From assembly GCA_004843165.1 (NCBI GenBank), contig CP039459.1:747501-811500 (forward strand): DNA of 64,000 nucleotides, read 5' to 3'. Position numbers and translations under genes: made by a program. The DNA comes from Acetobacteraceae bacterium. GTDB taxonomy: Bacteria; Pseudomonadota; Alphaproteobacteria; Acetobacterales; Acetobacteraceae. Positions 1 through 64,000 of this stretch are shown here, in pieces. The number at the start of each line of letters is the position of its first letter. Position 1 is the first letter of the stretch. The notes beneath the pieces are model-generated. The model had not been told where the DNA came from. It did not search any database and saw nothing but the letters and a program-made list of their open reading frames with translations.

Positions 1-76
1 GTGTCCCGGCCTCCCCCAAACCAAAATGTAAATCCTCTTTCTCCCCGACAGGGATACCTTGCTGACCGTCTAACAT
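1..76 (-). CDS. hypB: HypB GTPase part, 5' end only (runs off the window)
   Basis: Reading leftwards from an ATG at 76, the frame starts MLDGQQGIPVG and continues EKEDLHFGLGEAGT up to the window edge. E. coli HypB has EEGDLHYGHGEAGT just before its GTPase core, so this is the linker that precedes the nickel-incorporation GTPase. It is in the same reading frame as the His-rich HypB N-terminus at 92..385, separated only by one TAA codon (94..92) and five further codons. An AAGGG lies 12 bases before the ATG and could allow separate initiation. The GTPase domain itself is outside the window. HypB delivers nickel to hydrogenase together with HypA. Confidence 0.75.
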   Translation of the reverse strand, partial: MLDGQQGIPVGEKEDLHFGLGEAGT

Positions 77-91
77 TTTTAACAGAAACCC

Positions 92-385
92 TTATCTGTG
101 GTGGTGTGCTTCGTCTTCAAGATGTCTTTTGGCATCTTGAGAAAGATTCTCACCATGCGCATGGAAATGATCCCCATGCGTGTGGATATGAATCTGAACA
201 CCTTCTGGCAAACCGCCATGGGTATGAATATGCACATGATGATGAGAAGCCTCTTCCCCCTCATGCTGATGGGCATGTTCCCCATGATGCTCATGGCCAT
301 GCGTATGTTCATGGGTATGGGGATGAGCGTGCTCACGCCCCTCAATTGTCACTTCACCTTCACCGCATCCGCAAGTCGCACACAT
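92..385 (-). CDS. hypB: HypB N-terminal metal-binding segment, ended by an in-frame TAA
   Basis: This 97-residue product opens with MCATCGCGEGEVTIEG, the CxxCGC nickel-site signature of HypB, followed by a stretch very rich in His, Glu and Gly (residues about 19-97) like the metal-storage region of rhizobial HypB. It ends with a TAA at 94..92, after which the same frame continues into the conserved HypB linker. A strong AGGAG precedes the ATG, and hypA ends 28 bases upstream, so hypA and hypB form one leftward operon. The stop means HypB is either made as two polypeptides, made by readthrough, or broken. A high-affinity nickel-binding role is expected from the cysteine motif; the function of the split form is unknown. 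Confidence 0.8.
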   Translation of the reverse strand: MCATCGCGEGEVTIEGREHAHPHTHEHTHGHEHHGEHAHQHEGEEASHHHVHIHTHGGLPEGVQIHIHTHGDHFHAHGENLSQDAKRHLEDEAHHHR

Positions 386-413
386 AATAAACTCTCCTAA
401 AATGTTTGAAATC

Positions 414-758
414 CTACTCGATTTCCAATCGTTTTATTTGTACACCATCTTCCGCCTTCACACGAAGATTACGTCCCTCGCATTTTGGGCAGACCAGAAC
501 TTTTGGAATCAAAAGCTCTATTTCCTCTTGGCAATCTCGACACCAAGTTTCCGCTTTTTCCTCAATTAAATGTAATTTACAGCCCTGAGCCATTGTGCCC
601 TGACACACCATGTCAAAACAAAATTTTAAAGCCTCGGATTCAATACAGGAGAAAGCACCAATCTCTAACCATAGGCCCGTAATACGTTCTGCCTGATGTT
701 CTTGCGCTCTTTTCTGGATAATTTCCAGCGTTGACTCGCATAATGTCAGCTCGTGCAT
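414..758 (-). CDS. hypA: HypA, hydrogenase nickel-insertion metallochaperone
   Basis: The product is 114 residues, the usual HypA length. It begins with the invariant MHE that binds nickel and carries two CxxC pairs (CRDC at about 73-76 and CPKC at about 89-92) for the structural zinc. The sequence IGAFSCIESEALKFCFD is close to E. coli HypA. HypA works with HypB to place nickel into the large subunit, here HycE (the hydrogenase-3 homologue). The gene is divergent from hycB across a 528-base regulatory region that contains a NikR-type operator about 150 bases upstream of this start. hypB follows on the same strand. Confidence 0.95.
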   Translation of the reverse strand: MHELTLCESTLEIIQKRAQEHQAERITGLWLEIGAFSCIESEALKFCFDMVCQGTMAQGCKLHLIEEKAETWCRDCQEEIELLIPKVLVCPKCEGRNLRVKAEDGVQIKRLEIE

Positions 759-908
759 ACGGGCTCCTAACCAATTAATTTAATAAGTTATAACATAAAT
801 CATGCCTAAATATGCGCCCTATAGATATGTACTTCAAGCCATTTTCGACTTTATGCCCTTAGAATATGAGAGAGAGTAAAACACAATATCTCTGCCCAGC
901 GCCCTTTT

Positions 909-936
909 GTATGACGTTTTTATATAAAAATCATAC
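909..936. promoter_or_regulatory. NikR-type operator between hypA and hycB
   Basis: GTATGA (909..914), exactly 16 bases, then TCATAC (931..936) is a perfect match to the E. coli NikR recognition sequence GTATGA-N16-TCATAC. The 16-base core is itself nearly palindromic (TTTTTATATAAAAA). NikR is the nickel-responsive ribbon-helix-helix repressor. The site lies about 150 bases upstream of hypA and 350 upstream of hycB. No nikR gene is in the window, so the regulator is inferred. Confidence 0.8.
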
Positions 937-946
937 GCAAAAGAGA

Positions 947-972
947 CTATTGTTGTTTTTTAAGCACAATAG
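947..972. repeat. Inverted repeat CTATTGT-N12-ACAATAG
   Basis: Perfect 7-base arms are spaced by 12 bases just to the right of the NikR-type site. It could be a second operator or part of a transcript hairpin. It does not match the FNR consensus TTGAT-N4-ATCAA. Confidence 0.4.
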
Positions 973-997
973 ATGTTTTTTAGAAAAAGGAAGGCTA

Positions 998-1012
998 TTT
1001 TAGCGTCTAAAA
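998..1012. repeat. Small palindrome TTTTAG-CGT-CTAAAA
   Basis: Perfect 6-base arms around a 3-base loop, with partial extension by flanking AAGGA and TCCTT. There is no T tract, so it is not a standard terminator. It may be a hairpin in the long hycB leader or an operator. Confidence 0.3.
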
Positions 1013-1286
1013 GTCCTTCTCACAGTTTAATTCCCTCAAAAGAGAGAGTAGGGATAAGAAGACAAAAAATTTCAAGAATTTTTTAAAGCTAGGTAGCAGC
1101 TCACATTTTAAGCGGTTACCCCGAAGGTATATTCGATAGAAGACGCACCGTTTTGCATTTTAGGAAATGAGGTGCTCTCAGCACTAATGCTTTTTGCCGC
1201 ATGGCATGATGTGCTTTAGGAGCAATTACCCTCACACCCTTCAAAAGCGGATGTCTCTCTTTCGGATAACAAACTAAGGAGTGTGC

Positions 1287-1904
1287 ATGAACCATTTTAT
1301 TATTGCGGATCCTAAGCTCTGTATCGGATGCGATACCTGCATGGCGAGCTGCTCTGAAGAGCATCGTGCCGTTGGGTTAGACGATACACCGCGCCTAAAG
1401 GTCAAGCGTGATACCAAACAATCCGCCCCTGTCACGTGTCATCATTGCGAAGATGCGCCATGTGCAGAGGTCTGTCCCGTCAATGCAATTAAGCATACAG
1501 GGGACTCTATCATTCTCAATGAGAGCCTCTGCGTCAGTTGCAAACTGTGCGGAATTGCCTGCCCATTCGGTGCCATTGATATGGGGGGGAGCCATCCCTA
1601 CCATGTGCCAAAACACCATGACACAAATATGGCACTTCCATCCCCCAAAGATCCGACACCTGTCGCACCGTTTTTGGACTGGAATCCTATTGTCCGCAAA
1701 GTCGCCGTCAAATGCGATCTTTGCCATTTCACCCCTCTTGGCCCTTCTTGCATCCGTCATTGCCCGACCAAAGCCATCCGCTTGGTTGACCCAATGGATC
1801 TGCTCAAGATCAATGCAGAGAAACGCCTGAGCACGGCACTGGAATTCGGCACTTTCTCACCCTTTGACCACGCCTCCGAATCTGTGAAGGAGACTCACAA
1901 ATGA
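1287..1904 (+). CDS. hycB: HycB, iron-sulfur electron-transfer subunit of formate hydrogenlyase
   Basis: Ferredoxin-like protein of 205 residues with four [4Fe-4S] cysteine clusters; the first is CIGCDTCMASC and later ones include CHHCEDAPCAEVCP and CVSCKLCGIACP. It carries electrons from the formate dehydrogenase FdhF to the hydrogenase module. A GTG at 1281 would also be in frame, but AAGGAG at 1276..1281 sits 5 bases from the ATG at 1287, and E. coli HycB also begins MNRFVIAD, so 1287 is chosen. It opens the hyc operon, and its stop overlaps the hycC start (ATGA at 1901). Confidence 0.95.
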   Translation: MNHFIIADPKLCIGCDTCMASCSEEHRAVGLDDTPRLKVKRDTKQSAPVTCHHCEDAPCAEVCPVNAIKHTGDSIILNESLCVSCKLCGIACPFGAIDMGGSHPYHVPKHHDTNMALPSPKDPTPVAPFLDWNPIVRKVAVKCDLCHFTPLGPSCIRHCPTKAIRLVDPMDLLKINAEKRLSTALEFGTFSPFDHASESVKETHK

Positions 1905-3772
1905 TCACAGGTATCTTCGCTGATCCTTTGTCTCTATTGACGGTTGTGTTGCTCGGCTTTGCCGCCTGTGCGATTGTTGGTGGACTTTTATCCTCCTTTA
2001 AACCCATGCGCCCTGTGGTTGCTTTAGGGACACTTCTTTTCTCCGCAATCGGCGTGCTCTCTGCGAGCGAAATGCTCTTTGCACCAAAACTTTTTGCCAC
2101 ACTGCCACATCTGCATTTTCAAATTGAAGTCAGCGGCCTGCACGCTTTCTTCCTCTTAGTTGTGATGCTGAGCGGTATCTGGGCTGCCATCTATAATATT
2201 GGTGCCTTGGGCAACAAAGAAACCGGCGTTTCTGCTTGGGAAGCCTTCTTTGGCAATATGTTGCTTGCCGCTTTGAGTGCGACCGTTCTTTCCAGTGACG
2301 CGCTTTCCTTCCTTGTTGGCTTGGAAATTTCTGCACTTTCCGCTTATTTCCTTACGGTTCGTAATGAAGGTGACAAAGCTGAAAAAGCAGGACAAAATAT
2401 CCTTTTACTTACCCAGTTCGGTATTGCGCTTCTCGGCGTTGCCTTTCTGATTTTAAATGCGCATGTCCATAGCCTGCAATTTGATGCCATTCGTGCCGCT
2501 CACCTCTCTGAGCATGTGCGTACGGAAATTTTCTTGCTTGCTTTATTTGGCTTGGGTGTCTTCTCCGGCATGTTCCCATTACATGGCTGGGCACCACAAT
2601 CCCATAGCTCTGCTTCTCCGGCTTCTGCAATGCTGTTTTCATCAAGCTTGATGAAAGCGGGTCTCTTTGGGATTTTGCTTTTCGGATTAGATCTTTTGGG
2701 TGTGCCTCCGCTCTGGTGGGGTGTTCTTGTTCTTCTCCTCGGTGCCGTTACAGCCTTCTTCGGTGGTCTTTATGCCCTCCAAGAACATGATCTTCGTCGC
2801 CTTTTAAGCTATCACAGCTTAGAAAGCTCCGGCATCATCCTCCTTGGCATTGGTGCGGCGATGGCCGGTATTTCCTTGCAATTACCTTTATTGCTGGCTT
2901 TCGGGATCATCGGTGCTCTCTTCCAAATTTTCAACCATTCCCTTTTTGGGGCTGCCCTTCTGCTCGGTGCGGGTACGGTTGAAGAAAGAACAGGTCTTAA
3001 AGATATTGAAAAAATGGGTGGCCTTGCACGTAAAATGCCTGTCACAGCCATTGCCATTTTGATTGCTTTAGGTGCTATGTCCGCCCTACCACCGCTAAAC
3101 GGTTTCGTCAGTGAATGGATGGTCTATCAAGGTCTTTTCCACTTCAGTGCGGCACCTAGCTTCGTTGCACATCTGTTTGGGCCATTAATTGCTGTGGTTC
3201 TTGCTGTGACCGGTGCTTTAGCTGTGATGTGTGCAAGTAAAGTGTTTGGTGTTGCCTTTTTAGGTGCGGCACGTTCCGATGCGGCAGAGCATGTTGCTGC
3301 TGGAGGATGTTTCCAAACATTGTCTGCTTTCATTCCGGCACTTCTCTGTATTGTCTTTGGCTTGGTCTCTCCTTGGGTCATTCCAACGATTGCCAGAATT
3401 GCAGGTCTTCCTGTTCAAGAGCATGGGATTGGATCAGCACTTGTTTCTGCACCTCTCTTGACGATTTTGCTCCTTGCCTTGCCAATTTTGCCGCTTCTTT
3501 TGGCCGCTTTGTACCAAGGACACCGCCCACCACGTCGTGTCAGCGGAACAGCATGGTCTTGCGGTTATGATTATGACAAAGCCATGAACATCAATGCAAC
3601 CAGTATCGCTCAGCCATTGCGCGTCATGTTTGCACCTTTCTACGCTGTGCGTCATGCCTTTCCTCAGCCGCTTAAAAACCACTTTCATGGCAAAACATTT
3701 GTTGCTGCCTGTCGTGGGATTGCAGCTGTCGGGCTTGCTGCGCTTTTAATCATTGCCATCGCTTTCGCCTAA
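1901..3772 (+). CDS. hycC: HycC, membrane antiporter-like subunit of formate hydrogenlyase
   Basis: A 623-residue polytopic inner-membrane protein (E. coli HycC has 608). It is related to the NuoL/M/N and Mrp antiporter subunits and has long hydrophobic helices throughout. Conserved family stretches include FPLHGWAPQSHSSA, LLSYHSLESSGIILLG and AMSALPPLNGFVSEW, and it ends with the hydrogenase-type region around WSCGYDYDKAMNI. Together with HycD it anchors the peripheral arm and may couple electron transfer to ion movement. It is translationally coupled to hycB by a 4-base overlap and followed 10 bases later by hycD. Confidence 0.95.
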   Translation: MITGIFADPLSLLTVVLLGFAACAIVGGLLSSFKPMRPVVALGTLLFSAIGVLSASEMLFAPKLFATLPHLHFQIEVSGLHAFFLLVVMLSGIWAAIYNIGALGNKETGVSAWEAFFGNMLLAALSATVLSSDALSFLVGLEISALSAYFLTVRNEGDKAEKAGQNILLLTQFGIALLGVAFLILNAHVHSLQFDAIRAAHLSEHVRTEIFLLALFGLGVFSGMFPLHGWAPQSHSSASPASAMLFSSSLMKAGLFGILLFGLDLLGVPPLWWGVLVLLLGAVTAFFGGLYALQEHDLRRLLSYHSLESSGIILLGIGAAMAGISLQLPLLLAFGIIGALFQIFNHSLFGAALLLGAGTVEERTGLKDIEKMGGLARKMPVTAIAILIALGAMSALPPLNGFVSEWMVYQGLFHFSAAPSFVAHLFGPLIAVVLAVTGALAVMCASKVFGVAFLGAARSDAAEHVAAGGCFQTLSAFIPALLCIVFGLVSPWVIPTIARIAGLPVQEHGIGSALVSAPLLTILLLALPILPLLLAALYQGHRPPRRVSGTAWSCGYDYDKAMNINATSIAQPLRVMFAPFYAVRHAFPQPLKNHFHGKTFVAACRGIAAVGLAALLIIAIAFA

Positions 3773-3782
3773 GGAGAATTTT

Positions 3783-4925
3783 ATGACTGAAAAACTTACG
3801 GCCTTAGAAAATGAAGCGTTGAATGAAACGCATCATGTCGAGCATGTCGCTGATAATCTTTCTCACACCGTCTCTCATGATGTGCATCACGGGTTGCATA
3901 ACGGCTTTCAAAGCCTGCCCCATGGCGTTCAAAATGATCTGACTGACCTGATGACACTCCACCTGCATTCCTCTATGGTTTTAGGAATTGTGCAAGCTTT
4001 GTTCCTTCTTTTGCTTGCACCTTTCTTTGTCGGGGTTGCCGGGCTTATCACGACACGCATGTCGGGAGCCTCTATTGAACTCAGTGGGGTTTTTGGCCCT
4101 TATCATGAGATCTTTAAACTCTTAAAACGTCCACGTCTTGCGCCATTGACAACGGGTTTTGCCTTTAAAGCAATGCCTTATCTCTTCTTTGGGATTATGC
4201 TTGTTGCCGCTTGCGCTATACCGGTCATTACGATTGCTTCACCAATGCCTGCCATTGGGGATATGATTACTTTGATCTATATTTTTGCATTGGCACGTTT
4301 TATCTTTATCCTTTCAGGCCTGGATACAGGTAGCCCCTTTGCCATGATCGGTGCCGCCCGTGAGGGTGTCCTCGGTGTCTTGGTTGAGCCTATTCTGTTC
4401 CTCGGTCTTTGGATCGCCGCCTTGGTTGCCGGCTCTACACAGCTTGGTGCCATTGCGCAGAATGTTTTTGATCTGCCACATCACCTTGAACACCATCTCT
4501 GGCTTCCTTTGGTCATCGGCGGCTTAGCCTGCGCTTTTGCAACAGCAATTGAATCCGGTGCCGTGCCTTTCGACTTGGCAGAGGCGGAGCAGGAACTTCA
4601 AGAAGGTCCTTTAACAGAATATTCAGGTGCCGATTTTGGCATTATCAAATGGGGAATGAATCTTAAACAGATCGTTGTTCTTCAGATGTTTATCGGTGTG
4701 TTTCTTCCTTTTGGAGCCGCCACCGAACTTACCTTACCAGCCCTTGCAATTGCGTGTGTGGCTGCCTTTGGTAAACTTCTGATCGCATCCATTTTGATTG
4801 CCCTTCTATCCAATGGTGCTGCACGTGTCCGCTTTATCTTTGCGAACCGTATTACACTCACCGGTTTCAGCTTGGCCTTCCTGGCGCTGGTATCTTGGTT
4901 AGTCATCTACCCCACTTGGTCTTAA
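3783..4925 (+). CDS. hycD: HycD, membrane anchor subunit, with a His-rich N-terminal extension
   Basis: Member of the NuoH/HycD family, 380 residues, against 307 in E. coli. The core matches the family: LSGLDTGSPFAMIGAAREGVLGV and PFDLAEAEQELQEGPLTEYSG are diagnostic. The ATG at 3783 is preceded by AAGGAG, so it is preferred to an upstream in-frame ATG at 3753 that lies inside hycC. The first 62 or so residues have no counterpart in E. coli HycD; they are hydrophilic and contain 11 histidines (for example ETHHVEHV and HDVHHGLHN) before the first membrane helix. This tail may bind metal or may simply be a lineage-specific addition. Confidence 0.93.
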   Translation: MTEKLTALENEALNETHHVEHVADNLSHTVSHDVHHGLHNGFQSLPHGVQNDLTDLMTLHLHSSMVLGIVQALFLLLLAPFFVGVAGLITTRMSGASIELSGVFGPYHEIFKLLKRPRLAPLTTGFAFKAMPYLFFGIMLVAACAIPVITIASPMPAIGDMITLIYIFALARFIFILSGLDTGSPFAMIGAAREGVLGVLVEPILFLGLWIAALVAGSTQLGAIAQNVFDLPHHLEHHLWLPLVIGGLACAFATAIESGAVPFDLAEAEQELQEGPLTEYSGADFGIIKWGMNLKQIVVLQMFIGVFLPFGAATELTLPALAIACVAAFGKLLIASILIALLSNGAARVRFIFANRITLTGFSLAFLALVSWLVIYPTWS

Positions 4926-4944
4926 TTAAATTACAGAGGCAATA

Positions 4945-6648
4945 ATGATGAATATACGTAAAGGCCAAACACATGTTGACCGGTTGAGGGAAGATTTTCC
5001 CTCTGCCATCCTCGGTGTTGAATGGCAAACAGAAACACAGCTTACTGTTGATGTAAAAGTCAACGCTCTGCCAGATGTTGTGGAATCTCTCTATTATAAA
5101 CAAGGCGGCTGGCTTCCTGTTCTTTTTGGGAATGACGAGCGCACGCTTTGCGGTAACTATGCCATTTATTACGTCATCTCTTTTGAAGATGACGATCCAT
5201 GCTGGCTCACAGTCAGAACAGAAGTGGATCCCGTTTCTTTGGAATTCCCTTCCGTCACAATGAAAGTTCCTGCCGCTGTTTGGGGTGAGCGTGAATTGCG
5301 TGACATGTATGGCTTGGTCCCTGTCGGCCTGCCAGATGAGCGCCGTTTGGTTCTACCAGATGATTGGCCAGATGGACTCTATCCATTACGTAAAGATGCG
5401 ATGGATTACCGTCAGCGCCCTGCCCCTGTTTCCGATCAGGAAACCTACGAATTCCGTAGCACGGCAAGCGAAAAATCCAACATTGTGCCAATCGGCCCTT
5501 ACCATATCACTTCTGACGAACCTGGACATTTCCGTCTTTTCGTTGATGGCGAGAACATTGTTGATGCGGATTACCGTCTCTTCTACGTTCACCGTGGCAT
5601 GGAAAAACTTGCTGAAACCCGCATGGGTTACAACGAGGTGAGCATGCTTGCTGACCGTGTTTGCGGTATTTGCGGCATGACCCATAGTGTCGGTTATTGT
5701 ACGGCTGTTGAAAATGCGATGGGGCTTCCTGTGCCGGAACGTGCACAGATGATCCGTACCATTCTCCTTGAGGTGGAACGTCTGCATTCCAACTTATTGA
5801 ATGTGGGACTAGCCTGCCATAACGTCGGTTTCCATGTCGGCTTTATGAAGGTCTTCACCATTCGTGAGCATGCCATGAAAATGGCTGTTATCTTAACAGG
5901 TGGCCGTAAAACCTACTGTATGAATCTCATTGGCGGTGTCCGTCGTGATATTCTTAAAGAAGAACGCCTCGAAACTATCCGCCTCATCCGCCTGATGCGT
6001 AAGGAGCTTAATGATATTTTAGATATCATTATGAGCACCTCCAACATCGAACAGCGTACAAAAGGCATCGGTATCTTGGATAAACAGGTTGCCCGTGACT
6101 ACAGTAACGTTGGCCCTATGATGCGTGGCAGTGGCTGGGCAAGAGATGTTCGTGTAAACCACGATGTTCTCAGCTACAGAAAGCTCCCTGTTGAAATCAT
6201 GGTTGAAGATGGCTGTGACGTCTATGCACGTGTCAAAGTGCGTATTCGTGAGGTTTTGAACTCCTTTGACCAGATTGAATTCGGCTTGGATAATATGCCT
6301 AACGGCGATATCCTGCTTGAAGGCTTTACCTACAAACCACATAAATTTGCATTGGGTTACACCGAAGCACCTCGTGGTGAAAATGTTCACTGGGCAATGA
6401 CAGGGGATAATCAAAAATTGTTCCGCTGGAGATGCCGTGCGGCAACCTACTCCAACTGGCCAACCTTGCGTTATATGTTACGTGGAAACACCGTTGCAGA
6501 TGCGCCATTGATCGTTGCTAGCCTTGATCCTTGCTACTCCTGTACTGACCGTATGACCATCGTTGATGTGCGTAAAAACAGTTCAGTGACAGTGCCTTAT
6601 AAAGAGATCGAGCGTTACGCTATTGATCGTAAAAATAAGCCTTTCTAA
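4945..6648 (+). CDS. hycE: HycE, [NiFe]-hydrogenase large subunit of formate hydrogenlyase
   Basis: A 567-residue fusion of a NuoC-like domain (residues about 1-170, containing VWGERELRDMYGLVP) and a NuoD/[NiFe] large-subunit domain, as in E. coli HycE (569). The nickel-binding cysteine pairs are RVCGIC (Cys240 and Cys243) and DPCYSC (Cys530 and Cys533). The maturation protease HycI should cut after Arg536 in CTDR, removing a 31-residue tail that begins MTIVDVR. Two adjacent ATGs (4945 and 4948) are possible starts; AGAGG at 4935..4939 is better spaced for 4948. It catalyses proton reduction to H2. Confidence 0.97.
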   Translation: MMNIRKGQTHVDRLREDFPSAILGVEWQTETQLTVDVKVNALPDVVESLYYKQGGWLPVLFGNDERTLCGNYAIYYVISFEDDDPCWLTVRTEVDPVSLEFPSVTMKVPAAVWGERELRDMYGLVPVGLPDERRLVLPDDWPDGLYPLRKDAMDYRQRPAPVSDQETYEFRSTASEKSNIVPIGPYHITSDEPGHFRLFVDGENIVDADYRLFYVHRGMEKLAETRMGYNEVSMLADRVCGICGMTHSVGYCTAVENAMGLPVPERAQMIRTILLEVERLHSNLLNVGLACHNVGFHVGFMKVFTIREHAMKMAVILTGGRKTYCMNLIGGVRRDILKEERLETIRLIRLMRKELNDILDIIMSTSNIEQRTKGIGILDKQVARDYSNVGPMMRGSGWARDVRVNHDVLSYRKLPVEIMVEDGCDVYARVKVRIREVLNSFDQIEFGLDNMPNGDILLEGFTYKPHKFALGYTEAPRGENVHWAMTGDNQKLFRWRCRAATYSNWPTLRYMLRGNTVADAPLIVASLDPCYSCTDRMTIVDVRKNSSVTVPYKEIERYAIDRKNKPF

Positions 6649-6660
6649 GCGGAGTCCCTC

Positions 6661-7206
6661 ATGCTGAAACTGATTAAAGACACCTTTACGAAAAAGGCTG
6701 TTACAACCCATTATCCGGAAAAACCTTTTGAAGTTGTCCCCAACTTCAGAGGGAAACCCGACTATAAATCCAATCAATGCATCTGCTGTGCGGCATGTAC
6801 CAATGCTTGCCCAGCAAATGCGCTGACAATCGAAATTCACGAATCACGTGATGTCATGACATGGGCTTTTGACACAGGGCGCTGCATTTTCTGCGCACGC
6901 TGTGAGGAAGTTTGCCCAACAGGGGCTATCCGTCTTTCCGAAAATTTCGAAATGGCTGTTTGGAAAAAAGAAGACCTTGTTGAAAAGGCGGATTTCAAAA
7001 TCTGTCGTTGCGTTCAGTGCGGTGCCCCTTACGCCTCTCAAAAAGAAATCGAGTATGCAATGGACATTCTCGGCTTCGAAGGAGAGGAAAGAGAAAAACG
7101 GCGCGATCAGTTTGAAACCTGCACCGATTGCAAGCAGCAAAATGATCTGCTTCCAGCTCACCTTGTGAAAATTGATGCCTTTATCCCAACTTTGGAGGGC
7201 AAGTAA
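6661..7206 (+). CDS. hycF: HycF, NuoI-like 2x[4Fe-4S] ferredoxin subunit
   Basis: 181 residues, against 180 in E. coli. Two classical ferredoxin motifs, [12 protein letters not shown] and [12 protein letters not shown], hold two [4Fe-4S] clusters; the C-terminal half adds further cysteine pairs (CRCVQC and CTDCKQ) as in E. coli HycF. It passes electrons from HycB to HycG. A GGAG precedes the ATG, and the stop shares one base with the hycG start (TAATG). Confidence 0.95.
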
Positions 7207-8030
7207 TGACTCAGATATTGACCAGTGCGAGCTCCCAGCATCTTGTTGGGCCTCGTGATGAAAACGGCTTGCCTACACCGATCACCCTTGATCAGAGCAT
7301 GGAAAAGCTAAAATCGGTTTTGCTTAAAAGCATTCGCCGTTCTGCTTATGTTTATCGTGTGGATTGTGGAAGCTGTAACGGGTGCGAAATTGAGTTTTTC
7401 TCAACCATCACCCCGATGTTTGATGCTGAACGTTTCGGTATCAAACTCGCGGCCTCTCCGCAGCATGCTGACATTTTGGCCTTTAGTGGTGCCTTAACAC
7501 GTGCAACACGTGTGCCTGCACTTCGTGCTTATAATGCGGCACCAGATCCAAAAATCTGCCTATCTTATGGCGCTTGCGCCATTTCAGGGGGTATTTTCCA
7601 TGATCTATACTGCGTTTGGGGTGGTTTGAATAAGATTGTTCCGATTGATCTCTACATTCCTGGATGCCCGCCAACACCTGCCGCCTTTATCTATGGTTTT
7701 GCATTGGCTTTGGGGATGCTTGATCAAAAGCTTAAAGGCAAACATGACGATGAGACCCAAAATCTGAATGGGGCTCAGCTTCAACATCCTGAATTCCCGC
7801 AAGCTTTGCGAGTCTTGCTCGAACGTGAAGCACGCCGTCTCGCAGGTTACCGTTATGGCAAGCAAATTGCAGATAAATTCATGCAGATTGCGAGTGAGAA
7901 TAGTCCAAAATCATTTGAGCAACGTATTGCAGCTTATTTAGAACAAGAAGCTGATCCACGCCTCGGCGATATTATGGGCCATCTCATGGTCATTTTTGAG
8001 CGTGCACAAAACGGAGAGTACCGTTTATGA
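7206..8030 (+). CDS. hycG: HycG, hydrogenase small subunit (NuoB-like)
   Basis: 274 residues, against 255 in E. coli. It carries the NuoB-type proximal [4Fe-4S] ligands: CGSCNGCE, the cysteine in SYGAC and the cysteine in IPGCPPTPA. It binds next to HycE and passes electrons to the nickel site. The N-terminus is about 10 residues longer than in E. coli before the shared [11 protein letters not shown]. Start and stop overlap both neighbours (1 base with hycF, 4 bases with hycH), which indicates tight translational coupling. Confidence 0.95.
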
Positions 8031-8443
8031 CAACCCAACCGGCTCGGGTCGTATTTTACGCCCTGGGCCGCAAATTTGTGCAGGAAAAGAAAGCTGGTCC
8101 TAAAGCACAACAGTTGATTTATTATACGCTTGCGATCGGTCACCACATTGGGGTGATCGATTGTCTTGATGAAAGACTTTCAATCCCTCTTTCCGACTAT
8201 AAAGGCTGGATTGAAAAACTACCGGAAGGCAAAAAAGCCCGCCAGAAGTTTGAAGGACTCCTCAAATTTGGGGAAATTACGATTGATAGCACCCATACAC
8301 ATCTTTTGGCGCTGGCACTTGACCGTGCCCTCGACAAAATGAGTGAAGCGGAAAAAGGCTGGAGTGAAAAACTCATTGAGCTTTTAGGAATGATTGAAGC
8401 AGAACCTGCTATTTATCTAATGGTTCGGAGACAAAATGGTTAA
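8027..8443 (+). CDS. hycH: HycH, formate hydrogenlyase maturation protein
   Basis: 138 residues with the HycH pattern [16 protein letters not shown] near the middle and IYLMVRR at the end, close to E. coli HycH (136). In E. coli HycH is needed for hydrogenase-3 assembly and is thought to help process HycE; its biochemical activity is not settled. It overlaps hycG by 4 bases and hycI by 8. Confidence 0.93.
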
Positions 8444-8906
8444 TGTTTTACTCTGTGTCGGAAATTGCATGATGGGCGATGACGGCGCAGGCCCGCTTTT
8501 GGCAGAACTTTGTGAAGCCAACAAGCCAGATGGATGGGAAATCATTGACGGGGGCGCAGCGCCTGAAAATGAAATTTACTACGTCAAAGAGCTAAAGCCT
8601 GAGAAACTTGTCATTGTCGATGCAACTCAGATGGGCCTTCCCCCTGGAGAGACTCGCATTATTGATGAAAAAGATATCGCAGAAATGTTTATGGCGACGA
8701 CTCATAATCTCCCCCTGACCTTTCTGATCGAACAGCTTCGAGAGGCGGTGCAGGATATTACCTTTATCGGTATTCAACCTACTGCTGTTGCCTTTTACGA
8801 ACCTGTTTCAGAACCTGTTAAAAAGGCCGTTGAAGTGCTCCACCAGCGCCTCTCCAAATGGGAGAATAACGGCCATTACGAAAAGCTGGTTCTTGCTTCT
8901 TCGTGA
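8436..8906 (+). CDS. hycI: HycI, maturation endopeptidase for HycE
   Basis: 156 residues, the same length as E. coli HycI. It opens VLLCVGNCMMGDDGAGP, the nickel-sensing start of the hydrogenase maturation protease family, with the metal-binding acidic residues in GDD and in IVDATQMG. The THNLPL motif is also conserved. It removes the C-terminal tail of HycE after nickel insertion. It is the last gene of the hyc operon; no clear terminator follows. Confidence 0.95.
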   Translation: MVNVLLCVGNCMMGDDGAGPLLAELCEANKPDGWEIIDGGAAPENEIYYVKELKPEKLVIVDATQMGLPPGETRIIDEKDIAEMFMATTHNLPLTFLIEQLREAVQDITFIGIQPTAVAFYEPVSEPVKKAVEVLHQRLSKWENNGHYEKLVLASS

Positions 8907-9030
8907 GGATCAGCCGCCTCTTTATGCTATAGATGTATATTTACAACAATAGATCCCCATCTCTGAAAGAAGATGTAGATTCTCTTGTTTTTCAATGCTT
9001 ACCCTTCTATCTAGAAGAGGTATTAAATAG

Positions 9031-9115
9031 TTGGCATGTAGACTTAAATGGTTGTCATCTTTGTATTATCGCCTGCGATTATCTCAGGTGAAAATCACGC
9101 AAATAGACATGCCAA
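9031..9115. promoter_or_regulatory. Candidate regulatory inverted repeat upstream of hydN-fdhF
   Basis: In the 252-base gap between hycI and hydN, TTGGCATGT (9031..9039) is matched by the inverted ACATGCCAA (9107..9115). Between them lies a shorter CCTG/CAGG inverted pair (9072..9088). The spacing suggests paired activator sites or a looped operator for a separate hydN-fdhF promoter. It does not resemble the E. coli FhlA site that I remember. A weak hairpin CTTCTA-TC-TAGAAG precedes it. Confidence 0.4.
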
Positions 9116-9158
9116 CATTATTTATCCGAACTGAAATATAACTTTTTAGGAGTTATTA

Positions 9159-9686
9159 ATGAGCAACCGGTTTATTCTGGTCGATCCCCATAAATGTATC
9201 GGCTGCAAGACCTGTGAGATTGCCTGCGTCGTGGCCCACAGAGAAGACCCTGATATGGAAGACGTCAATGTTGGGGATTTCACCCCACGCATTCACGTTC
9301 TTGAAGCAGGTAAAATCACAGCCGCAGTGACTTGCCGTCAATGCCTCGATTCCCCTTGCGCTAATTCCTGCCCTAATGGTGCCATTAGCCGTGAGCAGGG
9401 CGTGATGATTGTTAACCCTGACCAGTGCATTGGTTGCCAGACATGCGTTGTCGCCTGTCCTTTCGGCGCCATGGAAGTCGTTGACTATGCATTGATCCAT
9501 CGTATGGGTGCCACAACCGTCAAGGCAAAAGCACATAAATGCAACCTCTGTCTCGGCCGCCCAGAGGGTCCAGCCTGCATCCAGCACTGCCCAACAGACG
9601 CCCTTCACATTGTTGATCGTGAGCTGCAAGCCAAAATGATCGCTGAGAAGCGTCTACGCACAGCCCTCGAAAACCCATCTTTCTAA
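9159..9686 (+). CDS. hydN: HydN, ferredoxin-like electron carrier linked to FdhF
   Basis: 175 residues, identical in length to E. coli HydN, with four [4Fe-4S] motifs: CIGCKTCEIAC, CRQCLDSPCANSCP, CIGCQTCVVACP and CNLC...CIQHCP. It belongs to the HycB/DmsB family. In E. coli hydN and fdhF form one operon, as they do here, with fdhF starting 18 bases later. It carries electrons from formate dehydrogenase H and supports its activity. A TTTAGGAG ribosome site precedes the ATG. Confidence 0.95.
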   Translation: MSNRFILVDPHKCIGCKTCEIACVVAHREDPDMEDVNVGDFTPRIHVLEAGKITAAVTCRQCLDSPCANSCPNGAISREQGVMIVNPDQCIGCQTCVVACPFGAMEVVDYALIHRMGATTVKAKAHKCNLCLGRPEGPACIQHCPTDALHIVDRELQAKMIAEKRLRTALENPSF

Positions 9687-9704
9687 GAGGAGATTATTGT
9701 TCCT

Positions 9705-11927
9705 ATGAGTATTACCAAAGGGTTTAATCCTCTAACACCAGCTTCTTCCCATGTTGATGGCGAAGAACACCACGTTTCCGTCTGCACCTATTGCGGTGCC
9801 GGCTGTAAAATGAACTTGGTCACCAAAAATGGTAAAGTCATCCGTGCCGATGCCATTGATGGTGTTACCAACGAAGGCGAAATGTGCCTTAAAGGCTATT
9901 TCGGCTGGGACTTCCTAAACGATACCAAAATTTTGACACCTCGTTTGCGTGATCCAATGATCCGCCGCCAAAAAGGTGCCCCATTTGAGATCGTCAGCTG
10001 GGAAGAAGCCATTAAGTTTACAGCAGATAAGCTTAAAGCTATCAAAGCTGCACATGGTCCAAATTCCATCATGTTGACCGGTTCTTCCCGTAGCACAGGC
10101 TGCGAAAGTAACTATGTCATGCAGCGTTTCGCACGTGCGGTTATCAACACAAACAATGTTGACTGCTGTGCCCGTGTTTGCCATGCGCCATCCATGGCAG
10201 GTCTAGAAGCAACTGTCGGCCGTGGCGCAATGAGTAACTCCATTGCCGGTATTGACGACACAGATTGCGTTTTGATGATCGGTTATAACGGTGCGGAATC
10301 CCATCCAATCGTTTTCCGTCGTGTCCTAAAAGCAAAGCAAAAAGGTGCAAAACTGGTCGTTTGCGATCCACGTTTCACTGATTCTGCTCGTGCTGCTGAC
10401 CAATATGTTCCAATCAAAAACGGTTCCAACATGGCAATCGTTAACTGCTTTGCAGCTATTTTGATTGATGAAGATCTTATTGATCATCAATATATCTCCA
10501 AATACACACAAGGTTTTGAAGATTTCAAAGAACGCGTCAAAGACTATCTGCCAGAAAAAATTGAGCACATCACCGGTGTTCCAGCAGAGCAAATGCGTCA
10601 AGCAATGCGTACCTACGCCTCAGCTGAAAACGCAACCATTCTTTGGGGTCTCGGCGTTACCCACTTTGAGCAGGGTTCTGACACTGTTGCCGGTCTTGCC
10701 GCATTGGCATTGATGACAGGTAACCTTGGTCGTAGAAGCGTTGGTGTTGGTCCTGTCCGTGGACAGAACAACGTCCAGGGTGCCTGTGATATGGGTGTCT
10801 GGCCAAGCATGTTCTGTGGCTATCAAAAAGTTACAGACGAAGCGGTTCGCCGTAAATTTGCAAAAGCTTGGAACGTTCCTTACGAAAAAATGGATCCAAA
10901 CAACGGTACGAAAATTACCGAAGTGCCACATAAAATCCATTCCGGTGAAATTAAAGCTTACTATGTCATGGGTGAAGATCCTGTGCAGACAGAAGCTGGC
11001 GGTGCTGAAGAACATTCAGCCTTTAAAGATCTGGAACTGCTTATCGTTCAAGATGTCTTCATGACAAAATCTTGCGAAATCGCAGACGTTATCTTGCCAT
11101 CCACAACATGGGGTGAGCATGACGGTGTGTTCTGCTCTTCTGACCGTGGTTTCCAACGTTTCTGGAAAGCTGTTGAGCCACCAAAGAACGTTAAACGTGA
11201 CTGGGAGATCATCAGCTTGCTTGCAACTGAGATGGGCTACCCAATGAGCTATAAAAACGATCAGGCTGTTTGGGACGAAATGCGTAGCCTATGCCCACTT
11301 TATGCGGGTATTTCCTACGAGAAAATGGGTGAGCTTGGACATATTCAATGGCCTTGCGAAACCGAAGAAAGCATGGGTTCTGACTTCTTGTTTGAAGGCA
11401 ACAAATTCCATACTGAAAACGGTAAAGCAAACTTTGTCTTCACCCCATGGCATGCTCCAGCAGAAACACCAGATGCAGATTACCCATTGGTTCTTTGCAC
11501 GGTTCGTGAAGTTGGACATTACGGTGCCCGTTCTCAGACAGGTAACTGTGCTGCGTTGGATACATTGGCTTCTGAACCAGGATTTGTTCAGCTTAATACC
11601 GAAGATGCTGCATCTTACGGCATTAAAGATCAAGAACTTGTCTATGTTCTTTCCCGCCGTGGTAAAATCATTACCAGAGCGAAAGTCAGCGACCGTACCA
11701 ACAAAGGTGCTTGCTACATGACCTTCCATTGGTGGGTTGGCGCTTGTAACGAAGTGACAGACCAAGCTGTGGATCGTGTTACCAAAACACCTGAAACAAA
11801 ATATTGCGCCGTTCAATTGGAAAAAATTGCGGATCAAAAATGGGCAGAAGCTCACGCAATTCAGGCTCACGAAGACCTCAAAGCACGTCTCCGTGGTCAT
11901 ATCGATAACGCTATCAGAGCCGCTTAA
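9705..11927 (+). CDS. fdhF: FdhF, formate dehydrogenase H, cysteine variant
   Basis: Molybdopterin oxidoreductase of 740 residues (E. coli 715). The N-terminal [4Fe-4S] ligands are Cys27, Cys30, Cys34 and Cys61 (CTYCGAGC and MCLKG). The catalytic selenocysteine of E. coli (CARVU-H) is replaced by Cys159, codon TGC at 10179..10181, followed by the conserved His160 in VCHAPSMAGL. Cofactor-binding blocks such as PVRGQNNVQGACDMG, STTWGEHDGVF and REVGHYGARSQTGNCAAL are all present. About 23 extra residues precede the cluster. It oxidises formate to CO2 and feeds HydN/HycB. A good terminator follows. Confidence 0.97.
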   Translation: MSITKGFNPLTPASSHVDGEEHHVSVCTYCGAGCKMNLVTKNGKVIRADAIDGVTNEGEMCLKGYFGWDFLNDTKILTPRLRDPMIRRQKGAPFEIVSWEEAIKFTADKLKAIKAAHGPNSIMLTGSSRSTGCESNYVMQRFARAVINTNNVDCCARVCHAPSMAGLEATVGRGAMSNSIAGIDDTDCVLMIGYNGAESHPIVFRRVLKAKQKGAKLVVCDPRFTDSARAADQYVPIKNGSNMAIVNCFAAILIDEDLIDHQYISKYTQGFEDFKERVKDYLPEKIEHITGVPAEQMRQAMRTYASAENATILWGLGVTHFEQGSDTVAGLAALALMTGNLGRRSVGVGPVRGQNNVQGACDMGVWPSMFCGYQKVTDEAVRRKFAKAWNVPYEKMDPNNGTKITEVPHKIHSGEIKAYYVMGEDPVQTEAGGAEEHSAFKDLELLIVQDVFMTKSCEIADVILPSTTWGEHDGVFCSSDRGFQRFWKAVEPPKNVKRDWEIISLLATEMGYPMSYKNDQAVWDEMRSLCPLYAGISYEKMGELGHIQWPCETEESMGSDFLFEGNKFHTENGKANFVFTPWHAPAETPDADYPLVLCTVREVGHYGARSQTGNCAALDTLASEPGFVQLNTEDAASYGIKDQELVYVLSRRGKIITRAKVSDRTNKGACYMTFHWWVGACNEVTDQAVDRVTKTPETKYCAVQLEKIADQKWAEAHAIQAHEDLKARLRGHIDNAIRAA

Positions 11928-11955
11928 TTTTAAGCCTTTGATTTGTTATCAAAAA

Positions 11956-11987
11956 GAAGGGATGCCGAGCAATCGGCATCCTTTTTT
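11956..11987 (+). terminator. Rho-independent terminator after fdhF
   Basis: GGATGCCGA (11960..11968), loop GCAA, TCGGCATCC (11973..11981), then six T. It is a perfect 9-base stem, 30 bases after the fdhF stop, and separates fdhF from the AAA-subtilase unit. Confidence 0.92.
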
Positions 11988-12114
11988 ACTGTCTTGACCA
12001 TAAATACCTATTGAATCATACTAGATACAAATACTTTTAAAGATCCACTACTTATCCCATACAATTTAATTTATATATCCTTATGAAGCTTTTTATCATG
12101 AAAGGAGGGCAGAG

Positions 12115-13125
12115 ATGACAACTGGACAACATTTAATTTCCCTCCTTTACAGTCATATTGAAAAAAATGACGAACAACTTTTTTCAGTTGCCCTCCAAGC
12201 CGCTGCTAATGAAGCCCGCCGTGGTCATTCTAAAATTGCACAAGAGATAAAAAAACTCGTTGAAACAGCACGTTTAGAAAAATCTAAACAGCAACCTACA
12301 CCCACACCTATCATTCAGCCTCGGGGTGAACTGGCAGATCTTTTCTCAGCTTCTTATCCTCAGATACGCCTTGCTTCTATGATTTTGCCAAAAAATTTAG
12401 AGGAAAAACTTCAACGTGTTTTATTAGAACAGCGCCAAGCCTATAAATTGCAAAAATATGGTTTTTTTCCTCGAAGGAAACTTCTTTTAACAGGGCCACC
12501 AGGCTCTGGGAAAACAATGACAGCGCATGCAATCGCCGGCATGTTAAAATTACCCCTCTTTGTCATTCGTTATGAAACTTTGATGACTCGCTATATGGGA
12601 GAGACTGCATCAAAATTAAGACAAATTTTTGATGCAATCTCCGAGGTAAAAGGGGTCTATTTCTTTGATGAATTTGACGCCTTAGGTGCTCGGCGAGATA
12701 CTGGCAATGATGTTGGAGAAATTAAACGGGTTTTAAATTCGTTTTTACAATTTCTAGAAAATGACGCCTCAACCTCTCTCATTATGGCAGCAACTAATCA
12801 CCCTAAAACACTGGATACTGCCCTTTTCCGACGTTTTGATGACATTTTAGAATATCATTTTCCAACGAATGAAATTGCTTGTGATATTTTAAAACAAAGG
12901 CTTATTTCCTTTTTACCAAAAAAAATGAACTGGGACGGTATTGCACATAAATTAAAAGGACTAAGTCAGGCAGAGCTTGTTAAAGTAGCGGAAGATTGTG
13001 CTAAAGAAGCTATTCTTTCGGATAAAAAAACGATCACTAAAAAATTATTACTTAAAATTTTAGAAGAACGGCAAGAAACCCTTAAATGCCGTGGAGAATC
13101 TTTACCCTATGGCGCAAACATCTAA
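12115..13125 (+). CDS. AAA-family ATPase paired with a subtilase
   Basis: 336 residues. An N-terminal helical part (1-60) is followed by an AAA core: Walker A GPPGSGKT at about 127-134, Walker B YFFDEFDAL at about 183-191, sensor I AATNHP, and an arginine-finger-like FRRFDD. The layout resembles FtsH/spastin-type classical AAA proteins. Translation starts behind a very strong AAAGGAGGG. The next gene is a subtilisin-like protease that overlaps its 3' end. Such AAA plus S8 peptidase pairs recur in bacterial genomes, often near defence genes; the ATPase may unfold targets or control the protease. The base composition is more AT-rich than in the flanking hyc and hypF genes, suggesting a separate origin. 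Confidence 0.85.
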   Translation: MTTGQHLISLLYSHIEKNDEQLFSVALQAAANEARRGHSKIAQEIKKLVETARLEKSKQQPTPTPIIQPRGELADLFSASYPQIRLASMILPKNLEEKLQRVLLEQRQAYKLQKYGFFPRRKLLLTGPPGSGKTMTAHAIAGMLKLPLFVIRYETLMTRYMGETASKLRQIFDAISEVKGVYFFDEFDALGARRDTGNDVGEIKRVLNSFLQFLENDASTSLIMAATNHPKTLDTALFRRFDDILEYHFPTNEIACDILKQRLISFLPKKMNWDGIAHKLKGLSQAELVKVAEDCAKEAILSDKKTITKKLLLKILEERQETLKCRGESLPYGANI

Positions 13126-15637
13126 ACGAAGTTTACCCCTTCTTTTTCCTAAAAATACAGTGGCCTCTTCGTCTCCTTTTTCGCCTTCAAGAAACGGTGG
13201 TGGCTCTAGTAACGATGCACTGATACAGCGTAATCGCCGACAACACGCCCAAACCCTAACAAGCGACTTTAAAACATTCTTACAAGAAGCAAAAAAAATC
13301 TCCAAAGAGAAGACGACTACTTACTTAACTATGGAAATTGCATCTGAAAAAGCAGATATTTTAGGGAACAATAGCACACCTTTCTTTCCAGAAACCTCAG
13401 GCTTAAAACTTGTCAATACCGAGTTTTCTGAGGATGACAGCACAGCTGTTGCTGCAACATTTCTTCTGACAGAAAATGGTAAAAAAGGCTCCTTTCCAAA
13501 CAAGCTTGAAGAATATGCTTCTTCCAAAATAATCTCAAAAAAGGATGAACAACGCTTTAATGCGATTGAGAGAATTACAGAAACAAAAATCAAAGATCTC
13601 TTTTCGGATAAAACAGAATTTCCTATTGATTTAAATCAGCAATTTTGGTGGGAACTCTGGATAAATAAAGAAAGCACCGCTAAAGACACATTCCAAAATA
13701 TCTTAGCAGCACAGCAGGTACAGATAAGTCAATATCCCGTTTCTTTTGTCGAATCTGACGTTTTTCTCATTTGTGCCAGCATTACACAGCTTCAAAATGC
13801 TATTTTTCAGTATCCATCTGTCGTTACCGGCATCCGTAAATATCGAGAAATGAATTCTTTTTTTCTGAACATGAGAAATATAGATCAAAAAGATCGGATG
13901 GATGATTTAAAGCAACATATAAGTGTCAATCTTGGCAAAAACTCACCTACCGTCTGTATTTTAGACAGTGGCGTATTTCAAAAACATCCTTTAATTGAGC
14001 CTTTTTTAGAAGAAAAAGATTGTCAAACGACGCATCCAGATAAAAGAAATACACAGGATTTGGACGGTCATGGCACAGCGATGGCAGGGACTACGCTTTA
14101 TGGTGATTTAAGTTTTATTTTAAAAGGTTCGACAACGCTTTCTATCTCATACAACTTAGAATCTCTTAAAATTTATGATCCTTCCGCAACTGCGGAATTA
14201 AGTGCCTCTAAAACAAATCAAGCAATTTCTTTAGCTGAAAGCAACGCCCCAAATAGAAAACGCCTTGCCTGTATGGCGCTAACAGATGAGGCAAAAACTC
14301 CAGAGCCTTCCTCTTGGTCTGCTGGGGTGGATCACTTAGCTTTTGGGAAGGATAGAAATCCCTATCTTTTTATAATTTCAGCGGGAAATATTTACCCCCC
14401 TTATCCCCACGATAAATATCTGGTTAAAAATGATCTTTCTCCAATTCAAAATCCGGCTCAGGCATGGAATGCACTCACCGTGGGAGCCTATACAGAAAAA
14501 TGCAATATCAACGACCCAAGCCTTGCGGGCTACAAAGCCTTAGCACCTATCGGCGATTTATCCCCTTATTCCTCAACCTCGCTTCTTTGGAATAAAGAAT
14601 GGCCAATAAAACCCGAAATTGTGATGGAAGGTGGAAATTATGCCATAGAACCTAATAATCCTGATGTTAGCGATGCCTCTGATGATTTGCGTCTCCTGAC
14701 GACAGCACCTGAACCAAAACCTCATTATCCGCAAAATTATTTTGCCCTACATTCAGATACTTCTGCTGCCACGGCTTTGGCTTCTAAGCTTGCTGCTGAG
14801 TTAATGGCAGAGTATCCAGACCTATCCCCGCAAGCTATTCGCTGTCTCATTGTACATTCTGCACGCTGGACATCTCAAATGGAGCAACATTATGCAGGGA
14901 AGAATAAAGGGGATTTTCTACCGCTTTTAAGGCGTTATGGGTACGGAGTTCCCTCTTTAGAGCGGGCAAGTAAATGTCTTAAAAATGATGCTACCTTATT
15001 GGTTGAAAACGCAATCCAGCCCTTCCCCTCTGGGGCACAAAATAAGAGGAAAAAATCAACCTATCATGAAATGATTTTGCATGATTTACCTTGGCCAAAG
15101 GAGACATTAGAAGCTTTAGAAGGAAAAGATGTCAGAATGAGAGTGACGTTAAGCTATTTTATTGAACCGAACCCAAATGTAGCTGCTGTCTCTAAAAAAT
15201 TTCGGGCACAAGCCTATCGTTCTTTCGGATTGCATTTCGACGTCAAACGCCCTGATGAAACACAAGAGAATTTCAAAAAACGAGTTAACACGAATGAAAG
15301 AGCCAAAATCAACTCACCTGATGGGAAAGAGACAACAGAAAGCCCTCAAAAAACTAAAGCTACAAAGTGGAAATTAGGCATACATAACCGCAATAAAGGC
15401 TCTATTCATTCCGATATTTGGGAAGGAACCGGCCCAGAGCTAGCAGCTTGCGGACAAATCGCCATTTATCCGGTTGGCGGATGGTGGACTTATCTTCAAA
15501 AGGATCAGCATGATGGCGCTAAAGTGGCTTATGCTCTAGCCATATCCTTAGAAACCTCTGAAAACATTGATCTTTATACAGAGATTAAAAACCAGATTGA
15601 CCATTCCGCAATGATTCAAAACGACATTTTCCTTTAA
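13109..15637 (+). CDS. S8 (subtilisin-like) serine peptidase, cytosolic
   Basis: About 842 residues with the subtilase triad in order: Asp in ILDSGVF (about residue 286), His in DGHGTAMAG (about 321) and Ser in SDTSAATALA (about 552), numbering from the ATG at 13109. The oxyanion Asn is probably in SAGN. An in-frame GTG at 13091 is an alternative start; both overlap the end of the ATPase gene, so translation is coupled. No signal peptide or membrane helix is seen, so it should act inside the cell. A 285-residue N-terminal region and a 290-residue C-terminal region flank the protease domain and could sense or bind targets. hypF starts 6 bases after its stop. Confidence 0.88.
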   Translation: MAQTSKRSLPLLFPKNTVASSSPFSPSRNGGGSSNDALIQRNRRQHAQTLTSDFKTFLQEAKKISKEKTTTYLTMEIASEKADILGNNSTPFFPETSGLKLVNTEFSEDDSTAVAATFLLTENGKKGSFPNKLEEYASSKIISKKDEQRFNAIERITETKIKDLFSDKTEFPIDLNQQFWWELWINKESTAKDTFQNILAAQQVQISQYPVSFVESDVFLICASITQLQNAIFQYPSVVTGIRKYREMNSFFLNMRNIDQKDRMDDLKQHISVNLGKNSPTVCILDSGVFQKHPLIEPFLEEKDCQTTHPDKRNTQDLDGHGTAMAGTTLYGDLSFILKGSTTLSISYNLESLKIYDPSATAELSASKTNQAISLAESNAPNRKRLACMALTDEAKTPEPSSWSAGVDHLAFGKDRNPYLFIISAGNIYPPYPHDKYLVKNDLSPIQNPAQAWNALTVGAYTEKCNINDPSLAGYKALAPIGDLSPYSSTSLLWNKEWPIKPEIVMEGGNYAIEPNNPDVSDASDDLRLLTTAPEPKPHYPQNYFALHSDTSAATALASKLAAELMAEYPDLSPQAIRCLIVHSARWTSQMEQHYAGKNKGDFLPLLRRYGYGVPSLERASKCLKNDATLLVENAIQPFPSGAQNKRKKSTYHEMILHDLPWPKETLEALEGKDVRMRVTLSYFIEPNPNVAAVSKKFRAQAYRSFGLHFDVKRPDETQENFKKRVNTNERAKINSPDGKETTESPQKTKATKWKLGIHNRNKGSIHSDIWEGTGPELAACGQIAIYPVGGWWTYLQKDQHDGAKVAYALAISLETSENIDLYTEIKNQIDHSAMIQNDIFL

Positions 15638-15643
15638 CCAGTA

Positions 15644-17929
15644 ATGTCTCAGGCGATTGAACTTAAAATAACCGGTAAGGTGCAAGGGGTTGGGTTTCGG
15701 CCTTTTGTCTTTATGCTGGCACAAGAGCTTGGCTTAAAAGGCCATGTTTTCAATGATTCCGCCGGCGTTACCATTCGTCTCTTTCAGCCTGAAAATCTTC
15801 CGCTTTTCTTAAAAAGATTAAAAGAGGAACTTCCTCCTCTTGCGAAAATCGATCAGCTTTCTCAAGCACCTTTTTTTTGGGACGGGAACGAACCTTGTGA
15901 TTTCAGCATTCAATTCAGCCAAGGCGGCACGGGGTCAAGCGATATTCTCGCAGATGTTGCGACCTGTTCTGACTGTTTGAGGGAAATGAACGATCCGACC
16001 GATCGCCGCTATCGCTATCCCTTCCTCAACTGCACAAATTGCGGCCCTCGCTTTACCATTATTAAAGATATGCCCTATGACCGGCCGCAAACCTCAATGG
16101 CAGGCTTTCCCCTGTGCAAAGCCTGTGCTGAAGAATATGCCGATCCAAGTAATCGCCGCTTTCATGCGCAGCCTGTTGCCTGTCCCGAATGCGGACCTGA
16201 AATTTCTCTCTTTATTTCTCATGATTTATCTATTTTTAAAGGTGAAAAAGCCCTTCAATCAGCCATTTCTGCCCTTAAAGAAGGCAAAATTCTGGCCATC
16301 AAAGGCTTAGGCGGCTTTCACCTTGCTTGTTTGGCAACAGAAGACGCACCAATTACCCGACTGAGAGAGCGTAAACATCGCCCCTCAAAACCTTTTGCTG
16401 TTATGCTGCCAAATCAAGGCTGGCTTTCCAAAATTTGTGCAGAGAATATGCTGTTCTCTGAAGTTGAGGCGCTTTTAAAATCACCGTCGGCTCCGATTGT
16501 GCTGGTGAAAAAAAACAAAAAACGTCTTCTTTCTTCCCTCATTGCACCGCACTTAGAAGAAATTGGAATCATGTTGCCGGCTAATCCGCTTCAGCATTTA
16601 TTACTTGAAGGAGTCGGCCTGCCCTGCGTTATGACTTCAGGAAATAAATCCGGCTTTGCCCCTGCTTTAAGCAATCAAGCAGCGCTAGAGCAATTAAAAG
16701 ACATTGCCGATCTCTTTCTTTTCCATGATCGAGAGATTTTAGAACGTGCCGATGATTCCGTTCTCCGTTTCCATGCACAAGGCAAAAAAGAGATTTTACG
16801 CCGAGCAAGGGGCTTGGCACCAGATGCGCTCATGGTACCGGAAGGCTTTCCCAAAGATAAAACGATCCTCGCTCTCGGCGGTGATTTAAAAAATAGTTTT
16901 TGCCTTTTACATCATGATAAAATTTTCACAGGCCCGCATTTTGGGGACTTAAATCAAGGGAATGTCTTTGAGCAATGGGAAAAAATGTTAGCGAAATTCC
17001 CAAAACTCTACCATGCCAGCCCTGAAATTATCGCCCTAGATGCCCATCCCGGCTATCGCTCGCACCAATGGGGCAAAGAGCAAACATTACCCTCTGTCGA
17101 AATTTACCATCATCATGCCCATATTGCGACCTGTTTAGGAGAAAATCACCGGCCCCTTCTAGGCGGTAAAATCATTGCGCTGACATTGGATGGGCTGGGT
17201 TATGGTGAAAAGGGCGAAATCTGGGGCGGAGAATGTTTTCTGGCTGATTACAAAAATTTTCAGCATTTGGGAGGCTTGCCGCCTGTTCCTTTACTCGGCG
17301 GAGATTTAGCCGCCAAAGAACCTTGGCGCAATCTTTTGGCGCAGTTTCATCAATTTGTTCCAGACTGGGAGAGGCTTCCGGAAGCGGAAGAGATTAAAAA
17401 ACATCCTTATCCTATCCTGTTAAATGCCCTGAAAGCCGGGATTAACGCCCCTCTGGCCTCCTCTTGCGGACGTTTTTTTGAAGCGGTTTCAGCTGCTCTT
17501 GGGATTGCCCCCCAGCGCCAGACCTATGAGGGGGAAGCCGCCTGCCTGTTAGAAAGTCTCGCCTGGCAAGCAGAAGAATGTGTCCATCCTGTAAAACTCC
17601 CCCTCAAAGGAACCTCTTTCGATTTAGAAATTTTTTGGCAGAGTCTTTTAAATTGGAAAGCCGGAAAGGCAGAAAAAGCATGGGCTTTCCATGATGCGCT
17701 TGCAAAAGGATTTGCCGATCTGGCAAAAGATTCTGCACGGAAACATCATCTCACGGATGTCATGCTCAGCGGTGGATGTCTACATAATCTTCTCTTAAAA
17801 GAACGTCTGGAAAAACATCTCCACCCTCTAAAGATCCTGACGCATTCTGAGCTTCCTTCCGGCGATGGCGGCATCTCTGTGGGACAGGCTTTAATCGCTT
17901 TGGCAAATTTGGAAAAAGATAATAAATGA
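15644..17929 (+). CDS. hypF: HypF, carbamoyltransferase for the hydrogenase cyanide ligands
   Basis: 761 residues, typical for HypF. Domains in order: acylphosphatase (VQGVGFRPF near residue 14), two zinc-finger pairs (CSDCLREMN...CTNCG and CKACAEEYA...CPECG), a YrdC-like domain (LAIKGLGGFHLAC) and a Kae1-like domain (HHHAHIATC and later SGGCLHNLLL). It makes the carbamoyl group that HypE turns into CN for the Fe site of HycE. It has no visible Shine-Dalgarno and starts 6 bases after the protease gene, so it seems coupled to the AAA-subtilase unit. Its stop overlaps the next gene (ATGA). Confidence 0.96.
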   Translation: MSQAIELKITGKVQGVGFRPFVFMLAQELGLKGHVFNDSAGVTIRLFQPENLPLFLKRLKEELPPLAKIDQLSQAPFFWDGNEPCDFSIQFSQGGTGSSDILADVATCSDCLREMNDPTDRRYRYPFLNCTNCGPRFTIIKDMPYDRPQTSMAGFPLCKACAEEYADPSNRRFHAQPVACPECGPEISLFISHDLSIFKGEKALQSAISALKEGKILAIKGLGGFHLACLATEDAPITRLRERKHRPSKPFAVMLPNQGWLSKICAENMLFSEVEALLKSPSAPIVLVKKNKKRLLSSLIAPHLEEIGIMLPANPLQHLLLEGVGLPCVMTSGNKSGFAPALSNQAALEQLKDIADLFLFHDREILERADDSVLRFHAQGKKEILRRARGLAPDALMVPEGFPKDKTILALGGDLKNSFCLLHHDKIFTGPHFGDLNQGNVFEQWEKMLAKFPKLYHASPEIIALDAHPGYRSHQWGKEQTLPSVEIYHHHAHIATCLGENHRPLLGGKIIALTLDGLGYGEKGEIWGGECFLADYKNFQHLGGLPPVPLLGGDLAAKEPWRNLLAQFHQFVPDWERLPEAEEIKKHPYPILLNALKAGINAPLASSCGRFFEAVSAALGIAPQRQTYEGEAACLLESLAWQAEECVHPVKLPLKGTSFDLEIFWQSLLNWKAGKAEKAWAFHDALAKGFADLAKDSARKHHLTDVMLSGGCLHNLLLKERLEKHLHPLKILTHSELPSGDGGISVGQALIALANLEKDNK

Positions 17930-19626
17930 CTTTGAAATTCTCTTGTAAATCTCTCTTATTAAGCCTCTTTCTTTTTCTGCCCCTTTCCGCACTCGCACAA
18001 CAAGGCGATGTCAGTGTCAGTTTTGATAATGGAGGGCCACCAACTGTCGGACAGCTTGAAGATACGCCCAACGGCCTCTATTTAGACACTCATAACGGAC
18101 AGTCTTATAAACTTGCCCCCGGACAAAATGAACTGGCAGCTCTTGAGCGACAAAATGCACTTTTAAGGCGCCAAATATTCCAGCAACAGCAATATGAATT
18201 ACAAATTCAAAGAGAGAGGAAAGCCAGACAAGAGGCTATTGAGACTGAAAAAAGAAATATTGCCATCAGAGAGGAAAATGCGAGGCAAATGGATCATCGG
18301 GATCACTGTCATGACCTGTTATGGTCGTGCCAATTACCGACACATCAGAGATCTGTTTGCCAAAGCTTTACGAATGAATGCTCTGATCTCCCTCAGTTTA
18401 GCCTCTCTGTTCCTCTTGAAAAGGCTTTAGGAGGAAATGAACAAGATCTTTATCCTGATGGGTACTTACAGCCAAATGGTATTGTTAAAGGTTTTTACGA
18501 TCAGATTTTGGGATATGTAACACCTGATGATTTTCAATCTGCACTTATCATGGCAGAGACGGCTATGATAGGGGTGCATGATCAACTCCCCGAGACTTTT
18601 CCAAAATCTTCAGAGACACACCGCTATAAAGCGAGCGCCTCTGAAATAAAGACATGGCGTGAGAAAACAGAACCACTTGAAAAAAGTAACTATCTCTTTG
18701 ATCAGATCCTTCGTGAGATGGACTCTGATTTTGAAGGAAAGCTGGATGAAGCTGTTTTTCAAAATGATCGTGACAAAGTCAATCAAGCCAAAGAATTGTT
18801 AGAATGGTACAATAAAACTCATCAAGATCACATCAATATTGAACAAAGCATCAATACCTATGCAAGGGATTTGAGCTGCGTCTATTACCGACGTAGCCGC
18901 AAGCTGCCAGTATTGGAAGAACGTCTTCATTTCTTAGAAAAATGTGGCCGAGATCCCTGGATTCTAAATCCCAACCGTTTTCAAGGTACGATTAGTGATT
19001 GTTATACACTCAATCGTTTCTGCCAAGTACGAATGGCAAATAAATACAAAGAAGAAAATCCCTACTGCAAGACTTTTAAACAAGGGCAGTGTTTAAGCCT
19101 TAAAAATAGCGAAATTCCAAATTTTTTTAATCCCCCAGTTCCCCTTTTCTGGCAAACAACGAAAAGTGCCAGAAGCACAGTACACACAGATTATGCAAGT
19201 TGCCTTATTGGTGAAAATGCCGTGATTGAGGCGCATGGCTATTTTCTAGGCAAAATTACGGAGGATGGTTTTCTTACCCTCTATCTTCATGGGAAAATCT
19301 TGCGAAACATTGCGCAATTCAAACCAGATGGGAAATTGATAAAATATAGTTCCAAATCTCCTATACCGGAAGCGCTAAAACCCACTTTGGACAGTTTTGA
19401 AAGATCTTTTCTAGAGAAAAATTTTCAGCATATCAAACCGATTTTAGGGAATGGCATCTTACGGGACTGTGGTAAATATAATCATAAGAATAAAATGGAG
19501 ATAAATTCTGCCCTCATTTTAACGCCGCAGGGAGAGATCATAAAGGCCGGCTATGGCCTCTATGATCGTGCGCTTTTTGCCTTTGAACAAGCCGATATGC
19601 AAAATATGCGACAGGAAAATCACTAA
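17926..19626 (+). CDS. Exported protein of unknown function, paralogue 1 of 3
   Basis: 566 residues with a clear Sec signal (hydrophobic LLLSLFLFLPLSALAQ). After it comes a short segment VGQLEDTPNGLYLDTHNGQ, a coiled-coil stretch (about 65-120, Gln/Glu/Arg-rich), several cysteines (for example HDLLWSCQLP) and a C-terminal module (YFLGKITEDGFLTLYLHGK...ILRDCG...) that recurs in the next two genes. It overlaps the hypF stop by four bases. I recognise no known family. Cysteine pairs suggest a disulfide-bonded periplasmic or surface protein. A link to hydrogenase maturation rests only on the gene order. Confidence 0.8.
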   Translation: MTLKFSCKSLLLSLFLFLPLSALAQQGDVSVSFDNGGPPTVGQLEDTPNGLYLDTHNGQSYKLAPGQNELAALERQNALLRRQIFQQQQYELQIQRERKARQEAIETEKRNIAIREENARQMDHRDHCHDLLWSCQLPTHQRSVCQSFTNECSDLPQFSLSVPLEKALGGNEQDLYPDGYLQPNGIVKGFYDQILGYVTPDDFQSALIMAETAMIGVHDQLPETFPKSSETHRYKASASEIKTWREKTEPLEKSNYLFDQILREMDSDFEGKLDEAVFQNDRDKVNQAKELLEWYNKTHQDHINIEQSINTYARDLSCVYYRRSRKLPVLEERLHFLEKCGRDPWILNPNRFQGTISDCYTLNRFCQVRMANKYKEENPYCKTFKQGQCLSLKNSEIPNFFNPPVPLFWQTTKSARSTVHTDYASCLIGENAVIEAHGYFLGKITEDGFLTLYLHGKILRNIAQFKPDGKLIKYSSKSPIPEALKPTLDSFERSFLEKNFQHIKPILGNGILRDCGKYNHKNKMEINSALILTPQGEIIKAGYGLYDRALFAFEQADMQNMRQENH

Positions 19627-19705
19627 AAGAAAGGCTTTTCAGAGCGCAGATAATTCCCCATAAAAGCGTATCTCTAAAGCCATTTCTAAGATTGAAATTG
19701 ATCAA

Positions 19706-21130
19706 ATGAATTTAAACATAAAGGCGGCTAAGCCTCTTTTTACCGCCGCTCTTCTGCTTACTTGCACGTCATTTCCTACTTTTTTGCATGCCCAGCAGGT
19801 CATTGACGGTTCTACAGGGCAGCCGATGCCCATGCCCAATGGGCAAATTGATAATAGTCCAGGGCCTGTGCAAATCACCTCACAGCCACAGCCCTCTCCT
19901 ACCCCCCAACAAGATCCTCAACCAGCGCCGCAACAAGATCCCCAACCGGCAAATGGGCAAGCTGATAATAACGCAGGTCAAGATATGGGGTCAGTGCAGC
20001 CAAACATTCAAAATAGTCCGGGGCCTGTCCAAATAGCGCCACAGCCACAGCCACAACAACCTGCCCCTCAACAAGATCCCCAGCCAGCACCTCAACAAGA
20101 TCCAACCCCTGTCTCTCATATAACACCTGAAACGATTGATAATGATTCCGGTCAGGCCATTGCAACGATCTCCTCCAATGGCCAGATTGACAATGCGAAC
20201 GGACAAGACATCGGCACGCTTCAGTCCAACGGTCAAATTGTCTCTCCTTCGGGGCAGGATATGGGCTCTGTTCAATCCAACGGACAAATTGTTAATGCTT
20301 CAGGACAAGTCCTTTTTACCGTTGAAAATAATGGGGACATCTTTAACGATGCAGGCCAAAAAATTGGCACAGTGCAGAACTATGGCACGTCTGATTCCGA
20401 GGGAAATGAAAATAATAATTCAGGGCAAACAACGGTGATCTTTGATGGGGATTACCCTGAAACAGGACAGCTTGTCGAAAATTCAGGCGGCCTTTATTTG
20501 GATAACCAGTCTGGGCAACGCATTAAGCTTGCCACATCCGGCAGAGAAGAAACCCGCCGAATCAATGAATTATATTACCAAAATAACCGTATCCGTAACG
20601 TAGGAGGCCAAAATACAGGCTCTGCCATCATCTTAACAGGTCGTGGCAACTTTAGGAGCCAACCACGAGAGAAGCTCTCATCTGCCAGTTTTTCAGAAGA
20701 AAAGCGGAGTGACTGGCCCTCTTGCGCAGAGAATGGCAATATCATGCTCATGACATGGAATGGCCCGATTGCCTTAGGATCGCTTTCCCATCATGGCGTT
20801 ATTTCCCTTTTTAAAAATGGTAAAATCTTTGCCAATGTCGGCAAAGTCACGCCAGAGGGACACCTGACCAAAGAATATGATAAATATGACAATATCCGCC
20901 TGGATATTGATCGGCAGATTATTTCCCTCTTAGAGCGTTTTGATTTTATTGCCCGCATTGATGGCAAAGGGAATTTGTGGCATTGCGGTGCGCATAATGC
21001 TAAAAACCACTCCCAAAAAGCCGCTTATATCCTTGAACCGAATGGACATTTTAAATGCCGTACGGAAGGTGAAAAAGAGATGCATCCCTGTGGAGAAATA
21101 AAGAAAGAAGATATGAACCTTTTGCATTAA
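19706..21130 (+). CDS. Exported repeat protein of unknown function, paralogue 2 of 3
   Basis: 474 residues with a signal peptide ending near FLHAQQ. The first half is low complexity: proline-glutamine runs (repeated QQDPQPAP) and then a series of about 20-residue units built on SNGQI-(V/D)-(N/S)-x-(S/N)GQ-D. The middle carries GQLVENSGGLYLDNQSGQ, matching paralogue 1, and the C-terminus carries the shared module (ALGSLSHHGVISLFKNGKI...IDGKGNLWHCG). The repeats look like an extended, wall-spanning or surface-displayed stalk. The bases TTGAA-N4-ATCAA directly precede the ATG. Confidence 0.8.
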   Translation: MNLNIKAAKPLFTAALLLTCTSFPTFLHAQQVIDGSTGQPMPMPNGQIDNSPGPVQITSQPQPSPTPQQDPQPAPQQDPQPANGQADNNAGQDMGSVQPNIQNSPGPVQIAPQPQPQQPAPQQDPQPAPQQDPTPVSHITPETIDNDSGQAIATISSNGQIDNANGQDIGTLQSNGQIVSPSGQDMGSVQSNGQIVNASGQVLFTVENNGDIFNDAGQKIGTVQNYGTSDSEGNENNNSGQTTVIFDGDYPETGQLVENSGGLYLDNQSGQRIKLATSGREETRRINELYYQNNRIRNVGGQNTGSAIILTGRGNFRSQPREKLSSASFSEEKRSDWPSCAENGNIMLMTWNGPIALGSLSHHGVISLFKNGKIFANVGKVTPEGHLTKEYDKYDNIRLDIDRQIISLLERFDFIARIDGKGNLWHCGAHNAKNHSQKAAYILEPNGHFKCRTEGEKEMHPCGEIKKEDMNLLH

Positions 21131-21195
21131 TTTTAATCAGGATAATCGCATCATCTCACTTCATTAGAGATTTTTATCAACTGGACGGAAAAGAT

Positions 21196-22767
21196 ATGAT
21201 CTATCAGAAATCTTCTTTCTTCACGCTTTGTCTCTTTTCCGTCTTTTATGTGATTCATCCTAATCTTTCCTTTTCTATGCCCTCCTCTGATTCTGACATT
21301 GTGCATGAGGAAGCACAGGAACAAGCTCGCTATTATCAAGACCAGCAAAGGATTAACCAGCTTGAGCGACAAAATCTTGAACTAAAATCGGAAAATCAGA
21401 AGCTAAAGACATTAACGCCGCCCAATCCTCCCTCTCTCAAAGAGCAAGCAACGGCTGCCCATAAGGCAGAAAAAGAGGCTCTTGCACGACAAAATGAGAA
21501 TATCCAAAATTTCTGTCGCCGTCTCTTATGGGCGTGCCAGCTTCCCGATGCACCGCACAAAAACTGCCAAAGATTTACCGATAATTGCGCAGGACTGGAA
21601 AAAACCATTGGCGAGATGAAAATCTCCGTCCCGATTGATCTCCCTTTAGGGGAAACGGAGAAATTTCACCCTGTCGGCTATCTCACACCAACAGGCGTCG
21701 TGAAAGGCGTTCACCACCATATTTTAGGCTATACCGTACCGGGAGATATTGATTCCGCCCTGATGATGGCGGCCACAGCGAATTTGCAAGATTACGATAC
21801 GCTGCCGGAAAATTTTCCTCTGACAAGTCCTGCACATCCCTATCGCATCACGCCCCAAAAAAAAAAGATGCTTCGCACAGAAATTATGCCCCATCGTAAT
21901 GAATGCGGCTTAATGATTGATCAATGTGTCACGCTCAGCAGTGAGAGCGCTGAATGTTTTGCCCATTACAACCGGACATGCGGCCGCCATGTGCCTTATG
22001 TCGAAATTTTAAAAAATCTTCGACAGCAATCAGCCTGTGCCAATTATCGAATCAATAATAATCTTGAGCCGTTAAAACGCCTGCAAATGCTCCGGGATTG
22101 CGGAAGAGACCCAACCCAAGATCCTGAAAAAGAAAGCTCTTACATGGCCGTGACGGATTGTCATAGTTTAAATCTGCTCTGCCAAGTCAAACAAAATAAA
22201 ATGCCTTATTGCCAAGCCTTTAGCGAAGGAGAATGTTTAAGCGGGAAAAAGAATAAAATTAAAAAAAGCCTCCCCCACAGAATGCCGTTTTGGGAAGCGC
22301 CCGACCCGACCGCTTTGCGCATGGCGCACCCTATCACACAATGGCCTGACTGCTCTGTGCCCGGAAATATTATTCTAGAGACCCCTCATAATGTCCAAAA
22401 TTATCTTTTAGGCCGGATTACGAACAAAGGCGCTCTTTCCCTCTATACCGAAGGAGAAATCCTCAGAGATGCGGCACAAATCGATGCAAAAGGCCATCTT
22501 GTTACGCTTTCACAAGATCCAACCCACCGTGCGCTTCTCAAACATTTTCAAAGAATAGAGCGAATTGCGGCAGATGGCACGCTATGGAAATGCCATCGAG
22601 AGAATAATGCTGAAAAAATCAAACGTTTTCTGACCCCGCAAGGGGCACTTTTTAACGTGATGTCAGATTGGAGCGGTAATCTGCACTATGAGGCACAATT
22701 CGGCTTTAAAGCCGCTGACATGGCCTCTATGCGGCAGGAAACATCCGCCCTGCCGCTTTCCCCTTAA
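21196..22767 (+). CDS. Exported protein of unknown function, paralogue 3 of 3
   Basis: 523 residues with a signal peptide (SFFTLCLFSVFYVIHPNLSFS). It aligns with paralogue 1 over most of its length: a coiled-coil stretch starting INQLERQNLELKSEN, then CRRLLWACQLPDAPHKNC, the block PVGYLTPTGVVKGVHHHILGYTVPGDIDSALMMA (split here only for description), RDCGRDP, and the shared C-terminal module ending GFKAADMASMRQE. Many conserved cysteines point to an oxidising compartment. No known family is recognised. Confidence 0.8.
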   Translation: MIYQKSSFFTLCLFSVFYVIHPNLSFSMPSSDSDIVHEEAQEQARYYQDQQRINQLERQNLELKSENQKLKTLTPPNPPSLKEQATAAHKAEKEALARQNENIQNFCRRLLWACQLPDAPHKNCQRFTDNCAGLEKTIGEMKISVPIDLPLGETEKFHPVGYLTPTGVVKGVHHHILGYTVPGDIDSALMMAATANLQDYDTLPENFPLTSPAHPYRITPQKKKMLRTEIMPHRNECGLMIDQCVTLSSESAECFAHYNRTCGRHVPYVEILKNLRQQSACANYRINNNLEPLKRLQMLRDCGRDPTQDPEKESSYMAVTDCHSLNLLCQVKQNKMPYCQAFSEGECLSGKKNKIKKSLPHRMPFWEAPDPTALRMAHPITQWPDCSVPGNIILETPHNVQNYLLGRITNKGALSLYTEGEILRDAAQIDAKGHLVTLSQDPTHRALLKHFQRIERIAADGTLWKCHRENNAEKIKRFLTPQGALFNVMSDWSGNLHYEAQFGFKAADMASMRQETSALPLSP

Positions 22768-22768
22768 A

Positions 22769-23059
22769 TTAACGGGATTCTGCTTCAGAGACCAAAGTTT
22801 GGAAACTGATCTCTTCGCCAATATATTCTTTACGGTTTGGAATCATTTGAAGATCATAAGGAAAGCGTTTGATCGTTGCCTTTTCTTCCAGACCAAGGGA
22901 TTTCACTTTGTCCATTGCTGTTTTCGCAGAAAGAAAAATAATCCGGCGAGGATCGTCACGCAAACCATCGATATCAATGCAGGCGAAATCTTCGCCAGAA
23001 ATAAGAGACGTCAAACCAAGCTTATCTTCTTTAACGCCAATAAGTTCATAACAGGACAT
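22769..23059 (-). CDS. Small cytosolic protein of unknown function
   Basis: 96 residues, MSCYELIGVKEDKLGLTS onward, with no signal peptide or membrane helix. An AGGAG eight bases before the ATG supports it as a real gene. It is convergent with paralogue 3 (one base apart) and divergent from the nickel permease, so it may share regulation with the permease. I recognise no family. Confidence 0.65.
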   Translation of the reverse strand: MSCYELIGVKEDKLGLTSLISGEDFACIDIDGLRDDPRRIIFLSAKTAMDKVKSLGLEEKATIKRFPYDLQMIPNRKEYIGEEISFQTLVSEAESR

Positions 23060-23225
23060 TTCTAAAACTCCTTATGTCTATCCTGAGGATTATTCCTCTT
23101 TTTCGTTCTCAAGCTAGCATTGAAAAGGAAAAGGCGAATAGAGGCCTGAAAAGATTCTTTTTTTTAAACGTAAAAATATACGCCGCTCTCTTCCGCCCTC
23201 TTAGGAAATCAGCTAAAAGAAAAAT

Positions 23226-24278
23226 ATGCTAAATTATAAATTTATTCATACCAATCGGCGGGCTTTTTGCCTCCTCCTTGCCCTCATTACTTTAAATATT
23301 GCCGCTTGGATTTTAGCACTGCGTTTTTTTAGCCACTATCCAACTTTGTTCGCCTCTGCCTTTCTGGCCTATGGGTTTGGATTGCGCCATGCTGTGGATG
23401 CCGATCATATTGCGGCTATTGATAATGTCACACGCAAATTAATGCAGCAGGGGCAAGTCCCGATCGGCGTTGGCGCCTTTTTCTCCTTAGGTCATTCCTC
23501 CATCGTGATTTTAGCCTGTGCGGCTATTGCGGCGACCTCTATGGCTTTTCAAACACAAATGGGATGGCTACATGATTACGGCTCCATTATCGGGACGCTG
23601 GTTTCTGCGCTTTTTCTGCTTACTATGGCGCTCTTTAACGTCCTGATTTTTAGGGGCGTTTTTAAGCGTTTTCGACAAATCAAAAAGGGTGAATCTCTCC
23701 AAGAGTCCGATTTAAGAGCGCTGGAAAATGTGACCCCAACAGGCATAATGGGCTGGATGTACCGTTTTGCCTTTAAATTTGTCACCCAAAGCTGGCAAAT
23801 GTATCTGATTGGTTTTCTTTTTGGGCTGGGTTTCGATACAGCAACCGAAGTTGGTCTCTTAGGCATTTCAGCCTCAGGGGTTCATTCCGGCCTTTCGGTT
23901 TGGTCGATTATGATTTTTCCACTCTTATTTGCCAGCGGCATGGCCCTCATCGACAGTTTAGATAATTTTGTGATGATCGGTGCCTATGGATGGGCCTTTA
24001 AACATCCTATTCGCAAGCTCTATTATAATATGACCATTACGATGGCGAGTGCTCTGGTTGCGCTCTTTATCGGTGGATTAGAGGCGCTGAGTCTTTTGGC
24101 AGATCAATTTCATCTCCAAGGAGGTATTTGGGATTTTATCGGCAATTTAAGCGAAAATATGGGAATGGTCGGCTATAGTGTCATTGCGCTCTTTATCTTT
24201 TTCTGGATGGCCTCAACCCTTTATTATCGTTTTAAAAATTACGATCATCTGGAAATTCAGGCCATAAAAAAAGGCTAA
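23226..24278 (+). CDS. NiCoT-family nickel/cobalt permease
   Basis: 350 residues with about eight membrane helices. The NiCoT signature HX4DH is present as RHAVDADHIAAIDN (His55, Asp60, His61), together with the second motif LGFDTATEVGLLG. The family includes NixA and HoxN, high-affinity single-component nickel importers. Its position behind the hydrogenase maturation genes argues for nickel supply to HycE. The Shine-Dalgarno is weak. A terminator overlaps the stop. Confidence 0.92.
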   Translation: MLNYKFIHTNRRAFCLLLALITLNIAAWILALRFFSHYPTLFASAFLAYGFGLRHAVDADHIAAIDNVTRKLMQQGQVPIGVGAFFSLGHSSIVILACAAIAATSMAFQTQMGWLHDYGSIIGTLVSALFLLTMALFNVLIFRGVFKRFRQIKKGESLQESDLRALENVTPTGIMGWMYRFAFKFVTQSWQMYLIGFLFGLGFDTATEVGLLGISASGVHSGLSVWSIMIFPLLFASGMALIDSLDNFVMIGAYGWAFKHPIRKLYYNMTITMASALVALFIGGLEALSLLADQFHLQGGIWDFIGNLSENMGMVGYSVIALFIFFWMASTLYYRFKNYDHLEIQAIKKG

Positions 24279-24305
24279 GTCTATTTAGATCTAGCCTTTT
24301 TCTTT
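24265..24305. terminator. Bidirectional terminator behind the nickel permease
   Basis: AAAAAGGCTA (24267..24276) pairs with TAGCCTTTTT (24292..24301), with A-rich and T-rich flanks. It can end both the permease transcript and the leftward transcript from 24343..25183. Confidence 0.8.
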
Positions 24306-24342
24306 TCAAGATCGAACCGCTTTTAAAAGCCGCCTGTTCGAT

Positions 24343-24687
24343 TCATTTTTTATGGCTTTCAAAAAGACCTGTTACCGCATGAGAGGCTTTTGAAACGCCG
24401 TTAGACACAGCGCTACTTGCAGCATGTGTGCCTTTTTTAATACCTTGATGGGTTTCATGCAGGGCTTTTTTTGTCCCCTGATGTGTCTCGTGCAAAGCAG
24501 ATTTTGTGGCTTGATGCGTCTCATGCAAAGCAGATTTTGTTGCCTGATGCGTTTCATGCGCAACAGAAGCATTTTCTGACTTAACGTCTGACTGCGCCTC
24601 TGCTGTACTGTCTTGCGCAAAAGCGTTTCCCACAACAAAACTGGCGCCTAAGAACACGGCTCCACAAGAAAGAAAAAATTTTTTCAT
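24343..24687 (-). CDS. Exported His-repeat protein (HETHQ-x-TK repeats)
   Basis: 114 residues. The signal peptide ends at about NAFAQ. The mature part has four consecutive 11-residue repeats of the form LHETHQATKSA or LHETHQGTKKA, followed by Ala/Ser/Gly-rich helix sequence (HAASSAVSNGVSKASHAV). The pattern predicts a long amphipathic helix with regularly placed histidines. It may bind metal ions such as nickel or associate with membranes. It lies next to the nickel permease and a paralogue. No known family name is assigned. Confidence 0.75.
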   Translation of the reverse strand: MKKFFLSCGAVFLGASFVVGNAFAQDSTAEAQSDVKSENASVAHETHQATKSALHETHQATKSALHETHQGTKKALHETHQGIKKGTHAASSAVSNGVSKASHAVTGLFESHKK

Positions 24688-24781
24688 GCCGAAATACCCC
24701 TAAATTTACATAATGAAGAAAACATTAAAGCTGGCTTTATACGAAAAAGAAAGAGCGAAAAACCAGATGCTGAAATGGCCT

Positions 24782-25183
24782 TTAATTTCCGCCAATCTTG
24801 CCAAAGAAATTTGCAACGGCACTGCTCCCTTTTGAGACACCGTCTGCAATAGAGCTTGTCACAAAATTTGTTCCCTCTTTAATCCCATTACTCGTACCAT
24901 GCACAATCGCTTTGGTACCCTGATGGGTATCATGCAAAATGGATCGCGTGGCTTGATGTGTATTATGGGCGAGCGAATGTTCTGTTGGGTCCTCATGCAC
25001 TCTTTTTGCGCCAATCGCATTTTTATCGCCTTGCGTCTCTCCCTGTCCTGTTTTGGGCGTGAGTTTTTCTTGATCTTGCGTTTCCAAAAGATCATCCCGA
25101 CTAGAAAGATCTGCAAAAGCATTTGCCGTATAAGAAAAAAGCGTGAGAGAACAAAGGGTAAGAAAGATTCTAGATTTTTTCAT
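24782..25183 (-). CDS. Exported His-repeat protein, paralogue
   Basis: 133 residues with a signal peptide ending near NAFAD. It shares the repeat (HNTHQATRSILHDTHQGTK) and the C-terminal helix (SSIADGVSKGSSAVANFF) with the neighbour at 24343..24687, but has fewer repeats and a longer acidic linker. The two genes look like an old tandem duplication in one leftward unit. Function unknown; a periplasmic location is expected. Confidence 0.72.
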   Translation of the reverse strand: MKKSRIFLTLCSLTLFSYTANAFADLSSRDDLLETQDQEKLTPKTGQGETQGDKNAIGAKRVHEDPTEHSLAHNTHQATRSILHDTHQGTKAIVHGTSNGIKEGTNFVTSSIADGVSKGSSAVANFFGKIGGN

Positions 25184-25504
25184 AAATTAACTTTCTTAAA
25201 TCACAGAGGGTCAACAACATCCGAGAAAGATGTCTGCTTTATAGCGCATCTCTATGAGAAATAGAAATAATAGAGATTATCTTCCATAAGTCATTATGAT
25301 GAAATTTATGTATAAGCGACATTTTCTTTTGAAGAAAATTTCAATGATTAAAAAACTTTCCCAATCAAAAAGCGTACAAGAGATGCTTTAAACGCATAAT
25401 TTTAAATAAAAGCGCATCTCAACGTAAAAGATGACAATAAAAGGCAAATAAAAAGGCGAAGTGAAAACTATCCCTCCGCCCTTTCAAAATCAATTTAAAA
25501 AAAA
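25184..25504. other. Intergenic region, AT-rich
   Basis: 321 bases with no convincing gene. It should contain the promoter of the leftward His-repeat genes and the 3' end of the TetR transcript. A weak GGCG/CGCC stem near 25455..25480 could be a terminator for the regulator. Confidence 0.4.
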
Positions 25505-26398
25505 TTAAATCAATGCTTCCAGACGTTCAACATCTTGCTCAGCCAGCATCATTGATTTCTGGGCTTCAAAAGAATTAAGATTCTCCTGCTTACTTTTCAA
25601 AAAAGAAACTTCCCCTGCCCTTCCGTCAAAATCATTCGAAATTTCAGCCGTTCCAATACGGTTACGGCTAAGATTGGAAAGAAGTGAGCCGCCTGTAAGT
25701 TGATCTTCATTCGGTAAAAGACCCGTTTTAAGAATCCCAACGACCGAATGCCACAGCATCATGTAACCCGCCTCTCGGAGCTTTTTCTGATCGGCTTTGG
25801 CGCTCTCATCACCAAGCGTATTTGCACGCTCATACATCGCCTCAAGTGTCTGATTACCAATCGCCATCATAGAGCGGTAAAGATAAAGATCCTCCCAGCG
25901 TTTAACAATGTCCTCGCCATCACCAACCGTCCATAAATTGGCAAGGAATTCAGCGAAAACAGGGAACAGTTTTAAAGAACGCACCCGCGTCTCAAGGGTA
26001 ATACGTCCTGTTGGCGCCAGTCGCTCCAATGTTTTCACATAGGAGGGATGCTGCAAGCCCCAATCAACATAACTATCCCAGAGCAAACGGAGGCGATCAT
26101 GCAAACCCTTCCAGCCATCTTGACGTGTATCGAATGATCTAGACGCACGACCCGTTAGAATCCGAAGACGCTCTTTCTCAGCATATGTCGCCAAATCGCT
26201 TTTAATGTACAAATAAACCGCATTTAATAAATCATCTTTATGTGAAAAATGATTAAAAATGGTTCCTTCAGAAACACCTGCTTCCTGGGCAATTTGACGG
26301 GTGGATGCCGTTAAACCCTGCTCAGCAACAATATCAACAGCAGCTTTTAAAATTGCCTGTTTTTTTGCCTCAGGTGCTCGGCTAAAACGCGAACACAT
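25505..26398 (-). CDS. TetR/AcrR-family transcriptional regulator
   Basis: 297 residues. The N-terminal HTH is typical: ILKAAVDIVAEQGLTAST, then RQIAQEAGVSEGTIFNHF. The ligand-binding part is longer than usual (TetR proteins are mostly 190-230 residues). The last 70 residues (from about SLLSNLSRN) are hydrophilic and not recognised. It is divergent from the exported protein at 27057, across a 658-base AT-rich gap with a long inverted repeat, which is a plausible operator region. Confidence 0.88.
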   Translation of the reverse strand: MCSRFSRAPEAKKQAILKAAVDIVAEQGLTASTRQIAQEAGVSEGTIFNHFSHKDDLLNAVYLYIKSDLATYAEKERLRILTGRASRSFDTRQDGWKGLHDRLRLLWDSYVDWGLQHPSYVKTLERLAPTGRITLETRVRSLKLFPVFAEFLANLWTVGDGEDIVKRWEDLYLYRSMMAIGNQTLEAMYERANTLGDESAKADQKKLREAGYMMLWHSVVGILKTGLLPNEDQLTGGSLLSNLSRNRIGTAEISNDFDGRAGEVSFLKSKQENLNSFEAQKSMMLAEQDVERLEALI

Positions 26399-27056
26399 AT
26401 ATATCCCCCCAAATAGAACATATTTAAACTCTGATTTTTTTTTGCTGAAATTTCTCTAAGGTTTTGAAAACGAAATAATGTCCCCCCTAAATTTCCCAGC
26501 CATTATCTCATTGGCAAAATATGAAGATCACAAAGATCCCTAAGAGAAATTTCAGTTTATAAAACTATAACTAAAATTCTCTATTGGAAAGTGTTTCAAA
26601 ACTAAAATGATAATAAAAATCTAAAAAATTTATGTAGTATTACATAATTACAACATCAAAAACCTGTAAATCTAAATAAGAAAAATGTGAATACATATTA
26701 TTTTTAAATATTTGAGTCTGAACTTTATATATAATTCAAATAAATCTGTTAATTATTAATGAATATTTTTGTAAATTGCAAATTACTTCCTTTTATTTGA
26801 AATAAGATTAATTTAGTACTCTTTTGTTTAAAACATACCTTTAAACAAAGAAGGAAAAGTCATTTTTTAATAACGTTAATAAAATAGCATTGGCGGATGA
26901 AGCTTGCTTTCTCAATCACTCTCTGCCACTAAGAAATGACGTGCGATATCAAACAAAAAGAAGTAACCCCAACAAGGATCAAAAAATAAGCCACATCATT
27001 TTATGGAGATTTTTCTTTCCTGCTCTGTGCCTGTTTATTTTTCATTCTGAATTTTT
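26399..27056. other. Long AT-rich divergent intergenic region
   Basis: 658 bases without a supported gene. It contains CTGAAATTTCTCT (26445..26457) and its exact inverse AGAGAAATTTCAG (26543..26555), 13-base arms 85 bases apart close to the TetR start. The remainder is AT-rich and low in structure. Confidence 0.5.
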
Positions 27057-29255
27057 ATGATGAAATTATCTTCTGCCTTTTCTCTTTCTTCATCCGAAAA
27101 ATCTCTTCCCATCCTGTCTTTGGGGTTTCTTCTTGCCGGCTTTTTAAGCCCTGCCCTTGCTGAAAATCAGCAGATCTCTTCTCCCTCGCCCCTCATTGAT
27201 CAAAAAATGATCAAGCGCGGCGATCCTGTTGCTGAGGCGGAAATCGATAAAAGATTCAACAGCAATCCCAATACAAGAGGCCTGCGTAATATCCTCTATG
27301 CCTATATTCCTGATCTTTTAAAACAATGCCCGACATGGGATTCCGAAATGCGGGATTGGCATCGTTGCGAAGCCGTTGTACCTGTTGCGGATGTTGTGAA
27401 TTTCCGTAATAAATTGCGCAAAGAGCCTCTTAACACCCGTATTCAGCAATGGTTCTTTCTCGATGCGATCGGCGGCATTGAACGCCCCAATGACGACATG
27501 GTGCGGGTAAAATCCTTTCTGTCAAAATATTTTGCCAAAATTATTCTGCACGAACTTCATGATGATAATGGCTGGTGCTATGGGCCATCTTGGGTCGGGC
27601 ACTCCCAAAAAGCCTGGATGCCTTGTGCAGAGATTCCTCCCTTTGAAACACGCACTTTGCCGCAATGGGCGCTGTATACGCCGCCTAAAAATCACCCCCG
27701 CCCGACATGGCCGGGGACTTTTGACGATAGCCTCCCTGACGAGGCAGGCCCGATGGAAGTCCCTGCCAAAATTATTGAGCAAGCCGCAAAACCGACAAAG
27801 CCAACAGGCAATTTAACCAAAAGCTATAAAGGGGAGGATGATAATCTCGCCTCCCTGCCAGCTTTGCCGGCACATAAAGCGCCCATTGATCCCTCTGTCC
27901 TGTTACAGCGTGCAGAACAAATTGCCAGCTCAAAAGATGGCGCAGCTCTCCTCGCCCAAGCTCTGGACGGCAATCCTGCGGAACGTCAACAAGCGCTTGA
28001 ACAGGCTGCACAAACATTAAATATGAGTCCTGCAGAAGTTTTACAAACCGCACAGGCCTTAAAATCCTCACCGCAAGGCATGCTCATTTTACAGCAAATT
28101 CAGCAATTAGCGAGCGCCTCCCCTGATGAACGTCAGCAAAGTCTCAAGCAAGTTGCTGGAATGCTTGGGGTGAAGCCGCAAGAGGCACAACAAGCCGCTC
28201 AAAATATAGCGGACAATCTTTCTCAACAAGCTGGAAAACATCCAGAAACCACCCAGCAGCTCTTAGATCAAGCGAAAAAATTCGTTGCGGATCCACAAGT
28301 GATCCAACATGCAAAAAATGCCCTTAATGCGCATACGGATACAGATACGCTTAAAGAAGTTGCGCAATCCCCCGATGGTGAAGAGGCGCTTTCTCAAGTA
28401 TCAAACTTCATTCACAATGCGCAGCAAGAAAATGCACAACCTTCCAAAGAGGATTTGAAACAATCCGACACAGGCGTTTTTGAAATTGATGCGCATGATG
28501 CCAACCGCAAGGAGGCGAATGCCGGCGGTGAACGTGACTTACTTTCCTACCCGCATCCAGACGACGACCATCCTGGAATTGGCGAGGGAAATTACGGCAA
28601 TATGGAAGACCCCAACAGCAAAGGGGCACAATTTGCCTCTCACAGCGCAAGCAATACGCCGCAGGATGAACAAAATCTACACAATCCTGCCAGTGCAGCA
28701 AACAACCCTAATGAAGACGGTATTGCACCAAGCAGCTCGCATGATGTGGATATGTCAGACATGTCCAACATGCCTGAAAGCTTACCAACACCGGCACAGA
28801 AAACGAATTATCACAATCCAAGCCCCTTTGCCGGTGACGAAACATCTTCGCCACAGTCCGAAGAGACAAATGCTCAAAATGAAACGCGGCGCAACACAGT
28901 AGCCTCTTCGAATACTGCCCCAGAAAATTGGCAGGACGAGGCTTTTGGAGGTGGGCAAAGTGCCAATCCTTATGGCAATGCGAATTTTGCGCCAAAACAG
29001 GAGACCGCTCCGCCTCAAGGAGAAAATAGCCCCCCACAGCACCAGAATTTAGGGGAAATCGGCGAGCATACACAAGGTGAGGCGATCGTGAACGGCCAAA
29101 AAGTCGTCCCACAGCCTTATCAAAAAACACAAGCCCCTTCCCCAAGCCAACCCATCCCGGCGAAAACACAGAAAAAGAAATTAAAAATCATTACCGAAAA
29201 TGACGATAATGACAGTGAAGACAACAACAGTGAATGGAAAGTTATCAAAAGATAG
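27057..29255 (+). CDS. Large exported protein of unknown function, Gln/Asn/Pro-rich
   Basis: 732 residues. A signal peptide (LPILSLGFLLAGFLSPALA) is followed by a conserved-looking domain with paired cysteines and tryptophans (residues about 75-225: CPTWDSEMRDWHRC and GWCYGPSWVGHSQKAWMPC). Residues about 280-440 are helical, with repeated units such as SPAEVLQTAQAL and KPQEAQQAAQNI, and the last 290 residues are disordered and rich in Asn, Pro, Gln and acidic residues. It may be a periplasmic or surface protein with a long flexible tail. No known family. Two adjacent ATGs are possible starts. Confidence 0.75.
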   Translation: MMKLSSAFSLSSSEKSLPILSLGFLLAGFLSPALAENQQISSPSPLIDQKMIKRGDPVAEAEIDKRFNSNPNTRGLRNILYAYIPDLLKQCPTWDSEMRDWHRCEAVVPVADVVNFRNKLRKEPLNTRIQQWFFLDAIGGIERPNDDMVRVKSFLSKYFAKIILHELHDDNGWCYGPSWVGHSQKAWMPCAEIPPFETRTLPQWALYTPPKNHPRPTWPGTFDDSLPDEAGPMEVPAKIIEQAAKPTKPTGNLTKSYKGEDDNLASLPALPAHKAPIDPSVLLQRAEQIASSKDGAALLAQALDGNPAERQQALEQAAQTLNMSPAEVLQTAQALKSSPQGMLILQQIQQLASASPDERQQSLKQVAGMLGVKPQEAQQAAQNIADNLSQQAGKHPETTQQLLDQAKKFVADPQVIQHAKNALNAHTDTDTLKEVAQSPDGEEALSQVSNFIHNAQQENAQPSKEDLKQSDTGVFEIDAHDANRKEANAGGERDLLSYPHPDDDHPGIGEGNYGNMEDPNSKGAQFASHSASNTPQDEQNLHNPASAANNPNEDGIAPSSSHDVDMSDMSNMPESLPTPAQKTNYHNPSPFAGDETSSPQSEETNAQNETRRNTVASSNTAPENWQDEAFGGGQSANPYGNANFAPKQETAPPQGENSPPQHQNLGEIGEHTQGEAIVNGQKVVPQPYQKTQAPSPSQPIPAKTQKKKLKIITENDDNDSEDNNSEWKVIKR

Positions 29256-29334
29256 GCTTGACAAAAAATCCTCTTGTTTCTCTCTTTTGAACAAGATAAA
29301 TTTTAGACATCATTACAAAGGCTATATTTCAAAT

Positions 29335-29817
29335 ATGACAACATCTTCTTTCGATCCTATTCGTCACCAGCTCCTAGATGTGCTTGAGGATGTGTATCCT
29401 TCTCCATTGGCTCTCGAGGATGTTGCCTTATCTGCGCCTTTTGACCCTTACGATTCTACTGTTTTAGAAATCCTGTACGCCCTACAGGAAGAGGGACTTA
29501 CCACCAAAAACAGTGTTCAAAAAGAGGAAGATGGCCGAATCATATGGCATCAACCCGCCATTACCAGCCGCGGCATTGACTATCTTGCCAGTCACAGCAA
29601 TATGAGCCACACCCTTGAGGCTGGAACACAACGTGTTCAAGAGGCCTGCTTACAGCCCATTCTCAAAGAGGCGCTTTTGCTTACGGAAGCCCTCTCTATG
29701 GAGGAGAAAAAAGCCTATTTTGAACGAATCAAAAAGGGCTCGGAAGCCGATTTACTTGAAATTGCAAAAGAGCTTGAGGCAAAAGATATTCTTAAACATA
29801 GCAACGCCTGTTTCTAA
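29335..29817 (+). CDS. Small winged-helix-like protein
   Basis: 160 residues from the ATG at 29335; a longer in-frame reading from 29200 would overlap the previous gene and is less likely. The section RHQLLDVLEDVYPSPLALEDV...VLEILYALQEEGL...ITSRGIDYLASH has the layout of a winged-helix domain of the YjcQ type (helix-turn-helix, wing, then RGIDYL). The C-terminal half is a charged helix. It is probably a DNA-binding or phage-related accessory protein. This assignment is by pattern only. A terminator follows. Confidence 0.6.
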   Translation: MTTSSFDPIRHQLLDVLEDVYPSPLALEDVALSAPFDPYDSTVLEILYALQEEGLTTKNSVQKEEDGRIIWHQPAITSRGIDYLASHSNMSHTLEAGTQRVQEACLQPILKEALLLTEALSMEEKKAYFERIKKGSEADLLEIAKELEAKDILKHSNACF

Positions 29818-29840
29818 GAAAAAATACTTTCATTAAGAGA

Positions 29841-29875
29841 AAAATTCCCATTCTTTTAGCGTGGGAATTTTTTTG
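29841..29875 (+). terminator. Rho-independent terminator
   Basis: AAAATTCCCA (29841..29850) pairs with TGGGAATTTT (29862..29871) and runs into further T. It ends the transcript of the winged-helix gene. Confidence 0.85.
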
Positions 29876-29912
29876 CTTTTTAAATGAGTTTGAACTTATT
29901 TAAAAATACCTC

Positions 29913-29948
29913 TTGCGTAGAATAAGCTTTTTTGCTAACATTGCGTAG
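29913..29948. promoter_or_regulatory. Two TTGCGTAG direct repeats upstream of the S24 repressor
   Basis: TTGCGTAG occurs at 29913..29920 and 29941..29948, 28 bases apart. A TATAAC hexamer follows the second copy. They could be binding sites for the self-cleaving repressor encoded at 30061. Confidence 0.35.
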
Positions 29949-30060
29949 GTATAACTTTATCTCAAGTTTTCCAAAAAACCAAAGATGCCTCCTATATCCT
30001 TAGCAAAGGCGCTAAATCCAAATGAATTGATCCTCTAATCCAGAAAGATCTCAGCTAGAT

Positions 30061-30879
30061 ATGTGCGAAGAAAATAAGCAAAAAAACATATTTTCTCCTT
30101 TTAAAAAGCTCGACACAAAGAATCGCCGTCGTGTTTTACAAAAAAAATGGATTGAAAATATTCGTCAAGAAACAGGCGATAGCTACTCCAAAATCGCGCG
30201 AAATTGTGGCCTTGCCCAAAGTACAATCAGCCGCTTTATGGATGATACCCAGACGACAGGGGTGCTATCGGCAACAACCGAAGAGAAAATTCTCTCCATC
30301 TATGGTGCAGAAACCCCTAACCCTCTGAAAAATCAGCATTTTCGGACATTCCCATCGCCTAAGCTTTTAACAACCCATCAAATCAATGTCATTGGTTCTG
30401 TTCAGGCTGGTCTTTGGCGAGAAGCAATGGAACTCTCCCATGAGGATCGTTACCAGATTGCTGCCCATGTCCCTGAAAAATATAAAACCATTCCCTATTA
30501 TGGGCTGCTCGTTCAGGGAGAATCGATGAACCGAATTTTTCCAGACGGCTCGATTGTCATTGTGGCCAATTTTTTAGATTTGGCCAGAGGACCGGAAACA
30601 GGCGATTACGTTATTGTCCAACGCAGAGATCCTTACAGCGCCGCTTTTGAGGCAACGGTCAAAGCCTTTCAACAATGTGAAAATGGTGAAATGCTCCTAT
30701 GGCCTCGCAGTACAGATCCACATTTTCAGCGTCCCTTTGTTCTTAAAAACGAGGCGGCCTTCAGCCTAGAGGAAAGTAAAGGATCAGAGCAGATTGATAA
30801 CGCCGGAGCCTCAGACATCACCATCTTAGGCCTGGTCATCGGGGTTCAAATTTCAACGCCAAAATGTGTTTTTGATTGA
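30061..30879 (+). CDS. LexA/CI-like self-cleaving repressor (HTH + S24 peptidase)
   Basis: 272 residues. The N-terminal HTH (SYSKIARNCGLAQSTISRFMDD, about 40-61, given here as two adjoining parts) resembles XRE-type phage repressors. The C-terminal S24 domain contains the nucleophile Ser in VQGESMN and a likely general-base Lys in ATVKAFQ. Such repressors cleave themselves on DNA damage or stress. No prophage genes lie next to it, so it may be a domesticated or orphan repressor controlling the neighbouring accessory region. Confidence 0.85.
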   Translation: MCEENKQKNIFSPFKKLDTKNRRRVLQKKWIENIRQETGDSYSKIARNCGLAQSTISRFMDDTQTTGVLSATTEEKILSIYGAETPNPLKNQHFRTFPSPKLLTTHQINVIGSVQAGLWREAMELSHEDRYQIAAHVPEKYKTIPYYGLLVQGESMNRIFPDGSIVIVANFLDLARGPETGDYVIVQRRDPYSAAFEATVKAFQQCENGEMLLWPRSTDPHFQRPFVLKNEAAFSLEESKGSEQIDNAGASDITILGLVIGVQISTPKCVFD

Positions 30880-31188
30880 AATAGCCACAGCCTCTATTGC
30901 AGATTAAGGCCAAATATTTTTCCCTTAGAAGGGAAATAAGCTTAGCGGCCTCTATCATGCTATTTTTGGGTTTAGCACGTAGAGAATCAACCTTAACAAG
31001 GCGTATAGAAAAGCTTCGATTGATCACATTTTACAGAGGCAAAAAGCGCCTCCTAAAGAATGGCGTAAAAGATATTTCTTTTTGCGATATTAAATCTGTA
31101 CAAAATGATTGGCCTATCCCTTTCACACTCTCCAAGAAATAGGCAACACCTGAAGAAATTAGAAAAATTCACGCAATAGACTCGTTTT
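30880..31188. other. Intergenic region
   Basis: About 310 bases with no supported gene. It contains the tight hairpin TTTCCCTT-AG-AAGGGAAA at 30919..30936, without a following T tract. An 81-codon frame at 30897..31142 lacks a good start and ribosome site and was not called. Confidence 0.4.
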
Positions 31189-31219
31189 ATATAATACGTA
31201 TTTCAAATACGTATTATAT
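31189..31219. promoter_or_regulatory. Perfect 31-bp palindrome upstream of nnrS (candidate NsrR-type operator)
   Basis: Left arm ATATAATACGTATTT (31189..31203), one central C, right arm AAATACGTATTATAT (31205..31219). The arms are perfect. The centre ATTT-N-AAAT and the overall length match the layout of NsrR operators (ATGYATTT-N-AAATRCAT), with TACG in place of the outer ATGY. It sits 17 bases before the nnrS ATG, so a bound repressor would block the promoter. Confidence 0.75.
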
Positions 31220-31235
31220 CGTCTAAAAAGAAGCC

Positions 31236-32441
31236 ATGAAAAATTCTGCTGAACAACTTCCACCGCTTTTGCGGATTGGCTTTCGTCCTTTTTTCCTTGG
31301 AGCTTCTCTGTGGGCACTCCTGAGTATTCTCCTTTGGATGTGCAATCTTTTTGGACTTTCCGGACATTTTATTGGCGGATCAGAGATTCCAGCCTTTCTT
31401 TGGCACGGACATGAGATGGTTTTTGGCTTTGTCTTTGCCGTAACGGCCGGCTTTCTTCTGACAGCAAGCGCCAACTGGACAGGCACTAATCCTGCCAGCG
31501 GCCTAGCGCTGGCTTTTCTGGTCTTTTGCTGGATGGGAGGCAGAATCTTTTTTTATACAGGCAATCTTTCCCTCGCCGCCTGTTCAGATCTTTGCGCTGA
31601 TTTTGGCGTCCTCATTGCCGTGGCACGTGTTATCCTTAGGGCACGCCTTTGGCGCAATTTAATGCTTCTCCTCCTCCTTGCGCTTCCCGCTTTTCTCAAT
31701 CTTTATTTTTACGTGATAGAAATTTCTTCTATTCCTTTCGATCCTGCTTTAGCGACTGAAGGGAGTTTAGGCGTCTTTTTTATCTTTATTCTGCTTATTG
31801 CCGGCCGGATTATTCCAATTTTTTCATCCAATGCGATTTCAAATCTTCACATTCAACCGAAACCGCTTCTCGATAGGCTTTCTTTACTTTTTGGAGCGCT
31901 TGCCTTGCTCCTCTGGACGTTTTCCGCCTATACGCTCTCACCTTTTATGGCTGACCTCTGTCGGCTCATTTTTGGCATAGCTGCTATCCTGCATTTTTGG
32001 CGTTTTTTAAACTGGAAGCCTTGGCGTGCCCATCAAAACGGTATGATTTTTGCCCTCTATCTTAGCTATGGCTGGGTTATTGTCTCTTTTTTTGCCATGA
32101 TTTTGGAAAGTTTTGCGCTTATTCTTCGAAGTATGAATATTCATTTCATGGGACTTGGCGCGATTTCAATGGCGATTGCCGCCATGATTTGCCGTGTGAG
32201 CAGAGGCCATACAGGACGACCAATCGTTCTGGGTAAAATCGAGCTTCTCTTTTTCGTAATGATGACACTGGCCGCTCTTTTGCGCCTGATTGCCAGTTTC
32301 CCAAGCTTTATGGCACAACAAACGCTTTTCATCAGCCTCCTCATGGGGTCTGCAAGCTGTTTTATCCTTGGATTTGCTGCTTTCCTCTTTTGCTATGCCC
32401 CCTTCCTTTGCACCAATCGAGCCGATGGGAAAAAAGGATAG
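31236..32441 (+). CDS. nnrS: NnrS-family membrane protein
   Basis: 401 residues with about twelve membrane helices. The NnrS hallmarks are visible: RIGFRPFFLGA near the start, FLWHGHEMVFGFVFAVTAGFLLTA, and GRIIPIF...AISNL in the middle. NnrS is a haem- and copper-binding protein that protects against nitric oxide stress in other bacteria and is commonly regulated by NsrR. The palindrome directly upstream supports such control. Confidence 0.9.
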   Translation: MKNSAEQLPPLLRIGFRPFFLGASLWALLSILLWMCNLFGLSGHFIGGSEIPAFLWHGHEMVFGFVFAVTAGFLLTASANWTGTNPASGLALAFLVFCWMGGRIFFYTGNLSLAACSDLCADFGVLIAVARVILRARLWRNLMLLLLLALPAFLNLYFYVIEISSIPFDPALATEGSLGVFFIFILLIAGRIIPIFSSNAISNLHIQPKPLLDRLSLLFGALALLLWTFSAYTLSPFMADLCRLIFGIAAILHFWRFLNWKPWRAHQNGMIFALYLSYGWVIVSFFAMILESFALILRSMNIHFMGLGAISMAIAAMICRVSRGHTGRPIVLGKIELLFFVMMTLAALLRLIASFPSFMAQQTLFISLLMGSASCFILGFAAFLFCYAPFLCTNRADGKKG

Positions 32442-32520
32442 TCAGCCTACCAAGAGGTTTGTATATTACCCAATGACCTCATTTATAAATTCAAAAGCAC
32501 CTTTTTAAAGGGATAAAATC

Positions 32521-33612
32521 ATGACAGCTTGCAAAAATTTTCTGAGCGACAATACAGCACCTATCGATAAAGCCGTTTTAGAAGCTCTCCTGCAAGCCAA
32601 TGAAAATCATACGCTTCCTTACGGTCAAGATAAGTTTTCCGCTGAATTAGAAACAGTTTTCGCTCAAAAATTAGGCGCAAAATTAAAAGTTTTTCCAGTG
32701 GCAACCGGTACAGGTGCAAATGCGCTGGCTTTAAGCGCTTTGGTCTCCCCTTGGGGCGCTGTCATTTGTGATAAAGCCGGCCATATTGAGAATGACGAAG
32801 GTGGCGCACCCGAATTTTATACCGGCGGTGCTAAAATTATGACCATCCAATCAAAAGATGGCAAAATATTGCCGAAAAAGTTAAAAGAAGCGCTACTCTA
32901 TAATCAAAATAAAGGCGTTTTAGCGCCGCCTATTCAAGCGCTTTCCCTTTCACAATCAACGGAATGCGGCACTTTTTATTGCAAAGCGGAACTGAAGGCC
33001 CTTGTTGATTTAGCGCATGAATTTGGACTTTTGGTACATCTGGACGGGGCTCGTCTGGGCAATGCCGTAGCGGCGCTAGAGTGCGACGTCAAAGAAATCA
33101 CTTCGGAAATCGGCATTGATGCGCTTGTTTTTGGAATGGGGAAAGCCGGAGCAATGGCTGCGGAACCACTTGTTATCTTTGAAAATGAGCGAACAAAACC
33201 TGCCCTAAAGGCACTTTCCCATCTTCGGAAGCGTGCGGGTCAAACCTGGTCTAAAGGTCGTTTTTTATCGGTACAGGCTTTGGCAATGTTAGCGGAGGAT
33301 CGCTGGCTTAAAAATTCCCGACATGCCAATGCAATGATTGCCCATCTTTTAGAAGGGCTAACGGCCAAACAGAAAACAAGCAGTTTTGAGTTTTATCTGC
33401 CCTATGAAACAAAAACGAATGAACTCTTTCTTATCACAGAAACAGCCCTTTTAGATCATTTGGAAAAAGAAGATTTTGCCTTTTATCGCTTCCCTGTTGA
33501 AGAGATTTTCAAGGACGAAATAACGCATTTCAAAAACCCCCAAATGGCTCGATTTGTCACTAGTTTCTATACGAAAAAAGAAGATATTGAAGCCTTGCTG
33601 AAGGCTTTTTGA
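32521..33612 (+). CDS. ltaE: PLP-dependent threonine aldolase-like enzyme
   Basis: 363 residues of the beta-eliminating lyase/low-specificity L-threonine aldolase family. It starts FLSDNTAPI, has the glycine-rich PLP phosphate site VATGTGANALAL, the Asp-Gly-Ala motif LDGARLGNAV that binds the PLP nitrogen, and the Schiff-base Lys in VFGMGKAGAM. It would cleave L-threonine or L-allo-threonine to glycine and acetaldehyde. It stands alone after nnrS, with a gap of 79 bases. Substrate preference cannot be read from the sequence. Confidence 0.85.
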   Translation: MTACKNFLSDNTAPIDKAVLEALLQANENHTLPYGQDKFSAELETVFAQKLGAKLKVFPVATGTGANALALSALVSPWGAVICDKAGHIENDEGGAPEFYTGGAKIMTIQSKDGKILPKKLKEALLYNQNKGVLAPPIQALSLSQSTECGTFYCKAELKALVDLAHEFGLLVHLDGARLGNAVAALECDVKEITSEIGIDALVFGMGKAGAMAAEPLVIFENERTKPALKALSHLRKRAGQTWSKGRFLSVQALAMLAEDRWLKNSRHANAMIAHLLEGLTAKQKTSSFEFYLPYETKTNELFLITETALLDHLEKEDFAFYRFPVEEIFKDEITHFKNPQMARFVTSFYTKKEDIEALLKAF

Positions 33613-33643
33613 AGATTTCAAAATGTAAACAATCCATTACTTT

Positions 33644-33702
33644 CCTTAATGTAAGGATTTATTGACATTTGTTTGCTATTCCTTACATTACTAAATGTAA
33701 GG
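33644..33702 (+). promoter_or_regulatory. Promoter and operators of the HipB-like gene
   Basis: Two palindromes, CCTTAATGTAAGG (33644..33656) and CCTTACATT-act-AAATGTAAGG (33681..33702), share the ATGTAAGG half-site. A consensus TTGACA (33662..33667) lies between them, and the likely -10 (TACATT, 16 bases later) is inside the second palindrome. This is the arrangement of an autorepressed toxin-antitoxin promoter. Further ATGTAA half-sites occur nearby. Confidence 0.75.
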
Positions 33703-33728
33703 CTTACTTAACATTTAAGGGCGGAAAA

Positions 33729-33947
33729 ATGCTGTTAAAACCCAATACGCCACTTGGATTTGCGGAATTTATCCGCCATTTACGCAAGAAAAAAGGCTGG
33801 ACACAGGCTGTCTTAGCGGAAAAAGTTGGCGTTTCCCGCCAATGGGTCAGCCAGATGGAAAACGGCCATAATTATAAGGCCGAGTTTAACCTCGTCCTTC
33901 GTGCCCTTAATGAACTCAGCGCAGAGATTATTGAGAAGCAGGACTAG
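33729..33947 (+). CDS. HipB-like XRE-family antitoxin/repressor
   Basis: 72 residues starting at the ATG 33729, behind AAGGGCGG; an upstream in-frame start at 33669 would lie in the operator and is unlikely. The HTH is KKGWTQAVLAEKVGVSRQWVSQMENG, here shown only to mark the region (core residues TQAVLAEKVGVSRQWVSQ). The C-terminal LVLRALNEL is typical of HipB-type proteins. It should bind the palindromes just upstream. The normal HipA kinase partner is missing. Confidence 0.85.
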   Translation: MLLKPNTPLGFAEFIRHLRKKKGWTQAVLAEKVGVSRQWVSQMENGHNYKAEFNLVLRALNELSAEIIEKQD

Positions 33948-33967
33948 AAATTTAAGGGGGAAACGAG

Positions 33968-34117
33968 ATGGAAGCTTTTATTCTCATCAACGGCAAAAAA
34001 GTTGCGACCTTAGCGGAAGAAAATAACCTTAGAGTCCTGCGATACTTGCCGCAGGCGCTTGAAAAACCGCATGAAAATTTTATCAGTTTCCGCCGGCAAA
34101 CCTCCTTAAAAAGATGA
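33968..34117 (+). CDS. 49-residue HipA-like N-terminal stub
   Basis: A short gene preceded by a very strong AAGGGGG. The product begins MEAFILINGKKVATLAEEN, like the start of HipA N-terminal subdomain 1 (small beta strand, NG turn, xVGxL), but stops at TGA after 49 codons. A terminator follows, so no kinase is present. It is either a truncated hipA or an independent small partner of the HipB-like protein, comparable with the HipS role in three-gene HipBST systems (which is normally longer). Confidence 0.6.
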   Translation: MEAFILINGKKVATLAEENNLRVLRYLPQALEKPHENFISFRRQTSLKR

Positions 34118-34123
34118 AACGGA

Positions 34124-34149
34124 AAAAGGAAGGCTAAGCCTTCCTTTTC
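34124..34149. terminator. Bidirectional terminator between the hip-like pair and dut
   Basis: AAAAGGAAGGC pairs with GCCTTCCTTTT around a 3-base loop. It has A-rich and T-rich flanks, so it serves both the rightward hip-like unit and the leftward dut transcript. Confidence 0.85.
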
Positions 34150-34179
34150 TTTTGCATTTACAACTTCTGAATAATGCCT

Positions 34180-34647
34180 TTATTTCTGGCGTACACCTGT
34201 TGAGCCAAAGCCGCCTTTGCCGCGCTCTTTATCGCTGACTTTGGCCTCTGGCAGTGTCACATTCGCCAAGAGGCAGAAGACAGCCTGAGCAATACGATCG
34301 CCGACCTTCACTTCAAAATCCTGATCGCCGAGATTCATCAAAATTACTTTTAATTCGCCCTCATAATCCTGATCAATCGTGCCCGGCGAATTTAGCGTAA
34401 AAATTCCGTGCTTTGCCGCCAATCCAGAGCGGCTCCGCACCTGCATATCAATGGGAGTATCGGTTTTAAGATGAACCCTCAAACCGGTGGCAATCATCGC
34501 ATGTTTACCGGCTGGAATGGTGACATCCACCGCAGAATGCAAATCATAGCCGGAACTATGCTGAGTGGATTTCGTCGGAAAGACAGCCTGATCGGCATAA
34601 GGCAAATCTTTGAGGATGGAAAAGGCAATTTCGTATTTTTTTGTCAT
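34180..34647 (-). CDS. dut: dUTP diphosphatase
   Basis: 155 residues, standard length for the trimeric dUTPase. The motifs are present in order: GYDLHSA (1), RSRSGLAAKHGI (2), GTIDQDYEGELKVILMN (3), GDRIAQ (4) and the flexible C-terminal RGKGGFGSTG (5). It hydrolyses dUTP to dUMP and keeps uracil out of DNA. The gene upstream on the same strand ends 17 bases before its start. Confidence 0.96.
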   Translation of the reverse strand: MTKKYEIAFSILKDLPYADQAVFPTKSTQHSSGYDLHSAVDVTIPAGKHAMIATGLRVHLKTDTPIDMQVRSRSGLAAKHGIFTLNSPGTIDQDYEGELKVILMNLGDQDFEVKVGDRIAQAVFCLLANVTLPEAKVSDKERGKGGFGSTGVRQK

Positions 34648-34664
34648 GTTTCTGCTACTCTTTA

Positions 34665-35306
34665 TTATTCTTTAAAGACTTTAGGAAGTTGCGTGTCGTT
34701 CTTCACATTGATTTTTTTGCCATAGGCGATTTCCGGCGCTGAAAGACATTGGCGGAAAGCCTCTAGAACGGGGACGATCCCTTTCAGGCGCAAATGCAGA
34801 TCTTTATTTGCCCCCCTTGCCGCAAGCTTTACCTCGGCATGATCCGCTTTTTCCAATTCGCCTAAAATCTCATCAATTTCATTATCACGCACCAGAGTCA
34901 TCAAAATATATTCATTTTCAGGATCAAGCTCAAAAAAATGTTTTTTCTGATCAATTTTCAGCGTAAATTTTCCGTTTTCTGAACCTCTTAAATCCCAGGC
35001 ATGATCGGTTGTCCATAACTCCCGTGACATCCGGGAAACAAGAAAGACAAAAGGATGCGCTTTTGGCACTGTTTCCGAAGTCACTTTATAATCAAGGGCG
35101 CAAACACTCGTTTTATGTTTTGCCTTATCGCTGTAAAGGGTCGAGGCTGACCAAATATGCCCGGCATCTATTTTAGAAGATTGCAGGACAACCCAATCGT
35201 TTGGATTTTCTTCCGCCTGTGCCCAAAACGGAAAAGTCGCAAATAGGGATAATCCTACGGCTAAGATCTGTTTGAAAAATCTCTTTTTTTTGAAATGTAA
35301 TGCCAC
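34665..35306 (-). CDS. Exported protein of unknown function
   Basis: 213 residues with a Sec signal peptide (FFKQILAVGLSLFATFPFWAQA). The mature part begins NPNDWVVLQSSK and carries two cysteines, roughly the layout of IalB-like periplasmic proteins, but I cannot make that match with confidence. It is the first gene of a leftward pair with dut. Confidence 0.7.
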   Translation of the reverse strand: MALHFKKKRFFKQILAVGLSLFATFPFWAQAEENPNDWVVLQSSKIDAGHIWSASTLYSDKAKHKTSVCALDYKVTSETVPKAHPFVFLVSRMSRELWTTDHAWDLRGSENGKFTLKIDQKKHFFELDPENEYILMTLVRDNEIDEILGELEKADHAEVKLAARGANKDLHLRLKGIVPVLEAFRQCLSAPEIAYGKKINVKNDTQLPKVFKE

Positions 35307-35476
35307 TTAACTGACCCTCAGCCTTTCATTCTTTTGCGCTTTGCGATGCGGATGAAAGCGCCCATAAAATCTTAAATAACATTCTTTCAGCCTGAAAAGA
35401 AATTTTTTGCAAAAAAAGGGGATACGGTTATAATTTCCCCCTCTTAATTTCACTTAAAATCTTTAGGAAATCTAAT

Positions 35477-37789
35477 ATTCGTAATCTATCTCTGAATGAA
35501 GACGAGGATCTTCCTGAATTTTTCGTCAAAGAAGCACCTCTGCCAAAAGAGGCTCCCATTCCCTCTCTTAAAAAAATGATTGATCTCTCAAAACCACGCT
35601 GGATCAAAGCAGGGCAAGAAATTGAAATCTCCGGCGCTAAAATCAAGGACGGCATGCTCTATATCGGTGAAGTGCCCCGCAACAGCGCCTCTGCACAAAC
35701 GGATTACGGCCCTGAACTGATCAATTTAGCCCTTGATATTGCGCCAATGGGGCAATTTACAATGCGCCAGACAGGTTATTGGCCAAGCTATGATGCACTT
35801 GCCCCCTCTGGACGCCGTGCCTATCTCCATTGGCTTTCAGAAGGACGCCGTCATAAAGAGGCCGACCCTGGACTGGTTTTTCTCTTTTTTTATGGTTTAG
35901 AGCGGCGCATTCTGACCTCACCGCTGCCTTTAACGGCGGAACGGCAAGAGGAATGGCAAAATATTGCAACGGAATTAAAAGCGCTTTTAAAAACCTATGG
36001 GCCACGCTCTCCCTCTTTGGCCGGTTATATTTCCAGATTGCTGGAATGGATGGAGGATTTCCAATCCGCAACAGATAAGAACGTCACCCCAAAATCTCTG
36101 GAAAGATTTCTGATTCCTGAAGACACCGAAGAAGCGGATCTGCCAAAAGCTTGGCAACAAATTTGGGAAAATATTCAGCAGACCTATCCCTATCCTAGAG
36201 CTAAACGTACCGAACTGCCTTGGCGTTTGCGCTTAGCACTCGGACAAATCAGCCGTGATGCCAAACCGCTTTCGCCGCCGATGGCGCTGGCATGGCTGCA
36301 TTATCATCCTGACACAAACCTCCGCACGCCTGCGGCACGCTGTCCTAAACAATTTGACCAGCTTTTCATGGCACATTTTGCCAAAAATTTTCCGCAATGG
36401 ATGCGCCTCTTAAAAAGCCGCACGCCACTCAAAAAAACCTATTCGCCGGCCTCACATGCTTTGCAATTTCACCCAGCACTTAAAATGGAATTTTCCGACA
36501 TTCCAGATATTAGCCGTCTCAAAAATGGTTTAAGCAAGCTCGAAGATATTGCGATTCATGTATGTGATCAGCTCGATCTATACAGCCGTGCCCTTTCCAA
36601 AGAGCCAAATGATCCGGAAAATATGGATCTGCAAATTCTACTCCCCTTTATGCTTTGGCCAGAAGGGATGCAGATTAAAATTAAGGACTTAACAGACAAA
36701 ATCACCCAACAAGGGGCAGAAACTTATTGCTTTCATGAAATCTTTGAAGCCATAAATCCACAGCCAGAAAAAGACCTCACCCTACCTAAACGACTTTCTT
36801 TAAAACAAATTCAAGTCTTGGTCGAAAGTCTCAAAAGCTTAAATATCGGGGTAGAGCCTATCCCAACAAAAAATGCTGTCGATCTTTCCGAAAAATACAC
36901 CTTTTTTCCTTATCCTTTTCAGGAGAATGAAAATCAGGAAGATATTCCCGCCTTTACCCAGCTTTTCTTACAATTAGGGGTCGCTTTAGCCCTCTCTGAT
37001 GCCGAAGGGGTAAATCCGCCCCGAAGGGAATTTTTGGAAAAACAGCTCCTCAGCGCTGATTTTTCTACAGCAACAGACAGCTCTCTCCGCTTGATGCAAA
37101 ATAAGGCGCATATACTTTATTTAAGCACGCTTTCATCAACAAAAATTTTTAATCTGACAAAAAAACTCCTGCCAAATTTGGAACTCACACAGACGCAAAA
37201 GATTTTGTTGTTAAACCGCATGATTATGCAGGCAAAATTAACGGGGATGGTCTCCATTGGGGCGATAAAATTTTTAGAGAAAATCTATAAATTATTCGAT
37301 CAGGAGATAAGCACTCTCCCAAGTGATGTTAGCCGAGGCGGGATAGATGCGCCTGCACCGAAATCAAAAACACGCACCGCCACACACACCCTCCAGCTGG
37401 ATTTAGAAAAAATCGAGGAAAAACGCCAAGCCACCGAAGCCATCAGCGGCATTTTAGATCATATTTTCAATCCGGAAGCAGAAAAAGAGCCCCCCTCTCC
37501 AGCCTCGATACCTGTCGCCCCTGAAATACAGGCGGAAGAGAGTTCTGATACATCGCAGATTTTTCCTGACCTAGACACAGCGCACCGCAAAATGGCACAA
37601 GCGCTGATCGCAAAAACAGAATGGGACAGAACAGAAATTGAAGCTTTAGCCGAAAAATTCGACCTTATGGCGGAAGGGGCGCTCGAAGTCATTAACGATG
37701 CCGCTTTTGATCTTTATGACGCGCCTTTCATCGAGGGCGAAGACCCGTTTGAAATCAATCCGGAGATTTTGGAACAATTTCAGGCCTAA
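35477..37789 (+). CDS. TerB_N/TerB_C-domain protein, probable ATT start
   Basis: About 770 residues. The TerB_N signature YWPSYDALAPSGRRAYLHWL...FLFFYGLERRIL begins near residue 101; the C-terminal 150 residues form a TerB_C-like region with acidic helices. The first ATG is at 35576, but the open frame runs upstream without ATG, GTG or TTG. AGGA at 35465..35468 is exactly 8 bases before an in-frame ATT at 35477, giving the plausible N-terminus (M)RNLSLNEDEDLPEFF. TerB_N/C proteins are known from stress and defence neighbourhoods with an ATPase and a helicase; candidates for these lie at 49611..53273. Confidence 0.8.
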   Translation: MRNLSLNEDEDLPEFFVKEAPLPKEAPIPSLKKMIDLSKPRWIKAGQEIEISGAKIKDGMLYIGEVPRNSASAQTDYGPELINLALDIAPMGQFTMRQTGYWPSYDALAPSGRRAYLHWLSEGRRHKEADPGLVFLFFYGLERRILTSPLPLTAERQEEWQNIATELKALLKTYGPRSPSLAGYISRLLEWMEDFQSATDKNVTPKSLERFLIPEDTEEADLPKAWQQIWENIQQTYPYPRAKRTELPWRLRLALGQISRDAKPLSPPMALAWLHYHPDTNLRTPAARCPKQFDQLFMAHFAKNFPQWMRLLKSRTPLKKTYSPASHALQFHPALKMEFSDIPDISRLKNGLSKLEDIAIHVCDQLDLYSRALSKEPNDPENMDLQILLPFMLWPEGMQIKIKDLTDKITQQGAETYCFHEIFEAINPQPEKDLTLPKRLSLKQIQVLVESLKSLNIGVEPIPTKNAVDLSEKYTFFPYPFQENENQEDIPAFTQLFLQLGVALALSDAEGVNPPRREFLEKQLLSADFSTATDSSLRLMQNKAHILYLSTLSSTKIFNLTKKLLPNLELTQTQKILLLNRMIMQAKLTGMVSIGAIKFLEKIYKLFDQEISTLPSDVSRGGIDAPAPKSKTRTATHTLQLDLEKIEEKRQATEAISGILDHIFNPEAEKEPPSPASIPVAPEIQAEESSDTSQIFPDLDTAHRKMAQALIAKTEWDRTEIEALAEKFDLMAEGALEVINDAAFDLYDAPFIEGEDPFEINPEILEQFQA

Positions 37790-37814
37790 ACGACACTCTC
37801 TTTCGTAAAAGATA

Positions 37815-37847
37815 AAAATGGCAGGGAAAATCCCCTGCCACATTTTA
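37815..37847. terminator. Convergent terminator between the TerB gene and the DUF3137 gene
   Basis: TGGCAGGG pairs with CCCTGCCA around AAAATC, flanked by AAAA on one side and TTTT on the other. It can stop transcription from both sides and overlaps the last codon of the leftward gene. Confidence 0.8.
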
Positions 37848-39563
37848 AGAGATACGTGCAGAAAAAAGAGAACGGCGTCTGCTCAAAGCCTTTTCAGATA
37901 AACCATATGTCTCAAAGCCTTTTGGCAGCGCATTCTCTGCATTTTCATTTTCTTGACCAACCAGCATCGAAGAACTCTCTGCAACGGGCAAATATTCCAC
38001 CCAATCAACAGGTACCTGATGTGTGCGCCCATCCCCGCCGCGAACATTGATATAGGTTCGCCGCTGAACGGCCTTAAAACCATAGGCTGTGACCCTGACA
38101 TTTTCCACACCTTCGGCATTCTCTTGGACAGTGGTTTTTAAAATATTCCGTGTAACGCTTTCGGCATGTGCAAATTTATTCTCACCATAATCATTCGCAA
38201 TTGATTCATGCACCCAAAAACAAGGGCGTTTTCCATATGTATCTTTGTAAATTTCTTGATGCGAACGATGTTGGCGGTAAAATGGAACCGTCAGGAGAGG
38301 TGCAAAAGAGAAATAAAAAGCATACATAAAATCATGATGATATTGATTAAAAAATTTTCGTATTTCTGCGAGGTCATAGTGGCGAAATTTTTCAGGATTG
38401 CCGTCAATATCTGTATTTTTCAACGCATCTGTACTCAGAATATTTATCATCCCATTTTTGTTGAAAGAGAAATCGTCACCGTGCCCAATCACTTTATCTT
38501 TGAGCAACTTGACCATTTGCACCTGCGCCAATGGGGTAAATAATAAGCGGAACTGCACTTCATTATCCCGGTCTTCTGCTCCAAAAAGACTCTCAAACTC
38601 ACGGTTAGCCATCACTGTAAAATTCTGATTACTCTTGAGAGATTTCTTTTCAAGCTTTCGTATGGCTCTATTTTTTCGAAAACGATCCAATTTACCATCC
38701 CCTAAACTTGAAAGCTTAGACGGTACCCGACTAAAGCTCAGTTCTGGAGCAGCCTCATTGGCATAGACAATAAAACTCTCTGTCGCATATTCCGGAAAAG
38801 GTTCCGTAACAGAGGCCCGCAAAGTTTCGTGATGGGTAACGGTTTCCAGTTTTCCCTCGGCATTTCTTCGTTGTGTTGTCCAGCGAATGCTGAGTGAGCC
38901 TTGGTAGGTTTTAGACCCCATCCAATGTCCTAAAGTCTTGGCAAGAATAAAGGGATTGCCATTAAAGCTCCCGCTATGGGTATGTAAAATGGAGTGATCT
39001 TTTCCAAGGTTGGCATCAAAGCCAAACTGCTCATGCATCTCCTGTATACGGGCATTGTTAAAATATTTGTCAAACCTCATCCCTGGAAAGCTTTGTGCTA
39101 CCAATTCTAAAGCAATATCCCATGTAAAAAGATCATTTAATGAAGACAGCTCTTCCCATGCTTTTGCAAGCATAGCGTCAACTTGCGCTTTTAAGTCGTT
39201 TAGTTCCGGTTTTAGAGCATTTATTTGCCGCAACACCCAATAAATAAAGGGCAAGAAAATGATCAATGGTACCACAGCAAGCCAACAGAAATCCTGCTCT
39301 AAACTATTCCATAAATAAATCGCAAGCCCTAGGGAAAGGACAATCTGAATGCCCAAAATAATTTTTAGCCCTAGATATCTTTTAAATTTTGCCTTTCGTT
39401 TTTCCGCTACGGCTTGAAGCGCCAAAATGGTTTCCGTATTTTTAACCGCATCTATCCCTGATTTCTCAACCAATTTTTCAAAAAAGGCAGAAACATTTTT
39501 TGCATGTTCCGCCTTTAAATGATGTGCATAGAAATCTAGAGGATCTAAAATATCCTCACTCAA
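37845..39563 (-). CDS. DUF3137-family membrane protein (LemA partner), TTG start
   Basis: About 572 residues. Two membrane helices lie near residues 65-115 (LGLKIILGIQIVLSLGLAIYL and CWLAVVPLIIFLPFIYWVL, each given only in part of its context); the rest is cytosolic. Longer readings overlap lemA. The TTG at 39563 overlaps the lemA stop as TTGA and has GGGG upstream, giving MSEDILDPLDFYAHH, which fits best. DUF3137 proteins are commonly encoded next to LemA proteins; their function is not established. Confidence 0.82.
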   Translation of the reverse strand: MSEDILDPLDFYAHHLKAEHAKNVSAFFEKLVEKSGIDAVKNTETILALQAVAEKRKAKFKRYLGLKIILGIQIVLSLGLAIYLWNSLEQDFCWLAVVPLIIFLPFIYWVLRQINALKPELNDLKAQVDAMLAKAWEELSSLNDLFTWDIALELVAQSFPGMRFDKYFNNARIQEMHEQFGFDANLGKDHSILHTHSGSFNGNPFILAKTLGHWMGSKTYQGSLSIRWTTQRRNAEGKLETVTHHETLRASVTEPFPEYATESFIVYANEAAPELSFSRVPSKLSSLGDGKLDRFRKNRAIRKLEKKSLKSNQNFTVMANREFESLFGAEDRDNEVQFRLLFTPLAQVQMVKLLKDKVIGHGDDFSFNKNGMINILSTDALKNTDIDGNPEKFRHYDLAEIRKFFNQYHHDFMYAFYFSFAPLLTVPFYRQHRSHQEIYKDTYGKRPCFWVHESIANDYGENKFAHAESVTRNILKTTVQENAEGVENVRVTAYGFKAVQRRTYINVRGGDGRTHQVPVDWVEYLPVAESSSMLVGQENENAENALPKGFETYGLSEKALSRRRSLFSARIS

Positions 39564-40303
39564 AAGAAGGTACCCCGTGCCGCTGCTTTTGTCTCTGCTG
39601 AGGCGATAAAGGGAATTCTCGTTGTATAGCCGGCACGTGCCGCAACGATTTGCTTCGTTGGCCATTCGAAAATACTTGAATTCCACAAAAGGACAGCATC
39701 ATTATAGAGAGAACGTGCCGCTGTAATTTCTTGCTGAAGATAACTATTCTGACGCATCGCATCCGCAATCACAGCATGCGCTTTTAAGTCGGGATAAGAT
39801 TCAACGGTTAGGCGCACTTGTGCAAAAGCATTCTCTAAATTTGAGGACGCAATATTACGCTCACGGTCCGAGGCCGGGGAAACACCACTGCGATAAGCAG
39901 AAACAGATTCCATCACTTTTGTGTCCAGATCGACTGCTTTGCTCAGCAGACCAACAACATTGTTCAAAATCATAACACGTTGTTCAAGATAATTATCAAT
40001 CTGTGACGCATCCGTTTGAACCCGCTGCTGTAACTTACGCAAAGTTGCTAAAGCATTGATTTTCATAAATAAGAAAATCAGCCCCGGAAGAATACCTGCT
40101 GCGAAAAGAACAATCGCCTGCAACAAAGGCAAAATACCTAAAGAAAGCGCAATCATGCCGGGAATAAAAAAGACCGTCCAAAGCGCAATTTCAAACAGAA
40201 GAGACCCAAAACCAACTTTCACCTGAATTTGCTTATTGATGACATGCACATCCTGCCCTGCATCATTGATGGGACCTGTCAGTTCATCGAGTTCATTTGC
40301 CAT
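39560..40303 (-). CDS. lemA: LemA-family protein
   Basis: 247 residues with a paired hydrophobic hairpin (about 38-80: FEIALWTVFFIPGMIALSLG, then LQAIVLFAAGILPGLIFLF) followed by the LemA helical domain: LQQRVQTDASQIDNYLEQRV, ESVSAYRSG, SYPDLKAHA and the tail motif YNDAVLLWN...FEWP. LemA proteins are membrane-anchored helical proteins of unclear function. The stop overlaps the start of the DUF3137 gene, so the two are co-translated. Confidence 0.88.
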   Translation of the reverse strand: MANELDELTGPINDAGQDVHVINKQIQVKVGFGSLLFEIALWTVFFIPGMIALSLGILPLLQAIVLFAAGILPGLIFLFMKINALATLRKLQQRVQTDASQIDNYLEQRVMILNNVVGLLSKAVDLDTKVMESVSAYRSGVSPASDRERNIASSNLENAFAQVRLTVESYPDLKAHAVIADAMRQNSYLQQEITAARSLYNDAVLLWNSSIFEWPTKQIVAARAGYTTRIPFIASAETKAAARGTFF

Positions 40304-40530
40304 GCGTAAATATTCCTTAAGATATATGATATATTAATCTCAAACCTCTGCGCCAAAGGCTGATAGGCAAATGAAGCAATAAAAGAATGATTTTAAGTGC
40401 GAACTATCCTTTCTAAAGAGAAAAAATTTTCCCTCAAAGATGACACGAAAAATATATTATACTCTTGGCAAAAAAGGCACTTGAAGGCAGAGTATGCTAA
40501 ATCTTTCACTTCATCAGGCAGGAGTAAAAC

Positions 40531-40935
40531 GTGCCTAAATTTTCTTTTGCGATATGCTGTTTCATTGCCGCAGGCGGTATGATTGCTCTGCTCGGAACGG
40601 CCAAGGCACAGCAACCGACAAGAGGCGCTTTTACGATGCCTTTTGCCCATGATCCCAATACGCCGAAACTGCCGGCTCCTGACACGCACCTCCCCTATCC
40701 CAACCAGCCCATTACCGAAAATCAGCAAGACACAAAAGCCAACGTCAATACGGCCGGTCTCCCTGTCGGTAAAAAACCCGATCAGGCACAGCAAGAGGCG
40801 CAATCCATCATTGCCTCTGACCGTGGCCCGGCCGGGCAAAATCATGATGAAGAGGATCAGGTTTGGAATGACCCGGATTCCAACAGCACCCCACCTGGTG
40901 ACAATCCCGATAATACCTTATTTAATTTTCCGTAA
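40531..40935 (+). CDS. Small exported Pro/Asn/Asp-rich protein
   Basis: 134 residues starting at a GTG (40531) six bases after GGAG. The signal peptide (FAICCFIAAGGMIALLGTAKA) is clear. The mature part is low complexity and hydrophilic (for example DEEDQVWNDPDSNSTPP) with no recognisable domain. It is probably a periplasmic disordered protein. A strong terminator follows. Confidence 0.65.
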   Translation: MPKFSFAICCFIAAGGMIALLGTAKAQQPTRGAFTMPFAHDPNTPKLPAPDTHLPYPNQPITENQQDTKANVNTAGLPVGKKPDQAQQEAQSIIASDRGPAGQNHDEEDQVWNDPDSNSTPPGDNPDNTLFNFP

Positions 40936-41003
40936 GATCCCTTGTAACGCAGGGTAATCTACTTCCCCAATTTTCAGAAATTTATTTAAGCGTTATTTTG
41001 AAC

Positions 41004-41034
41004 CCCCGTGCCCCCTTATCGGCACGGGGTTTTT
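41004..41034 (+). terminator. Rho-independent terminator
   Basis: CCCCGTGCC (41004..41012), loop of 8, GGCACGGGG (41021..41029), then TTTTT. It ends the transcript of the small exported protein. Confidence 0.92.
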
Positions 41035-41066
41035 AAATTTAACTTAGACATAAAATAGAGATTAAA

Positions 41067-42085
41067 ATGATAGAAGATGACGTATGGGAATACCCTATAG
41101 GGGGGCCGTGCGGCTGGATGTGGCGGCGCGCAAAAGAAAAGACACTGGCACAGGATTTTAATCCTAACCATCTCCCCACCGGATCGCCTGACAGCACAGG
41201 CGGACGATTTACAACGGAAGAAAATGCCAGCCTCTCTGTCCCTCCCTCAGCGAAAGTAACCGAAAAACAAAGCTCTCCAAAATCCGATATGCCGAAAAAA
41301 GCGGAAAGCGATCGATCTTATTTAAAAGATGCGATTTATCCTGCGCCTGACTTCTCAGATTTTTTACCGACCCCATCAGCGGCAGGTTTGAAAATTTTAA
41401 AAGGCTTAAAGCTTGCTTATGGTTTTTCCGAAGAAACACTGGCGTTTTTCGCTAAATTTCTTGCCGAAGAGGAGGGTAAAAAGGCGCTTGCGGGTGCCCC
41501 CAAGAATGTTCTGAAAGAAGAAAAAACGCTTTCAAATCTCTTTGAAAAAAAAGCAAAGCCTCTTCTCCAAAAGAGCATGTCAATAAATATGCGGATAAGA
41601 GCAAAGCCAATCCGCAAACATCGGTAGAAAAAGCGAAATTAGAAAGAGAAGCGCTCTCTCAAATCGATCTTCGCCTTCCTAAGCCCAGCAAAGAACTCTT
41701 TGAAAGCTATGAGAAATAGGGGCATCTTTTAGAGCGTCACCTGATAGAAGGCAATGCGCATAATCCAACGGGCATGACAGATGTTCATCTTATTCAACGG
41801 GCGCAAACAGGCAAATCCGCTTCAGCAATTCAAAATATGGAAACTTTAATAGAGAGCTACGCCAAAGCTTTGAATAAGCCTGAAAATCAGGCAGAGTTAA
41901 GAAGACTTTTAGCCGGAAAAAGAGAGAAGGTTTGGCTTGAGCTGGATATGGGAAGAAAGATTGGCAGATATGTCAAACAGGGCAGCTCTATTGTGAAAGA
42001 TGCTAAAAAAGTACAATTTTTAATCAAACGGACAAAGAATAATCCTGAGGGTTTTTATGTAGAAACCCTTGAACTACTGCCATAA
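41067..42085 (+). pseudogene. Broken polymorphic toxin with an RNase A-like C-terminal domain
   Basis: Frame 1 runs 41067..41627 (MIEDDVWEYP...). At an A8 tract (41545..41552) one added A would continue it naturally into EHVNKYADKSKANPQ and on to SYEK. An in-frame TAG at 41717..41719 then interrupts before GHLLERHLIEG, RAQTGKSASAIQNMET, GRKIGRYVKQG and GFYVETLELLP. These blocks match the bacterial CdiA-CT RNase A-like toxin domain (the HxxxRH motif, ASxF-like block, Gly-Arg-x-x-Gly-Arg and the final YxxT). With one frameshift and one stop, the toxin should be inactive as annotated. Two immunity-like genes follow directly. The N-terminus has no recognised delivery domain. Confidence 0.75.
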
Positions 42086-42102
42086 AGGAGAATGAGGTTA
42101 AA

Positions 42103-42504
42103 ATGAATAAAAAATATTATATTGATAAAACAGAACTTCATGACGCAGATGGTTTAACAGAAGGTCATCTTTGGAAAAGAATTTTTCCTGAACTACCTGA
42201 TTTTTTCCGTTCATATTTAAATTACTCTGTTTTGGATGAACTTGGAGATGGGGAAACAGCGGCAGAGACGATACCAGTTGCCGTAAGAGGGTATGATTAC
42301 GAAACCATTAAAGAAGTTCAGGCAGAACTGGCAGAGATGACTTGGGCTGTTAAACAGGGAAAACTGAATATAGAGGATTTCCTAGAAGATGTTTGGATTG
42401 TTCTTGTGCCTGAATATCAGAATCTCCCGCCTTTGGAATGGCTCGCAGATCTCCAAAATCTCTTAGAAAAAGCCATTCAGGAAAGATATGGTGAAGGATT
42501 TTAA
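42103..42504 (+). CDS. Probable immunity protein, copy 1
   Basis: 133 residues, acidic, no signal peptide, MNKKYYIDKTELHDADGL onward. It starts 17 bases after the RNase A-like toxin remnant, behind AAGGAG, in the usual toxin-immunity position (CdiI-like). It has a near copy immediately downstream. The family is not recognised by name; the role is inferred from position and duplication. Confidence 0.75.
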   Translation: MNKKYYIDKTELHDADGLTEGHLWKRIFPELPDFFRSYLNYSVLDELGDGETAAETIPVAVRGYDYETIKEVQAELAEMTWAVKQGKLNIEDFLEDVWIVLVPEYQNLPPLEWLADLQNLLEKAIQERYGEGF

Positions 42505-42515
42505 CAAAGGTTAAA

Positions 42516-42917
42516 ATGAATAAAAAATATTATATTGATAAAACAGAACTTCATGACGCAGATGGTTTAGCAGAAGGCCATCTTTGGGAAAGAATTTTTC
42601 CAAGACTGCCTGATTTTTTCCGTTCTTATTTAAATTATTCGGTTCTGGATGAGATTGGGGAAGGGGAAACGGCGGCCGAGACCATGCCCGCTGCTGTAAG
42701 GGGATATAATTATAACACGATTAAAGAAGTTCAGGCAGAGCTTGCAGAGATGGCTTGGGCTGTTAAACAGGGAAAACTGAATATGGCGGATTTCCTAGAG
42801 GATGTTTGGATTGTTCTTGTGCCTGAATATCAGAATCTCTCACCTCTGGAATGGCTCGCAGATCTCCAAAATCTTTTAGAAAAAGCCATACAAGAGAGAT
42901 ATGGTGAAGGATTTTAA
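42516..42917 (+). CDS. Probable immunity protein, copy 2
   Basis: 133 residues and, by my count, 13 substitutions against copy 1 (about 90% identity). Start regions are nearly the same at the DNA level, and the copies are offset by 413 bases, so this is a recent tandem duplication. Substitutions cluster at charged and surface-type positions (K to E, E to R, D to N), which may reflect changed toxin specificity. Confidence 0.75.
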   Translation: MNKKYYIDKTELHDADGLAEGHLWERIFPRLPDFFRSYLNYSVLDEIGEGETAAETMPAAVRGYNYNTIKEVQAELAEMAWAVKQGKLNMADFLEDVWIVLVPEYQNLSPLEWLADLQNLLEKAIQERYGEGF

Positions 42918-42932
42918 CTTTAAGTCTTAAAA

Positions 42933-43727
42933 CTATCTAGCAACGAGACAGCCTATCAATATCGTAACAATAATGACAAAACCTAAAAAACAAAAAGTGA
43001 AATATCGTTGTGTCGTTTTTTTTCTATCATCTGTAACATTTGGCACTGAGACAGACATCGGGGGGGCTTTTACAAGAAAAATATTATCAATATTTCCGCC
43101 ATCTACGGGGCTGGCCAATAGCAAGATATTCCCTTGGGAAAAATTCCATAAAGTTCGCAATTCCGCTACTGATGGGCTGTCTTCTGACGCAATAAAATTA
43201 AACATCGCTATCAGCTGGGCACTCTCACGGGTTCCTGTTAAAAATTTCTGTAGCTGATCGCTCAATTCACGCTTCAGCGGAAGATCTTGCAACTGTGCCA
43301 TTTTCCTCTCTAAGAGATTGACGCATTGTTTTACTTCTTTCGTTGCACAACTCAGCCATTCATCCGCCTTATCTCTTATAAGATCATCCAGAAGATCCGT
43401 TAAAAGTGAATTTTCTACAACGGGATTTGTTCTAAAAACCTCTAACACGTGCCCAAGAAGTTTGAATAAAATCTCTTGATCTGCACAACTTCCCTGAAGA
43501 ACCAAAGAATAGCGGATCCGGGTATTTACACGATCCCGACGTCTTGAAGGAATGGCACTCACAAAACAACGCCATTTGCCTACAGAATACCGCTCTAAAA
43601 TCAAAGTTGGCAACTCAAAAGATGTTGCACTTTGATAGGCTGTCTTTGTCCACCAGCGTTCCGGCGGTGCCTCACCTAAAAACGCATAATCAGAGGTTAA
43701 TCCACGGGTTTGAAGCCAAAGTTCCAT
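42933..43727 (-). CDS. GTPase-system accessory protein B, C-terminal membrane anchor
   Basis: 264 residues. The N-terminal domain (MELWLQTRGLTSDYAFLGEAP, and SFELPTLILERYSVGKWRCFVSAIPS) is shared with the neighbour at 43928..44926. A single C-terminal membrane helix (FTFCFLGFVIIVTILIGCLV) follows a basic stretch, so the protein should be tail-anchored with its domain in the cytosol. It is the last gene of the leftward GTPase operon. Its family is not known to me. Membrane attachment suggests it may carry out or localise the system's effect. Confidence 0.72.
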   Translation of the reverse strand: MELWLQTRGLTSDYAFLGEAPPERWWTKTAYQSATSFELPTLILERYSVGKWRCFVSAIPSRRRDRVNTRIRYSLVLQGSCADQEILFKLLGHVLEVFRTNPVVENSLLTDLLDDLIRDKADEWLSCATKEVKQCVNLLERKMAQLQDLPLKRELSDQLQKFLTGTRESAQLIAMFNFIASEDSPSVAELRTLWNFSQGNILLLASPVDGGNIDNIFLVKAPPMSVSVPNVTDDRKKTTQRYFTFCFLGFVIIVTILIGCLVAR

Positions 43728-43773
43728 CTTATTCTCTCATTATTGCTTCATAGCATTTATCTAAACGTCATTT

Positions 43774-43927
43774 TTAGTCTTGCGTATTTACCTCGGCTTC
43801 CGGCGGGATAATCCGAGAATCTTCCCTCGGTTTCTCCTCCATGGAAGAAAGAGAAAAATCTTCCCCGCTCCTTTTTAGTTTTTGACGTCTTTGGTCTGCA
43901 TCAAATTCTCGGAAACCTTTCTGTTTT
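43774..43927 (-). other. Out-of-frame coding-like extension after accessory protein A
   Basis: Directly after the TGA (43930..43928) of the upstream gene, the +1 frame stays open for 52 codons to a TAA at 43774 and reads as a plausible charged tail (EKQKGFREFDADQRRQKLKR and so on). The same frame is open for some distance upstream, and a T7 tract (A7 on the coding strand) lies at 43931..43937. This suggests a frameshift shortened the gene, but it could be chance. Confidence 0.4.
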
Positions 43928-44926
43928 TCATTTTTTTGTTTTGAAGGAAAAAATCTCGAAAATAGACGAGCGTAAAGAGGAAGAAGCGTTTTCCGGTTCC
44001 ATCTTTTGGCTTTCTAAGACAGCCATTTTCCTCTTCTCTATCTCTCTATTAAAAGAATTCTCTAGATTGGAGAAATCCAGAAAAAATGGAAGGGTAATAT
44101 CTCCTCCTGCGAGGGGACTGGGCAATAGCACACAACAATGAGACTGATCTCGCACAGACCGCCGTAAAGCAATCTTTAAGTCTTCCGCCAAGGAATCCTC
44201 TAACGAAGCAATAAAATTAAATAATGCGACGAGTAGTCTTTCGGAATCAGAGTTCTTTTCAAAAATACTCCGTATTTTCTCCTCCAAAGGAAAAGGCACT
44301 AACTGAGAAAATTTTTTCTTTAAGCCAATCAAACATTGCTCTAACCCCCATAAAGCATTCTTTAACTCTTCCGCCAAGGGATCCTCTGACGAAGCAATAA
44401 AATTCAACAATGCAACGATTCTTTTAGAATCAGAGTTCTTTTCAAAAATACTCCGTATTTTCTCCTCCAAAGGAAAAGGCGTTAACTGAGAAAATTTTTT
44501 CTTTAAGCCAATCAAACATTGCTCTACTTGATTTTGAGTCTCCGGCTTCTTTTCCAACCATTTATCCGCCTGTTCCCCCACAGCCTCATCCAGAAATTTC
44601 GTGAGTGATCCTATTTCCGGCGGATGCTTTCTAAAAACCTGCAAAACCTCTCCAAGAAGCTTAAACAAAATCTCTTGATCCGTGCCATCACCAGATAGAA
44701 CCAGCGAATAGCGTATCTGTGTCTTAAGCCGATCACACCGCTCGGAAGGAATGGCACTGATAAAACACTCCCATTTCCCCGAAGGAAATAATTCCAAAAT
44801 CAAAGTTGGCTGCTCAAACGATGTGAAATTTTTATAGACTCCCTCTGCCCACCATTCCTGCTGCGGTACCTCGCCGAGGAACGCATAATCATGCGTTACC
44901 CCACGTGTTCGAAGCCAAATCTTCAC
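43928..44926 (-). CDS. GTPase-system accessory protein A, with internal duplication
   Basis: 332 residues. The N-terminal domain (MKIWLRTRGVTHDYAFLGEV...SFEQPTLILELFPSGKWECF) is paralogous to 42933..43727. The middle holds two near-identical units of about 61 residues (EQCLIGLKKKFSQL then PFPLEEKIRSIFEKNSDS), a recent internal duplication. No membrane helix is seen in the annotated frame. Its ATG overlaps the stop of the GTPase gene upstream (ATGA). The 3' end may be frameshifted. Confidence 0.72.
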   Translation of the reverse strand: MKIWLRTRGVTHDYAFLGEVPQQEWWAEGVYKNFTSFEQPTLILELFPSGKWECFISAIPSERCDRLKTQIRYSLVLSGDGTDQEILFKLLGEVLQVFRKHPPEIGSLTKFLDEAVGEQADKWLEKKPETQNQVEQCLIGLKKKFSQLTPFPLEEKIRSIFEKNSDSKRIVALLNFIASSEDPLAEELKNALWGLEQCLIGLKKKFSQLVPFPLEEKIRSIFEKNSDSERLLVALFNFIASLEDSLAEDLKIALRRSVRDQSHCCVLLPSPLAGGDITLPFFLDFSNLENSFNREIEKRKMAVLESQKMEPENASSSLRSSIFEIFSFKTKK

Positions 44927-46071
44927 CCGCTGATCCCAGTTGGACGAATAATCTTAACCCGTGGGCCATAGTCTTTCTGACATAAAGCATTTAGCAATTC
45001 CACAACATTATTGGAGGATTTAATCGCCTCATCTGCCGTCTGTGCTGCTCGCGCTGCCTTTTTTTCGTTCTCTGTTACACGACCAAACAAACTGAAAATT
45101 GATTCAAAAATATTTTTATTTTGAGCTTGCTTCTGGGCTTCTTCAGCTTTTGTAATCGAAGCCGTTGCCTTCTCATATTGCACTTTCTCGTGGTAGTGAA
45201 AAAATTGCTTCGCAACGGCTAATAAAATATCCCTTGCCCCAAAAACGGACTGCCTACCGGAACGACACACCCGAAATGAAGGGCTAAAGACTGGTGGCTT
45301 TGCATTAACGTCCCATCGTGCCGATAAAAACTCTACACAGCCAATCGTATCAACCGGCATATATAAAATCTCTGTATTTTCAGGCCCCTCTTTATAAACG
45401 GTTTCGATGACATCCTTATAAAGATTTAGAGTCCGGTTAAAAAGCTCCTCTCTCTTATCGCGAGTTCCACCATTATCATCAAAATAGCTCTCGCATTTCA
45501 CAGGACAAATTAATACCAACGAGGGATGATCCGGCCGTTTTTTCTTGGCCTTACTCCATGCTTCAAGAATTTCACCAGTCGCATACAGATCAAGGATACT
45601 ATCGATAGCGCTCTTTTCTTTTGCTCTGCCTGCCTCCATCACCAAACTGGCATCAACGACCAACAAGAGAACAGAAGCATCCTTTATAAATTCTGCACTT
45701 TGTATCTGCTCCTGCGTTTCTCCACTCAACAATACACCACGGGATACCCACCCACCGGGAAAATCTAACAAAGTCAGATCTAATTTATGCGCTTCATCAA
45801 TAGCACTGCCAAGCGATAGATTAAAATAATACGGTGCTTCAGTACCGCTCATCGCCCCGGTATCAAATTCCCCTTCACGTAATGAACCGCGTAATTGGTT
45901 CATATGCTGATTGATCCGCACCCGGGTTTTTGCATTCTTAGGCTCTAGACTTAGCGGTGTATCCTCCAAAAGTTTTTTGGTATCTTGAAGCAGGGCTGTC
46001 ACCAAAGAGGTTTTCCCAATTCGGCTGGGTGCCAACATTGCAATTTTAAATTCTAAATTTGTATCACTCAT
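44923..46071 (-). CDS. P-loop GTPase, second GTPase of a paired system
   Basis: 382 residues. A P-loop at the start (MLAPSRIGKTSLVTALL, about 12-28) and a switch II-like LLDFPGGWVSRG (about 101) mark a TRAFAC-type GTPase; CPVKCESYF may be the base-specificity loop. The C-terminal third is a charged coiled coil. It follows a dynamin-like GTPase and precedes two paralogous accessory genes, an arrangement like the two-GTPase conflict systems proposed from comparative genomics. Function in this organism is unknown. Confidence 0.78.
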   Translation of the reverse strand: MSDTNLEFKIAMLAPSRIGKTSLVTALLQDTKKLLEDTPLSLEPKNAKTRVRINQHMNQLRGSLREGEFDTGAMSGTEAPYYFNLSLGSAIDEAHKLDLTLLDFPGGWVSRGVLLSGETQEQIQSAEFIKDASVLLLVVDASLVMEAGRAKEKSAIDSILDLYATGEILEAWSKAKKKRPDHPSLVLICPVKCESYFDDNGGTRDKREELFNRTLNLYKDVIETVYKEGPENTEILYMPVDTIGCVEFLSARWDVNAKPPVFSPSFRVCRSGRQSVFGARDILLAVAKQFFHYHEKVQYEKATASITKAEEAQKQAQNKNIFESIFSLFGRVTENEKKAARAAQTADEAIKSSNNVVELLNALCQKDYGPRVKIIRPTGISG

Positions 46072-46148
46072 TTATCATTCCTCGGATCTCGGGAAATATG
46101 ATCCTTTCCAATACATTTTGGATCACACCTACAAATTTCAGGGGGGAC

Positions 46149-48410
46149 TTACGCTAAGGTTTGGCGAACAGCCTTCATCGCATTTTTAACAGCGGCAGTT
46201 CTTGCTGTTGCTGCCTTGACGCCGGCAAAAATACCTGGCCAGATCTCATCACGATAGGAATACGCCAGCCGTTTCAACTCTCTCTCAGAAACAGCAGAAC
46301 GAATTAATGCATCATCAAACTGCTCGACGGCTGCATATATCACCCTTTCTGGCACTTTATACTCTTCCATCAGAGCTTTACGCATCTGATATACTGCAGA
46401 ATGTGCTTTCTCTGTCATCTTGCGCAACAATTTTTCTACGCCAGAAGATGTTTTTTCTACGGCAAATTCAGGTTCCACATCACCTGTTTTAGGATTCACA
46501 CTCTCATTTTGTAGAATATCAAGCGTATAACGAACCTTATGATGAAGCTGTGTCCGGTAATCAAGCCGCAATGAAAGTAAATCTTTTATCGCACGAGAAA
46601 TTTGCGGGCATGGCTCCTCTGCCTCCTCCGCTAATGTGGCCAATTTCTCAAGAACCCCACGCCCTGTTTTTCCCTCCAACAAGATACCGAAAGAAGGCTT
46701 TAAAATGCCATCGCCTAGACGTTTCCAGACCTCCTCAAGTGTTTTATTAAAATAGTCATCAATACCTGAGAAAGCATTACTAACTTCAACCCGAATATTA
46801 TTAAACTCACGATTAACAAATCCACCAGAGCCGCTCTCCACGATCAGATTTTCAAAGGCTTTCTTAGACCATTTTTCGGCCCCGTCTCCCAATCCGTTAT
46901 CAATCCAATGACAGATATTTTCATAAGCATGATCTACAGCTTCTTCAAAAGCCTCCGCTTCCTTTCCTGAATCCTGAGACACCTGTTCCTTTAGAATTTT
47001 TAACTCCAAATGTAATTTAAGAGCTAACCTACTTAGGAGCTTTTTTATTTCATCATCCAATGTCTCTCGCTCACCAGAACCCAAGTTGGACGCTTTGCCT
47101 TTTGTAAAGCTTGCCTCAATTCCCGAAAGAATCTCATTTACCTGCAAAACAATACCTGCTGACTGGGCAAGCGTCTTTTTACGAATTTGACGATCCATGA
47201 CCGGCAAACGTTCAGCTAGATGGGTAAGTACAGGTTCAAGAACATGCTCATAAACGTTTTTTTCATCCGCAGCATTTGCCTCCAGCAGCTGAAAATTCTT
47301 ACCAGCCTCACCATTATTGACATTTCGCAAGATATCCCCCCGTAATGCCATGATGCTTGCCTTATCAGCTCCGCCAATATTCATCACCAAATAAACAAAA
47401 TCACGTCGACTTTCTACGAAACCCCGTGCCTTGTCCAGCAGATCAGTTGCATTACCGTCTTCCTTGCCCCAGTAGGCCATCCCCTCTAGGGGGCGTTTTA
47501 CCAACATCACCAAATCCACATCATTGCACAGACCTTCAAGATGATGTTCCTCGGCATTGGCATTGAGTTCACCAAGTCCCGGTAAATCAATAATCCCTAA
47601 CTGAGAAACCTGTGCATAAGGGAAAGGGCATTCAATCCGCACATCCTTAACCGCCAAATAAGGACGAGGTACAACCTGACCATGAAGGTACCCCTCTTCT
47701 TCGGCCTCTGAAGTCGGGTAGGCAACATAATGACGCAAACCATCAAGGCTAACCTCTGTTTCTCCACCTACTAAAGCGCTACGATAAGAAGGTAAAGATG
47801 ACTGCATATCTTTAATTTTTTTTAAAATAATCGTGGCACTTGCTTCTCGTTCAGAAACAGATTCTGGATATTGATACTGCGCAAAAAGCTCCAAAGTTTG
47901 AGGGGCTTCTGGCAGACCTAGCGCATCATGATAAGGTTGCAGCACATCTTGACGAAAACTCTCATAAGTATGCAAATGCAAAATGGCACGACGTAAATGA
48001 TCAGAATGGAAAATCCGGCTACGTACGGCGGTCACGGGCAAACCACTGCCCGTCGGAATCTGGTCATCATTTAAACCAGAAATAGATTGCAACAGGGTGC
48101 TCTTTCCCACACGCGCTCGACCACTCACACCGACATTTAAAGTAGGACGACTAAAACGTGCTTTAAGATGCTCAAGACTGGTAATAGCCTGAGAAATGTT
48201 ACCATTGACTGTGTCAAATGGAAGGGTGCTAAAATTATCTAGTGCTTGATTATCCGCCCCCTCATGCTGGCGAAATACTGTAACGGCCTGTTTCAGATCT
48301 GCAAGATTGCCCTTTAATTTTTCCAACCTGTTAAGTTGCCGCTCAATTTCCGGCAGCTCATTGCGTCTTTCTTGTAAAATAGCTGTAATTTTTTTTTGAA
48401 TATTCGTCAC
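46149..48410 (-). CDS. Dynamin-like large GTPase
   Basis: 753 residues starting at a GTG (48410) that abuts six tandem DNA repeats. An N-terminal coiled coil is followed by a G domain: GRARVGKSTLLQ (about 98, G1), DLPGLGE (about 275, G3) and NIGGADK (about 345, G4-like). The remaining 350 residues are helical, as in bacterial dynamin-like or LeoA-type proteins that remodel or sense membranes. It is the first gene of a four-gene leftward operon (77 bases to the next). The nearest in-frame upstream sequence is the repeat array, so GTG is the only sensible start. Confidence 0.82.
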   Translation of the reverse strand: MTNIQKKITAILQERRNELPEIERQLNRLEKLKGNLADLKQAVTVFRQHEGADNQALDNFSTLPFDTVNGNISQAITSLEHLKARFSRPTLNVGVSGRARVGKSTLLQSISGLNDDQIPTGSGLPVTAVRSRIFHSDHLRRAILHLHTYESFRQDVLQPYHDALGLPEAPQTLELFAQYQYPESVSEREASATIILKKIKDMQSSLPSYRSALVGGETEVSLDGLRHYVAYPTSEAEEEGYLHGQVVPRPYLAVKDVRIECPFPYAQVSQLGIIDLPGLGELNANAEEHHLEGLCNDVDLVMLVKRPLEGMAYWGKEDGNATDLLDKARGFVESRRDFVYLVMNIGGADKASIMALRGDILRNVNNGEAGKNFQLLEANAADEKNVYEHVLEPVLTHLAERLPVMDRQIRKKTLAQSAGIVLQVNEILSGIEASFTKGKASNLGSGERETLDDEIKKLLSRLALKLHLELKILKEQVSQDSGKEAEAFEEAVDHAYENICHWIDNGLGDGAEKWSKKAFENLIVESGSGGFVNREFNNIRVEVSNAFSGIDDYFNKTLEEVWKRLGDGILKPSFGILLEGKTGRGVLEKLATLAEEAEEPCPQISRAIKDLLSLRLDYRTQLHHKVRYTLDILQNESVNPKTGDVEPEFAVEKTSSGVEKLLRKMTEKAHSAVYQMRKALMEEYKVPERVIYAAVEQFDDALIRSAVSERELKRLAYSYRDEIWPGIFAGVKAATARTAAVKNAMKAVRQTLA

Positions 48411-48548
48411 AGATGAAGCTTCTCTTTTCTAACAGATGAAGCTTCTCTTTTCTAACAGATGAAGCTTCTCTTTTCTAACAGATGAAGCTTCTCTTTTCTA
48501 ACAGATGAAGCTTCTCTTTTCTAACAGATGAAGCTTCTCTTTTCTAAC
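48411..48548. repeat. Six 23-bp tandem repeats in the leader of the GTPase operon
   Basis: Units start at 48411, 48434, 48457, 48480, 48503 and 48526 and are essentially identical (AGATGAAGCTTCTC then TTTTCTAAC on the plus strand). On the coding strand every unit carries AAGAGAAG, which works as a Shine-Dalgarno about 8 bases before the GTG start in the first unit. The array is a classical slippage-prone VNTR. Copy number could change promoter or leader spacing and so switch expression of the operon. Confidence 0.92.
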
Positions 48549-48668
48549 AATAAGTAAACACTATCTTTGGTGTCTCTTTCTTAAATTTATGTCAACCCTA
48601 ATATCTTAAAGAAATAACAAAATCCATAAATAATAAGTAAAATTTTTCAATCTTCTAAAATTTTCCCT

Positions 48669-48696
48669 AAAAAGGCGAGTTTTCCCCCGCCTTTTT
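48669..48696. terminator. Terminator with symmetric A/T flanks
   Basis: AAAAAGGCG (48669..48677) pairs with CGCCTTTTT (48688..48696). It most likely ends the leftward transcript of 48718..49380. Confidence 0.8.
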
Positions 48697-48717
48697 CGTG
48701 TCAAAATCTGTTCTGGC

Positions 48718-49380
48718 TTAGTAGCGTGCCGGGATTAAAATTCTTGGGGAAAGGATTTCTTTTTGCTCATCCGGATTGGTGCAACGCACCCAGCGCTGGT
48801 AAGGATAATCCTCTACGCCGACAGGACGGACGAGAAAGGATTGGGCGGTGCAGTTTTGGACTTCAGGATCTGCAAAATCGACATGGCGATAGGCCGGAAC
48901 TGGCTGGCCGCCTGTTTTGAGGCTTTCCGCCGTTTTAAGAAAATCTGAAATTTTTTGGGCTGAAATCCAGAAGGCTTTGACCTTATCTTTTTCGCCGGGA
49001 TTATCTACGAGCAAGATACCGCCTTCTTTTTCGCCATTGGCAAGGGTCAGTTCCGCATAGGCGGAAATCACGCCGATTTTGTCAAAGGGAACGGGTGCTA
49101 AGGATTTAATCTCTTCTCTGGCGTTTTTATTAAAATTAAAAGAGATAATTTCAACGGCACTGACTTCGGAAGGAACACCATTATTCTCATTACGGCCATT
49201 ATTGAGCCAAGAAACGGCTTTGGGTGAATTGAGAAGGCCCGCAATTTTCCATTGCTGTTTATCGGAAAGAATCTGCGGATCAGAGAAGACTTCAGCAGAG
49301 GCCAATGATGTCATGTAAGATGCAGAAAGCCCTAAAGCCAAGCAGGCGGCTGCAACTTTTTTATTCAAAAATTTATACAT
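48718..49380 (-). CDS. Exported protein of unknown function
   Basis: 220 residues with a signal peptide (VAAACLALGLSASYMTSLASA). The mature part has two cysteines near the C-terminus (NCTAQSFL and VRCTNPDEQ) and no recognised domain. It is monocistronic between the GTPase operon and the BrxD-like gene. Confidence 0.7.
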   Translation of the reverse strand: MYKFLNKKVAAACLALGLSASYMTSLASAEVFSDPQILSDKQQWKIAGLLNSPKAVSWLNNGRNENNGVPSEVSAVEIISFNFNKNAREEIKSLAPVPFDKIGVISAYAELTLANGEKEGGILLVDNPGEKDKVKAFWISAQKISDFLKTAESLKTGGQPVPAYRHVDFADPEVQNCTAQSFLVRPVGVEDYPYQRWVRCTNPDEQKEILSPRILIPARY

Positions 49381-49610
49381 AGAGATCCCTTAAATGCACC
49401 GAATGCTTCAAAGATTTTAAAAAAATTTGGCTCGTTTTCATTTTATAGACGTTTTTTTAACTATGACAGGATAAAGGAAAAAAACAAGAAGAAAGCTTTT
49501 TCATCGGGTTGCGTTGCTTGCAGTGCATGATTTTTAGCCCTAAACTCTATAGCCTGTTTTTTATTTTCTGACTTTCGTTTTTTTCCTACAAAGAAGTTGC
49601 CAATTACCCT

Positions 49611-50942
49611 ATGTCTCTTTCCCCCTCCCCTGAGAAAAAAATCAAAATCCGCCCCCGTGACAAAGATGCCCTTCTACAATCGTTGAGGGCGGGGGTTGTT
49701 CCCCGTATTGGCCAGCATCTTATCCAAGTGGGACGTAAACTCGAAGTCGAAACCCTCATCAAAGATATTGAACGTCTCAGCGATGGCGGGTCTGCCTTTC
49801 GCCTGATTGTGGGGGAATATGGAGCCGGAAAAACCTTTTTTCTCAATTTAGTGCGCACCATTGCGCTCGAGCATAAGCTCGTCGTCGCCAGTGCCGATTT
49901 AAACCCTGACCGCCGTCTGCATGCGACAGGGGGGCAAGCCCGTTCGCTTTTTGCGGAGCTGATGCGCAATCTCTCCACCAGGGCACGTCCTGATGGCAAT
50001 GCGATGGCTGGAATTGTTGAGAAATTTATTGCTACCTGCCGCAATGAAGCCAAAGCAGAGGGCAAAGCAGTCGAAACCATCCTCCAGGGCAAGCTCGAAC
50101 AATTGAGTGAATTGGTGAATGGTTATGATTTTGCCGAAGTGATCTCAGCCTATTGCCGTGGCTTTGAAGAGGATAACCAAACGCTGAAAAACGATGCGCT
50201 GCGTTGGCTCAGAGGAGAGTTTTCCACCAAAACCGATGCGAAAAAAGCGCTTAGCGTTCGTGCCATTGTCGAGGACGGCTCTTTTTACGATCAATTAAAA
50301 TTGATGGCGCTCTTCGTTCGTTTAGCAGGCTATAACGGTCTGCTTATTTCACTGGATGAAATGGTCAATCTCTTTAAGCTTTCCAATGCGCAAGCCCGGC
50401 GCTCCAACTATGAACAGCTCTTGCGTATTCTCAATGATTCTTTGCAGGGAACAGCGGTTGGGCTTGGCTTTATCCTTGGCGGTACGCCTGAATTTCTTCT
50501 TGACCCAAGGCGTGGTCTTTACAGTTATGAAGCTTTGCAAAGCCGTTTAGCGCAAAATAATTTTGCCACCGATGGGCTGGTGGATTTTTCAGGGCCCGTT
50601 GTGCGTCTTTCCAGTTTGACACCGGAGGATTTTTACCTCCTGCTTTCAAACATTCGCAATGTCCATGCCAGCGGTGATGAAAGTAAATATCTCATTCCTG
50701 ATGAAGCGATCAAAGCCTTTATGCAGCATTGCAATGAACGGATCGGGAATAGTTTCTTTAGAACCCCTCGCACGACCATTACGGCCTTTATTAATCTTCT
50801 CGCTGTTTTGGAGCAAAACCCCAATGCGAAATGGCAGGACCTTGTCGGCGGATTAGATATTCAAGCGGACCAGGAGGCGCATATTTTAGGCGAGAACACC
50901 CCAACGGCGGACGAGGATGAATTTGCCGATTTCACGCTGTAA
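49611..50942 (+). CDS. BrxD-like P-loop ATPase (DUF2791 family)
   Basis: 443 residues. Walker A VGEYGAGKTFFLNLVR (about 66-81) and Walker B-like LLISLDEMVNL (about 245) sit in the layout of the DUF2791/BrxD ATPases of type 2 BREX phage-defence loci. The end is an acidic tail. A helicase gene follows after 12 bases, again the order seen for brxD and brxHI. No pglX, pglZ or other BREX genes are in the window, so this is a BREX-related or TerB-type two- or three-gene module rather than BREX itself. Confidence 0.82.
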   Translation: MSLSPSPEKKIKIRPRDKDALLQSLRAGVVPRIGQHLIQVGRKLEVETLIKDIERLSDGGSAFRLIVGEYGAGKTFFLNLVRTIALEHKLVVASADLNPDRRLHATGGQARSLFAELMRNLSTRARPDGNAMAGIVEKFIATCRNEAKAEGKAVETILQGKLEQLSELVNGYDFAEVISAYCRGFEEDNQTLKNDALRWLRGEFSTKTDAKKALSVRAIVEDGSFYDQLKLMALFVRLAGYNGLLISLDEMVNLFKLSNAQARRSNYEQLLRILNDSLQGTAVGLGFILGGTPEFLLDPRRGLYSYEALQSRLAQNNFATDGLVDFSGPVVRLSSLTPEDFYLLLSNIRNVHASGDESKYLIPDEAIKAFMQHCNERIGNSFFRTPRTTITAFINLLAVLEQNPNAKWQDLVGGLDIQADQEAHILGENTPTADEDEFADFTL

Positions 50943-50954
50943 AAGAACCCGCCT

Positions 50955-53273
50955 ATGACCTCCTCCGCTTTTGATCTTTTAGACTCTCGGATTCAGCGTT
51001 TTTTATGGCAGGCGCAATGGGATGCGTTGCGCCCGGCGCAAGAGCAAGCCATCCCTGTCATCCTCCAAGGAGAAGGCGATGCGATCATCGCTGCCCCCAC
51101 GGCAGCCGGCAAGACAGAGGCGGCTTTTCTGCCTACGCTGACGGCATTTTTAAAGGCAAGAGACACGCAGAAACAAAAGGATGCGCTCATCCTTTATCTC
51201 AGCCCCCTAAAGGCCTTGATTAACGATCAGTTTGAGCGTCTCGATCATCTTTGCGAAAGTTTGGAAATCCCCGTCACGCCGTGGCATGGCGATGTGCCGG
51301 CCAGCAAGAAAAATCATTTTTTAAAAAATCCAAAAGGATTGCTGCTCATCACGCCGGAATCCCTTGAGGCGTTGCTCTGTCGCCGAGGGACGGAAATTCA
51401 GCGTATTTTCAAAGGCGCTCTCTTTGTCATTATTGACGAGCTCCACGCCTTTATCGGGAGCGAGCGAGGGAAACAACTGCAATCGCTTTTATATCGCATT
51501 GAAATGGATCAGAAACGTTTTATCAGGCGGATCGGTCTTTCGGCGACTTTAGGCAATATGGCGCTTGGCGCAGAATTTTTGCGCCCTTCTGCCGGAAAAT
51601 CAGAGAAAATCCCCCCCGTTGAAATTGTCGATATTGGCGGCGGCGATGTCAAAATGAAAATCCTCGTCAAAGGCTATCTTGCCAAAGAGCCGCTTTCTGA
51701 CGATGAAAAGATGATTTTAGAGGAGCTTTCCCGCCTCAATCTTTCCGAAGCGCAACTTAAAAAAGAGAAAAAACGGCTTGGGCTTTCCGAGGATGACCTT
51801 GCAGAAAAAAAGGAAAAAGCCTCTGCGGAATATGGTATTGCAAAAGATTTATTTAAGCGTCTCCTTGGCAGCAATCATTTGATTTTTCCCAATACCCGCC
51901 AAGATGTCGAAAATTATACGCATCTTTTAAACGGATTTTGCGATCAAAAGAAAATTTCTCAACAATTCTGGCCACATCATGGGAGCCTCTCGCCCAAACT
52001 CCGTCTGGAAACCGAGCAGGCATTAAAGCAAAAAGACCAACCCGCAATCGGTATTTGCACCAGTACCTTAGAGCTGGGAATTGATATCAATAGCGTCAAA
52101 TCTATTGCCCAGATCAATCCGCCGCCTTCTGTCGCAAATTTACGTCAAAGAATGGGACGTTCCGGCCGTGGACGGGGGGAACATCCGATTTTAAGAGGCT
52201 ATGTTCTTGAAAAACGCCTAGATGAGAAATCCTCTTTAGAAGATCGCCTCCGCCTGCATTCCCTCCAAATGTCGGCCAGCATTTCCCTCCTGCTCAAAAA
52301 TTGGTGCGAACCGCCGCAAACAAAAGGTTTGCATCTTTCCACCTTGGTACAGCAGCTTTTATCGCTCATTTCACAATATAACGGTATCCAGCCGGGAACC
52401 GCCTATAAACTCCTTTGCGGCTTGGAGGAAAGTCCTTTTCGGCAAGTCAGCCCGGCGCAATTTAAACTTTTTCTAAGCCATTTAGGGCAAATTGACCTGC
52501 TCATACAGGATCATTCCGGTACCTTATTACATGGGGAAATCGGCGATCGGATTGTCAATAATTTTGAATTTTACGCCTCTTTTAAAAGCCAAGATGAGTT
52601 CCGTCTCGTCTCTAATGGAAAGACGCTCGGCACGCTGCCTATAAAGGGCGTGATAAAGCCTAAAACCACCCTCCTCTTTGCCGGAAAAGCCTGGATGGTG
52701 CAAAGCATCTCTGAGGCGGAAAAAACCCTCTATCTCACAGAAACACGGCGTGCCGCCGTCAAAATCCACGGCGAAGGCGGACGTGTCCATCATCAAATCC
52801 GCCAAGAGATGCGCCGGATTTGCGCTGGTAGCGCCCCTTTGCGTTTTCTTGATCCGCAAGCGCAGGAATTTATTCATGAGGCACGTATGGCGTGGCGGGA
52901 ATTTGGCCTTTCCCACACAAATCTCATAGATCATGGCGACCGTCTGCAAATTCTGACATGGGCGGGCGATAATGAGAATGAAGCGATCATGTGCTATCTC
53001 AACGCCCATGAGATTTCCGCCCGTAATAATGAGCTGGGCATTATGATTGATAAGGAAATGGAAAGCGCCGAAGAAATTTTAGAGCGCATCAAAGAGATCA
53101 AGGCAGATCCGAAAATACCGCTCGAAAAACTCCTTAAAGACGCACAGAATTTACAGCGTGAAAAATGGGATTGGGCGCTGCCGGAAGAATTGCTCTGGGA
53201 AAATTACGCCAGCGCCAATCTCAATTTAGAAGCCGGCTCCAAATGGCTGAATGATTTTGCAAAAATTATTTAA
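50955..53273 (+). CDS. Lhr-like superfamily 2 helicase (BrxHI-like)
   Basis: 772 residues. Motif I APTAAGKTEAAFLP (about 50), motif Ia YLSPLKALINDQ, motif II IIDELHAF (DELH), motif III LSATLG, motif IV-V CTSTLELGIDINSV and motif VI QRMGRSGRGRG are all intact. These features place it with Lhr-type DNA helicases, as in BrxHI. It is translated right after the BrxD-like ATPase, and the two should act together on DNA. A TerB_N/C gene that often accompanies this pair in other genomes is found 12 kb upstream on the same strand. Confidence 0.9.
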   Translation: MTSSAFDLLDSRIQRFLWQAQWDALRPAQEQAIPVILQGEGDAIIAAPTAAGKTEAAFLPTLTAFLKARDTQKQKDALILYLSPLKALINDQFERLDHLCESLEIPVTPWHGDVPASKKNHFLKNPKGLLLITPESLEALLCRRGTEIQRIFKGALFVIIDELHAFIGSERGKQLQSLLYRIEMDQKRFIRRIGLSATLGNMALGAEFLRPSAGKSEKIPPVEIVDIGGGDVKMKILVKGYLAKEPLSDDEKMILEELSRLNLSEAQLKKEKKRLGLSEDDLAEKKEKASAEYGIAKDLFKRLLGSNHLIFPNTRQDVENYTHLLNGFCDQKKISQQFWPHHGSLSPKLRLETEQALKQKDQPAIGICTSTLELGIDINSVKSIAQINPPPSVANLRQRMGRSGRGRGEHPILRGYVLEKRLDEKSSLEDRLRLHSLQMSASISLLLKNWCEPPQTKGLHLSTLVQQLLSLISQYNGIQPGTAYKLLCGLEESPFRQVSPAQFKLFLSHLGQIDLLIQDHSGTLLHGEIGDRIVNNFEFYASFKSQDEFRLVSNGKTLGTLPIKGVIKPKTTLLFAGKAWMVQSISEAEKTLYLTETRRAAVKIHGEGGRVHHQIRQEMRRICAGSAPLRFLDPQAQEFIHEARMAWREFGLSHTNLIDHGDRLQILTWAGDNENEAIMCYLNAHEISARNNELGIMIDKEMESAEEILERIKEIKADPKIPLEKLLKDAQNLQREKWDWALPEELLWENYASANLNLEAGSKWLNDFAKII

Positions 53274-53304
53274 CAAATAGAAAAATCTTTTTTCAGCATA
53301 AAAA

Positions 53305-53450
53305 TAAACGTTTTTATGAACAAAGCGCTATTTTTAAACATTTTTATGTCAAATTTAATGTTTTTATGCTCATTGTGCACATTTTAAACATTTTTATGTC
53401 CTTTTAAAAATTATCACTCTAAAATAAGAAAAATTTAATGTCTTTATGTC
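53305..53450. repeat. Five short direct repeats upstream of fic
   Basis: The 14-16 base motif TAAACATTTTTATGTC recurs at about 53305, 53335, 53356, 53385 and 53436 with small changes. Spacings are close to 30, 21, 29 and 51 bases, near multiples of a DNA helical turn. They fill the 213-base gap before the Fic gene and look like a multi-site operator. Confidence 0.7.
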
Positions 53451-53486
53451 TTTTAAACTCTTTCTTTTGGGGGAAAGCGCTAAATA

Positions 53487-55097
53487 ATGACAAATTCTCA
53501 GCCGATTGGGGCATTATATCTCATCAAATGCTTAGAACTGCCAATGGTTGGGCGTTTAAGATGCGAGAGTTTTGTAGGCGCATCCCGCCAAACCAAAGAG
53601 AATAATGGTCTGCGAAAAGAATTTTATCAACGCCATCAAACCCCTGATTTAGACGATTTCAGAGGCCATTTTCGTTTTCACCTGAAGTCTGAAACCCCTC
53701 ATTTTGAGTTTATATGTCGTTTTTTTGAAAAAATCGGCAAGGAATTTTCTCAAAATTGGATTGATGAAGAGCCTTCTGGCATTTATGCAAGACGCACAGC
53801 CTTTTTCTATGAATTTTTTACAGGAGAGGAAGTTTTAAAGCTTCCAAATTCTGGTGTGTTTGGCAATTATAAAAATGCCTTAGATGAGAAAAAAATTCTC
53901 TGCGCCTCTCTAAATAAGGTCAGTAAAAACACTCGCTGGAAAATCTTGGACAATATGCCGGGCAATCGTTTTTTCTGTCCCTCTCTTGTCAAAAACGAAG
54001 CTTGGGAATTAGCAGAAAAACTTGATATTCCCAAAATGCTCGAAGGGATTAAAACCGAATTCGGGCAAGAGATGCTCATGCGTGCGGCAAACTGGATGAC
54101 AATCAAAGAAAGCCGTGCGAGTTTTGACATTGAACATGAAGCGCAAGATGTCAGCCGCATAGAGCGCTTTGCCCATGTCCTTTCCCAAAAAACCGGCACA
54201 GATGACAGACCACCTCTCTCCCATGAGACACTCCAAAATCTCCATCAAGATATTATTGGCAAAAATACCGTTCTTAAAAAATTTGGCATTCGCCAATCCC
54301 CCGTTTTTATTGGACGGGACGGTTATAATGCCCCAGAAGACAGGGTGGATTATATCGCCCCACCCCGTCAGGATTTATCCGAAATGCTGGAAGGCATTGA
54401 GGTTTTTTTAGAACGTACGCAAGGACAAAATACCGTGATGCGTGCCGCCATTGCCGCCTTTGGTTTTGTGTATATCCATCCTTTAGCAGATGGCAACGGA
54501 CGTGCGCACCGTTTTTTAATTCAAGATATCCTCTGTCGGGATCGCGCCTTGGAAAAAGGCTTTATTTTGCCAGTTTCTGCGGTCATTAACGCTGACAGCC
54601 TCATGCGCCGATCCTATGATGAGGTTTTAGAAACACTCTCTAAACCTTTAATGCAAAAAATACGTCCTTTTATTTCTTTTTCACCAAAGTACAAAAAATA
54701 TCCTGACGGCATTGAATCGGATTTAGAATTTACAGGACATAAAATTGCACGCCCTGCTTGGCGTTATCCCAAAATGGAACCGCATCTTGGCTTTCTAACC
54801 CGCATTCTTAAAAGATCCATCGAAGAATATCTTTATAATGAAACTGCTTTTTTACGAAGGCTTTATAAAGGCAGAGAGGCGATCAAAGAAATCTTGGAAA
54901 TGCCGGACAGAATGGCAGACCGCATTCTCAGGGCTTTTCGAGAACGTCCCCATACAGCATTTAGCAAAAAACTCTTAAAAGAGATTCCCGCTTTGGCAGA
55001 AAGCAACAGGGCAGAAAAAATTCAAAAAACGCTTACCAAAATTTGGCAAGAAAATCCTGTCAAAGATGAAAACCGCACGGATGTTTTTAAACCCTAA
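53487..55097 (+). CDS. Fic-domain protein, probable AMP-transferase
   Basis: 536 residues. The core motif HPLADGNGRAHR (His331 to Arg342) fits HPFx(D/E)GNGRxxR, so the catalytic His and the nucleotide-binding residues are present. The N-terminal 230 residues and the C-terminal 120 residues are not recognised. Proteins of this class attach AMP or related groups to target hydroxyls. No short antitoxin gene is adjacent. A set of direct repeats upstream suggests tight repression. A Fic relative on the other strand follows. Confidence 0.88.
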   Translation: MTNSQPIGALYLIKCLELPMVGRLRCESFVGASRQTKENNGLRKEFYQRHQTPDLDDFRGHFRFHLKSETPHFEFICRFFEKIGKEFSQNWIDEEPSGIYARRTAFFYEFFTGEEVLKLPNSGVFGNYKNALDEKKILCASLNKVSKNTRWKILDNMPGNRFFCPSLVKNEAWELAEKLDIPKMLEGIKTEFGQEMLMRAANWMTIKESRASFDIEHEAQDVSRIERFAHVLSQKTGTDDRPPLSHETLQNLHQDIIGKNTVLKKFGIRQSPVFIGRDGYNAPEDRVDYIAPPRQDLSEMLEGIEVFLERTQGQNTVMRAAIAAFGFVYIHPLADGNGRAHRFLIQDILCRDRALEKGFILPVSAVINADSLMRRSYDEVLETLSKPLMQKIRPFISFSPKYKKYPDGIESDLEFTGHKIARPAWRYPKMEPHLGFLTRILKRSIEEYLYNETAFLRRLYKGREAIKEILEMPDRMADRILRAFRERPHTAFSKKLLKEIPALAESNRAEKIQKTLTKIWQENPVKDENRTDVFKP

Positions 55098-55120
55098 AAT
55101 TTTCAGAAAACGGGGCAAAA

Positions 55121-55840
55121 TTACTCGAGCTTTTCCTTTGCAACATTGAGGGTGAGATAGGCTTTTTTATATTCTTCTAAAAGAAGTGCCGTCATTGGGG
55201 TTTGATTACCGGCAAAAATCTCAGAAAAGGCCTCTGCGAAGCCTGCTAAATTATCCAAAGGCAGCACAAGCGGCGAGATCCCCTCATCAGCTAGAACGGC
55301 ATTCACGAAAAGGAAAATCGTACGCTTGTTCGCACCGAAAAAAGGCTGAATCAATGAAAGGGCACAAAAGAGGCGAACACCATCCTCCGCTTGTTTCTCC
55401 GAATTAAGAAAATTGGTCAGCGCCATAAGCATTTCAGCCCGGATATTTTCAGGCTCTGCGGTTGGAATCGGGCCGATGAAGCGCCCCTTTATAAGACGCA
55501 CTCCCGGCGTATAGTTTTTTTCCGCCCCCTCCCCCCGAAGATTACCCCACTCCAAATCCTCACCGGCAGCCACAAAGGCATGAAGTTCACACAAGCAGTC
55601 AATATCGGCACTGAGTGTTTTTTGCTCAATTTTTTGAAGCAGAAAATGATAACCCCGCATGAGATTAATCATGATCTCAGCGTCTTCTGTTTTGAGATAA
55701 AGCGGAACGGTGCCGTTTATCATGCTTTCGGTCTGTGCCAATGTGATGGCGCATTTTTGAAGCACGGCCAACCCAAAAAGCATATAGGCATGACTGCGCT
55801 TAAACTCTGATAATGCGACTTTTTGGCGCCACGAAAACAT
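55121..55840 (-). CDS. Degenerate Fic-like protein
   Basis: 239 residues with a helical layout like Fic proteins. At the motif position it has QPFFGANKRTIFLF: the catalytic His is Gln, and the expected Asp and Gly are Gly and Ala, while the trailing NKRT is retained. ESMINGTVPL near residue 39 recalls the segment around the inhibitory helix. It is convergent with the active-looking Fic gene. It is probably catalytically inactive or of altered activity, perhaps a regulator of its neighbour. Confidence 0.65.
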   Translation of the reverse strand: MFSWRQKVALSEFKRSHAYMLFGLAVLQKCAITLAQTESMINGTVPLYLKTEDAEIMINLMRGYHFLLQKIEQKTLSADIDCLCELHAFVAAGEDLEWGNLRGEGAEKNYTPGVRLIKGRFIGPIPTAEPENIRAEMLMALTNFLNSEKQAEDGVRLFCALSLIQPFFGANKRTIFLFVNAVLADEGISPLVLPLDNLAGFAEAFSEIFAGNQTPMTALLLEEYKKAYLTLNVAKEKLE

Positions 55841-55993
55841 AAAGCCCCCACCTTATTTCTAAATTCGATTTTTAACGATAGGGCAAAAACGAAAGGAGGA
55901 CAAATGACGCAAAATAATGACAGATTTATATTTTTCCTTCCTCTCCGCCGCCTCTTGAAAAAAACGTCTTACCGACATAATTCCCGCTTATAA

Positions 55994-56305
55994 GACATTG
56001 ATGCCTTTATCGAATGTTCCGGGGCCGTGCCGGCAATCACTGCCGGTATTAAAGCCGTTCGTCCGGCAGGAACAATTGTCCTCGTTGGCATGGGGGCGAA
56101 TGAAGTTCCGCTTCCCCTGCCGATTATTCAGGATCGGGAGATCATGCTGACAGGCGTTTTCCGGTATGCCAGAACATGGCCGGCTGCCATAAGCATGGTT
56201 GCCGATGGCAGGGTAGATTTATCGAAAATTGTCACCGCCCATTTTAACCTTGAACAGACCAAAGAGGCGCTGGATAAAGCCTGTGACCCAAATCCCTTAA
56301 AGTAG
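55994..56305 (+). pseudogene. Remnant of an NAD-dependent xylitol/sorbitol-type dehydrogenase
   Basis: The frame reads DIDAFIECSGAVPAITAGI then VGMGANEVPLPLPIIQDREI and YARTWPAAISMVADGRVDL, which is the C-terminal third of a zinc-type medium-chain dehydrogenase (xylitol or L-iditol dehydrogenase). A TAA lies directly before it and a TAG comes before the usual final residues. The catalytic zinc domain is absent. It is a decayed fragment and points to sugar-alcohol metabolism in the ancestor. Confidence 0.8.
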
Positions 56306-56393
56306 CCGTTCGCCCCTCAAAAGATTAAAACGACATTTAGAAATTTAGAAAAGAGCTTGGGGGGGACATCCTCTCAAGCTCTATTTTTAAGAA

Positions 56394-56897
56394 TTACTTA
56401 TGAGGATTTTCTTTGTCTGTTTTTGTCTCTTTAGATTCAGAAATTTTCGCTTTTATAAGGATTTCCCAAGGATATTGTTCTGAATCTTCTAAAATAACTT
56501 CTAATTCAGAATCTAGAATCCTTTTCCGCTCCCAGTATTTTTTTAGAATAGGATGTAAAATTTGTGCCAATTTCTGCAAAACATGAAGCCGCTCTAAATT
56601 TTCCGCAGAAGCAGAATAGATATCCCAATCCGCTTTTAAGATGTCCCTCACGCTTTCTTTCGCATGACCTGCCGCACCGCCATCAAACGCTAAAAGCCAA
56701 TAATTTTGCGCTAATTTAAGAATTTCATCCGGCTGAAAAGCCTCTGCTTTTAAAAGCTCCCGGAGCTTTTTTATCGTCCAGCTTTGATAAACATTCCGAT
56801 AATCCCTGAGATGGATCACCTCCCCATCCCGCAAACCCTCAATGAGTTCTTTCAGCGGATTTTGCGCCTCATCTGTGTTGTCTAACGGCTTATTCAA
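56394..56897 (-). CDS. Paralogue of the KAP NTPase C-terminus
   Basis: 167 residues from a TTG start with GAGG upstream. It aligns with the last 150 residues of the upstream KAP gene: AW/SW-(T/K)-(I/L)-K/S-x-L, then NYW followed by ILKADWD, LERLHVLQKLAQILH and PWEILIKAKI. It has no P-loop. It is either the remnant of a second KAP gene or a free-standing C-terminal domain that could bind or regulate its parent. The gap to the KAP stop is 24 bases. Confidence 0.65.
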   Translation of the reverse strand: MNKPLDNTDEAQNPLKELIEGLRDGEVIHLRDYRNVYQSWTIKKLRELLKAEAFQPDEILKLAQNYWLLAFDGGAAGHAKESVRDILKADWDIYSASAENLERLHVLQKLAQILHPILKKYWERKRILDSELEVILEDSEQYPWEILIKAKISESKETKTDKENPHK

Positions 56898-56921
56898 AAC
56901 GGCCTCATCTTTCTTTTTATT

Positions 56922-59241
56922 TTAGGATTGATCGGTATTTTCAGGAGAAATTTCTACCTGTTTTTTGACTTCCTCATCACTTGGAATTTTAAAATCAATC
57001 AATTCTTGCCAAGGATAGGCTGTTAAGGCGGAATTCATGCTGAATTTCTCTAAATACTCATGAAGTAAAATACCTAGTTGTTGAAAAATACGTAATTTTT
57101 CTAAAAGATCATGAGTATCTTGCCAATCTTGATTTTCTTTTCTTAAGGTGAGCGCTTCCAAAATATTATTGTATGTGCTTCCATCCGTTTTCGAAAAACA
57201 AGCCGACCAATAATTTCCTATCAGAGTCTTTTTTTCTGCTCCATTGTATTTTTCTAAAACAGCTTCTAGATCCGACAACTTCCAAGCTTCATAAGGCTTT
57301 TTTACTTTTACATATTCATTTAAAAAGCAGCCAGGCACATTTCTAAATGAATTAATAAAATCGCTCAATTTTTTCTGTTCTGGCGTGAATAAATATTCTG
57401 CATAACGCTTTTTATAAACAGGACTTTTTGTTGAAAGCTCTTCTAAATAAAGCCTGATATTCTGCATAATGGGTGCTAATGGATTTTCTTCCCTATCGAA
57501 AGAACTATGATTCCAAAAATTTAATATACATCCAGTTCCACCAATCTCTTTGAAAATTTCCTTCCAAAAAGTATTCTGCTGCTCTCCTAAGTCTCTAAGT
57601 ATTTCAGTAGAAGGATAGTTTCCACTCTCTATAAATTTTCTTGCCTCTTCCTTTAAAAATTCAAGAGATTCATCACTTTTACGTTCATGACCAGTAACAT
57701 CCATCCACGCCTGAATAATTATTGGTGTTACTTCACTTTTTGTCTTCTGCTCTTCTAAATAAGATTGGGAGATAGAAGTATGATTTTGCCGTGGTTTTAT
57801 AAGCTGATTTTCTTTATCATCTCTTAGAACTTCAGCCCATTTTGTTGCAATCTCTTTTGCATCTTTTATCAAACCAAATCTTTCGAGCTCAAAAACCGTT
57901 TTAAGAATAATATGCATTTCAATTTTATTCATTTTCGGCAAAAGATTTTGAACGCTTTGCTTAATTTTATTGTCTAATTCACTTTCTGGTTCACTTTCTG
58001 AAGAAAAAATATCTTCTTGAAGAAGCTTGATTAAATCATCACAAGCTTGGTTTGCTTCTCCCATTTCTTTATTATTCTTTAATTTTTCATCTCTTTCTTT
58101 CATCTCTAAGGACAATGAGATAAGCGTTTTTGATACCTCCTCTGCTTGAATAATAAAACCATTCCAAACATTTAGAGCAATAATTTCTGCTAGAGACCTA
58201 AAAGAACTGTAGGCGACATCCATCCTCTCCCACGTTTTTACTATCAATTTTTGCTTTTTTGATTGTAATCCACCTATTTTATTAAGCTCTTCAGGATGAC
58301 AATATTTAAGATTTCCGGCGATAGCTGTTAACTCTATAATTTTCACTTTAAGACTTTGGTATACATCTATTTCGTTCTCTAAATAAAACTTCTCCCAACG
58401 CTTTGCATCCCTCCAAATACGTTGAATGATGCGAATATTCTCTATACCTAATTTTATAACTTGCGGCCGTAAGGCTTTTACAAGAGGGTCTTTTTCATCC
58501 TGAATTTCTTTTTCATCTTTATCTCTAAAGGCTAAGTTTGCCGCATATTTTGGATCTAATATGAGTTCCAAATGTGCGTCAGAACCTTTTTCAAAAGAAT
58601 CTCTCCAAGCGCCCGATTTCTCAGTGTCATTACTGCCATCTGATTTACAAAAATTATTTTCATTTAAAATTAAAACGACTTTACAATTCTCATTATCTCG
58701 TAAATCTGCCGCTAAATGAAGAATATCCTGCGGATCAAGATTTTTAGCGCGCTCAATATCATCAATACAGATAGTCGCATCTTTCAATGCTAACTTTGTA
58801 AAAAATTTAGCAGATGTTGCTCCCAGCCCTAGTATTGTTCCTAAAGTTCCCGATGCGCCCTCTAAGCTATCTCCGATATCGCTTCCAAACGCTTTAAGCA
58901 ATTCCCCAGACTGCTTAAAAGGACCTTTCACCTGATCTAGAGCATCAGAAGTCTTTCCTAGTTTAGTTGAAGCTAAAATTTTTTCTTTCAAATCTTGAAT
59001 AGAGGAACAGTCGGCTGCCGAAACATAGCTATAACGGTCTCTTGCTAAATATGCGCCATCTTTTTCTATCGCTGTTTTAGGATTTTTCACTTCAGTAAGC
59101 GCTTTTTTCCAAACTTTGGTTTTGCCTGTTCCCCATGCGCCGGTGAGGACAATATTTTCAGACTCTTTTACTTCTCAGAAAATCTTGTAAGCGTTCCGTC
59201 ACCTCATCAAGTGTGCTGGTATTTTCTTGTTTATTGGTCAT
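56922..59241 (-). pseudogene. KAP-type P-loop NTPase, frameshifted near its start
   Basis: An ATG at 59241 opens MTNKQENTSTLDEVTERLQD, then after CTG (59178..59176) the reading must move by +1 to continue as EVKESENIVLTGAWGTGKTK, containing Walker A (59142..59119), and on through the long 722-codon frame. Walker B is ATICIDDIERAK, typical of KAP NTPases. A hydrophobic loop (LGTILGLGATSAKFF) may be the membrane insertion. KAP proteins are membrane-linked NTPases, several of them in phage defence. The shift could be a mutation, a sequencing error, or +1 slippage at CTG-AGA. An internal GTG (59090) would lack the P-loop. Confidence 0.72.
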
Positions 59242-59362
59242 TTTAGATTTATCCTCAACAGGGTATTTTTAGAAAGAAATTATCGTTTTTTGTAATATAT
59301 TTCTTTATTAAAATTTATTATTTTCCCTTTCAATTTTTATTTTCAAATATTTAGGAATTTAT

Positions 59363-59860
59363 ATGTCTTTTGATTTTGTTTCACTTGAGGTGCAGGGGGT
59401 GCATGGGTTAGAGGATTTTCAGGCAGATTTTTCCAAAGAACTGCCGCAATCGGCTCAAAAAACCTTAGAAATCCTGCATCGGATCATGTTAGGCGAAAAG
59501 GAAATTTCGACCCTTTTCAATGCAAAAGAGGGGGAAGGATGCTCTTGCTGTGAGGAGATGCAATCCGAGTTTGTTAAAGTAAAAATTAAAGTAAAGGAAA
59601 GTAATTCTCACTTTCTCTATTTTATTCATCTCTTTTTACCGAATGAAATGATTTTTGAGGAAAGTCTCACCGAAGGGGATCATCTCCTTTTCAAAAAAGA
59701 AGGGGGCGAAGTCCGTCTGCAGATGCCGAATGCGCCGGAAGTTTTTTTTGAACGCAATGATTATCTGCATTTGCCTGTTTCCCAAGCGGCGAAAATCCTG
59801 AATTTCCGCCAAAAATTAGAAATAACCCTTGGCAAAATGCTTAAAAATCACTTAGGCTGA
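59363..59860 (+). CDS. Protein of unknown function, possible ATPase-associated fragment
   Basis: 165 residues. The opening FVSLEVQGVHGLEDFQADF resembles the first strand of RecF/SMC-like ATPases, but no P-loop follows. A CSCCEEM cluster near residue 57 could bind metal. It is divergent from the KAP gene. Its function is unknown. Confidence 0.55.
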   Translation: MSFDFVSLEVQGVHGLEDFQADFSKELPQSAQKTLEILHRIMLGEKEISTLFNAKEGEGCSCCEEMQSEFVKVKIKVKESNSHFLYFIHLFLPNEMIFEESLTEGDHLLFKKEGGEVRLQMPNAPEVFFERNDYLHLPVSQAAKILNFRQKLEITLGKMLKNHLG

Positions 59861-59936
59861 AAATTAACCTAAAATTTTAGGGCAGCGTCTTCTAAAGAGG
59901 AAGGCTCCCGTTTCACAGTTCTGAAGGAATTTTCCC

Positions 59937-61139
59937 TTGCTTCTCTACCCGCTGAAACAATTATGGCTCGCAATCACCGAAGAAATGCTTCTCGGCCTTG
60001 CAGTGCTAACGGGCATCCTCCTCTCCTCCTCGGCCTTAAGCCCTGTTCTTGCACATCTCCTCCAAACAATTCCCTTTCCGTTCTTTCCGCTAACGCTGAA
60101 ATCTTGGCTCAATGAAGGGCTTTTATCGCTCTTTTTTGCGATTTTAGGGGTGGAGCTTCGGGCAGATTTTGAGGTCGGCCCCCTCAAAGACTGGCGCAAG
60201 GCCCTTTTCCCTTTGAGTGCGGCGATTGCGGCGCTCATTATTCCTGTTTTACTGGCGGTTTCAGTCGTTTACCTCTCCCCCTATAATGAGGCCGGATTTC
60301 GGGGGTGGGGCATTCCTGCGGCGAGTGCGCCTGTCCTGACGATGCCGCTTCTGACTTTGGCGGCCTATTTACCCTCCAGCATTAAGACCTTTGTTCGGGC
60401 CGTGCTGGTGTTTGACGATATTTTTGCCGTTGCGATTTTGATCTGCTTTTATGGCAATAGTCCGCATCTTCTCTGGCTTGCCTTTGCTGGGATTTTATCC
60501 CTTGCACTTGCGCTTATCGGGCAATTTATCAAGACAAATCTCCGCTATAAGCCTTATGCATTTCAGATTATGTTGCCCATCGCTTTTTTCCTTTGGATCA
60601 CGCTGTGCAAGGCCGGCACACCAGCCTCTATGGCTGGATTGATTCTTGGCGTAACGCTACCGCACCGTCCCGGCCATGCGATGATCCGCAATCTGGCGCA
60701 TCCTGTTGCATGGCTGATTTTACCCCTCTTTGCGATTTGCAACACGGCGATTGATTTGCGGAGTTTTTCCCCCGTTTTCTTTGAATCAGCCACTTTTTTA
60801 GGCCCCTTAGTCGGCTTTGCGCTTGGGAAGCCGATTGGGATTTTTCTCGCCATTTTTCTCTGTGAAAAAGCCGGTCTAAAAGCCCCTTGGAAAAAGAAAT
60901 ACCGCCATTGGCTGATCGGTGCGGTGATGAGCTGTGCTCTTGGATTTACCGTTTCTCTTTTGATGACACAGCTTGCCTATGACAATCCGCTCTGGCAAAT
61001 GCAGGCGCAGGCAGGGATTGGACTGGCCTCTGTCATGGCCACCCTGATTGCAGTATATTTCTTAAAGCGCTCTGATAAAAAAGTGATGAAGGAAAAAAAA
61101 GCCCGCCATACGCCAAAGGCAAAGCACGGAATGGCCTGA
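59937..61139 (+). CDS. nhaA: NhaA Na+/H+ antiporter, TTG start
   Basis: 400 residues with about twelve membrane helices. The ion-binding aspartate pair is in VFDDIFAVAILICFYG (E. coli Asp163/164). Other family stretches are GRGWGIP-like GFRGWGIPAASAPV, LFAICNTAIDL and GKPIGIF. The start is a TTG nine bases after AAGGA; no ATG is available upstream. The protein exports Na+ in exchange for protons at alkaline pH. The C-terminal tail is basic. Confidence 0.92.
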   Translation: MLLYPLKQLWLAITEEMLLGLAVLTGILLSSSALSPVLAHLLQTIPFPFFPLTLKSWLNEGLLSLFFAILGVELRADFEVGPLKDWRKALFPLSAAIAALIIPVLLAVSVVYLSPYNEAGFRGWGIPAASAPVLTMPLLTLAAYLPSSIKTFVRAVLVFDDIFAVAILICFYGNSPHLLWLAFAGILSLALALIGQFIKTNLRYKPYAFQIMLPIAFFLWITLCKAGTPASMAGLILGVTLPHRPGHAMIRNLAHPVAWLILPLFAICNTAIDLRSFSPVFFESATFLGPLVGFALGKPIGIFLAIFLCEKAGLKAPWKKKYRHWLIGAVMSCALGFTVSLLMTQLAYDNPLWQMQAQAGIGLASVMATLIAVYFLKRSDKKVMKEKKARHTPKAKHGMA

Positions 61140-61158
61140 GCCATCCCTGAAATCTTTA

Positions 61159-61731
61159 TTATTTTTTTCCGGACTCTTTGAGTTTTTGGCGACAGGCGGC
61201 AAAATTATTAGGCTGTATCCGCATTTCCGGCCGGGTCTGTTGCAGAACTTTATCCCTAATATCGGACATCACCGCATAGGCCATGCCGGTTTTAAACTCG
61301 CAAGGGCGAGCAATTTCAATCACCTGCTGAATGTGCGGTACATTGGGGTCTTGATACGCAATAATCATAGCCTGCGGATGAAGTTCCGGCGGCTCAATAG
61401 CACCGCCAATCCAGCCGCCGATCGCTTTACCAATATACCAGCCTGCAATCATACCCGGCGAAGAACCCGCCATCCCTGCCACACCCAAAAGAATGCCCAA
61501 GCAATCCCCCACAATTTCTGCCGTCAAATTATGATTATACATATTATCCACCTGCGCCTTAGCTGGCATTAAGGTCAGGATCGTCACAACCCGACCGGGG
61601 GTTTTGGCATTTAAATCCTCTGGAAAAGTTGTTGGTTTTAAATTCTCCACAGGATCAACACATCCTGCCAGCAAACAAGCGGAGAGGAAGCAAGAAAAAC
61701 CGGATTTTAAAAAGGACTTTGGAAATTTCAT
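61159..61731 (-). CDS. Glycine-zipper lipoprotein
   Basis: 190 residues. The lipobox LLAGC gives lipid attachment at Cys23. A glycine-rich segment (LGILLGVAGMAGSSPGMIAGWYIGKAIGGWIGGAI, shown here in outline) forms one or two membrane-inserting helices like those of SlyB-type outer-membrane lipoproteins. A C-terminal domain with two cysteines follows. It is convergent with nhaA (19 bases). Confidence 0.75.
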   Translation of the reverse strand: MKFPKSFLKSGFSCFLSACLLAGCVDPVENLKPTTFPEDLNAKTPGRVVTILTLMPAKAQVDNMYNHNLTAEIVGDCLGILLGVAGMAGSSPGMIAGWYIGKAIGGWIGGAIEPPELHPQAMIIAYQDPNVPHIQQVIEIARPCEFKTGMAYAVMSDIRDKVLQQTRPEMRIQPNNFAACRQKLKESGKK

Positions 61732-61805
61732 TTAACGCTTATAGCGAAAGTCCCCCTAAAAAGGAAAAATTTCTTTCTGGCTTTTCCGTTTAGGCGGATG
61801 GCCTT

Positions 61806-63857
61806 TCAGGCGGAAACTTTTCCCCCAGAAGCCGCTTTTTGTGCCCAATAGTCCGACTGTTCCAGATCTGCCTTGACCCCTTTCCCCGTTTTATAGGCCA
61901 TGCTAAGGCTCAACTGCGCCGCCGCATTCTCCTGTGCCGCCGCTTTCTGCCAATATTTAACGGCCTCTTTCCAATCTTTGCGGACACCCTGCCCCCTACT
62001 ATAAAGCTCTCCTAGCACATTTTGTGCCTCCGCATCCCCCAGATCTGCGGCCTGTTTATAATATTTTGCGGCCGTTTTGGGGTTACGCTTCACACCGGTA
62101 CGAGACTTTTGCGGATCTGTCTGCGCCGCATCCGGGGTGAACACGCCCGACAGATAGATCCCCCCCAATGCCTTTAACGCCGGAAGATTTTTCTGATCCG
62201 CCGCTTTTTTCCACCAAACGGCCGCCATCCGGGGATTACGCCGCAAGCCTTGCCCTCTAAAATACAAAACGCCGAGCATATATTGCGCCTCTGCATCGCC
62301 TTGTTTTGCCGCTTTACGATAATCTTTCATCGCCTTTTTAGGATTTTCTTTAAGATTTCCAGAGGCTAAATCCTTCAAAGCCGAGACAGAACCTTCCTTT
62401 GCCGCTTCTTTCAGGATTTTATCCGCTTTTTGCTGCCATTTTTCCGCCGCCTCAGGATTTTGGGGAACGCCTTGTCCCCGAGCGTAAAGATCCGCAAGTT
62501 TTTGCTCGGCAAAAAAGTTATTCTGCTGTGCCGCCTTTTTAATCCATTGTGCGGCATCGGCCTCTTCCTCTGGAGATTCTGCCGCTTCCAGCATTGAGCT
62601 GCCATAAGCATATTCTATATCCGGAGACCCTTTTTCGAGCCCCTCTGTCAAAAGCGCTTCTGCCTTTTGATCGTCTTTCGGCACGCCTGTCCCTTCCTGA
62701 TAGGCGCGCACAATAAATTTTCGGGCATGTTCATCCCCTTTATCAAGCGCAATTTGCCAATAAGCCAGCGCCTTTGCGTCTTCTTGTGGAAAAACCACCC
62801 CCTCATGATACATGTTAGCAAGCAACATAGCGCTTTCTGCATCCCCATTCTCAGCCGCCTGCCTTAAGAACATTATCCCTTTTTTATTATCTTGGGGCAG
62901 ACCATCACCCTCTAAGTAACTTTTTCCGAGCATTCTCTGCGCCCGCTCTTCTTTTTGGGCTGCGGCTTTCTGCCAAAGATCATTTCTTTTTGAAATATCG
63001 ACAGGCACCCCATGCCCTAACGCATACATGGCCCCTAGCATATACATAGAGGCCTCGTTTCCGCCATCCACAGCCCTTTGATAATAAAAAGCAGCCTGCT
63101 GCCAATCCTCCCCTTTACGTTCTTTAGAGGCCGGGCTTTCGAGATCAGCTCCTCTGCCGATATAATATTCTCCAAGACGGAATCCCGCCCAAGGCTCCCC
63201 TTGGTCAGAAAATTGCTTTAAAGCCGTATTTCCTTTTTCCCGAACTTTTGGCGAGGCGCTATTTTGCTCAATACAGGCAAGGTTAAAGCCCCCCTTAAAA
63301 TGTCCCTGTGCTGCGGATTGGCTATACCAATAAAAGGCCTTTTTAGGGTCTCTGGCGGTGAGATGATTGCCATAATCATAGACCATGCCCAGACTGAACT
63401 GCGCCTGCGCATCGCCTGCTTCGGCCGCTTTCAGCCAATATGCCATTCCTGCTTTTTTATTTTTTTCAACACCGCCCAGCCCTTGCATATAAATCAAACC
63501 AAGCTGACAGAGGGCAATTTTATCCCCTTTTAGCGCAAATTCTTTCAGGGTCGGCAAGGCCTTTTTTACCGTCCCCCCATTCTGTATCTCAGGAAATCTG
63601 TCACAACTGTCAGAATCACCCTTGCCGTCAACGTCCTGATATTGATCCCAAAAACCGTCTTCAGCCTTTAATCTTTTTTGCGACTCTGTCTGTGTCTCAT
63701 CCGATTTTTTATGGCTAAAAAAGGTTTTCTCTGCCTCTAAATACAGCACCTCCCCTGCGACAATAAAACCAAAGCCATCAAATAAAATCAAAGCAGAAAG
63801 GATCAGGCGGGAACGCCATTTTTTAAAATTTAATTTTTTAGAATCAGCGCAAACCAT
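61806..63857 (-). CDS. Sel1-repeat protein with an N-terminal membrane anchor
   Basis: 683 residues. A hydrophobic segment (LILSALILFDGFGFIVAGEV, about 17-36) anchors or exports it. From about residue 100 on there are roughly 14 Sel1-type units (A-x-x-GDAxAQ-x-x-LG-x-(L/M)Y-x-x-GxGV-x-x-(D/N)), many with expanded linkers. Sel1 repeats form alpha-solenoids that mediate protein contacts, for instance in periplasmic signalling or host interaction. It is the last gene; the 143 bases after its start show nothing further. Confidence 0.88.
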   Translation of the reverse strand: MVCADSKKLNFKKWRSRLILSALILFDGFGFIVAGEVLYLEAEKTFFSHKKSDETQTESQKRLKAEDGFWDQYQDVDGKGDSDSCDRFPEIQNGGTVKKALPTLKEFALKGDKIALCQLGLIYMQGLGGVEKNKKAGMAYWLKAAEAGDAQAQFSLGMVYDYGNHLTARDPKKAFYWYSQSAAQGHFKGGFNLACIEQNSASPKVREKGNTALKQFSDQGEPWAGFRLGEYYIGRGADLESPASKERKGEDWQQAAFYYQRAVDGGNEASMYMLGAMYALGHGVPVDISKRNDLWQKAAAQKEERAQRMLGKSYLEGDGLPQDNKKGIMFLRQAAENGDAESAMLLANMYHEGVVFPQEDAKALAYWQIALDKGDEHARKFIVRAYQEGTGVPKDDQKAEALLTEGLEKGSPDIEYAYGSSMLEAAESPEEEADAAQWIKKAAQQNNFFAEQKLADLYARGQGVPQNPEAAEKWQQKADKILKEAAKEGSVSALKDLASGNLKENPKKAMKDYRKAAKQGDAEAQYMLGVLYFRGQGLRRNPRMAAVWWKKAADQKNLPALKALGGIYLSGVFTPDAAQTDPQKSRTGVKRNPKTAAKYYKQAADLGDAEAQNVLGELYSRGQGVRKDWKEAVKYWQKAAAQENAAAQLSLSMAYKTGKGVKADLEQSDYWAQKAASGGKVSA

Positions 63858-64000
63858 AGGCTTTTATCATTTCAAAATGATGAGAAAACGGAAAGATCAC
63901 CCTATAAGATTTAAATGTAAAAAGACAAGCATCTATGCCTTTTATCCACATGCGCCGAACGCTCTAGCAGCGTAATTTATTTAAAAAAAATCTTCGAATG

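Follow-up and report, generated by a model that had tools for sequence, protein, structure and literature searches.

We analysed a window of 64,000 nucleotides from an Acetobacteraceae bacterium (contig CP039459.1 of assembly GCA_004843165.1), near the start of which hypA (414..758, minus strand) and hycB (1287..1904, plus strand) diverge from a gap of 528 bp. Positions 909–936 of the window, within this gap, hold the 28-mer GTATGACGTTTTTATATAAAAATCATAC, in which both half-sites of the published NikR operator consensus GTATGA-N16-TCATAC (PMC7055735) are exact, as is the spacing of 16 bases, and this is the single exact match in the 1,923,586-base genome. Measured to the gene starts, the site precedes hypA (start at 758, minus strand) by 150 bases and hycB (start at 1287, plus strand) by 350 bases, and we annotate it as an E. 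coli-type NikR operator (with no strand assigned) on the basis of its sequence and of the top score it receives from the weight matrix described below. The initial annotation had read the half-sites and the spacing as perfect and had placed the site in the divergent control region of a hydrogenase operon and its nickel chaperones, and both statements agree with the sequence and with the genes on either side. The same half-sites and spacing are found in E. coli K-12 in the nikABCDE operator before nikA, but there the operator controls a transporter and is located 37 bases before its start, whereas here it stands in a divergent hyp–hyc region; it is a canonical NikR operator in a new place.

On the minus strand, hypA, which encodes a nickel metallochaperone (TIGR00100, PRK03681), is followed by a hypB divided between two open reading frames (ORFs), one with the N-terminal CxxCGC motif and the His-rich part that is ended by an in-frame TAA (92..385), and one for the GTPase domain which starts at 1..76 of the window and continues outside it (L037:11831-12577), followed by hypC, hypD and hypE. 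Only 15 bases separate the in-frame stop from the next ATG, and this may mean that HypB is naturally in two pieces or that the gene was mutated recently. On the plus strand, hycB is the first gene of the hyc operon (58% identity to the Pantoea counterpart) and is followed by hycC, hycD, hycE, hycF, hycG, hycH and hycI (1901..8906), a hydN-like gene and the formate dehydrogenase gene fdhF (9159..11927), hypF (15644..17929) and, last in the Pantoea-like order, a nickel transporter gene of the HoxN/HupN/NixA type (NiCoT; 23226..24278). HypA, HycI and the formate dehydrogenase alpha subunit score over their family-model cut-offs and the HydN-like protein under its own, and the other hyc names rest on similarity to Pantoea.

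The gene order is that of a Pantoea alfalfae plasmid, with hypEDCBA and, divergently, hycBCDEFGHI, hydN, fdhF, hypF and NiCoT, and the same order is found in Pantoea sp. At-9b, but unlike in Pantoea there are extra genes between fdhF and hypF and between hypF and NiCoT. The first interval (window 12115-15637) carries an IetA/IetS-like pair, an AAA ATPase and a subtilisin-like protease modelled in PADLOC as anti-phage, and the second (window 17926-22767) three ORFs whose starts look signal-like and which match Pfam little or not at all. Identity to the P. alfalfae proteins is 72% for HycE, 66% for HycG and 65% for FdhF, and only 49% for HypA, for which the best match among the other genomes is 60%. 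The closest HycG relatives in our sample of the family (299 genomes) are about 59% identical, no HycG match was found in the sister genome at E 1e-30, and no plasmid had DNA similarity to positions 700–1300 of the window. We looked for a shared control region in Rhodovastum atsumiense (Acetobacteraceae) and rejected this candidate, as its hyf-type operon faces an Fe-S gene and fdhF and not hypA. The cluster was probably acquired in its enterobacterial form.

The operator against chance expectation

No exact site was seen in 20,000 dinucleotide shuffles of the 528 bp gap, and a first-order model with the statistics of the window gives an expectation of 0.026 exact sites per genome. Looser matching to the consensus was uninformative alone, with match counts at the background of a reversed control pattern (38 matches in the genome versus 32 for the control at two or fewer mismatches, and 491 versus 497 at three or fewer). 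Sites were also scored with a symmetric weight matrix built from 12 operators of other genomes, namely that of E. coli nikA plus 11 exact sites selected for having a NikR, NikA, NikD/E or TonB-like gene adjoining each of them (three of the 11, L110, L111 and L119, also overlap an ORF by the rule used in our script). The negatives were 20 exact sites that overlap ORFs, one of which (L092) has, at a greater distance, a gene with a remote match to NikD, while neither set included L091 and L118 (weak or ORF-overlapping), L103 and L104 (which overlap ORFs and look like operators), or seven intergenic sites without NikR, NikA, NikD/E or TonB-like neighbours. The matrix scan covered 116,670 positions of the organism's own DNA, and the whole genome was covered only via the list of 38 sites with two or fewer mismatches.

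The operator at 909–936 has a matrix score of 33.8 and is first among these 38 sites, of which five fall in the range 19.6–33.8 and none of the remaining 33 exceeds 11.3. As the matrix was trained on exact half-sites, a score for the spacer only is the fairer test, and by this measure 909–936 reaches 11.4 compared with a best of −0.7 for the 20 ORF-overlapping negatives. Three ORF-overlapping exact sites left out of both sets have spacer scores of 8.0, 8.3 and 3.7, and among the left-out intergenic sites lacking recognised nickel genes in their vicinity the highest score is 6.0. When each of the 12 training sites was left out in turn, the spacer scores ran from −13.8 (training site G754) to 13.4, with 909–936 inside this range. 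A 1-mismatch site at genome position 632614 was rejected as a chance match (it scores 5.3 and is inside a glyceraldehyde-3-phosphate dehydrogenase-like ORF).

Outside the genus we found 54 exact sites, and the neighbours of 42 of these, the 11 training sites among them, plus one site in the sister genome were checked by blastp of nearby ORFs against the nickel and hydrogenase proteins of this genome (E 1e-5). A NikR, Nik-transporter-like or TonB-like match, in some cases remote, was found within 1.5 kb in 14 of the 42 loci, and a hyp or hyc match near none of the 43. HypA matches are present in 55 of 387 genomes, and no operator with one mismatch or fewer was found in the 600 bases upstream of each of 29 other hypA genes taken from the nearest other HypA loci, among which there is one 2-mismatch site, at −547, and eight upstream regions with three mismatches as best (a HypA scan of genome contigs gave three distant loci with 28–34% identity which were not used further). 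Judged from these sequences, and as far as we have sampled, the operator at hypA is peculiar to this lineage.

NikR and further candidate sites in the genome

The initial annotation had named the absence of a NikR homologue as a result that would count against the site, and a nikR gene is present (G000:C1:1114844-1115245, minus strand). The protein scores over the NCBIfam nikR cut-off (TIGR02793) and its gene is the next one after a NikABCDE-type operon (NikA, NikC and NikE are named by family models and NikB and NikD by position). It aligns over residues 1–132 with E. coli NikR (1q5v, 2hzv; E 1.2e-39), with R3, T5 and T7, which we take to be the base contacts, and H76, H87, H89 and C95, presumably the nickel ligands, all identical in the two proteins.

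The initial annotation had also proposed a search of the genome for other sites, and four more stand clear as the remaining members of the group scoring 19.6–33.8, most of them apparently nickel-related. They are 9 to 75 bases upstream of gene starts and precede a TonB receptor gene, an OprB porin gene, a HAD-hydrolase gene that is separated from the downstream nikA by 200 bases, and a periplasmic binding protein gene, the last being a symmetric variant, GTATGC-N16-GCATAC, 9 bases before the gene (L085:2490-2517). A nickel role for the TonB receptor and the porin is probable, and the periplasmic binding protein may have one too. Our searches offered one further genome of the genus, that of the sister species, in which nikR is present and an exact site precedes the gene for the orthologous TonB receptor, so that this operator is conserved between the two species, and in which only a 4-mismatch site was found upstream of nikA. 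A 2-mismatch site which overlaps the NiCoT start codon in our window (23224-23251) has a matrix score of 10.0, no better than the background group, and was not counted as a NikR operator.

The porin and the TonB receptor linked to these sites (L084:7899, L084:9968; L045:12831) belong to different families but have a common N-terminal leader with the Cys and His motif FG[KR]xCSCxxxHxHxxxxSFAxDAV, which was found at E up to 0.001 in only these two proteins and the sister receptor among the 299 genomes of the family.

Formate control elements in the hyp–hyc region

In E. coli and Pantoea the gene order on both sides of the hyp–hyc region is the same as here and the enzymes are homologous, but that region has FhlA, HycA and sigma-54-like sites, none of which we find here. 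Sigma-54-like sites are present on both strands of the gap with 0 and 1 mismatches in E. coli and 2 and 1 in Pantoea, whereas the best −12/−24 matches in the hypA–hycB gap of this organism have 4 and 3 mismatches. A search of the genome for FhlA at E up to 1e-5 gave as its sole match NtrX, the gene of which adjoins what we read as an NtrY gene, and fhlA is not found beside hypE, unlike in the Pantoea cluster. There is no HycA match in the gap before hycB below E = 0.4 and no remnant of hycA. An FNR box was considered for the hypA–hycB gap and rejected, as the best candidate has 3 of 10 positions mismatched. Conversely, the E. coli hypA–hycA gap is without a NikR site (the best has 5 mismatches), and in the two Pantoea clusters none of the five best NikR-site windows falls in the hyp–hyc gap.

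Together these results make a good case that the hyp–hyc region is here without its usual control. The initial annotation had suggested that direct NikR control would link enzyme synthesis to nickel supply, and the absence of fhlA, hycA and the sigma-54-like sites adds to that reading a feature which it could not have seen. We infer that fhlA, hycA and the sigma-54 sites were lost rather than never received, and the order in which acquisition and loss took place is likewise a reconstruction. If so, FhlA, HycA and the sigma-54 promoters would have disappeared in this lineage and the NikR operator would have taken their place, leaving an acquired formate hydrogenlyase cluster rewired to the nickel sensor of its host, with the maturation genes, and perhaps the enzyme, following nickel and not formate; we regard this proposal as evenly poised. 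It would offer a case in which regulatory rewiring following gene transfer can be tested, with one element gained and three missing, for which the arrangement to be compared can be read in E. coli and Pantoea. If true, the nickel loading of the hydrogenase and nickel uptake would be under one sensor, and the case would help decide whether a NikR of the E. coli type has roles beyond shutting off transporters.

Possible modes of control by NikR

The site at 909–936 is best explained as a true operator for the E. coli-type NikR encoded in the same genome, and we predict with high confidence that NikR will bind here in a nickel-dependent manner. That NikR also acts on the hyp and hyc genes is strongly suggested. 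In the explanation we prefer, and which taken as a whole we consider somewhat probable, nickel-loaded NikR would grip both half-sites and lower transcription from the hypA–hycB control region of at least hypABCDE, and perhaps of hyc, in a cluster that was acquired and rewired. When nickel is short the hyp genes would go up together with those for the TonB receptor, the porin and probably NikABCDE, and when it is plentiful the hyp and nickel uptake genes would go down. The binding, the repression, the responding operon and the promoter used are all predictions.

Repression of hyp is our first choice because E. coli NikR is described as a repressor (PMC7055735), because most of the other targets look like uptake genes, because the best promoter candidate of the porin (10/12) lies across its operator, as would be expected of a repressor site, and because the −10 of the candidate promoter towards hypA is the TATGAT of the operator, as it is at the TonB and HAD sites. 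The hypA candidate itself is weak (AAAACA, 18 bp, TATGAT at 930..959, minus strand; 8/12), with its −10 in the operator half-site, and four other candidates in the hypA–hycB gap score equally (8/12), while a stricter standard promoter scan found none near the operator. Against this explanation are the distances of 150 and 350 bases from the two gene starts, compared with about 75 or less for the other operators in this genome, and the absence of the operator upstream of the other hypA genes sampled. The sign is also unintuitive for a nickel-needing enzyme, as the nickel loaders would be lowered when nickel is ample.

Alternatively, NikR may act as an activator of hyc (and perhaps of hyp) in the presence of nickel, restricting enzyme synthesis to conditions under which the metal can be supplied, as has been proposed for Helicobacter pylori urease. 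A site 350 bases upstream of hycB is in the position of an activator rather than of a blocker, and the urease genes are described as targets of H. pylori NikR (PMC7055735, PMC5385501), but PMC5385501 questions whether urease activation is direct and ties the urease site to repression of a divergent small RNA, the NikR of our organism is closest in alignment to that of E. coli, an inhibitor of its target according to PMC7055735, and the other four sites in the genome are at repressor-like distances. We consider activation rather unlikely. The H. pylori case also offers a model, in the Nrr2 small RNA beside urease, for the improbable alternative that NikR binds but that what it controls from this site is in reality an unannotated transcript within the 350-base gap preceding hycB. 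The gap is long enough to make this worth considering, and positions 1081-1290 fold somewhat better than shuffled sequences (z −2.4, with 3 of 200 shuffles as good), but a leader of hycB would explain the fold equally, and no Rfam family was found at the gathering threshold, with matches at E up to 10 falling far below it.

We consider it highly improbable that the palindrome arose by chance or serves a different regulator. The half-sites are short, 26 of the 43 exact sites checked overlap an ORF of at least 120 codons, the reversed control pattern matches 7 of 385 genomes versus 16 for the consensus (and 17 of 397 versus 39), and the site is not shared with other hypA genes. Set against this are the empty result of the shuffles, the presence of nikR and four further high-scoring sites in the same genome, and the score of the spacer, which is free in the consensus but here exceeds those of all 20 negatives and of the three left-out ORF-overlapping matches.

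The idea that NikR touches hydrogenase genes is already known. An E. coli paper of 2005 reportedly linked NikR with hydrogenase expression. Elsewhere, NikR control has been predicted for the [Fe] hydrogenase genes hydAB of Desulfovibrio desulfuricans (PMC545781), where the likeness lies in a NikR site at hydrogenase genes but the motif is another one (GTGTTAC-N13/14-GTAACAC) and the enzyme is nickel-free, and predicted NikR control of a Ni-Fe hydrogenase is mentioned, citing other work, in PMC2667541. In H. pylori, NikR is linked to nickel enzymes beyond transport, with direct activation of urease debated, and hydA/hydB had earlier been reported as nickel- or NikR-dependent, a dependence which PMC5385501, the source for both points, describes as unconfirmed, with no peak at hydA. 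Our literature search covered titles and the starts of abstracts, with most subscription journals outside its scope, and within it we found no report of NikR at a formate hydrogenlyase control region, nor of this arrangement for the formate hydrogenlyase of Acetobacteraceae or acetic acid bacteria. What is new, as far as this search extends, is to find a NikR site in the place of the usual FhlA control.

Two of the exact operators in other genomes (L098 and L110) are adjoined by genes for NikR-like proteins which keep R3 and T5, and in L098 also T7, but are without the HxH and Cys nickel ligands. These proteins are perhaps relatives of NikR that sense something else.

Follow-up and report, generated by a model that had tools for sequence, protein, structure and literature searches.

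Two predicted GTPases are encoded beside two related accessory proteins in a member of the Acetobacteraceae, which raises the question of which of these genes form a unit and what that unit might do at a membrane. We addressed it within a window of 64,000 nucleotides, the whole stretch of DNA that was analysed (contig CP039459.1, positions 747,501 to 811,500). Our answer is a mobile three-protein GTPase conflict system, probably anti-phage, and we offer it tentatively, at somewhat less than an even chance.

A cassette inserted in a Shango locus

The earlier note had drawn a four-gene operon on one strand of a defence island, with a pair of paralogous accessory proteins, one of which ended in a membrane helix. 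All four ORFs are indeed present on the minus strand, and we refer to them together as the cassette. The features of the region are as follows.

35576-37789, plus strand: SngA (TerB_N/TerB_C) of Shango; PADLOC SngA, 223 bits; Pfam TerB_N/TerB_C
40937-48754, no strand: insertion of 7.8 kb relative to sister species G001; contains the cassette plus an orphan toxin/immunity-like cluster
42933-43727, minus strand: acc1, TRG family, with an N-terminal longin-like domain (suggestive) and a predicted C-terminal tail anchor; ORF of 264 aa
43928-44926, minus strand: acc2, TRG-family paralogue lacking the tail anchor; ORF of 332 aa, GTG start
44923-46071, minus strand: G2, Ras-like/TRAFAC P-loop GTPase, likely of the DO-GTPase2 lineage; ORF of 382 aa
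46149-48410, minus strand: DYN, predicted dynamin-superfamily GTPase; ORF of 753 aa, GTG start
48409-48549, no strand: 23-bp perfect tandem repeats, 6.1 copies, directly 5' of the DYN start codon (leader/promoter region)
49611-50942, plus strand: SngB (BrxC/BrxD-like ATPase) of Shango; PADLOC SngB, 591 bits
50955-53273, plus strand: SngC (DEAD-box helicase) of Shango; PADLOC SngC, 788 bits

The defence-island setting was confirmed, as the cassette sits between sngA and sngB-sngC of a Shango locus. In the sister species G001, both flanks align and 121 bp replace positions 40937-48754; the cassette is a clean presence/absence difference between the two genomes. Between sngB and sngC, G001 carries four genes for membrane proteins, which marks this as a variable site. 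In the window, the orphan toxin/immunity-like cluster (41067-42917) adjoins the cassette.

A gap of 77 bp separates DYN from G2, and the G2 stop overlaps acc2 by 4 bp. The gap between acc2 and acc1 is 200 bp, so tight coupling does not extend to the last gene. Consistent with the paralogy claimed for the accessory pair, both proteins open with the motif TRG(x)3DYAFLGE, and acc1 has a hydrophobic helix at approximately residues 245-263, one residue from its C terminus, that acc2 lacks. An internal 183-bp tandem duplication occupies positions 44158-44526 of acc2. This gene is a duplicate of TRG that lost the anchor and bears the internal duplication. We rejected a four-gene conserved unit because relatives carry one TRG copy. 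The conserved unit is three genes, DYN, G2 and TRG, the third of which is locally duplicated in the window genome. The four genes of the proposed operon are real, but the unit is smaller than was drawn.

The three genes are inherited together

All 29 loci at which TRG-family genes were found belong to Acetobacteraceae or actinomycetes, and 27 of these have DYN, G2 and TRG in this fixed order, so we do not regard the group as a chance cluster of ORFs. Fifteen of the loci were retrieved by TRG alone, free of any bias from DYN queries, and 13 of them carry both partners. Pairwise protein distances of DYN, G2 and TRG correlate across 25 loci (r 0.91-0.95), a value to which the shared ancestry of the loci contributes. 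In 11 carriers TRG is single-copy and found nowhere else in the genome; two copies occur in the window genome alone.

Carriers in our genome searches include Gluconobacter vitians and Neokomagataea anthophila among the Acetobacteraceae, as well as Lentzea, Streptomyces, Kitasatospora and Actinokineospora, and a plasmid search recovered the same gene order on a plasmid of Streptomyces aurantiacus. Carriage is very patchy. One search gave 3 of 398 genomes. A TRG profile matched 9 of 299 genomes in the Streptomyces family and 13 of the 299 examined from the Lentzea family; run across 397 genomes spread over the actinomycete carriers' phylum it matched 1, which was the centre genome itself. Scattered occurrence, which the earlier note had taken as unfavourable to its proposal, is what we found, but the three genes travel together at nearly every TRG locus. 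They are inherited together across unrelated bacteria, and sporadic occurrence of genes that co-travel in this way is more in keeping with a mobile accessory system than with noise.

Two loci depart from the common order. One (L059) has G2 and TRG without DYN; a vWA-like gene, recognized by eye, adjoins the pair there. The other (L066) has a lone TRG gene next to LysR/transporter genes that also border the system at L016, and is probably a remnant. A downstream gene of approximately 139 aa is limited to Streptomyces-type loci (L002, L010, L011, L013, L015, L055 and L056), and we therefore did not count it as a fourth conserved gene. A phage origin was likewise rejected, as searches of phage records and viral contigs gave no relatives.

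The genes that surround the triad differ from locus to locus. It lies beside DISARM DrmA/DrmB at L011 and near a STAND/Avs-like gene at L013, and caspase (C14) and/or CHAT genes flank it at L009, L017 and L021. Because these last occur at 3 triad loci only, we rejected caspase/CHAT proteins as obligatory partners. A cobalamin biosynthesis cluster of Neokomagataea is interrupted by just these three genes, which argues that three genes suffice.

Carriage on a Streptomyces plasmid, together with the toxin/immunity-like cluster that adjoins the window cassette, could be taken to mean that this fixed GTPase cassette excludes plasmids or competitors and not phage. We consider this very unlikely, given that the toxin/immunity-like genes lie outside the conserved unit and that DYN, G2 and TRG are all devoid of a toxin domain.

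DYN has the predicted fold of a dynamin

The AlphaFold2 model of DYN has a pLDDT of 85.6. In a Foldseek search of the PDB its top match was SynDLP (E 1.7e-14), followed by BDLP, IniA and mitofusins, all with a probability of 1.00. By this predicted fold, which has a helical neck/trunk after the G domain, DYN is a member of the dynamin superfamily, and the SynDLP and BDLP matches (E approximately 1e-14) bear out its first description as a dynamin-like GTPase. Invariant over 25 DYN sequences are G102, K103 and S104 of the P-loop, T127 of switch I, D275 and G278 of the DxPGxG motif, and one further arginine, R540; all 25 have the P-loop, switch-I Thr and DxPG of a dynamin-type G domain. The window protein scores 17 bits against Pfam Dynamin_N, below the cut-off of 27 that its relative at L019 passes, and it weakly matches PADLOC LeoBC (17.3 bits). 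None of the 25 members has a hydrophobic segment (19 residues, KD > 1.75). Not every dynamin has a hydrophobic membrane segment of its own, and DYN may bind lipids peripherally via charged surfaces.

A dynamin could also serve a membrane-maintenance or vesicle system with no defensive role, repairing or remodelling membranes under envelope stress such as antibiotics or acid, with G2-TRG as its receptor. DynA and IniA, both bacterial dynamins, are reported to function under envelope stress (PMC8844932, PMC6715688), and the absence of a nuclease or NADase effector would also suit such a role, as would the fact that the lifestyles of Acetobacteraceae and actinomycetes share little to suggest a single trigger. 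We nonetheless judge this explanation unlikely. The very patchy carriage is typical of defence genes, as are the insertion inside Shango, the position next to DISARM, the plasmid carriage and the absence from the sister species.

G2 is likely of the DO-GTPase2 lineage

The assignment of a second P-loop GTPase also stood, although this protein is not wholly new, being related to DO-GTPase2. Window G2 matches the DO-GTPase2 family (PF19993) with an E value of 5e-4 and a score of 20 bits, short of the cut-off of 27. Because this threshold is passed by the Nonomuraea orthologue at 44 bits (L021) and by a relative from a cyanobacterium at 36 bits (L022), we consider it likely that G2 belongs to the DO-GTPase2 lineage, with the window copy itself under the curated threshold. 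The conserved motifs are an APSRxGK[ST] P-loop, DxPG and PVKCE, of which the P-loop and DxPG are invariant. At the G4 position G2 has P[VL]KCE instead of NKxD, so its guanine specificity is putative. No membrane-spanning segment was found in any of 25 G2 members.

This kinship allows the triad to be read as the sensor/threshold-switch core of a DO-GTPase-type programmed-death system, in which variable caspase/CHAT effectors, encoded nearby or elsewhere, would do the killing. Besides the DO-GTPase2-like character of G2, the caspase (C14) and/or CHAT genes flanking the triad at L009, L017 and L021, the vWA-like gene next to G2-TRG at L059 and the caspase effectors of published GAP1-N1 systems (PMC7159879) all suit this idea. 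Yet such effectors lie near only 3 triad loci, the Neokomagataea triad stands alone inside its cobalamin cluster, no effector fusion to TRG was seen, and GAP1 and GASH went undetected. On balance we find it improbable.

TRG is a predicted tail-anchored protein

The acc1/acc2 family had no match in Pfam, NCBIfam or PADLOC, housekeeping or other, in agreement with the initial failure to recognize the accessory domain. On these profile searches, TRG appears to be a new accessory family without an assignment in any of the three collections. A strong hydrophobic helix lies 0-16 residues from the C terminus in 24 of 30 TRG proteins, and in a 25th the anchor is followed by a 30-residue tail. By the criterion of a single C-terminal hydrophobic helix, TRG is predicted to be a tail-anchored membrane protein. 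DYN and G2 lack any membrane-spanning segment, and TRG is therefore the most likely source of the complex's membrane targeting.

The structural model of TRG is fairly confident (pLDDT 82). Its best match in the PDB was TagF of the type VI secretion system (T6SS; 9t0n, E 1.7e-3), and none reached 1e-3. Within the top 15, the next matches were mostly Lokiarchaeal longin domains, Lst4 longin, GATOR1-KICSTOR, FLCN-FNIP and DENND10; going by the entry titles, we read the matched chains in the larger complexes as their longin-bearing subunits. The longin 8yqg matched with probabilities of 0.87 and 0.72, and longin-type matches had E values of 0.016 or weaker and TM-scores of at most 0.41. With such TM-scores and no match under 1e-3, we treat the longin likeness as a lead, and a longin/TagF-like fold for the N-terminal domain as suggestive only. 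Against viral structures, the model returned nothing significant.

A profile-profile comparison of the TRG N-terminal domain with TagF_N scored 21.4. The shuffles averaged 12.3 (sd 2.5, maximum 20.1), 0 of 200 reached 21.4, and the best of 28 unrelated decoys scored 18.6. The domain-only alignment, weak and suggestive, is collinear over (P)SxxDxxG..xxxTL with conserved R, D and W positions. The TagF_N HMM (PF09867) matched none of 15 TRG members at E values up to 10. GAP1 gave no match for the same number of members at the same limit, and we rejected an identification of TRG as GAP1-N for lack of this HMM support. A pairing of TRG with G2 fits the classic association of small GTPases with longin and roadblock domains, of which MglB-MglA is a bacterial instance.

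A proposed model for dynamin recruitment

The reading we favour, tentatively and still short of probable, is a variant of a GTPase-centred conflict system, with a tail-anchored receptor and a switch GTPase that together recruit a dynamin to the membrane. It is the best explanation in light of the fixed gene order, the co-divergence and the confinement of TRG to the cassette in 11 carriers. Further arguments for it are the tail anchor on TRG alone, the predicted dynamin fold of DYN, the likely DO-GTPase2 lineage of G2, the TagF and longin matches of the TRG model, the self-contained Neokomagataea triad, the positions within Shango and next to DISARM, and the precedent of DynA (PMC8844932). The C-terminal tail anchor would hold TRG in the inner membrane, with the longin-like domain facing the cytoplasm, where it would bind and regulate the switch GTPase G2. 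Infection or membrane damage would flip the switch, and G2-GTP on TRG would then recruit or license soluble DYN, which would assemble there and remodel the membrane. Of the possible results, delayed lysis or a membrane sealed at the population level, as reported for B. subtilis DynA, would be the likeliest; alternatively, the infected cell would be killed. The TRG-G2 contact, the G2-DYN contact, the trigger and the protective outcome are inferred, as is the defensive role of the cassette.

Several observations count against this model. L059 has no DYN, a few TRG proteins including window acc2 have no anchor, and the Acetobacteraceae copies come without an obvious killing effector. The low TM-scores behind the longin likeness and the PVKCE motif at G4 of G2 weigh in the same direction.

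Longin-type elements, Ras-like GTPases and dynamins are element types that are combined in eukaryotic membrane trafficking. A bolder and more doubtful proposal is that the cassette packages a three-component membrane machine as a mobile immune unit, with a dynamin and a Ras-like GTPase working together with a tail-anchored receptor of longin fold. Full-text literature searches found no description of this triad, which agrees with the earlier note's view of it as undescribed. If the model is true, dynamin-driven membrane remodelling, gated by a GTPase switch and an anchored receptor, would join the mechanisms of bacterial immunity, and the TRG family would pinpoint such systems in genomes. It would also offer a small, testable model for the cooperation of a longin-like domain, a switch GTPase and a dynamin outside eukaryotes.

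Comparison with known systems

Eukaryotic longin-type R-SNAREs such as VAMP7 and Sec22 have a longin domain and a C-terminal tail anchor, and act alongside small and dynamin-type GTPases. TRG resembles them in architecture only, with its N-terminal longin-like domain, helical middle and C-terminal tail anchor; it shares no sequence similarity with them, so this is analogy and not homology. TagF (TagF_N, PF09867; 9t0n) is the top match of the TRG model and has collinear motifs, but TRG falls below the family thresholds, gives low TM-scores, lacks a T6SS context and has a tail anchor.

Eleos/LeoABC (PADLOC LeoA, LeoBC; PMC4159319) shares a dynamin-like component with the triad, and DYN weakly matches LeoBC. 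Its partners, however, are a DO-GTPase-like protein and TRG, and the LeoA+LeoBC pair is absent from the window, so the cassette is not an Eleos system. A LeoA-like gene lies nearby at one locus only (L058). B. subtilis DynA mediates phage tolerance, and like DYN it is a dynamin-superfamily GTPase expected at the membrane under phage attack, although the source (PMC8844932) does not describe it as belonging to such an operon. DYN differs further in having no hydrophobic membrane segment and in being accompanied by another GTPase and a tail-anchored protein.

The closest parallel lies with GTPase-centric conflict systems, which are defined by DO-GTPases and GAP1 with GASH or FNIII partners, and among which the DO-GTPase2 lineage is placed in systems acting near membranes (Kaur et al. 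2020, PMC7159879). The triad shares with them a GTPase of the likely DO-GTPase2 lineage, a dedicated third partner whose gene directly follows that of the GTPase, components associated with membranes, a sporadic distribution and defence-type neighbours. It differs in its integral dynamin-superfamily GTPase, a protein type nowhere mentioned in the text of Kaur et al. 2020 (PMC7159879), and in a small tail-anchored TRG as third component. Nor did the searches detect a GAP1 protein (GAP1-N1/N2, GAP1-M or GAP1-C): PF20013 was absent from 9 carrier genomes and PF20014 from the window's genome, and no operon protein had a Pfam match to GASH, FNIII or zinc-ribbon companions. On a cyanobacterial plasmid (L019), a DYN relative occurs with a DO-GTPase-like gene that is sub-threshold to both DO-GTPase families, and a 992-aa protein there starts with QLIHGKxxxKxxGYRLIA, which is GAP1-like by eye and not called by Pfam. 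This locus may link the DYN-type group to the GAP1/DO-GTPase group.

Repeats in the cassette and genes around it

The gene for the cassette's dynamin-superfamily GTPase (DYN) is preceded by six perfect tandem copies of a 23-bp unit, ACAGATGAAGCTTCTCTTTTCTA, which occupy positions 48409-48549 of the window and reach the DYN start codon. On the operon strand, every copy contains a run of purines resembling a Shine-Dalgarno sequence, and expression could be tunable through changes in the copy number of these leader repeats. A 183-bp duplication (44158-44526, copies ~91% identical) lies inside acc2, the window's anchorless paralogue of the small protein TRG, and lengthens its middle part.

The insertion that carries the cassette also holds orphan toxin-like fragments and, after them, a CdiI_2-like 133-aa gene in two tandem copies that are ~89% identical to each other. 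This stretch (41067-42917) has the look of a polymorphic toxin/immunity cluster in decay. The Shango defence system of the window is in two pieces, with sngA (35576-37789) ~12 kb away from sngB-sngC (49611-53273) and with LemA, a further protein of 613 aa and the variable insertion lying between them. In the sister species (L089), four multi-membrane-span genes of ~500 aa each part sngB from sngC. A Fic protein gene at 53487-55097 matches the PADLOC candidate family PDC-S24 with 475 bits, and after it, on the opposite strand, comes a second, weaker Fic-like gene (55121-55840).

Settings of the triad in other genomes

In Neokomagataea anthophila (L006, 6635-12792), the three-gene cassette interrupts a cobalamin biosynthesis gene cluster with no additional genes attached. 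A small gene of ~139 aa after TRG is restricted to Streptomyces-type loci. In Lentzea and Nonomuraea, the triad is flanked by genes for caspase (C14) and CHAT proteases.

Genes adjoining the triad in other genomes
~139-aa gene after TRG: L002 11077-11496, with equivalents in L010, L011, L013, L015, L055 and L056
Caspase (C14)/CHAT genes: L009 7811-9808 and 18124-20562; L017 276-3284 and 6835-9303; L021 707-7947

Upstream of the triad, L058 has a LeoA-like gene (338-2698, 28 bits), and two dynamin-type proteins may therefore be encoded at this locus. DYN is missing from L059 (8379-13060), which has TRG and the DO-GTPase2-lineage GTPase (G2), with a gene resembling that of a vWA-domain protein downstream.

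Finally, on the Stanieria plasmid pSTA7437.02 (L019, 6977-13366), the gene for a dynamin related to DYN stands in a row with a DO-GTPase-like gene and one for a protein of 992 aa that is GAP1-like in appearance. This gene row is a possible bridge to DO-GTPase/GAP1 systems.
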